A stretch of 32,202 bases of DNA from Utricularia gibba (Eukaryota; Streptophyta; Magnoliopsida; Lamiales; Lentibulariaceae), in assembly GCA_002189035.1 (NCBI GenBank), contig NEEC01000130.1, positions 1-32,202 on the forward strand. The letters are read 5' to 3'. A program made the translations under genes and the position numbers. The notes below the pieces were generated by a model that did not search any database, had not been told where the DNA came from, and worked only from the letters and a program-made list of their open reading frames with translations. Of this stretch, positions 1 to 32,202 are shown piece by piece. Numbering within the stretch: the first letter of the stretch is position 1; every line of letters starts with the position of its first letter.

Positions 1-1297
1 TTCAAGTTGATGGGGACATACTTGGGCAATCCGGCATGCATCCCTGAAAGATTCAACAGGATTAGAAAGTTCAATTGTCCTGCTAGAAATCAGTATCTTC
101 CGTGGGTTGCGTTGAACCAAGATGAAGCATAACAAAGCAGTGAAAGAAATCTAATGGGTTGAAATAAAAGAGCCATGAATACAGGATGAACTTAATACAA
201 CGAAACACTCAAGATTACAATAATTTTAGAGCCATAGTTTCGGAGCTACATTAACCAACTACAAGTCATGGATGATGGAAGCCTACCACATAACTACATA
301 AAGCCACCTACAATCTGGCAACAAACAACTCGACTTCTAGTGTTTATCCAGCTTTAATAAAGGTGCTGTATACCCCAATTCTTCTTCAAAACGTTCAACA
401 CAAGGAGCCCTATGAAAAGCTTTCGGTATTTCAATATCTTATCCCACCATATGCTTTCGACACTCAACGAACTGTACTTGATGCAGAAGCCATAACCATG
501 ATACAGTCTTACAACATGGAACATCATGATTTCCCAAAATAATCCAGAAACACTCGAGAAATAACCTTCAACATTCTCATTAGCACCTTCAAAAACTCTA
601 CTTTGTTTTCTGGGACAACTAAATACTTCAGTGAAAAAAGAAAAACTGGATAAACCGTCATCATGCGAACACTTAAAGCGCCAACCTTGCAATAATCATT
701 GTATTAAAAAAAACAACAAATAAAGAAGATATGCAATTCAGAGAAACAAGCATTACCCCCAGCAATCCCTCTGAGCTTGGGAATCCTTCGGTATAAAGGC
801 ATTTGTCCACCTTCGAATCCCTTACGAACACCAGGCCCAGACCTCGATTTCTGACCCCTCATACCGAATCCACAGCTGCCCCCTTGCCCAGCAGCATGAC
901 CACGCCCCTTTCTTTTAGCCGTCCTCCTCGACCCTGGCTGCGGACCTAAGTTATTCAGCCGGAACCGCACAGCTTGCGAACTCGCAGCATTTTCTTGCAC
1001 TCCAGAAGCAGCGTCAGCTGCACAGTGAACTACAAGGGAGTGTCCCCTACTTATTTCCTGATTCTTAAGCTTAATGACCGGAACCAGAAATGGCTTCGGC
1101 TTCAATGACCTCACATTCCCCTATTTGATAGACAACTCTTTAAATCATCCACCGGTGCAGAATTCAAGCAGAGGATTTCCCCTGACTAGGATAACGGAAG
1201 AAATCCAGTTCATTACCTGAAAATCCGAAGCCAGGCGGCGGCGCGGCAAGGCTCCGGTCGGAGGAGCAGGCGTGGATAGAAAGAGCACTGAGGCCAT
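1..1297 (-). CDS. RPL15: Plastid 50S ribosomal protein L15 precursor (5' part, gene continues past left edge)
   Basis: Three minus-strand exons join in phase. Exon 1 (1217-1297) starts with ATG and encodes 27 residues rich in Ser, Pro, Ala and Arg, as in a chloroplast transit peptide. Exon 2 (757-1120) contains the L15 signature: a [20 protein letters not shown] stretch, then [20 protein letters not shown] and a [14 protein letters not shown] segment. Exon 3 begins at 43 and continues off the window ([15 protein letters not shown]). Donors are GTAATG at both sites, and both acceptors end in AG. L15 (uL15) is a late-assembling protein of the large ribosomal subunit. The N-terminal extension and close match to plant plastid L15 argue for the chloroplast form rather than the mitochondrial one. 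The 713-base second intron (44-756) contains an open frame at 354-692 that I regard as chance. The C-terminal half lies outside the window. Confidence 0.95.
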
Positions 1298-1995
1298 AGA
1301 AGGAGATAGGAAGGGGGATGCGTTTTGCTATTTTTCTTATTTTTAGTTAATATTTATTTTCCTTGTTTTACTTGGACTCCCATTTGGGCCAACGAAACCC
1401 ATAATCGGGCCTGAAATCACAATGCATTTGCATCTCCATAGGCCCAAGAGAATAATTAAAAACAATACCATACATAAATTTACTTATTTTTTCAATCAAA
1501 GATGCACTAACTAATTATTTTTTAAAAACAATTTCTGCAACATACTTATGTTTTTGTAAATCATTAATTTTTATCTAAGTTAATTTTTTTATATATACAA
1601 ATTTAAACAATAAATTCTTATTAATAAACTTTTGAAAAGTTGATTAAATTTAACTGATTTTTATTTAAAAAAAGAAATCCATTTCTCAATGTTTGAAATT
1701 TTCAACAAAATTTGGAAATCATCATATTCTATTTAGGATCAACTTATATCAAATCCTACTCCACGATATAATTTTTGAAATGACATTTTCTCATGTAAGT
1801 AAGAGCATTTCATCTAAATAATATCTGCTTGATATAGTAATAAAATACTATTAATAAAATCACACCTGAAGACAACGGCGGGGTCACGACAGCGCGCCGC
1901 CGACGCATAATGACACACAAATGGGACTTGACGTCGCCAGAAACTATGAGCATGATTTTTTTTACAGCGGTAAACGGCCACCTTTTACCATACTG
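1298..1995. other. Intergenic: RPL15 promoter side and GlnRS 3' flank
   Basis: Apart from the site II cluster this stretch is AT-rich with poly-A and poly-T tracts. A small GC-rich patch near 1870-1910 has no supportable reading frame. It holds the RPL15 upstream region and the presumed GlnRS 3' UTR. I see no gene in it. Confidence 0.7.
1385..1446 (-). promoter_or_regulatory. Site II (TGGGCC/GGCCCA) cluster upstream of RPL15
   Basis: TGGGCC lies at 1385-1390, GGGCCT at 1407-1412 and GGCCCA at 1441-1446, about 90-150 bases upstream of the L15 start codon. Site II elements (TGGGCC/T) bind TCP factors and are typical of plant promoters for ribosomal and organellar protein genes. The motifs are seen directly; the function is inferred from position and gene type. 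Confidence 0.5.
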
Positions 1996-4900
1996 CTACT
2001 TGCCTCCCTTCCCGTAGGTGTCCCTCAGCGTCACGATTCTATTGAACACCAGCTTATCGGGACTGGAATCACTATCAACAGCAAAGTAACCTGAAACAGC
2101 CACCACACTCACACATCAGCGTTCTATGCAGCAAACAAGAGCAATGATGGCTTCCTTGAATGGTCGGTTTAATGAGTTTACCTATGCGTTCAAACTGGAA
2201 TCTGTCTCCAATGGTGGCATCCTTCAACGAAGGCACTGCATATGCATCTCTTATGACAACCTTTGAGTGCGGATTGAGATCATCGAGCCAGTTTTCAAGC
2301 TCGGCCGGGTTCTGTGGTTCATATGCAAAAGTTTTATGGTATCACACAGGTTAGAGAATGAAACATGAGCTGAGGAAACAGTGAAATGATTGAAGAGTCC
2401 CCACCTCAGAGTTGAAGAGTTTGTTGAATAATCTGACTTCTACCTTGAGGGGGTCTACACCGGGTGACGCTTCAGACACCCAGTGGAGAACGCCCTGAAA
2501 TTTAGAAAGAATAATCTAGAAAACTGCGATTCATGATGATACTCATGTGAGGAAATTGTTAGATTGGGGACCTTGGGTTTGGAGGACTTTGTTGGATCAT
2601 AAACTGCTCGAATCTCAAGGATAGTCTCTCCATCATCTCCAAAAACTGCTTCAGTGCACTTGATAGGGAAGGCGTACCTTTACAGAGATAAATCATCCTA
2701 GGTAACTTGTATCACATATTCCAAAATAAATATAATGCAAGAAATTCAAGCGATCCAATGCACCTCAGGAGTACAGATTTCCCGGGAGCAAGTCCATAGT
2801 AATCTTTTGAATCTTTCATCCGAAAATCAGATTGCTCAATGTATACAACTTTTGAAAAGGGTACCTTAGAAATACATGAAGATTACGGTTGCCGTCAAAT
2901 GCAGCAAAAGGAGATGAAATGAGGATGTTAATAAATTCCATTTCACCTTGTAAAAAGAGGACGGATCTTCAGCAGGTAGGTTGGGCCATTTCTTTGCATC
3001 TAGTTCTGATATGGAGGAGGCATCCAAGTTTGTAATGACAACCTTGAATAGAGGAATTCCAAAACATTGATCCCAATGAATAATGTTTGTAAATGTAACA
3101 TACAAGACAAACATGGAGCTAATGCAAGAGTGACTACTCCGAAACATGACTGTTGAATGTGTGAATGCTACCTTTAGTGGGTTCAGAACAACCATAATGC
3201 GAGGAGCTGTCCTATTCAGCTCCTCTCTTATATGGGACTCCAGGAGCTCTATCTGCACCAGACTAGAGTCACTGCAACACAAAGGCTTAGAAGTCAGATG
3301 TTTGAAAAGAAACCCTCAAAATGGAACAAAAATATAAGAAATAGGACCTTCTAGAAATGCCAATTCCGCGAACAAATGAATTTATGGAAGAAGCAGTTAC
3401 ACCTCTGCGCCGTAATCCAGCAAGTGTCATCAAACGAGGGTCATCCCAGCCGTCAACATACTTTTCCGTGACTAGGCGGTTTAACTGCAGTATCCACGAG
3501 TAAATAATGGTTACTTTCAGAGGAAGAATCTACATGAAGTTGAAATACTAATCATTATAATTCTGACTATATGATTCACCTTACGCTTGGACATCACTGT
3601 ATTGGTGATATTCAGTCGAGCATATTCCCATACGAAAGGCTCATAAAGACCCAGAGCATCTAATAACCAGTAGTATGATGCTCGCCGGGTCTCAAATTCT
3701 AATGTGCAAAGCTGCCAGAAGAAGTTTAATTGAAAAAAAAAAAGATCTAAAGGAACTCATCAGTTCCTAGGAAGATGAAATTTGAGAGAGCTGCATGTAA
3801 TCCCAAAACGTGCATACCGAATGAGTTATGTCTTCAAGGGAATCAACTATACAATGTGCATAATCATAGCTTGGATAGATACACCATTTGTCTCCAGCGT
3901 GTGGGTGAGGGACGAACTACACATGTAAAGCCAAAAAAATTAATATTCTAACGAGCTATTCAACTAACAACATGCTTCAGTTAAAATGCACACCTTAATA
4001 CGATAAGCAATCAGGTCATACATATTAAAATTATCACTCTGCATATCCTGCTTCATGCGCAGTGTTGCCTTGCCTTCCTCAATCTTGCCCTGCTTCATCT
4101 CCTCAAACAAGTCTAGAGACTCTTTGATTGGTCTGTCTCGCCAGGGACTGTTCATCTTCTTGTCTCTGTACTCTTTTATCTCATCTGGTGTCTGCACGGG
4201 AGAAGCACATGATACCCAACAAAAAGATGCGAAGTTTTGCTTCAAGTCAAAAGAAAATATCTAAATAGCTGAGATACTTGATTATGGCTATAACCAAGAC
4301 ATGCTTCCTAAAAGAAAATTAAATAAACAAAGCATATAGGAGGAAAATGAGATCGACATTTGGAAACACACCTGGTGATCAACATAAGCAAAACCTCTTC
4401 GTATAAGTTCTACGGCCAACTCATAAAGTTCTTGGAAATAGTCGCTGGTATAAGTTATCTAGAATTTGAAAAATATCAAAACAGATTAAACATCATCGAT
4501 GATGCTGAGTATATTAGCGGCTTCTCAATGAAATAACACCTTAAAGGGCTTCCATCCCATCCAGCTAACAATTTCTTCAATATGATCAATGTACTCCTTT
4601 TTCTCGGCTTCTGGATTAGTATCGTCATACCTGAGGTGCTATTCATCAGTAACAATTTAATCAAAAGAATTATTTTTTCGTCAATTGAAAGAATGTGAGT
4701 GTCATCCAAAGCACAATAAAATTTTGTAAAAGGTTGCTTTAATGGAAACTCCATAGGAATTTTATGCAACTAAAAATTCTTACTATTCAAGTCTTTCAAG
4801 CCAAGGCATAAATCCTTATTTAGTACCTCAAATAGCAGGAACCATCTCTATCTTCAGCGAGTCCAAAATCGACAAACATGGCCTACAGGGCAAGGCTTTT

Positions 4901-7078
4901 TTCAGTTATTTTTTTAACAAACACCTCAGACATCAACTGAAATAACCTTGGCATGGCCTATGTGTAGATATCCATTTGGTTCAGGAGGGAAGCGAGTGAA
5001 AACTTTTCCTCCAGTGCGTCTCAAGTGTTTTTCAAGAACTTCCTTGGAATTACAAGCCCTGAGAACAGGGCGATCGCTGAAGTGAATCTCTGTATGAACC
5101 TGCCAACCAAAAAGGCAAGTTCAGAGAGTTGCATGACATTTACAAGATGGAGAAAAGGAAAAAGAAAATGCAAGCGTGACTGCAGGATGACATTACACGA
5201 CCTTCGAGAAGACATGAACACTCACAATTTACAAGATTTCTGAAAAGAAGGTCCAGATGAAAAAAAAAAAAAAACAGGTACCACAACATTGGATTTTTCA
5301 AATACCTTAAAGTTATCTTCTGGAGAAGGAAACGCTGACAATGAAAATGGATTCATTTCCTCTTTCGATAATTTGGGCTCTTCATTAATAACCTTTTCCT
5401 GTAAGAGAAAATAAAAAAATAAATGAGCACCAGCCATCCATAATAATTTGGAACATTTTTTGGAGCTTTGATGACAAGAGTTGTAGGGATTTGTCAACAA
5501 GTGAATGCAAAAAATTATACCAGCAAAATATTACAAGACCTCTAGCAAAAAAATGTTCTTTAGTGAAATAAATTTCACATTTTACAAACCTCTGCTTGAC
5601 AGCCTTCTCTTTTTTCTTTTTAGTAGGATCCTTGTTATCAGAATCTGTCTTTTCGCCAAGTAATTTGAACAACCTTGCATCAATGGTTTGCTGAAGACAT
5701 AAATAATACAAGCTCACAAATGACACAAAAAAGAATTAAATGATGCGAATGCACAGGTAAGAATGACAAAAAAACTCTGCCACCTTTATAATTTTTGAAT
5801 CCGCCCATGGATGCTTCTTTCTAACACAACTGACAAGTTTCCCCACTGCATAGCGGATGCAATCAGCAAAAGAATCATGTATCGTAAAAGGAGAAAAATC
5901 AGGGCTTCACATCATATTGATCGCTAGAATCTAGACCATGAGATATTCAATACTCAATGAATGAAATTCAGAGTAAAACCACGCATCTATAAGCCTGGCA
6001 TCCATCTTACTACAAGTAAATTGTAAACCCACCATTTGTCCGGTACCGCTCTTCAATGATAGTTGTTCTGTTCTCCTCAAATACCTCGTCAACAGCATTC
6101 ACAATGTCCTCCACAGTGACCTCTATTCCTGTTTTAATTCCAAAACATTACCGATCAGAAATATTCTCACATAAATAAAAATTTAAAAAATACAGAGCAG
6201 ATACAACTTGATGGAGTTTCATACCAACACCACATGCAACTTCAAAATCATCAACACGCAATTCATCAGATGCAGCAGCTTCAAGAAACAAAAAGGCGGC
6301 CTCCAGTTGTGCAGGAGTCTTAATCTGTGCTTAAAACCATTTTAAGAAGGATGCATAGGAAGTACTATCATTTGATAAACAAGGAATGATAATATCCAAC
6401 CTTGGAAGAAACAATATATTTCAACAAGGTAGGCCGATGAACCAAAGCATTAGCAGGAAACTTTGTTGCGACCTGTCAAGAATTAAAAAAAAAATCATGC
6501 CTCCGCTCGCCGTTCACAAAAGAAAACCCACACAGCATCAACTGAGATATTAGACGAATTTCAAATATAGTTGACCCTAACATGATTGTGAAATGAGTAT
6601 ATTGGAACAAAAAATACATTCAAAATCTCATGTTACTACATCCATAAGACCATTCAATGGGGCATTAGAAAAAAATATGATGCATGCCACTGAAGAACCA
6701 AACAGACATCCTATTTGGTGCAACCCAGAAAAATAATTCTCCTAGGCTTTGAAAAGATAAATACTTGGTGATTCCAAACCACCAACTTACAGTATACAGA
6801 AGGTTCCCAACAGTTCGATCGCATCCGTCAGCCACACCTGCCTGATATACAACAGGGGAACTTTCTTTCATTCATTTCCGACAAATCTCAATAACCCTGA
6901 AAACTACCCAAGTAAACATTACTAAAAACAATACCTCGTGAATAACGGCGATCAAATTAGCGGTGACCTTATTGTTCGCAACAGTGTTCTTCGCGGTTGT
7001 TTCTTCCAAACCAATCTTCCGAAACAAATCAACCACGTTTTCGGTGCCACCTCCCTCACTCTGGGTTTTCCCAACCAT
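1996..7078 (-). CDS. Glutaminyl-tRNA synthetase, cytosolic type, 23 exons
   Basis: Class Ic aminoacyl-tRNA synthetase that charges tRNA-Gln. Exons in transcription order: 6935-7078, 6791-6841, 6401-6472, 6225-6324, 6033-6128, 5784-5845, 5590-5690, 5306-5398, 4947-5099, 4827-4882, 4540-4630, 4372-4458, 3994-4191, 3818-3916, 3580-3711, 3348-3484, 3172-3271, 2947-3042, 2764-2864, 2572-2677, 2405-2494, 2182-2311, 1996-2090. They sum to about 796 codons, close to the roughly 795-residue Arabidopsis enzyme. Exons 1-8 encode the eukaryote-specific N-terminal tRNA-binding region and a Lys-rich linker. The catalytic HIGH motif ([11 protein letters not shown]) is near residues 286-289, and the KMSKS-class motif appears as VMSKRK near 506-511. 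The C-terminus carries the anticodon-binding beta-barrels ([33 protein letters not shown], then stop). All splice sites are GT-AG and in phase except the exon 7/8 junction, which is one base short (see findings). The intron between exons 2 and 3 (6473-6790) holds nothing recognisable. Confidence 0.97.
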
Positions 7079-7387
7079 TTTTCTCGCTTCAGAGCAATTG
7101 AAATGATATCTTGGTTCCTAAGAATATACAATACAGCTCCGCGTGAATGTGGGCCGCGTGGAGAGCTGCTCTGAAACCCTACCGTCGGAGAAGTGACCGC
7201 TGCTAGTAGTTATATCGTTATAAATATATTCATTTTATTTGTGGACAGCTTAAAATAAACAAATATATTAATGGCATGATTGCCTTATACCACGGCCTTG
7301 TATGAATCAAATCTGGTGGCTGTAAACAGGAAGCGAGTGGTGATCTTATCACAGATTAGTTATCAAATAAACGAGAAAATTACAAAA

Positions 7388-7765
7388 ATAACACCTTAAG
7401 TTTCAATCAATATAAAGAGTCTAAACTTCATGTTTCAAAATTGTAAAAAGATAGCTCAAGTTATTAAAATCATTTAACGAAAATTCAAATAATTTTCAAT
7501 TTTTTAAAAAATGAATCAAACATGAGAGATTAAGTATACAACGAATATCCAAAAATGAAAAGTTAAAAATTAGAGGTTAAATATATATATAAAAAAGATC
7601 AAAACAATTGTTAAAACCATTCAACTAAGATCAAAACATGAGGGGTTAAATATACAATTTTATAAGTTGGAATGCAAATTATTTACAAATAATGTAAGTT
7701 AAAGGGTCATAATTTTGAAAATTGAAGTTTAAACTCTTTATATTGAGTGTAATTTAACGTGTCAT
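7388..7765. mobile_element. Foldback/MITE-like element with about 56-bp inverted repeats
   Basis: The left arm (about 7388-7443) and right arm (about 7710-7765) are imperfect inverted repeats; by eye about 47 of 56 positions pair. The best block is AGTCTAAACTTCA on the left against TGAAGTTTAAACT on the right, next to a shared TCAATATAAAGAGT/ACTCTTTATATTGA core. Weaker pairing continues inward. The 378-base span has no coding frame, so a non-autonomous element is likely. I could not identify a target-site duplication, so the superfamily is unassigned. Confidence 0.6.
7517..7657. repeat. Direct repeat pair inside the foldback element
   Basis: Segments at 7517-7541 and 7632-7657 share a CATGAG(A/G)G(A/G)TTAA(G/A)TATACAA pattern in the same orientation, about 115 bases apart. 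A weaker third copy (AGAGGTTAAATATA) lies near 7572. This suggests internal duplication within the element. Confidence 0.4.
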
Positions 7766-8716
7766 CGATAAATTTCAAACTTAAATAAAAAATATAAAAA
7801 AAAACATAAAATTATAAGAATTAAATATTTAAAACAGATAACATATTCTAATGAAAGTATGAACCGTTTTTCCTTAACTAACAATATACCATTTTATTAT
7901 TTTTCCAAATGTATTATATTTTCCATGCAAATATGATTTAAATAAAAATATAATATTTCAAATAGCCTTAAATATCATCTTATATGTTGTATTCTATATT
8001 TTTTTTCAACAACAACAATCTATATATTTGAAATTAAAAAACATTGAACTATTTAAGTAAATTGAATATTTATTATCAAAATTACTATAGAATATATAGT
8101 TTCTGAAATACAATTGATTATAGATAATAGATAATAACAATATATAATAATATATTTAATAATTTGAAATTATATGAATAGATAGTTTTTGTATTTAATA
8201 TTTTAAATAATTATATAAATATATATTATTCAAATTTTATTCTTAAGTTAAATATTGCTATCTTCAAAAAATATATATACAAAAAATATGCTAATAAAAA
8301 AATATACTATTGAATACTTGATTCCGTACATTTATTTTTTCTTGTACAATATAGGTACAATATCACGTCGTCAATGTATACATGATCTCATCATAATGTC
8401 GCCATTTAAATTCTATTTAATTTTTTAATTATGCCTCGAAAAAAGGAGAATGAAGGCCCTATACCTCCCCATTAGGATTGAGGGATCACTGTATGCGAAT
8501 TATTTTTAAAAAAATTAAAAAAAAAAAATTTGAAATGGATAATATTGTACAATTTGATTGATGTTTAAATATTAATTAATATAATATATAACACGTGCTC
8601 CTAAATGGAAAGAGTTTATTAAGGTAAATTCTATTGATGATGGTTTGTGATGACATTGGACAGACCGTGCTTAACAGGCAAACGAGTCACCTTTTAAACA
8701 TGGGAATGGAGCATCG

Positions 8717-9561
8717 TCATTTTCTTTTGGTTTTGGCGTTTCTTCTGTTTGATCTTGGAGTTGCAGCAGTGCCAAGGACTTTGTACATGTCTGCTGTGAT
8801 TTCCTTCAGCCACAGCCCAGGGAACAGTTCCTGAAACAGAATCCCAGGATGGAATACGTCGGTGTAAGCGTATTGATCGGAGAAGAAGGGCGATTTGGGA
8901 GTTCGGGGGGTGGGGGGGCTTACATTCAAGTGTCTCTGGACGATCTGGGGTCTTTTCTTAGGCCGGCGCGGCGGCCGGCGACCGAGGATACGGAGGAAGT
9001 CGTCTTCGATTTCTCTTTTCGATAGCGGGATTGAGAATCTCACCCGTTTCGTATCCTCCGCCGCGCCGATGCAATTGTTCGGATGGGCGGCGATTGGATT
9101 GTTGCTGACGCCGGCTTAGAGGAGGACTGCATCTGGGGGATTTCGGAGGGAGGAACCGACGAATTTATCACGAATCTCTTGCCACCGACAAGTCTACCGG
9201 CAACCACCGATGCAGCACGCCTCTTCCTCAGGTTCCGCGACGGAGGCAGAAAAGATGGATTTAGACCTTCCTTCCAAATCGCGTCCCTCATTTTCTCCGC
9301 TGCAATCTGCAGATCGTGAATCACTTTCATTCTCATCGCCTCAATCCCGCTCTGGTCCTTATCGCCTATTTCAATCGCCGCGCTTGGGCCGAATTCCGGC
9401 GATCCAACCAGGACGCTGTCCGAATCCAACTTCCAGGGTTGTCCCGACATATGGTCGTAAAATCCTTGACTCCTCCTCCGGTGACGATGACTCCCCCAGC
9501 CCACGTCACACGGCGGCGTAAAATTGCGCAACTCTTTACATCTTTGCTCTTCCCTACCCAT
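8717..9561 (-). CDS. DUF1639 family protein (one apparent frame break)
   Basis: Plant-specific DUF1639 protein of unknown function. Exon 1 spans 8924-9561 and exon 2 spans 8717-8830, separated by a 93-base GT-AG intron. The N-terminal part has the family's NF...WGSHRHRRR region, then GIEAMRMKVIHDLQIAAEKM and SRNLRKRRAA. The C-terminal part carries the diagnostic segments KRVRFSIPLSKREIEDDFL, RPPRRPKKRPQIVQRHLN and, after the intron, ELFPGLWLKEITADMYKV. These two parts are in different frames. The first frame stops at 9040, and the second is the one needed from about 9050 onward, with its upstream stop near 9115. A single missing base between about 9050 and 9115 restores continuity. No intron with usable splice sites repairs it. 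It may be an assembly indel or a broken gene. Confidence 0.85.
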
Positions 9562-10883
9562 CTACCCCCTGCAATTGAAAAATCCCCAATCGGATTCTCC
9601 AGATTCCGGCGAATATGATAAAAAACGAAGACGGCGGAGCAGTTCTACTTCCACTGTGCGTCGTCGTCCCCTTGAAACGCCGGGTCTGTTGCTCTTTACT
9701 GGCGAGATGAACCGCGGGTTGTTCGTAGAAACAACCGAATGCACCAAATACATCAAAATGCTCTTTCTTCTACAAGTATACGAAAGAGTATTCACTTTTT
9801 ATTTTTTTTAAAAACATCGTATTTTGTATAAAAATTTTTTATTTTTGAGTAAAAAAAAGAAAATTTTAAATGTTTTTAGTAACAATAAAATTGAATCATA
9901 AAAATAATGATGATTTCAGGATTTTTAAATCACAATTTTTTATTATTTTATTAACTTAAATTATATCCACAATTTTAATAAAAAAATACAATTTTTGATA
10001 TAGTATATAAAATTTTAAAAAATTGAAAAAGACGAGTATTTTTTTAATTACTTGTAATAGTGAATATTTTTGTAATGTGTGTTTAATATAAAATTTAGTT
10101 CCATAAAGTCAAATTACGTAGTTAATCATATGTTATTGATTTTCAAAAAATAACTGTTAATTTCCATAATTTAAAAATCATATATAATTGATTTTAAAAT
10201 TGAACAAAATCAGTCCATATTGTTTTCCACTACAAAAAAAATTAATTTCAATTATAAAATTCTAATTTTTTTTTATCAATTTCATATCTTCCCATCATAC
10301 ACTCGAATGCCAGATGCCTATTTAGAAAATTAACCACTGTTACATTTTATCTCACACATTTTAATAAAAAAATGCATATAGAATGATCACTTTTTTCACA
10401 CAATATTTCATAAATTTTTAACCATGCCTTCACATACATACATTTCATCGAGCCTGCAGGAAATGACGTGACAGACGATGGGCGGCCACCGATCGACCGT
10501 ACACGGTGTCAAAGCACAAATTTTACTAAATAGTAAAACAATGAGATGTTAATTATATTTGATTTTTAAATAATGAAGATCAATTAATTTTATATGAAAA
10601 TAGTAAAAACTAAAAATAGTCAAAATGAAAAAAACATTAAAATCTAATTTTAATCAATACATCAAATTTTGTGAATTAAGTAAGTTAATTGAGATTAAAT
10701 ATGTCATTTAAACTAAATATTAAAAACTAATATTTTATGCATAATTCAGAATAATATATATATTTTTTATTTATGGATGCAATATAAGCATCTCTTCTAA
10801 CTGCATACACTCATTGAAAACGACGCATACAAACTCCTTCAGTAGTGGTAGCCTGTCGATCTTCCATGGATTCATCTCAAAGA
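9562..10883. other. AT-rich intergenic region
   Basis: From 9562 to about 9780 this is the upstream region of the DUF1639 gene, moderately GC-rich. From 9790 to 10770 it is A/T-rich with poly-A and poly-T tracts. A short GC-rich patch at about 10455-10510 contains TGACGTGACAGACGATGGGC and has no open frame. No gene is supported. Confidence 0.65.
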
Positions 10884-12093
10884 TCATTGTTGTGAGTACG
10901 AGGACGGCGGGTGCCATCCGATCCACCGGGCGCCGGATGGTGCAATGCCGGAGTTTGTCCGGCGTGGCCGGAAGCGGGGTTCTGAGGCAAACCCAACAGA
11001 CAGGATCATCATATGCGATTCTTGTAAAAATTGAGGGATGGATCCACGACTCACGAGTAGCGAGAATGGCACCTCGAGTGTTCCTTGGGTTGCTGCAAAG
11101 GAAGGGTTTAGCCAAGCCTGATGAGGAATCTCATTGAATCCAAGTCTTGTTTTTTGAATCCAAAGCCACATAACTTGTGTCTCAGCTTGGAGACATCTGA
11201 TGCGCTTGATCGCTTGGTCCAGAATCGCAGCTTGATCCCACTGAAAACAATGGTTCTTGGAGCTTGTTGGAGCTCCGGAAGTGGTGATAATCATGGTGAG
11301 GTTGATGATTATACCTTGGAGTTGCTTGTGCTCGGTAAAAGCTCCCGGAGGCTTCTCAGTTTCTCCCTCACTGCATCCCTTCTCTTCTGTTGAAAAACAG
11401 CTATGGTCATTTATGATGATTATGGTGTAAAAATTGTAGAAGTTACTGGTATTGCTTCACCCTGTCGCGTAACAACTGAAGCCTTTTCTTCCGCCGGAGC
11501 TTCTTCTGCTGATCCTGGATAACAGGGACCCGTAGATGTAAAGGAATTTACTGGGTTTCGGTAAGAGATTACAGGCTCACCAGATCTGCGCCCTGAGACC
11601 AAATCTGAGTTTTCCGTGGCGGTAAAGGAACGCTACGAGTTTGATCAGCATTCAAGGGATCTTCAGGGGATTTACCGGCGACCGCCCCCTTATCTGCCAT
11701 GCTCCACGTTTCCGGCAACGGCAGCAAAACTGTGGGATTTTGATCAGTGTTCAGGGGAATGTCAGGGGGGTGATTGAAGATCCCCGCCATGCCCACCGAA
11801 ATCTGAGTTTCCGGCAACGGCAAAGAAAAGGTGCGAACTTGATCAGTCTGCAGGGGAATCTCAGAGGTTTTATCGCCGACCACCGCTGCATCCACCGGAG
11901 TCCAAGTTTCCGTTGAGGAAACTCCACGAGCTTCATTCCCCGTCAGGGAGACTCAGAGGGTTCAACAACGAACGCCGCTGTATCCACAGGAATCCGAGTT
12001 TCCGGCGAGAGAAGGAGACTGCAGGTGCTGTTCATAGTCTCGCAAAATGGCAGATATCTCGTCGGAGTCGAAAACTTGAAGGTAATCCTCCAT
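10884..12093 (-). CDS. Atypical bHLH transcription factor with N-terminal 33-residue tandem repeats (frame breaks present)
   Basis: Start ATG is at 12093 (MEDYLQVFDSDEISAILRDY). Exon 1 runs to 11461 and ends in a basic stretch, DQQKKLRRKKRLQLLRDR. Exon 2 (11315-11386) encodes KRRDAVREKLRSLRELLPST plus four residues. Exon 3 starts at 11240 with WDQAAILDQAIKRIRCLQAE, which reads as loop plus helix 2. All three are in phase, and together they form a helix-loop-helix. The basic region lacks the usual His/Glu-Arg E-box contact pattern, so DNA binding may be weak or altered. Between the start and the basic region lie four to five copies of a 33-residue repeat. The frame changes at least twice there: near the start of the repeats, and at 11944-11950, where a CCC run precedes TGACGGGG. 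A possible 66-base intron (11484-11549) would avoid two further stops. The 3' end at 10884 is the first in-frame stop and is uncertain. The context recalls Arabidopsis MEE8 (At1g25310), from memory only. Confidence 0.7.
11605..12010 (-). repeat. 99-bp (33-codon) tandem repeat in bHLH exon 1
   Basis: A GTTTCCG-type anchor recurs near 11608, 11707, 11807, 11906 and 11998, a spacing of 99, 100, 99 and 92 bases. In the open frame the units read ET(W/Q)...(E/D)(I/D)PL..(T/A)DQ......LP(L/P)P, with exactly 33 residues in the two complete units. The last spacing is short, and it coincides with the frame breaks. Confidence 0.85.
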
Positions 12094-13639
12094 TGTCTCT
12101 GCCTTTTTTCGGTGACTGGTGATATGAAACAGGACACAAATCGATCATGTGAAGCTTCTGCCATGGAAATAGCGAAGCATGTCAGAGCTCCAGTTTTCGG
12201 CTGCCGCCATTTTATTTCTTCTTTAATAGGAATGCGTCCGTCGGATGCCTAAAATGGAATTTTCTTTAAGTCCAATTTTAGCGGATGATAAGCCGTACAC
12301 CTAATTCAAACTTTTTTTTAATTAAAAATATATTTCATTAAAGTAGTTTATGTAATTAATAATATATTTAAATTATTTAAAAGTATTTTTTAGTAAATTG
12401 ATTTTACAAATAGGTATTTAAAATGATATTGTATTTAATAGATATAATTAAATAGATGAAAAAAAATCTAACCTAGTTCACATAATTAAAGTAACTCATA
12501 TAACATGATAGTTTTAAAAAATATTTTAAAAATAAATATTAATGTGTTTCACAAATTGAATATATATTATAAAATAAATTTAATAATATAATAACCATTT
12601 TGTAATATATCCCACATTCTACGAGGGATCTCCTTTCTCGCATAGTGTGGCGGTGGAGTGGTCCGGCCACCGGCCACCGTCCGTCGGAGAAGCATCTCTG
12701 AAACTGCACTTTGTTCGTGGCTGCCAACGTGACTCCCAATAGTGTTCCGATTTTACTGAAATTATTTGGATGATATTATATTTATTATATTACTTTAATA
12801 TTTGTAGGTTCCCAAATTGAAAATCGAAACCAGCATGTACTATAGAACCTAGTTTTGAGAAGGGTGGATTCCGATACTAGCAATCTTTTGTGTTAAATAT
12901 ATATTATCCATATTTATTTCATAAAAATATTTCCAATTAATAATGTTGTCATGGAAATCCCAGTAAATTACAAAAGTGGTTATGTATAGAAATAAAAATA
13001 TTTAAATATCTGAGAGATAAAATGATAATGATCATTTTTGTAAATGATATACTGGTCAAAGTGTACTCCAAAAGCTATTGTAGCAGTGGGGTAATTTTCA
13101 AATGGGGTTAGAAAATTCATCATCCTGTACCATTGGAATGAAATAGAAAACATAATTAATTTTAACAAAATTAAAAATTCTAATAAAATAAAAATTGATG
13201 TGTGTTTGAAATTGTTTTATAAAATTATTATTATAAAATTAATTAATATTTGAAATGAAAAAAATAATAATAAGTGATCTTTATAAATAATTTACATATT
13301 TACTAATATTTATTAATAAACATACTTTATAAATTTACTTAAACAAAACATATTATATAATATTAATATTTATCAAACTCTTAACTAATATTATCAAATT
13401 AGTATTTATTTTAAAATGATATTAATTATAATTCTGTATTAATAAATAGATATAATAGTAAATTCAATTGTTAAAATCGAATCTTAAAAAACAATTATCT
13501 ATGAAAAACTACACACATCCATATTTTTCAGAAAATTGAATTGATTTTTAAAAATGAATTCTGATAGAAGAGAATCAGGTATATATTTATAAGACATTAA
13601 TTCTACGACAATACAATTCAATTTTGTATTATAATTTGA

Positions 13640-13760
13640 TGGGGGGTGGAGGCGTGTCCTGAGGGGCGGACACGGAACCGAGGATAAGGATAGGGTGCCT
13701 GGGAAACAGAAGGAACGTATCCCGGTAACGTCGCTGCCCCTTCAAGCCGCGTCCTCAAAA
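13640..13760. other. GC-rich island with a 7-bp hairpin and GGATAAGGAT
   Basis: A sharply GC-rich stretch in AT-rich surroundings. CGTGTCC (13653-13659) and GGACACG (13668-13674) form a perfect 7-bp stem with an 8-base loop. GGATAAGGAT lies at 13682-13691. No open reading frame crosses it. It may be a conserved non-coding or regulatory element, or a remnant of a former exon. Confidence 0.35.
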
Positions 13761-14679
13761 TGGGATTTTTTAAGCAGTTCTTCTAGAGCACACCAATGCA
13801 TATCAATAGCTATAAATATATTATCCACATTAGCCAAGACATTTCCTACTTCTAAAAAATAATTTTATTACTAAACACATGTTGTAAAATAAACATAAAT
13901 TTAAAAACGTTTCTAATTTTGAATAAATTATAGAGCTTCAGTTTATATTTTATTAAAAATACTTTTTGAATATTATTTGTCAAAAAAATAGAATCCAACA
14001 AATGCTTTAGAAACATTCCTTATTTTTAATAAATTACACATACAATTTTTTATTATTAGAACCATTTCTTATAAAATTCTTTTTGATGGGTAAATGTTGA
14101 GTTTAATATTTAAGGAGTATTGTGAAAAATTTTTGAATGTAATTTTTATTTTTGGAAAAGTAAAAAGTAGAATTAAATTGCAATAACTTAGATCAGGAAA
14201 CTGAGAATTAAAAACATTTTCAGAAATCTAATGTCAAAAATAGAAATAATAAATAAAAGCAATTATTTTATTATTTCTACTTTTACCTCATTTTCAACTA
14301 TATCCAAAAATTATTTTTGTTAAAAACAGAAATAGAAATATGAAGTATTCTACGTAAATTATTTTTGATAAAAATAGAAATATAAATAGCATTCAAAAAT
14401 TTTTAAGAACACAATTTTAATTTTCAAAAACTAATCACTTTAAGTTTGGCTCTAATACTAAATATTATAATTCATTCTATCATTGTACAATATTATACAT
14501 TTGGATATTGAACTTGCATGATTTTACGTTTTTTTCATTTCGAATAAAATGGGCCCTATAACATTTGCATAGTAAAACAATTAAGCATAGGTTTTGGAAG
14601 GGAGGAGGCAGGGGATCATCCTCCTAAAAGGATTTATATCATTTTCTTTTTGTTTTTTGCATGTAAAATGTTGAACCCC

Positions 14680-14795
14680 AGGAAACAGGATAAGGATTCG
14701 GGATGCCAGTTGCCACAGTGGAACGTGTCCAGGTGTCGGTGTCCATTGCAGATGCCGTATCCCTAGAGTCCAGTCCACCTTCGCATCACCTGCTA
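14680..14795. other. Second GC-rich island sharing GGATAAGGAT and CGTGTCC
   Basis: It contains GGATAAGGAT at 14688-14697 and CGTGTCC at 14724-14730, the same two short motifs as the island at 13640-13760 but in the opposite order. A GATAAG core is an I-box-type motif, and ACGTGTC (14723-14729) is ABRE-like. A 73-codon minus-strand frame (14581-14802) crosses it but resembles no family I know. Confidence 0.35.
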
Positions 14796-15449
14796 CGTAC
14801 ATACTGTATTCTTTCCTCGTTCCGTTCCATTGGCTAAGTATATTAGATTCATGACAGAAATAATTTCGTAAAAAAAATATAGTTTATATTTTGATCATTG
14901 AAAACTTTCACTATAGGTAAAATATCATATGTGATCACTGCATGCTTTTGAGTGCAATGTTTTATATTCTCAACAGTTGTATTAAGATATTTTGACGGCA
15001 ATACAACCTCATCATTTCTGAGTTCTTGATATCACATGTGAGGTTTGTATGATAAAAAGCTTTACACAAATATTCCATGATTTATTTTGCAACTACTTGT
15101 AAGTATCTTCATTAAGTGATTAAAAATCCTACATTGGTCTTGCAAACAACTCTTTAATCATTTACATGTTTTATCATCCCTTTCATTTTGGAATTTGTAT
15201 GAATTTGAACGATTTTATTCGATAATATTTTATTGTTATCTTTATCAAGATAATATAAATCATCTTATATCAAATCATATTCAACGAGTTCATTTGTAAA
15301 ATATATCATATAAAAAGTTTCAGCATTTCTACTTTCTCACACATTTGTGTATTTCTTATTCTTCTATCCTATAACTACAAGAATAGTTTCTCTTGTCTTG
15401 TTAGAATAAGCAACATTCCTTTGAGCAATCGTATTAACTTGTTCAACTC

Positions 15450-15665
15450 AAGAAAAAATCTGATGAAAATATGCAAACCTATAAAACTATGATTGTAGCT
15501 AAGTGTTATAATCAGAGAGAGTGAAGCAATTATGATTAAACCTTATCTTCGATAGTCATACTTGAACTTATTAGATATCTATTGTTTATTGGTGTACATC
15601 TAAATTATGAGATTTGGCATATGGATGTCAAAATCGTTTTTTTGAATACGTTATTGAAAAAGGAA
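15450..15665 (+). mobile_element. Decayed Ty1/copia retrotransposon, reverse-transcriptase fragment
   Basis: One frame of 72 codons, interrupted by two stops (15522-15524 and 15537-15539), reads through the N-terminal part of a copia-type reverse transcriptase. Recognisable pieces are a TYKTMIVAKCYNQRE segment (family pattern: YKARLVAKGYxQ) and EIWHMDVKIVFLN (family pattern: EIWQMDVKTAFLN). The catalytic YVDD region, integrase and LTRs are not visible. The surrounding AT-rich DNA probably includes more decayed element sequence. It is non-functional. Confidence 0.8.
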
Positions 15666-16300
15666 AATACGAAGCAATGTTTTAAACTTTGCTAAAATTT
15701 TTCAAAAATTTGGATTTCAGATTTTTTTAAACAATTTTCAAACTTTAGATTTATTCTGTGTTAATAATTTTTTTGAAGTGACTATATTTAATTTTTTAAA
15801 ATTCTAAAATTTAATCGTAAAATCAAAATTCATATTTTATGATCAAATTTAGAAATTATTAAATTTTTTAAATCTACGTTCGTGATTAAATAAAATAGTC
15901 ATTAGAAAAATTTTATTATTTATTTATGGTTTTATTTAAAAATACAGTTATATCATAATATATTAAATTTCAATATATTTTTTATTTTATTGAATTTTAT
16001 AATATAATGTTTTATTATTGAATAAAATAGTTTTACAATTTCAAAACTAATTATATGTATAAATATCAAAATTAATTCTATTTTATATAATATAAATACC
16101 TTCAATTATAGATCAATTGCTTTCTTCAAATTTTCCTCATTTTTCTTGAGATTTTTTCCACATTTCTCTTTTTAGATCAAATCTGAAATTCAAAATTTTT
16201 CCAAAGATTATTTTGAGGTAGAGAAGGATTGTTTTGTCGAATTACCGAAGAGTTGATTTACCAAATGAGCCCTTCAGATTTGGAGCCCGTACGTAAAATT

Positions 16301-17039
16301 TTTCAGTGGCACAAATGTCATTTACCTACACACGAGACAGTCGGTAATTGAAGTTAATGGCAGCGGCGGGAGTCGTTCGGTGAGTGTACTTCCCCACGAT
16401 ACAAACCCAACGCCTCCTGCAGACGTGGCGGCTTCCCATCGGTGGTCGCCTCCAGCTCTGAGGATCACGTAGCGGCCCACCTCACAAAAGTGCATCCACA
16501 TAGCCTGCTTTTTGGTGAAGACAACCGACTGAAGTAACGTTCATATCGCAGTCGCCTTCTTGTTTTCTCTCCTTTTTCTACTTTTTTTTTCTAAAGAATT
16601 CCTGTTTTTCGACGAAAAGCACAAGCTCGGTCCCTTATATCATTATCGTTATCGGTATAGGATTCACTCGTGATCTGCTCTGCCATCTTTTGAGGTCTTT
16701 CCTGTGACCACTTTTTCCGCTGCTTTCGTTGGTGGGTGCTCAGCTTCCCCTGAGTCCGAGGTTAGTTTCGTTTTCCGATCCCGGATATTCGTGTCTGATG
16801 TGTGTTTGCGGCAAAATTAAGGAAATCTGCAGACCCAGCACGACGAATTCCGAGCTGTTTATCTATGTCTGTTCTTTGCCGCTGAAATCTCACCTGCATC
16901 GAATGAATGAAATAACCTTTTTTTTTTCTTTTGAAAGAATGGGATTGTGAACTGATTGTTTTGGAAGAAGGTAATGGGGAGCTTGCAGATGTTGGAGAAG
17001 CGAAAGGTTTTACTGCTGTGATTGAGAAGAAGGGAGCTG
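16301..17039 (+). promoter_or_regulatory. Upstream region and 5' UTR of the BBX27-like gene
   Basis: GC content rises abruptly at about 16310. ACGT-core motifs occur as GACGTGGC (16422-16429) and CACGT (16466-16470); such G-box/ABRE-like sites bind HY5-class bZIPs and are common in light-regulated genes. Poly-pyrimidine stretches around 16550-16600 suggest a transcript leader. The start site cannot be fixed from sequence alone. Open frames on both strands at 16729-17208 are not supported as genes. Confidence 0.4.
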
Positions 17040-18381
17040 ATGGATAAGCAGTGTGATTTTTGTGTGGCATCGAGGCCTGTTGTATACTGCAAGGCGGATG
17101 CTGCGTATCTGTGCTTGTTGTGCGACGCCAAGGTTCATTCTGCCAACGCCTTGTCCTCTCGCCATCCTCGTACGCTGCTGTGCGACCTCTGCCGATGCCA
17201 CCCTGCACGTCTCCGATGCCTCGATCACGACGTTTTCATGTGCCGGAGTTGCGATTCCGGCCACAGCACCTCATGCCAGCAACAGAGGAGATCGGTGAAC
17301 TCCTACGCCGGATGCCCTTCTGCTACGGATTTAGCTGCACTGTGGAGACACAGTTCAACTCTCTCTGAAGTAACATCCTCTGGCAAAGAACCATCTTCCA
17401 GTTCTTCATCAGCAACTCAAGCCAAGGTGCATTCGTCTTACTTTTTTCTTCAGAGGAAGTTACATGAAGCTTGATGATCATGATTCTCACAGGGTGTGGA
17501 AGCTGATACACTGATGCAAAGTAGCTATGTACTGCATCAGATAATGGACCTGGATCGGCTGGAGCTCTCCGACGGCGCTGTGAAGGAACTGGCTGTGAAG
17601 AACGATGCGCAGGTCGACTACTGTGATGGCGAACTTCTTGAGTTAGACACTTCATTCTGGGAATGCAAAAGCCCTGCTGACAGCAATGAGGTTGTCCAGA
17701 CGACACGAATCTAGAATCCCATGTAAATAGAAAGAAAGGAGCAATCTTGGTCTGATCCACGATGCCTGTGCAGATATGGATGCAGGATCTCGGATTCTGT
17801 GACGATCCACGATACTTGGACAATGTTACTATACCTGATGTCGACCCGAAATTCCAGAACCTGGAAGACATCTTCGGGGATGGAGGAGGGAGCATGGAGA
17901 ATGCCTTTTTCTGCTCTGGCCAGGATTCATCTTCTGGCAAAGGAGAGCAGCTTTGTGGGAGCATAATCCAGGTAATCTCTCTGTTTCAGCAAATGAGTGT
18001 TCTTATTGCGAAAGAGGGATTCCATGCTTTGTGATTGCAGCTCCAGAAGCAAGACAGCACAGAAAGCAGAGAAACAAGCATATTTGATCAGCCAAATGGA
18101 TCTTCCTACTCAACTTCATCCTCCTCCATCTCCAAAGTCATCACAGAGAGCAGCGGTTATGAGTACAAAGACGACGGGTATTCTCCTAGTAGAGAGAAAG
18201 TGATAATGAGATACAAGGAGAAGAAAACAGCAAGGTATGTCTGCTGAGTGTTTAAATTCATCCTGGTTTTCCTGCAAAGAGTCGACCCTGAATTGGGCAT
18301 TGGATGTATCTGGTATACAGGCAGGAAAAGCAAGCTGAGTATGCAGCAGCAAGGGACAAATCTGCAGAGAAAAAGGGGTAA
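17040..18381 (+). CDS. Double B-box zinc-finger protein, BBX27-like, with shortened CCT motif
   Basis: Five exons join in phase: 17040-17426, 17493-17690, 17774-17971, 18041-18234 and 18321-18381 (345 residues). B-box 1 spans residues 5-42 (CDFC ... VVYCKADAAYLCLLCDAKVH). B-box 2 spans about 48-75 (CDLC ... RCLDHDVFMCRSCDSGH). A conserved GCPSATDLAALW follows. The middle has LDTSFWECKSPADSNE and IWMQDLGFCDD...IPDVDPKFQNLEDIFG, and the C-terminus has KVIMRYKEKKTARQEKQAEY. These match the Arabidopsis BBX27 (At1g68190) layout as I remember it. B-boxes mediate protein-protein and transcriptional interactions, often in light signalling. The C-terminal CCT-like motif keeps only its first half, as in BBX27. 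The ATG at 17040 was chosen because it lies just before the first B-box cysteine. No frame breaks are seen. Confidence 0.93.
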
Positions 18382-19778
18382 AATTCAGGTAATGATACAA
18401 CAAGAAGGCGATAAAAGCTCAGCAAACATCACCAGAAGCATTTGAAGCTGCAAGCCGTTCACATTGAACGCTTTTAGAGAACACCTGGGAATGCTTGCTT
18501 ATCGCAGGGCTTTCTTGAGAGTACAATTTTTCATACATACGCTTGTTGATTCGAATAGTTCATCCATTGGGAAGCTTCTTCGTGCTCAAAATTGAAAAAC
18601 TCCCAGATGCAATATTCTGCACAGAGGCTTCAGTTATATGTGATGATAATTCACAACGTGAACGACTCCAGGCAAATGACAAGAGAAGAGCAAGTAAACC
18701 AAGGCTCGAACGAACCTTTTCCAATTCATGAGCCATGATAACGTCAAAATCAAATGGGCCACGCGTTGAATTAGGTTATGATAATGTCAAAATTAAAGAT
18801 ACAATGAATACACGAATACATATGAAATCTAAATATACAAACATATAAATTATATTAAAAATAAATAAATACAATAAATTAATATTGATATACAATCTCT
18901 TCAAAAAACTTACGTTTCATGTGTTGTAGTTCAATTTATTGGATACTTAATTTTATCATGATATTACAATACTTATCTTGTAACATAATTTGGATGGGCA
19001 ATATGAGTTTTTTATTAGTATAAGTTTGAGTTAAAAAAAAAAAAGATGTTTTAGGTTTAAATAACAAAAATTAAATAGATTTATGACTTAAATAATAACT
19101 ATAATCACATACAAAACAAAAAAATAAGTATTAATTAGATTAAAGATCAATTCAATTTGAGAGCATATATTAAAATAAATAATTCCCAATTAAAAAATTA
19201 AAATGAAATTATCAAATATATAAAAAATTATAAATCAATAATAAATGATTGAACATAATATTTTTTTTAATATTATTTACATTTATTTTATACTTTAACT
19301 TTAAATTTGCTCGTTCGACTCATCAAATCATTAACTTAAATATACGTAAGTTAAAGACTGCTCTCTCCTAAGATACCCATAAACTAGATCAACATAAGAA
19401 ATTGGAATCAAGAGTTAGTACAGGGACATTATTTTAAATTGCCTGAATAAGAGCACCACTGCTAAATGAAAGATAGATTGAAAAACCAAAGTTGATAATT
19501 TGATATTTTAAAAATATTTTAAACCACACATTTGATATAAAATGAAATATCTTTATTTACCCTTTTAAAAATTAAATCGATTTTCAAATTAAATTGAATT
19601 TCACTTGAAGGAGTAAAAGATAATAAAATTTGAAATTTTAACTTAAAAGAAAATCTGGAGTAATTTTGTAACAAATGATGGAAATACTCATTTTGTTTGA
19701 ACACCAAACCAAAAAATATTTTAAAAATAATTATTGGTATTTATTTTTTCCTTTTTTTAAGAAAATAAAAATTCATTT
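18382..19778. other. Intergenic: BBX27-like 3' flank and AT-rich spacer
   Basis: 18382-18730 probably contains the 3' UTR of the BBX27-like gene. From 18780 to 19770 the DNA is A/T-rich. I see no gene, RNA or clear repeat here. Confidence 0.65.
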
Positions 19779-19806
19779 CGTCACTATGACGACACTGCAT
19801 ACGTCA
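19779..19806 (+). promoter_or_regulatory. as-1-like cluster of TGACG motifs in GST promoter
   Basis: CGTCA (19779-19783), TGACG (19787-19791) and CGTCA (19802-19806) are packed within 28 bases, ending 11 bases before a TATA box. as-1 elements are paired TGACG motifs bound by TGA bZIP factors. They drive auxin-, salicylate- and xenobiotic-induced expression of tau GSTs. The spacing differs from the classical element, so function is inferred. Confidence 0.55.
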
Positions 19807-19817
19807 TATGTTGCTTC

Positions 19818-19824
19818 TATATAA
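19818..19824 (+). promoter_or_regulatory. TATA box (TATATAA) of the GST gene
   Basis: TATATAA lies 78 bases before the ATG and just downstream of the TGACG cluster, a normal distance for a short 5' UTR. Confidence 0.65.
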
Positions 19825-19901
19825 CACCATTTACATCCAACGAAAACTGCACTACACGTCTTTTGTTTTTTTTACTCTCTGATTTGCACATCTGAAACTC
19901 C

Positions 19902-20670
19902 ATGGCTGCAGAATCGGCACAAGTGAAGCTTTTGGGCACAAAGCAAAGCCCATTTGCACTGAGGGCGCGCATATCCCTCAACCTCAAGTCCGTGGAGTAC
20001 GAGTTCCTGGAGGAACATTTTCCTGGTAAGAGCGAACTCCTCCTCAAATCCAATCCTGTTATGAAGAAAGTTCCCGTTCTCATCCACGGCGACGTCCCCA
20101 TCTCTGAATCTCTCGTCATTCTTCACTACATTGATGAGACCTGGTCCCAGGGACCCCCGATCCTCCCTTCTCATCCCGACGAGCGCGCTGTTGCCCGGTT
20201 CTGGGCTCACTGCATCGACGAAAAGGTACCATTTTGGAATAGCCCTTATGCCATTTTTTCTAATGTAGAGGAGCTCAGATACGTTTCCTCTGTTGTAGTG
20301 GTTTCCATGTGTTAGTGGCATTCTGCTGACAGAAGGAGAAGAGTTGAAGCAGAAGGTGGAGGGAGCCACAGAAGGAGTCGCTTTGCTGGAAAATGCTTTT
20401 GTGGGTATAAGCAAAGGGAAGAAGTTCTTTGGGGGAGAAACCATCGGATATCTGGACATTGCGTTCGGATGCTTTCTCCAATGGTTGGATGTTATCGGTG
20501 TGCTCTCTGGTCTGAAGCTCATCGATGAAATCAGGACTCCAAATTTGTTCCAATGGGCTCAAAATTTCACCTCCGACGCGGCGGTGAAGGATCTTCTGCC
20601 CCAGACCGATGAGCTCGTCGAGTTCGCTCAGTTCCGCATCAGCAGCTTCAAAGCTCCGGCCAAGAACTGA
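19902..20670 (+). CDS. Tau-class glutathione S-transferase
   Basis: Cytosolic GST, 231 residues from two exons (19902-20225 and 20299-20670) split by a 73-base GT-AG intron at the position usual for tau GSTs, after CIDEK and before WFPCVSG. The N-terminal thioredoxin-like domain has KLLGTKQSPFALRARISLNL, with the likely catalytic Ser16, and the glutathione-site ES pair in GDVPISESLVILHYIDETW. The C-terminal helical domain has ATEGVALLENAF, GKKFFGGETIGYLDIAFGCF and EFAQFRI. The length is typical, and the sequence is closest in my memory to the GSTU17/GSTU18 group. Such enzymes conjugate glutathione to xenobiotics or bind stress metabolites. No frame breaks are seen. The promoter carries an as-1-like cluster. 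Confidence 0.96.
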
Positions 20671-22980
20671 GTTGCTTCTGGTAAGAGGATATCAATGTGC
20701 ACCGCCTGCGTCTGTATCTCTATTCTGCTTTCCATGCTTTTTTCGATTTGAATTGTGTTTGTGAGTGTTCTGACGATCCAAATGTTCCTGTTTTTTTTTA
20801 AATAATCATTGTATAAAATATAAAATTTGAAAAGCTTAATCGTCGTGCTTAATATGAGGCCAGATACCTAATAATGAAATAATATGCTGGTTACATTTTA
20901 TTTATAAAGAAATAACATAAAAAAGTGAAAATTAACTATTTAAAATAAATAATATCGTACAATGAGATCACAGATCATGACATTTGATATCATAATCAAA
21001 CCTGATTAAATGCTAATGATGGGATAAAGGAATACTCAAGTAAGTATACTGAATGTTTAAGAGAAAAAGAATATAGGATTAGTAGACCAGTGTGACGCCA
21101 TCCCACACTAGTTACATACCACTGATGTATTTAAATAGAATAACTGTACTAATCTTTTATGAGATTCGGTGTCTGTAGTAGATAATGGAAATGTAGGTCG
21201 TTACATATCTCTACTTAACTATGATTGATTTGTGATGTATCTTTTATATTTTAAAATACAAAAGATTCTCAAATCGATTGCATTTTAACACTTCATTTTC
21301 TAGTTGGATCTGGGTTCAAGTATACACATGATTTTTTAATTGTTTGGATGATTTGGTAATAAGATCAAACTATCACATTATTAAATTCAATAGTCCACAT
21401 GGTACTCTGACTAATAACATACACGTGGACAAATAAAATATGACTGTAAAATTTAATTAACATAAAAATATCCATGTTATAATATTCAAAATGTGTATAA
21501 AAATACTAATTTGATTTATTAAAATATATATGCTACTTTTTTAAACTCATATTTATAAACTTCTCAGTATTTTCGAATAAACTATATATATATATAATTT
21601 GATTTCACGTTTTTTATTCGGTACTCAAATTTTTAAACAAAATTTAAACTACAAATTCAACACAACACAACTCCAACTATAAATTCAACACAATTTCAAA
21701 CATACTAAAGTTTGTACTATAGACACGCACTTTATAAAAAGATGGTATTTCGGAAATGACATGTTTTAGATATAATCATATGATTAGAAATCCTCACTAA
21801 AAAAACAGTGATTTTGCGAACTAAAAAACTCTGAAAAATTCCTATTTTTATAAAAACGGTCTAAAATTAATTTATTACAAATTCTAATGAGTTAATTTGA
21901 AAAAAAAAAAAACATAGCCGAAGTGGGATAAGAATTAATAATTAAATGGTATATCGTTATTCGGTGTTTCGTTATGAATAAGAAATTAATGATTCTCTAT
22001 TGTATCCTACGAAAATGGGATAAAATAATCCAAGATTATTAGATGGTATTATTTAATCCCTCAATAATATCATAAATACCTTTTGTTTTTGTTTTTTTAT
22101 AGAAAACCCAATTCAAAAAAATAAGAATATTTTCGTTATTTTAATTATATAAACAATTATCCTATCCCAATTATTACAATATAAATTAAACACATCAAAA
22201 TACAATACCATCTAATTCTAACTCATTATTCTATTTAATTTTATCTTGACATAACTTATCGTACCACATGCACCTTAATTTATAAAACTATGTGAAAATG
22301 TTTGAATAATTCCCACTTGCAATTTAATAACCATTTCAAATCTCGGTAATCCATCACGCTCGATTCTAGCCTAGCTGACGTATTCCATAATTAACACACT
22401 GTTTTTAATATTAGAAATTAATGTCATTAAGAAGACCAAAATGTATTCGTAGCTAATTAATGATATTCTTTTTCATTTATAAATAAGGATATTGATAATC
22501 ACCCTTTCATTCTTTCCAACACATTAATCAAAATTTTTTATTGAAAATGATCATTTTTTCACATAATTAAGAAAGGACAATCAGATTAATAATAAAATAA
22601 TAAGAAAATGGTTATGGTACAATTTATCTCACACATTAAATTTAAATTTTTACACTAAAAGTAGCCACTTTTATCATAATGATCCAATGTTGATGGGGGA
22701 GAGCATGCTTACTTTTTAATAAATTCATAATTGACAATTTTTCTAATAAAAAAATAAACTATATATTTGTGGTGGTTACGTAACTTTAAATGTTATATTA
22801 AAAAATAGATGTTTCTAAGAATTTTATAATAAAAAAATAAAAAATATGTATTGAATATTTATTGTCTTGCTTGGTAAACTCAACCGCGACGTGACGCCTT
22901 GATGTTTTCTCCGTGGGTGGTGAAAAGGGCGTATTTTCGTACGCGGAGGACTGAAGGAAAATTCTCCCTTCTCCGCCGTG
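20671..22980. other. AT-rich intergenic region between GST and PADRE gene
   Basis: The first 150 bases are probably GST 3' UTR. The remainder is AT-rich with no supportable gene. A possible decayed MITE at about 21918-22267 is listed separately. Confidence 0.65.
21918..22267. repeat. Possible decayed MITE with weak inverted ends
   Basis: The left end (GTGGGATAAGAATTAATAAT, then TAAATGGTAT) weakly resembles the reverse complement of the right end (GTGGTACGATAAG ... AGAATTAGATGGTAT). The internal ATTAGATGGTATTATTTAAT is another related copy. Pairing is imperfect, and no target-site duplication was identified. Confidence 0.3.
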
Positions 22981-22986
22981 TTGCCT

Positions 22987-23017
22987 GGTCAAATCCGGCC
23001 AAATACTTGCATATAAA
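22987..23017 (+). promoter_or_regulatory. W-box (GGTCAA) and TATA box of PADRE gene 1
   Basis: GGTCAA, the reverse of the WRKY-binding TTGACC, lies at 22987-22992. ATATAAA follows at 23011-23017, 51 bases before the ATG. The TATA call is fairly safe. The W-box is a short motif, but it fits a stress- and pathogen-responsive family. Confidence 0.45.
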
Positions 23018-23067
23018 TTTGGAACCGCGCCGCTGATTTTTCTGTCTCACCACGCGCGGGGATTCCG

Positions 23068-23553
23068 ATGGGGAACCACATCTCGTGCAGATTAGGAGCC
23101 GCCAAGTCCACCAGGGTGATTCTCCCCGGCGGCGAAGTGCGCCAGTTCAAGGAACCGGTGACGGCGGCGGATCTGATGCTCGAATCGCCTAATTTCTTCC
23201 TCGTGAACTCACGATCGTTGAGGATAGGGAGGCGGTTGTCGCCGATTGCCGCGGATGAGGATCTCGAGTTCGGAAACCTCTATATTATGATTCCCATGAG
23301 GAGAGTTCATTCCGTAGCGACGGCGGCGGATGTCGCTGTTTTTATGATGGCTGGCAATTCCGCGTCCAGGAGGATCCAAGACCCCGCCGGCGTTTCAGGG
23401 GGCGCCAGGATATCGCCCGACACCACGGCGGTCGGAGGAGAGACAGGCAGTGGCGCCACGGAATTGAGTTACCCTGGGGAGTTGACGGAGTTCAAGTACA
23501 GGCTGTCGGTTTCCCGGTCGAAGCGGCCGGCGCTGGATACCATAACGGAATAG
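23068..23553 (+). CDS. PADRE (DUF4228) domain protein 1
   Basis: Single-exon gene of 161 residues. It begins MGNHISC, with Gly2 suited to N-myristoylation and Cys7 to palmitoylation, so membrane association is likely. The PADRE core follows: RVILPGGEVRQFKEPVTAAD, LMLESPNFFLVNS and DLEFGNLYIMIPM. A low-complexity middle leads to the conserved C-terminal ELTEFKYRLSVSRSKR...LDTITE. PADRE proteins are plant-specific and frequently induced by fungal pathogens and abiotic stress; their molecular role is unknown. The frame is intact, and the start is supported by the MGN motif and an upstream TATA box. Confidence 0.93.
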   Translation: MGNHISCRLGAAKSTRVILPGGEVRQFKEPVTAADLMLESPNFFLVNSRSLRIGRRLSPIAADEDLEFGNLYIMIPMRRVHSVATAADVAVFMMAGNSASRRIQDPAGVSGGARISPDTTAVGGETGSGATELSYPGELTEFKYRLSVSRSKRPALDTITE

Positions 23554-24739
23554 CTGTTGAGATAATTTCTCCGCATGCGGTTGTATTTTAGATTTTTCTT
23601 TCTTTATGGAAATTTGTGTTTTTTAGGCCATTACACGAATTTTGAGTTGAATGTGAAATGTATATGATTTAATTAGATATATACACATATACATATATAT
23701 ATATTGATCATTAAATATTTTTTAATACAAAATTTAAATAATAGATATTATATAATTATTTTAAAATATTAAATAAACAAATGGAGCCAATGTGTGTATA
23801 TATATTCCTGTTATTAATTGAGAATAGAGTTTTCAATGTCAACTTCATGCATTTTTTAATCTAATTCACATATTTTGTGTCAATTTCAAATTTAATTTAT
23901 ACTAATTAACATATTAAAAGCCAAAAAAAAAAATAAGTATTTAAAAAATAGAAATTGAGCTACTGGAAACCATTTATGAAAGTATTTTATAGCTTTCTTG
24001 GGTTATTTATACAAAAAAGGCTAAACCTATTGGTGGACGTTTTTACTAATTCAAACGCACATTATTTTTGTATAATATTATTGGAACTAAATTTTATAAT
24101 TTTACATTATCATCTTTTGGAGATATTATTTAAATTAATAACATCATTCGTCCCTAATGAATGTGGAATATTATTTCTAGACCAAGGGCGTTACATATTT
24201 TTTTAGGTAATAAAATTACTCTATTATTTATTAAAATCCATTAGGGCGAATGGTGTGTTAGAGCATCAAGAAGAAAAAAACAATATCATTAAAAATATTC
24301 AACAATCAAGCAAGGGCCTAGCGCGTGGCCCTCCATTACTGGGGAGATAGGAGAGCGTGGGAAAAACGGCCGATGGGTGCGCGTAAAGATGGACGAGTGG
24401 CTCTTTCTCTTTGCAGCCATTGATGAGACCTTAAATCATCTGGAACCATAACCAGATCTCTTTGAATCATTTATTTGAGTAACCAAAGTCATAGGGAAAA
24501 TTCCGTTTCCATGTTCTTGTTCAGTACCTTGATACTGGGGAAGTAGTACAGGAAATCAGATGCGGAGAGATTGAGTTTTGTCCTTTTTTGTTGAGGAAGA
24601 TCTGAGGCATCCCAACTTGAGAAAAATGGAGTCTTGGTCATTTGCCGCGACCCCTTTTCTCTGTTGGGAAATTTGGAGGTTTCATTTTGCAATATAGTTT
24701 TTGTTCGAATTCTTGGTTCAATTCCAATCTGGAGTTTGG
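23554..24739. other. Intergenic: PADRE 1 3' flank, AT-rich spacer and GT14 5' region
   Basis: An AT microsatellite (CATATACATATATATATATT region) lies at about 23683-23705. 23955-24206 has an 83-codon frame rich in Ile, Leu and Phe that looks like chance in AT-rich DNA. From about 24310 GC content rises into the presumed promoter and 5' UTR of the next gene. Confidence 0.6.
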
Positions 24740-26758
24740 ATGGGAGCTGAAAGAAAATGTTTGTTCATCCTGTTTTCGGGTGCATTCGTTACCTTATTGA
24801 TCTTCTTGTCGCTTATTTCGGGCTTCAGTTACCCTTACTTCTCCGCATTCCCACCGGAAAAGTCATTTGTTCCAACGATTCACAAAGGGCCGGGCCTTCC
24901 TCCGGCATTCGCATACTACATTTTCGGCGGTCCTGGCGATGTGGATAGATTGTTCCGGCTGCTGCTCGCGTATACCATCCAGGAATAGATATTTGCTTCA
25001 TATTTCAGCTGATGGCAGCGATGACGAGAGGATTAGACTTGGGGCGTTGGTGAAAACAGTGCCCGCTCTTCGAGCATTTGGTAATGTGGATTTGATTGGG
25101 AAGCCTGATCCAAATACTCCACTGGGTTCCACGAATATTGCAGCTATCTTAAGAGCTGCTGCGATTTTGTTAAAGTTAGATTTTGGCTGGGATTGGTTTG
25201 TCCCTCTCAGTGCTTTGGATTATCCCTTGATTACCCAGGATGGTATGCTTTGTCTCTGTTGTGGATAAGAACCTTGCTTTCCTTTTGTTTTTGTTCATTC
25301 TAATATGGTAAATTGAATCTTTTTTGGACATTTTAATGCTGAATTGGATTTCTCTGCTGGATGAAATACTTAGCCTTCTGGTAACAACACAAATTGGTTG
25401 TTACTCCTGTAAACGAGCTCCATTACTTGATGTAGTCACCTTTTTACTAATTTGGAGTGTAACTTTTGGACATGATTGACTTATTGTAGGTCTATTATGG
25501 ATCCTGTTGGCTTAGTCTTACTGTTGTGAATTCTCGAGTTACCTTAGCAGTGATATGAAACTTCACCTGTCTGTGTTATGTTTACTGCAAATTTACAGAA
25601 CTTTTTCCCTTGCTAATGCGTTTGCACAATTTCCTGATGTATCTTCTCTTCTATAGAGCTTGGAAATGGTTAAAATATATCTTTTATTTGCAAGGGATTG
25701 CATTGTGCATAATCTACTCTTTGAGTTGCTTTTCAAATACACACTCTGTCAATCAAGTTTGCCAAAAGTAAAGCACGCTGCTAGAAGCTATCAGATATGC
25801 TTAAGTTCACGGATCTATCTGCAAATGAATGTTATCTGCTTGTTTTTTCACCTCCCCTGTGCAGCCATTGATCTGTTTACTTTGTGTTTGTTGTTTCAGA
25901 CTTGTCCCATGCGTTCTCCTCTGTTAGAAGAGACCTCAACTTCATCCAGCACACTAGTGATCTGGGATGGAAAGAGTAGGCAAAATCCTCTTCCCATATG
26001 TGGATTTCAACACCATTGAAAATGTTTTCCTAAAGTTTTCATGATCATCTCTGCAGGAATGACAGGATTCGGCCCATTGTAGTGATCCCTCTGTCTACCT
26101 TGCAAGGAAGTCACAAATCTTTCGTGCAACCGAAAAGCGGCCATTGCCTGATGCTTTCAAAGTCTACACAGGTACCATACCAAGTCCCTGTAATCCATCT
26201 CTCTCGATCCAAATGAAATGATCATATGTTGTTTCCTGCTAGGTTCGCCATGGTTTATCCTTAGTCGATCGTTCCTGGAGTTCTGTATTCTTGGCTGGGA
26301 TAACCTTCCACGCACCCTTCTCATGTATGCTAACAATGTCATCTTGCCCCAAGAAGTCTACTTCCATTCCGTCATCTGCAACTCCCCAGAGTTCAAGAAC
26401 ACTACTGTGAATCGGATTTGAGGTACTTCATCTGGGACGATCCTCCCAAGATGGAGCCTCATTTTCTCAGCAGCTCGAATTACGCCGGCATGGTTCGAAG
26501 CAGAGCGCTTTTGCTCGACAGTTCAAGGCGTATGATCCAGTTCTAGACATGATAGACAAGCGAATCCTCATGCGAGGCCGCAACCGCGTAACGCCTGGTG
26601 CTTGGTGCACTGGCAGTGGAAGCTGGTTCATGGATCCCTGCTCCAAGTGGAGGAGCAACATCAACGTTGTGAAGCCTGGATCTCGAGCCATGGAACTCCG
26701 GGAGTCCTTAGAGAAGCTTCTGGAGGAGCGGCAGACGCAGCACCATATCTGCACTTGA
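24740..26758 (+). CDS. GT14 beta-glucuronosyltransferase-like (GlcAT14 family), with five apparent one-base losses
   Basis: Golgi type II membrane glycosyltransferase of family GT14 (Core-2/I-branching fold). Plant members add glucuronic acid to arabinogalactan-protein glycans. Exons: 24740-25242, 25900-25975, 26057-26171 and 26243-26758. MGAERK is followed by a signal-anchor helix ([20 protein letters not shown]). The catalytic domain then shows [123 protein letters not shown] and [20 protein letters not shown]. Conservation is strong, but the frame slips near 24969, 24982, 26084, 26415 and 26510; each slip is repaired by one extra base. The fourth is GGG reduced to GG, and the fifth lies in a T-run. 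The exon phases fit only if these bases are restored. As written it would encode only a short truncated protein. Intron 1 (25243-25899) holds no other feature. It may be a real pseudogene, but assembly error is more likely. Confidence 0.9.
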
Positions 26759-27954
26759 TTATTGCAGGTTCGGAAACACTTCCCACAAACAGGCTCAATG
26801 CCGTTCTTTGGATTTGTGAAGGTATCCTTTGAAGTGAAATCTTTAGAAGATAGAGGCTCAGGGAATGGAAGCTGCTGCTGCTGAGTTTTTTTTTTTTTTT
26901 TTCATTTTTTTGGGAGGATGAAGCTGTTGCTGTATAGATGACTCTGATTCTTTTTGATGAACTTGAGAGGAATTGTATCAGTGTACTTCCAGATTCTCAT
27001 TGATCATTTTGTTTGATGATAATTTAATTAATAATATGTTTAAATAATTTATGTTCAAATAAATACATTTGATGTTCTTAAAATTTAAAATATATTTGAT
27101 ATATGTATTTTTAATAGTCTTTCAAAATGATTGTTAATAAATGTATTTAAAATAAATCAAAAAAAATATTGTTTTACTAAAAAATTAATGCAAAAAAAAA
27201 ACCTAATGTGAATAACATAGTTATGCAAATATGATAAATATGTATTAATGAATTAAATAACAATTCATATGTAAAATTGAATATAAATATTCTATACTAT
27301 ATAATCAATCACTCTCTTAGTATTTATTGGGTTAACTCTAACTAACTAACATTAAAGTTTTAATAACTAATAACAATATTAATAATCCATTAATTGATAA
27401 ACTCAAATTAAATTGGGTTAATAGGCTAAAGTAATGTTTTGAAAATGTTTGAAGCTTATTTTATTTTTTGAAAATTACCAAAAATATTTTTAAATTTAGA
27501 TCAGCCGCAAATTAAATGATTTAAAATATAATAATTCATAATTTATTATATTTTTATAAAAAGTTTTAATTTAAAATAAATTTTTCAGGCATATTATTTT
27601 TTTTTTTTGTCCAAGAAAAGAAAACACAGATTTATTTTGACCAGAGAGAGACCAGAGTCATTGCAATGTGCAGGAATATCAGGCAGCATATCATTGGCAT
27701 CTATGAAATGAAATAAGATACAAACAGAAGAAAACAAATGAAAACGAGTAGCCTGGGAAAAAATCTTGTGCAAGTCTTTGGATTCCGGTGTGTGGTTGGT
27801 CGGCAAATTTTTTATTGGCTCGCCAGCGCCAACTGTAGAAAGCTCAGACGGAGCTCGCAGTGAAATACAAATACCCCACAATTCGTTTCTTGTTCCCATT
27901 GCAAAAATCAGTGACATTTTCGTAGCTGGGGCGGCCTTCGTTTCACACCTCTAA
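26759..27954. other. Intergenic: GT14 3' flank, AT-rich spacer and PUB promoter
   Basis: A run of 18 T residues lies at 26886-26903 in the presumed 3' UTR. 27000-27600 is AT-rich without features. 27610-27954 is more balanced and is the likely promoter and 5' UTR of the U-box gene. The minus-strand frame at 27594-27917 resembles no family. Confidence 0.6.
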
Positions 27955-30649
27955 ATGGGCGATGGATATTCTTCGTCGAGGAGGGGCGGCGGAGCTGATG
28001 CTCCTTTGGCCGTAATTCGCGACATTCTTCGGATCTCCGGCGCCTGTAGTTTTCCGGGTGTCTTCAGGAAGGAGTGTGTGGAGTTGGTCCGGAGAATCTC
28101 GCTTTTGACTCATTTTCTTGAGGAAATTTGGGATTCCGAGAAGAATCGAGGGATTGCGAGATGGGTGGTTCCTCTTCGAACCGCTCTTGCTTTGCCGATT
28201 TGACTCTCGTGCTCCACGACGCCAGAAGGCTGCTTCTTGCCGCTGCCAACAACTTCGATTTTGCAGAGGACGCTTCTGTGAGTAGTCTCTTTCAGATTTC
28301 GCTCCTGCATTTGCTTCTCGGGTCAACCCTTTATCATGTTAAACTCCTAACTTCCCAGAAATGTTGTTAAGTTGCCTATTTCTGTGGCTTAAGCCTTGAG
28401 AGAGCGCTGATCTAAGCCTCTTCCTTCATGCATTCCGGTCCAGTTGGAACTTTCATGATGCTTTAGAAGCAGGGTTCTTGCTGAAATCGACAGATACCTA
28501 GCAAGAATCTGGCATCGGCATCGTTTTCCCTCTGCTTTTTAGGGAGTTTTAACCTTGGGAGGATGAAGTGAAACATTTCACGTGGGGTTGGTTTATGTCG
28601 GAAACTTTTCCCTCTGCATCTGGCTGTTGCTCTCGAACTTCCTTTTCGAGATTAGGTAGTCACTGAGGGGGACGAATCAGGCCAAGTTGGATAAGATGAT
28701 GCTTACTGTTTGAATCATTTGAGACCATTAGTGTGCTTGCTTAACCGAATAAGCGCGCACCCATGTTGCTCCAAACTGGCATGTTCCTACAAGCCTCAGC
28801 ATACTCCTCTGTCTGCTTATTTCTTGTCTTGACTTTGGGTGTGCATTTTAACACCATCCATTGAAGCTTACTGTTGTTTCTTGTTCAAGGTCATGTGCAC
28901 AAGAGAATCGCCATCCGATTTCGGGGGTGACGATGGAGTGGAGAAAGCACTGCTGAACTTTCCATATCAGTCTTTTGAAATATCAGAAGATGTGCAAGAC
29001 CAGGTTAGTAATAGCTCTTCTTGAACTTTCACCAGGCCAATGGAACTTTTCTGTAACTGGATCTAAGCTGTTGTGTATCCTTGTCGTCTCAGATTAAACT
29101 TATCCGGTCGCAGTTGAGACGAGCAGTCGGAAAATACAGCAGTTCAGATTCGAGCTTAGTACCACCGCCTTCAGATATTGAAGCTGATCTATCTCTACTT
29201 AGCAGCAGGGTAGCTAAAGTTCGAATTGAGGTTACAAAGAATGTCAATATCAAGTTCAGCCAGAGGCAGATGCTCTTGTGGAAAGCAAGGATTCTGAGGC
29301 CAGTGGAACGGATGAAGGTGCAGATGATAAGGGAAGCTTAAGTGAGACTAATGCTCATGAGAATTCCAAGAAAATGATGGCCGAAAAGGCAACTAGAAAG
29401 TGAAGAGGAGAGCAAGGCTCTAGGCTGCTCCCATCATTCACTTGTGATTCCTGTTGATTTCCTCTGCCCTATTTCACTTGAGCTCATGAAGGATCCTGTG
29501 ATCGTTGCGACTGGCCAGGTTCGAATCGAAAGTTAATCTTCTTCAGGGTTATTTCAGATTCTGCTTCATCTGACTCAACTGTAACATATTTCAGACATAT
29601 GAGCGATCTTGCATTCAGAGATGGATAGACTGTGGCAACAAGACATGCCCGAAAACTCGGCAGAAGCTATGGCACCTCAGTTTTACTCCAATCATCTGCT
29701 AAGGCGTTTGATATCCCAATGGTGTGTCAAGAACAATGTGCATCTCCCCACTGCTCTCATTGATGGAAAGATAAGACAGAGTGATGGCTCATTTCGGAAT
29801 ATCACTGGTAACATAGCAACTATCCGGGATCTTGTTCGTACCCTCTCTAGATCGACGGAGGATCTCCGGGCGGCAGTGGCTGAGATAAGATCACTCTCCA
29901 GGAGAAGCACAGACAACCGGATATTGCTAGCAGAAGCCGGAGCTATCCCGCTTCTAGTTAACCTGTTGCCATCTCAGGACGCTGGAATTCAGGATAATGC
30001 CATAACATGCATCCTGAATCTTTCTATATATGAGAGCAACAAGGAACTCATAGTGCTTGCAGATGCCATTCCATTGATCGTTAGAGTTCTCAGTACCGGA
30101 AGCATGGAAGCAAGAGAGAATGCAGCTGCCACCCTCTTCTGTTTATCCCTTGTAGATGAGAACAAGATCACAATCGGCGCGTCCGGAGCTATTCCAGCGC
30201 TGGCCTGCTTGAGAGTGGAACCCCAGGGGAAGAAAGATGCTGCAACCGCATTATTCAGCCTGTGTGCATACTCCCGGAACAAGGGGCGAGCCATCAAGGC
30301 TGGCATTGTACCTCCGCTACTGAACATGCTTACAGACGCACAAATAGCTTGGTGGATGAATCCCTGACCATGATAGCAGTCCTTGTAGCTACCGTGAAGC
30401 GAAATCAGCGATAGTGAAAGCCAACATGATACCTGTCTTGACTGGACTTGTGAGTACAGGCTCACCTCGCAACCAGGAGAATGCATCCGCCATTCTGCTT
30501 TCTCTGTGCAAGAAGGATAAGGAAAGCCTCGCCTCTGCCCGCCAACTCGGTGTAGTCGCCCCTCTCTTCGAGCTCACCAAAAACGGCACGGAAAGAGCAG
30601 GAGGAAAGCACTGCAGTTGCTGGAGATCCTGGCCAACACACCTCAGTGA
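27955..30649 (+). CDS. U-box/ARM-repeat E3 ubiquitin ligase, PUB10/PUB11 type, with many frame breaks
   Basis: Four exons: 27955-28277, 28890-29003, 29093-29518 and 29595-30649. The N-terminal UND region reads [38 protein letters not shown] and, in another frame, [38 protein letters not shown] and [15 protein letters not shown] follow. The U-box, which binds E2 enzymes, reads [25 protein letters not shown] | [23 protein letters not shown] repeats follow, including [32 protein letters not shown] and [12 protein letters not shown], and they end in [20 protein letters not shown] and ELTKNGTER. At least ten one-base shifts are needed to read through (near 28145, 28905, 28925, 28936, 29258, 29400, 29693, 30207-30230, 30337, 30391 and 30600). 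Several are at homopolymers such as G5 at 28923-28927. The splice sites remain canonical. The 612-base intron 1 shows no other gene. Confidence 0.9.
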
Positions 30650-31539
30650 TTAACAGGTTCTTCTTTCTTCTTCCCTGAGAACACTATATTTAACTGTTCA
30701 AGGGCATGATTGGATTCGACTGGACAATGGGGGAGACGAACCAAAGCATGATGTATTTGCCAAAATGCTTTGTGGGTTCGCCATATTGGATTGCTATTCT
30801 TCATTCCCTTCATTCTTGAAGCTCTGTGAAATGCCTTGTTACCATGGCTGGCTACTACAACTGCTGAGTCTTTCATTGTTCCTGCTTTCTGAGATGATTG
30901 AAATGAAAGTAATGCAACTCACTGTTCATGTAATGGTTGAAGCGACAAGCACAGCACCCAAAAGAAACAGCAAAGTATAATTTATATATCAAATAGATGT
31001 AATTACATTGTTTAAAAAACCACTATTCTATTGTGATTTAATTATGTTAGATCAAGAATTGTACATGATAGAAAATGGATGAAAATCAAACTACTGTTGC
31101 ATAAAAAATAAATCTTAATCTAATCATGATTCAACTACTATTTAATTACGATTATCTATTTTTTTAAAAAGAATGTGCTTAATCAAGATTGAATCACTCA
31201 AATTGCGAACAATTGTAAATCACGATTTAAAACATTGTGTAATTCTGAATACATAATAGAAGCGTACGTGTTAAATATAATTTAAAAAACACAAGGCATC
31301 GTAGGGCTATTACTAATTAAACACTAAAAAGGGTTGAGAAATCCCAGGAGTTACGTAACGCATTTTGGTTCGTCCTCTTTGGCATTAATCTAACTGCACT
31401 GATCAAAGAGTACTTTATTTCAGAGTCAAATGCCGGTTCTGCGAAGGAAGTAACTGAATCTCAGGGCTCTGGCTAGGGTTTTTTATGTAGTGAATGATAG
31501 AGCTCGTACCTGGATTGGATTGAGGGAGAGAAATCACTC
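30650..31539. other. Intergenic: PUB 3' flank and PADRE 2 promoter
   Basis: 30650-30980 is probably the 3' UTR of the U-box gene. 30980-31330 is AT-rich. 31340-31539 is the promoter side of the next gene and contains GTTACGTAAC (31352-31361), a perfect palindrome with an ACGT core of the kind bound by bZIP factors. No gene is seen. Confidence 0.6.
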
Positions 31540-32202
31540 ATGGGAAACAGCATCGGAAATAGAAGAATGGCGGTTGTGGTGAGAACCAACGGGGACACTT
31601 TCAGATTGCCATGTCCGATACAGGCGGGAAAAGTGCTTGCAAATTATCCGGACACGTTTTGTTGGAGTCAGAGGAGGCGCGGCGCCGTGGAATCGGAGCT
31701 ACCTGATGGATCCGGATGACGATCTTGAGCCGAAGCGGATCTACTTTCTGATTCCGAAATCGGAGTTTCCAGAGGAGAGTAGGATTTTGACGAAATCGAG
31801 ATCGGAAGTTCGTCTGAGTGCCAGGGAGAGGCTGGAGAGCATCAAGATGCGGAGGTCGGCGCCGGCGATGCGCATCGCGATGGCTCCGACAGACGTTTCT
31901 GGAGTTCGGGTGACTATCCGAGTGAAGAAATCGGAGTTAGAAAGGATGCTGCGCGAGGACGGATACGGCAAGGAGCGGCGGCGGCCGCCCCGCTCAAGAA
32001 GCCAAGAACTCCGATCGTCGATCGCCTCAGGTTTCGTTTGCTCCAACTTCAATTCACGTAAAACTTCAAAACAAGGGTTTCGCTATCGGCTTTTTCATTC
32101 AAAAAGCAGAGAACTTGAATGTCTCCGTTGGTTCGTTCATGTTGCAGAGGCACAGTGGACTTTGTACCATCAACGAAAGTGACATCAAAATGCATGCTAC
32201 CG
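31540..32202 (+). CDS. PADRE (DUF4228) domain protein 2, two apparent one-base losses, probably partial at right edge
   Basis: The ATG at 31540 starts MGNSIGNRRMAVVVRTNGDT, an N-myristoylation-type start followed by the PADRE beta-strand. LPCPIQAGKVLANYP then reads into a break near 31654. The next segment is in a second frame (GHVLLESEEARRRGIGAT-like), and a second break lies near 31703. The remaining core is in the third frame: LMDPDDDLEPKRIYFLIPKS, EFPEE, RLSARERLESIKMRRSAPAM. One extra base at each point (a G in the CCGG run and a C in the CC run) would make the frame continuous. A GT donor at 32031 and an AG acceptor before 32148 suggest a second exon running to or past the window end. 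This gene has more of the PKxxFPEE-type core than PADRE 1, so the two belong to different subgroups. Confidence 0.8.

Follow-up and report, generated by a model that had tools for sequence, protein, structure and literature searches.

Three neighbouring genes near the right end of a contig of Utricularia gibba, a GT14 (Core-2/I-branching) gene, a plant U-box/ARM gene and a second PADRE gene, can be read as members of their families only after the insertion of several bases, and the question is whether they are broken in the plant or only in the printed sequence. The window analyzed here is the whole of contig C120 (32,202 bp), which belongs to an assembly of 100.09 Mb in 516 contigs; an entry in a review (PMC5793159) lists U. 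gibba as a PacBio HGAP assembly, with a genome of 82 Mb. Our results indicate that the finding is an ordinary assembly artefact: the breaks are present in the printed sequence, but almost certainly not in the plant. On the chromosome, all three genes are probably ordinary and unbroken, apart from one doubt about the U-box gene (see below).

When three parts of the window were used in DNA searches, each had a second copy on C2, a contig of 6.19 Mb in this assembly, with an identity of 100% (rounded) for positions 1-3000, 95% for 24700-27000 and 99% for 29600-31000, and C120 is collinear with C2:1360820-1393996 over its full 32,202 bp. The searches with 24700-27000 and 29600-31000 also matched a more distant copy on C451 (identity to the window, 71-84% in three pieces for GT14 and 80% for the U-box gene). 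This third copy (C451:3079320-3085839) is roughly 80% identical, and in it the order of the GT14 and U-box genes is kept and neither gene is broken; it comes perhaps from an older genome duplication. No copy of the second PADRE gene near these two C451 genes was found among 32 PADRE matches (the sole C451 match is at 6.38 Mb), and thus the breaks of this gene were judged only by the open frame of C2 and by Pfam scores. The gene models (Table 1) were drawn on C2 using splice sites and homology. At the internal splice sites of the GT14 and U-box models, C2 has GT/AG dinucleotides, which agrees with the claim of an earlier note on this DNA that the splice sites are intact. The comparison of the window with C2 was made by one alignment script, and at complex sites, such as 29215-29222, the indels can be split in more than one way.

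Table 1. Features of the window (positions on C120); mismatches, losses and gains are those of C120 relative to C2
Feature	Positions	Strand	Basis or differences
Entire contig, redundant second copy (probable haplotig) of C2:1360820-1393996	1..32202	.	Size and collinear matches
Left part, near-identical to C2	1..7900	.	2 mismatches, 6 losses, 4 gains
Diverged middle	7901..23400	.	675 mismatches, 139 losses, 135 gains
Right end, one-sided base losses	23401..32202	.	125 mismatches, 53 losses, 19 gains
Terminal stretch (last 2.85 kb)	29351..32202	.	7 mismatches, 23 losses, 4 gains
GT14 (Core-2/I-branching) gene, exons 24740-25242, 25900-25975, 26057-26171, 26243-26758	24740..26758	+	Splice sites and homology; PF02485 on C2 exon 4 and C451 exon 1
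Plant U-box/ARM gene, exons 27955-28277, 28890-29003, 29093-29518, 29595-30649	27955..30649	+	PF04564, PF00514 and PF25598 on C2 and C451 exon 4
First exon of second PADRE gene, as modelled	31540..32030	+	4 losses, 1 gain; C2 exon open

The mismatch density between C120 and C2 ranges from 0 to about 10% per kb. The highest values lie within 7900-23400, with hardly any mismatches at both ends, so that the two copies form a sharp mosaic. In the left part, nine of the ten indels adjoin single-base runs of at least 4, and the one exception, a gain of 14 bases, lies in an A-rich tract; in the middle, losses and gains relative to C2 are balanced. The ratio of single-base losses to gains is 5:3 in the left part, 44:54 in the middle and 39:10 in the right end (23.4-32.2 kb). 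The observation that the three genes are broken as printed, made earlier from the window itself, is confirmed against C2 and goes beyond chance (39:10 versus 44:54, Fisher P = 8e-5). Furthermore, indels outnumber mismatches in the terminal stretch (27:7), the reverse of the middle (274:675; Fisher P = 3e-9), and this supports the artefact reading. Natural divergence of the two copies looks like the middle, and the right end contains an extra class of differences, the one-sided losses.

The whole of C120 matches another contig of the assembly collinearly, and the pair diverges in an allele-like way: if indels are left aside, the ends at 1-7.9 and 29.4-32.2 kb are near-identical, and most of the DNA between them is diverged. 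Judged from this sequence pattern, C120 most likely represents the other haplotype of a stretch that is heterozygous in the plant and was assembled separately from C2, and an allelic rather than a duplicated origin seems probable. Haplotigs or heterotype false duplications, as described in two papers (PMC8081667, PMC10548655), are likewise small redundant contigs that are collinear with a main contig and contain both diverged and near-identical parts. However, their usual proof is read depth, whereas C120 is known from sequence alone. Another possible origin is a true recent segmental duplication, the right end of which would still carry assembly errors. Two copies on different contigs are not separable from alleles by their sequences, and a mismatch density as variable as that given above may also suit a duplication, but near-identical ends around a diverged middle, seen in part again in the contigs C316 and C412 (see below), are the pattern of an assembly bubble. 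We regard such a duplication as quite unlikely, and it would not conflict with the artefact reading. The breaks are very probably consensus errors, no matter how the contig arose.

In both C2 and C451, the GT14 gene has an unbroken frame from its start to its stop codon. The three-way alignment of its exons (window, C2 and C451) contains seven gaps: five, of one base each, occur in the window alone, and two, of three bases each, occur in C451 alone. The estimate of about five repairs, which the earlier note had made for this gene, corresponds to the five single-base losses in its exons relative to C2. Losses were found near both of the GT14 spots that had been listed, but at 26083, in a run of two, instead of 26084, and at 26506, outside the T4 run, instead of 26509. 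The Branch domain (PF02485, cut-off 23.4 bits) was detected in C2 exon 4 (67.8 bits) and C451 exon 1 (79.8 bits), with no match to it in the two window GT14 fragments scanned. In the case of the second PADRE gene, the modelled exon is broken as had been claimed, but two single-base repairs are too few to account for its differences from C2 (4 losses and 1 gain). PF14009 was detected in the C2 exon with 66.5 bits, and the window frame at 31583-32179 scored 29.1 bits, below the cut-off of 29.6 bits.

In C451, the U-box gene has no frame breaks at all, and it is fully open neither in the window nor in C2. Its exons have 18 gaps in the three-way alignment, 13 of which are private to the window (8 one-base, 2 two-base, 2 three-base and 1 four-base) and filled in both C2 and C451; as 11 of the 13 are not multiples of three, the previous figure of ten or more repairs holds. 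Of the other five gaps, two of one base are seen in C2 alone, one of 1 base and one of 18 bases are common to the window and C2, and one of 27 bases is seen in C451 alone. Two losses (30224 and 30226) lie where breaks had been placed, at about 30222-30230, although a 4-base loss at 30205 had been missed. C2 exon 4 exceeds the cut-offs of the U-box (PF04564, 28.3 bits) and ARM_PUB (PF25598, 85.2 bits) models; the window fragment 29603-30364 scored 45.4 bits for ARM_PUB and 72.9 bits for Arm, without a U-box match.

The two single-base losses private to C2 are in exon 3 (C2 1391072 and 1391090, corresponding to window 29309 and 29328), where the window and C451 agree. Together with a break that C2 has in common with the window, they show that C2 is not a clean reference and also holds errors or breaks. 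The common break is a one-base gap in exon 2, near a G5 run (window 28919-28923, C2 1390648-1390763). The break that had been assigned to this run (28923) is thus present, but it is not specific to C120. When C2 exon 2 is read from a downstream AG, its conserved part lies in a stop-free frame of 33 residues, but stops appear when it is read from the usual acceptor. A miscall at the run, common to the two contigs, would account for this break, and so would a real change accompanied by a shift of the acceptor. It is possible, though unlikely, that the U-box gene has one real frame change in exon 2 of both copies, tolerated by use of the downstream AG as the acceptor; the breaks private to the window would still be artefacts in that case.

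Losses are not confined to exons. In the region 24,740-32,202, the modelled exons (3,619 bp) have 24 losses, 4 gains and 36 mismatches relative to C2, and the non-exon DNA (3,844 bp) has 26 losses, 15 gains and 84 mismatches. The density of losses outside exons matches that in exons, and gains are commoner outside, as expected with the higher true divergence there. Similarly, 13 losses of the terminal stretch fall in its exons (1,714 bp) and 10 in its non-exon DNA (1,138 bp). Indels that are one-sided irrespective of coding status, as consensus errors should be, are thus what was found, with the reservation that for single bases the ratio of losses to gains in this region is 19:2 in exons and 18:8 outside, and therefore the loss bias is weaker outside exons. 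In eight control coding stretches left of 23.6 kb, which are open frames of our own choice and represent only parts of genes, there are 3 indels in 2,811 bp: one single-base gain in the frame at 704-1120, and a 4-base loss beside a 4-base gain in a GST frame. The frame at 704-1120, which we take to be ribosomal-protein-L15-like, had no Pfam match.

The earlier note had also placed many of the breaks in short homopolymers. Among the 37 single-base losses from 24.7 kb on, 29 are in C2 runs of at least 2 (background 48%, P = 2e-4), 13 in runs of at least 3 (background 19%, P = 0.02), 8 in runs of at least 4 (background 8%, P = 0.007) and 3 in runs of at least 5 (background 3.5%, P = 0.14). Homopolymer runs thus raise the risk of a loss, in keeping with that claim, without being the main context. 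Since 24 of the 37 losses lie in runs of 1-2, long homopolymers were rejected as the main cause.

A similar signature was observed at the end of another contig. C316 (38,022 bp) shares a U-box-like match with C412 and was compared with C412:825.7-860.4 kb. The alignment covers about 30 of the 38 kb; it left out 20-24 kb, and 24.0-25.6 kb is without a partner in the piece of C412 compared. The two are near-identical over the first 15 kb and the last 12.4 kb of C316, and between these ends the identity is 97.6% at 15.1-17.6 kb and 88% at 19.5-19.9 kb. In its first 14 kb, C316 differs from C412 by 6 mismatches, 9 losses of one base, 5 gains of one base and 1 longer gain, and the right 6.4 kb (31,637-38,022) has 0 mismatches, 18 losses (15 single-base and 3 longer) and 2 gains. 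A loss-dominated end is therefore not peculiar to the three genes of C120, although one control contig does not show how frequent such ends are.

The alternative to be weighed is a true loss, in which recent small deletions on one haplotype would have disrupted the three neighbouring genes. The printed frames are indeed broken, and the two copies have truly diverged over much of their length. However, no stop codon produced by substitution was found among 1,009 gap-free codons, 393 from GT14 and 616 from the U-box gene, and dN/dS relative to C451 is alike for the window and C2 (0.153 and 0.159 for GT14; 0.277 and 0.281 for the U-box gene). Between the window and C2, dN/dS is 0.18 for GT14 (13 differences) and, above this value, 0.41 for the U-box gene (23 differences), which is a point against the artefact reading. 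True pseudogenes resemble these genes in having multiple frame breaks per gene, but they differ in that here, for GT14 and the U-box gene, relaxed constraint and substitution stops are not seen, and losses are as dense outside exons as inside. Genes that had long been broken would differ in stops and in dN/dS; a very recent loss would leave dN/dS unchanged and would not yet show in either measure. Against such a recent loss are the 27 indels versus 7 mismatches of the terminal stretch, the similar density of losses in non-exon DNA and the end of C316. On these grounds, together with the absent substitution stops and the unchanged dN/dS, we rejected the simultaneous loss of three genes, which we consider very improbable.

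It might also be supposed that the genes are expressed from their broken frames by programmed frameshifting or RNA editing. The only point that speaks for this is the conserved protein pieces between the breaks. Because the GT14 copies in C2 and C451 are open and need no such rescue, and losses also occur outside exons, this explanation was rejected, and its probability is negligible. A deletion-biased assembly error in this part of the contig, as the earlier note had proposed, is supported by the open GT14 gene and modelled PADRE exon of C2, by the losses outside exons and by the lack of substitution stops.

The likeliest explanation of the errors is as follows. In a heterozygous stretch, the second haplotype would have been assembled as a small contig apart from C2, and reads matching both copies would go to C2. 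Few reads may then have supported or polished the right end of C120, and for this reason consensus errors, mostly lost single bases, would build up in its right-hand 8 kb or so. Such losses would fall both in exons and outside them, and those in exons would break the three genes located there. However, indels are few at the left end (1-7.9 kb), although it too is near-identical to C2, and this counts against the artefact reading in this form: identity to C2 alone does not predict errors, and the idea that errors simply follow this identity is weakened by the clean left end. According to the VGP paper, short indels causing frameshifts were the commonest errors before polishing, and false duplications were among the commonest assembly errors (PMC8081667). 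In the case described in the legend to Extended Data Fig. 11a of the same paper, all the polishing reads went to one member of a primary/alternate pair, and frameshift errors persisted in the other. That pair resembles ours in that indel errors which disrupt a gene remain in one of two matching sequences; however, the unpolished copy there was the primary, with linked reads, whereas here it is the small contig, and its right end only (PMC8081667).

Our results are a warning that, in this assembly, a gene located on a small redundant contig can enter a gene count a second time and be taken for a pseudogene. Even without reads, a contig can be checked by comparison with its partner, by asking whether the losses are one-sided and whether they are as dense outside genes as inside. 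Double counting and false pseudogenes of this kind matter wherever gene loss is studied from such an assembly.
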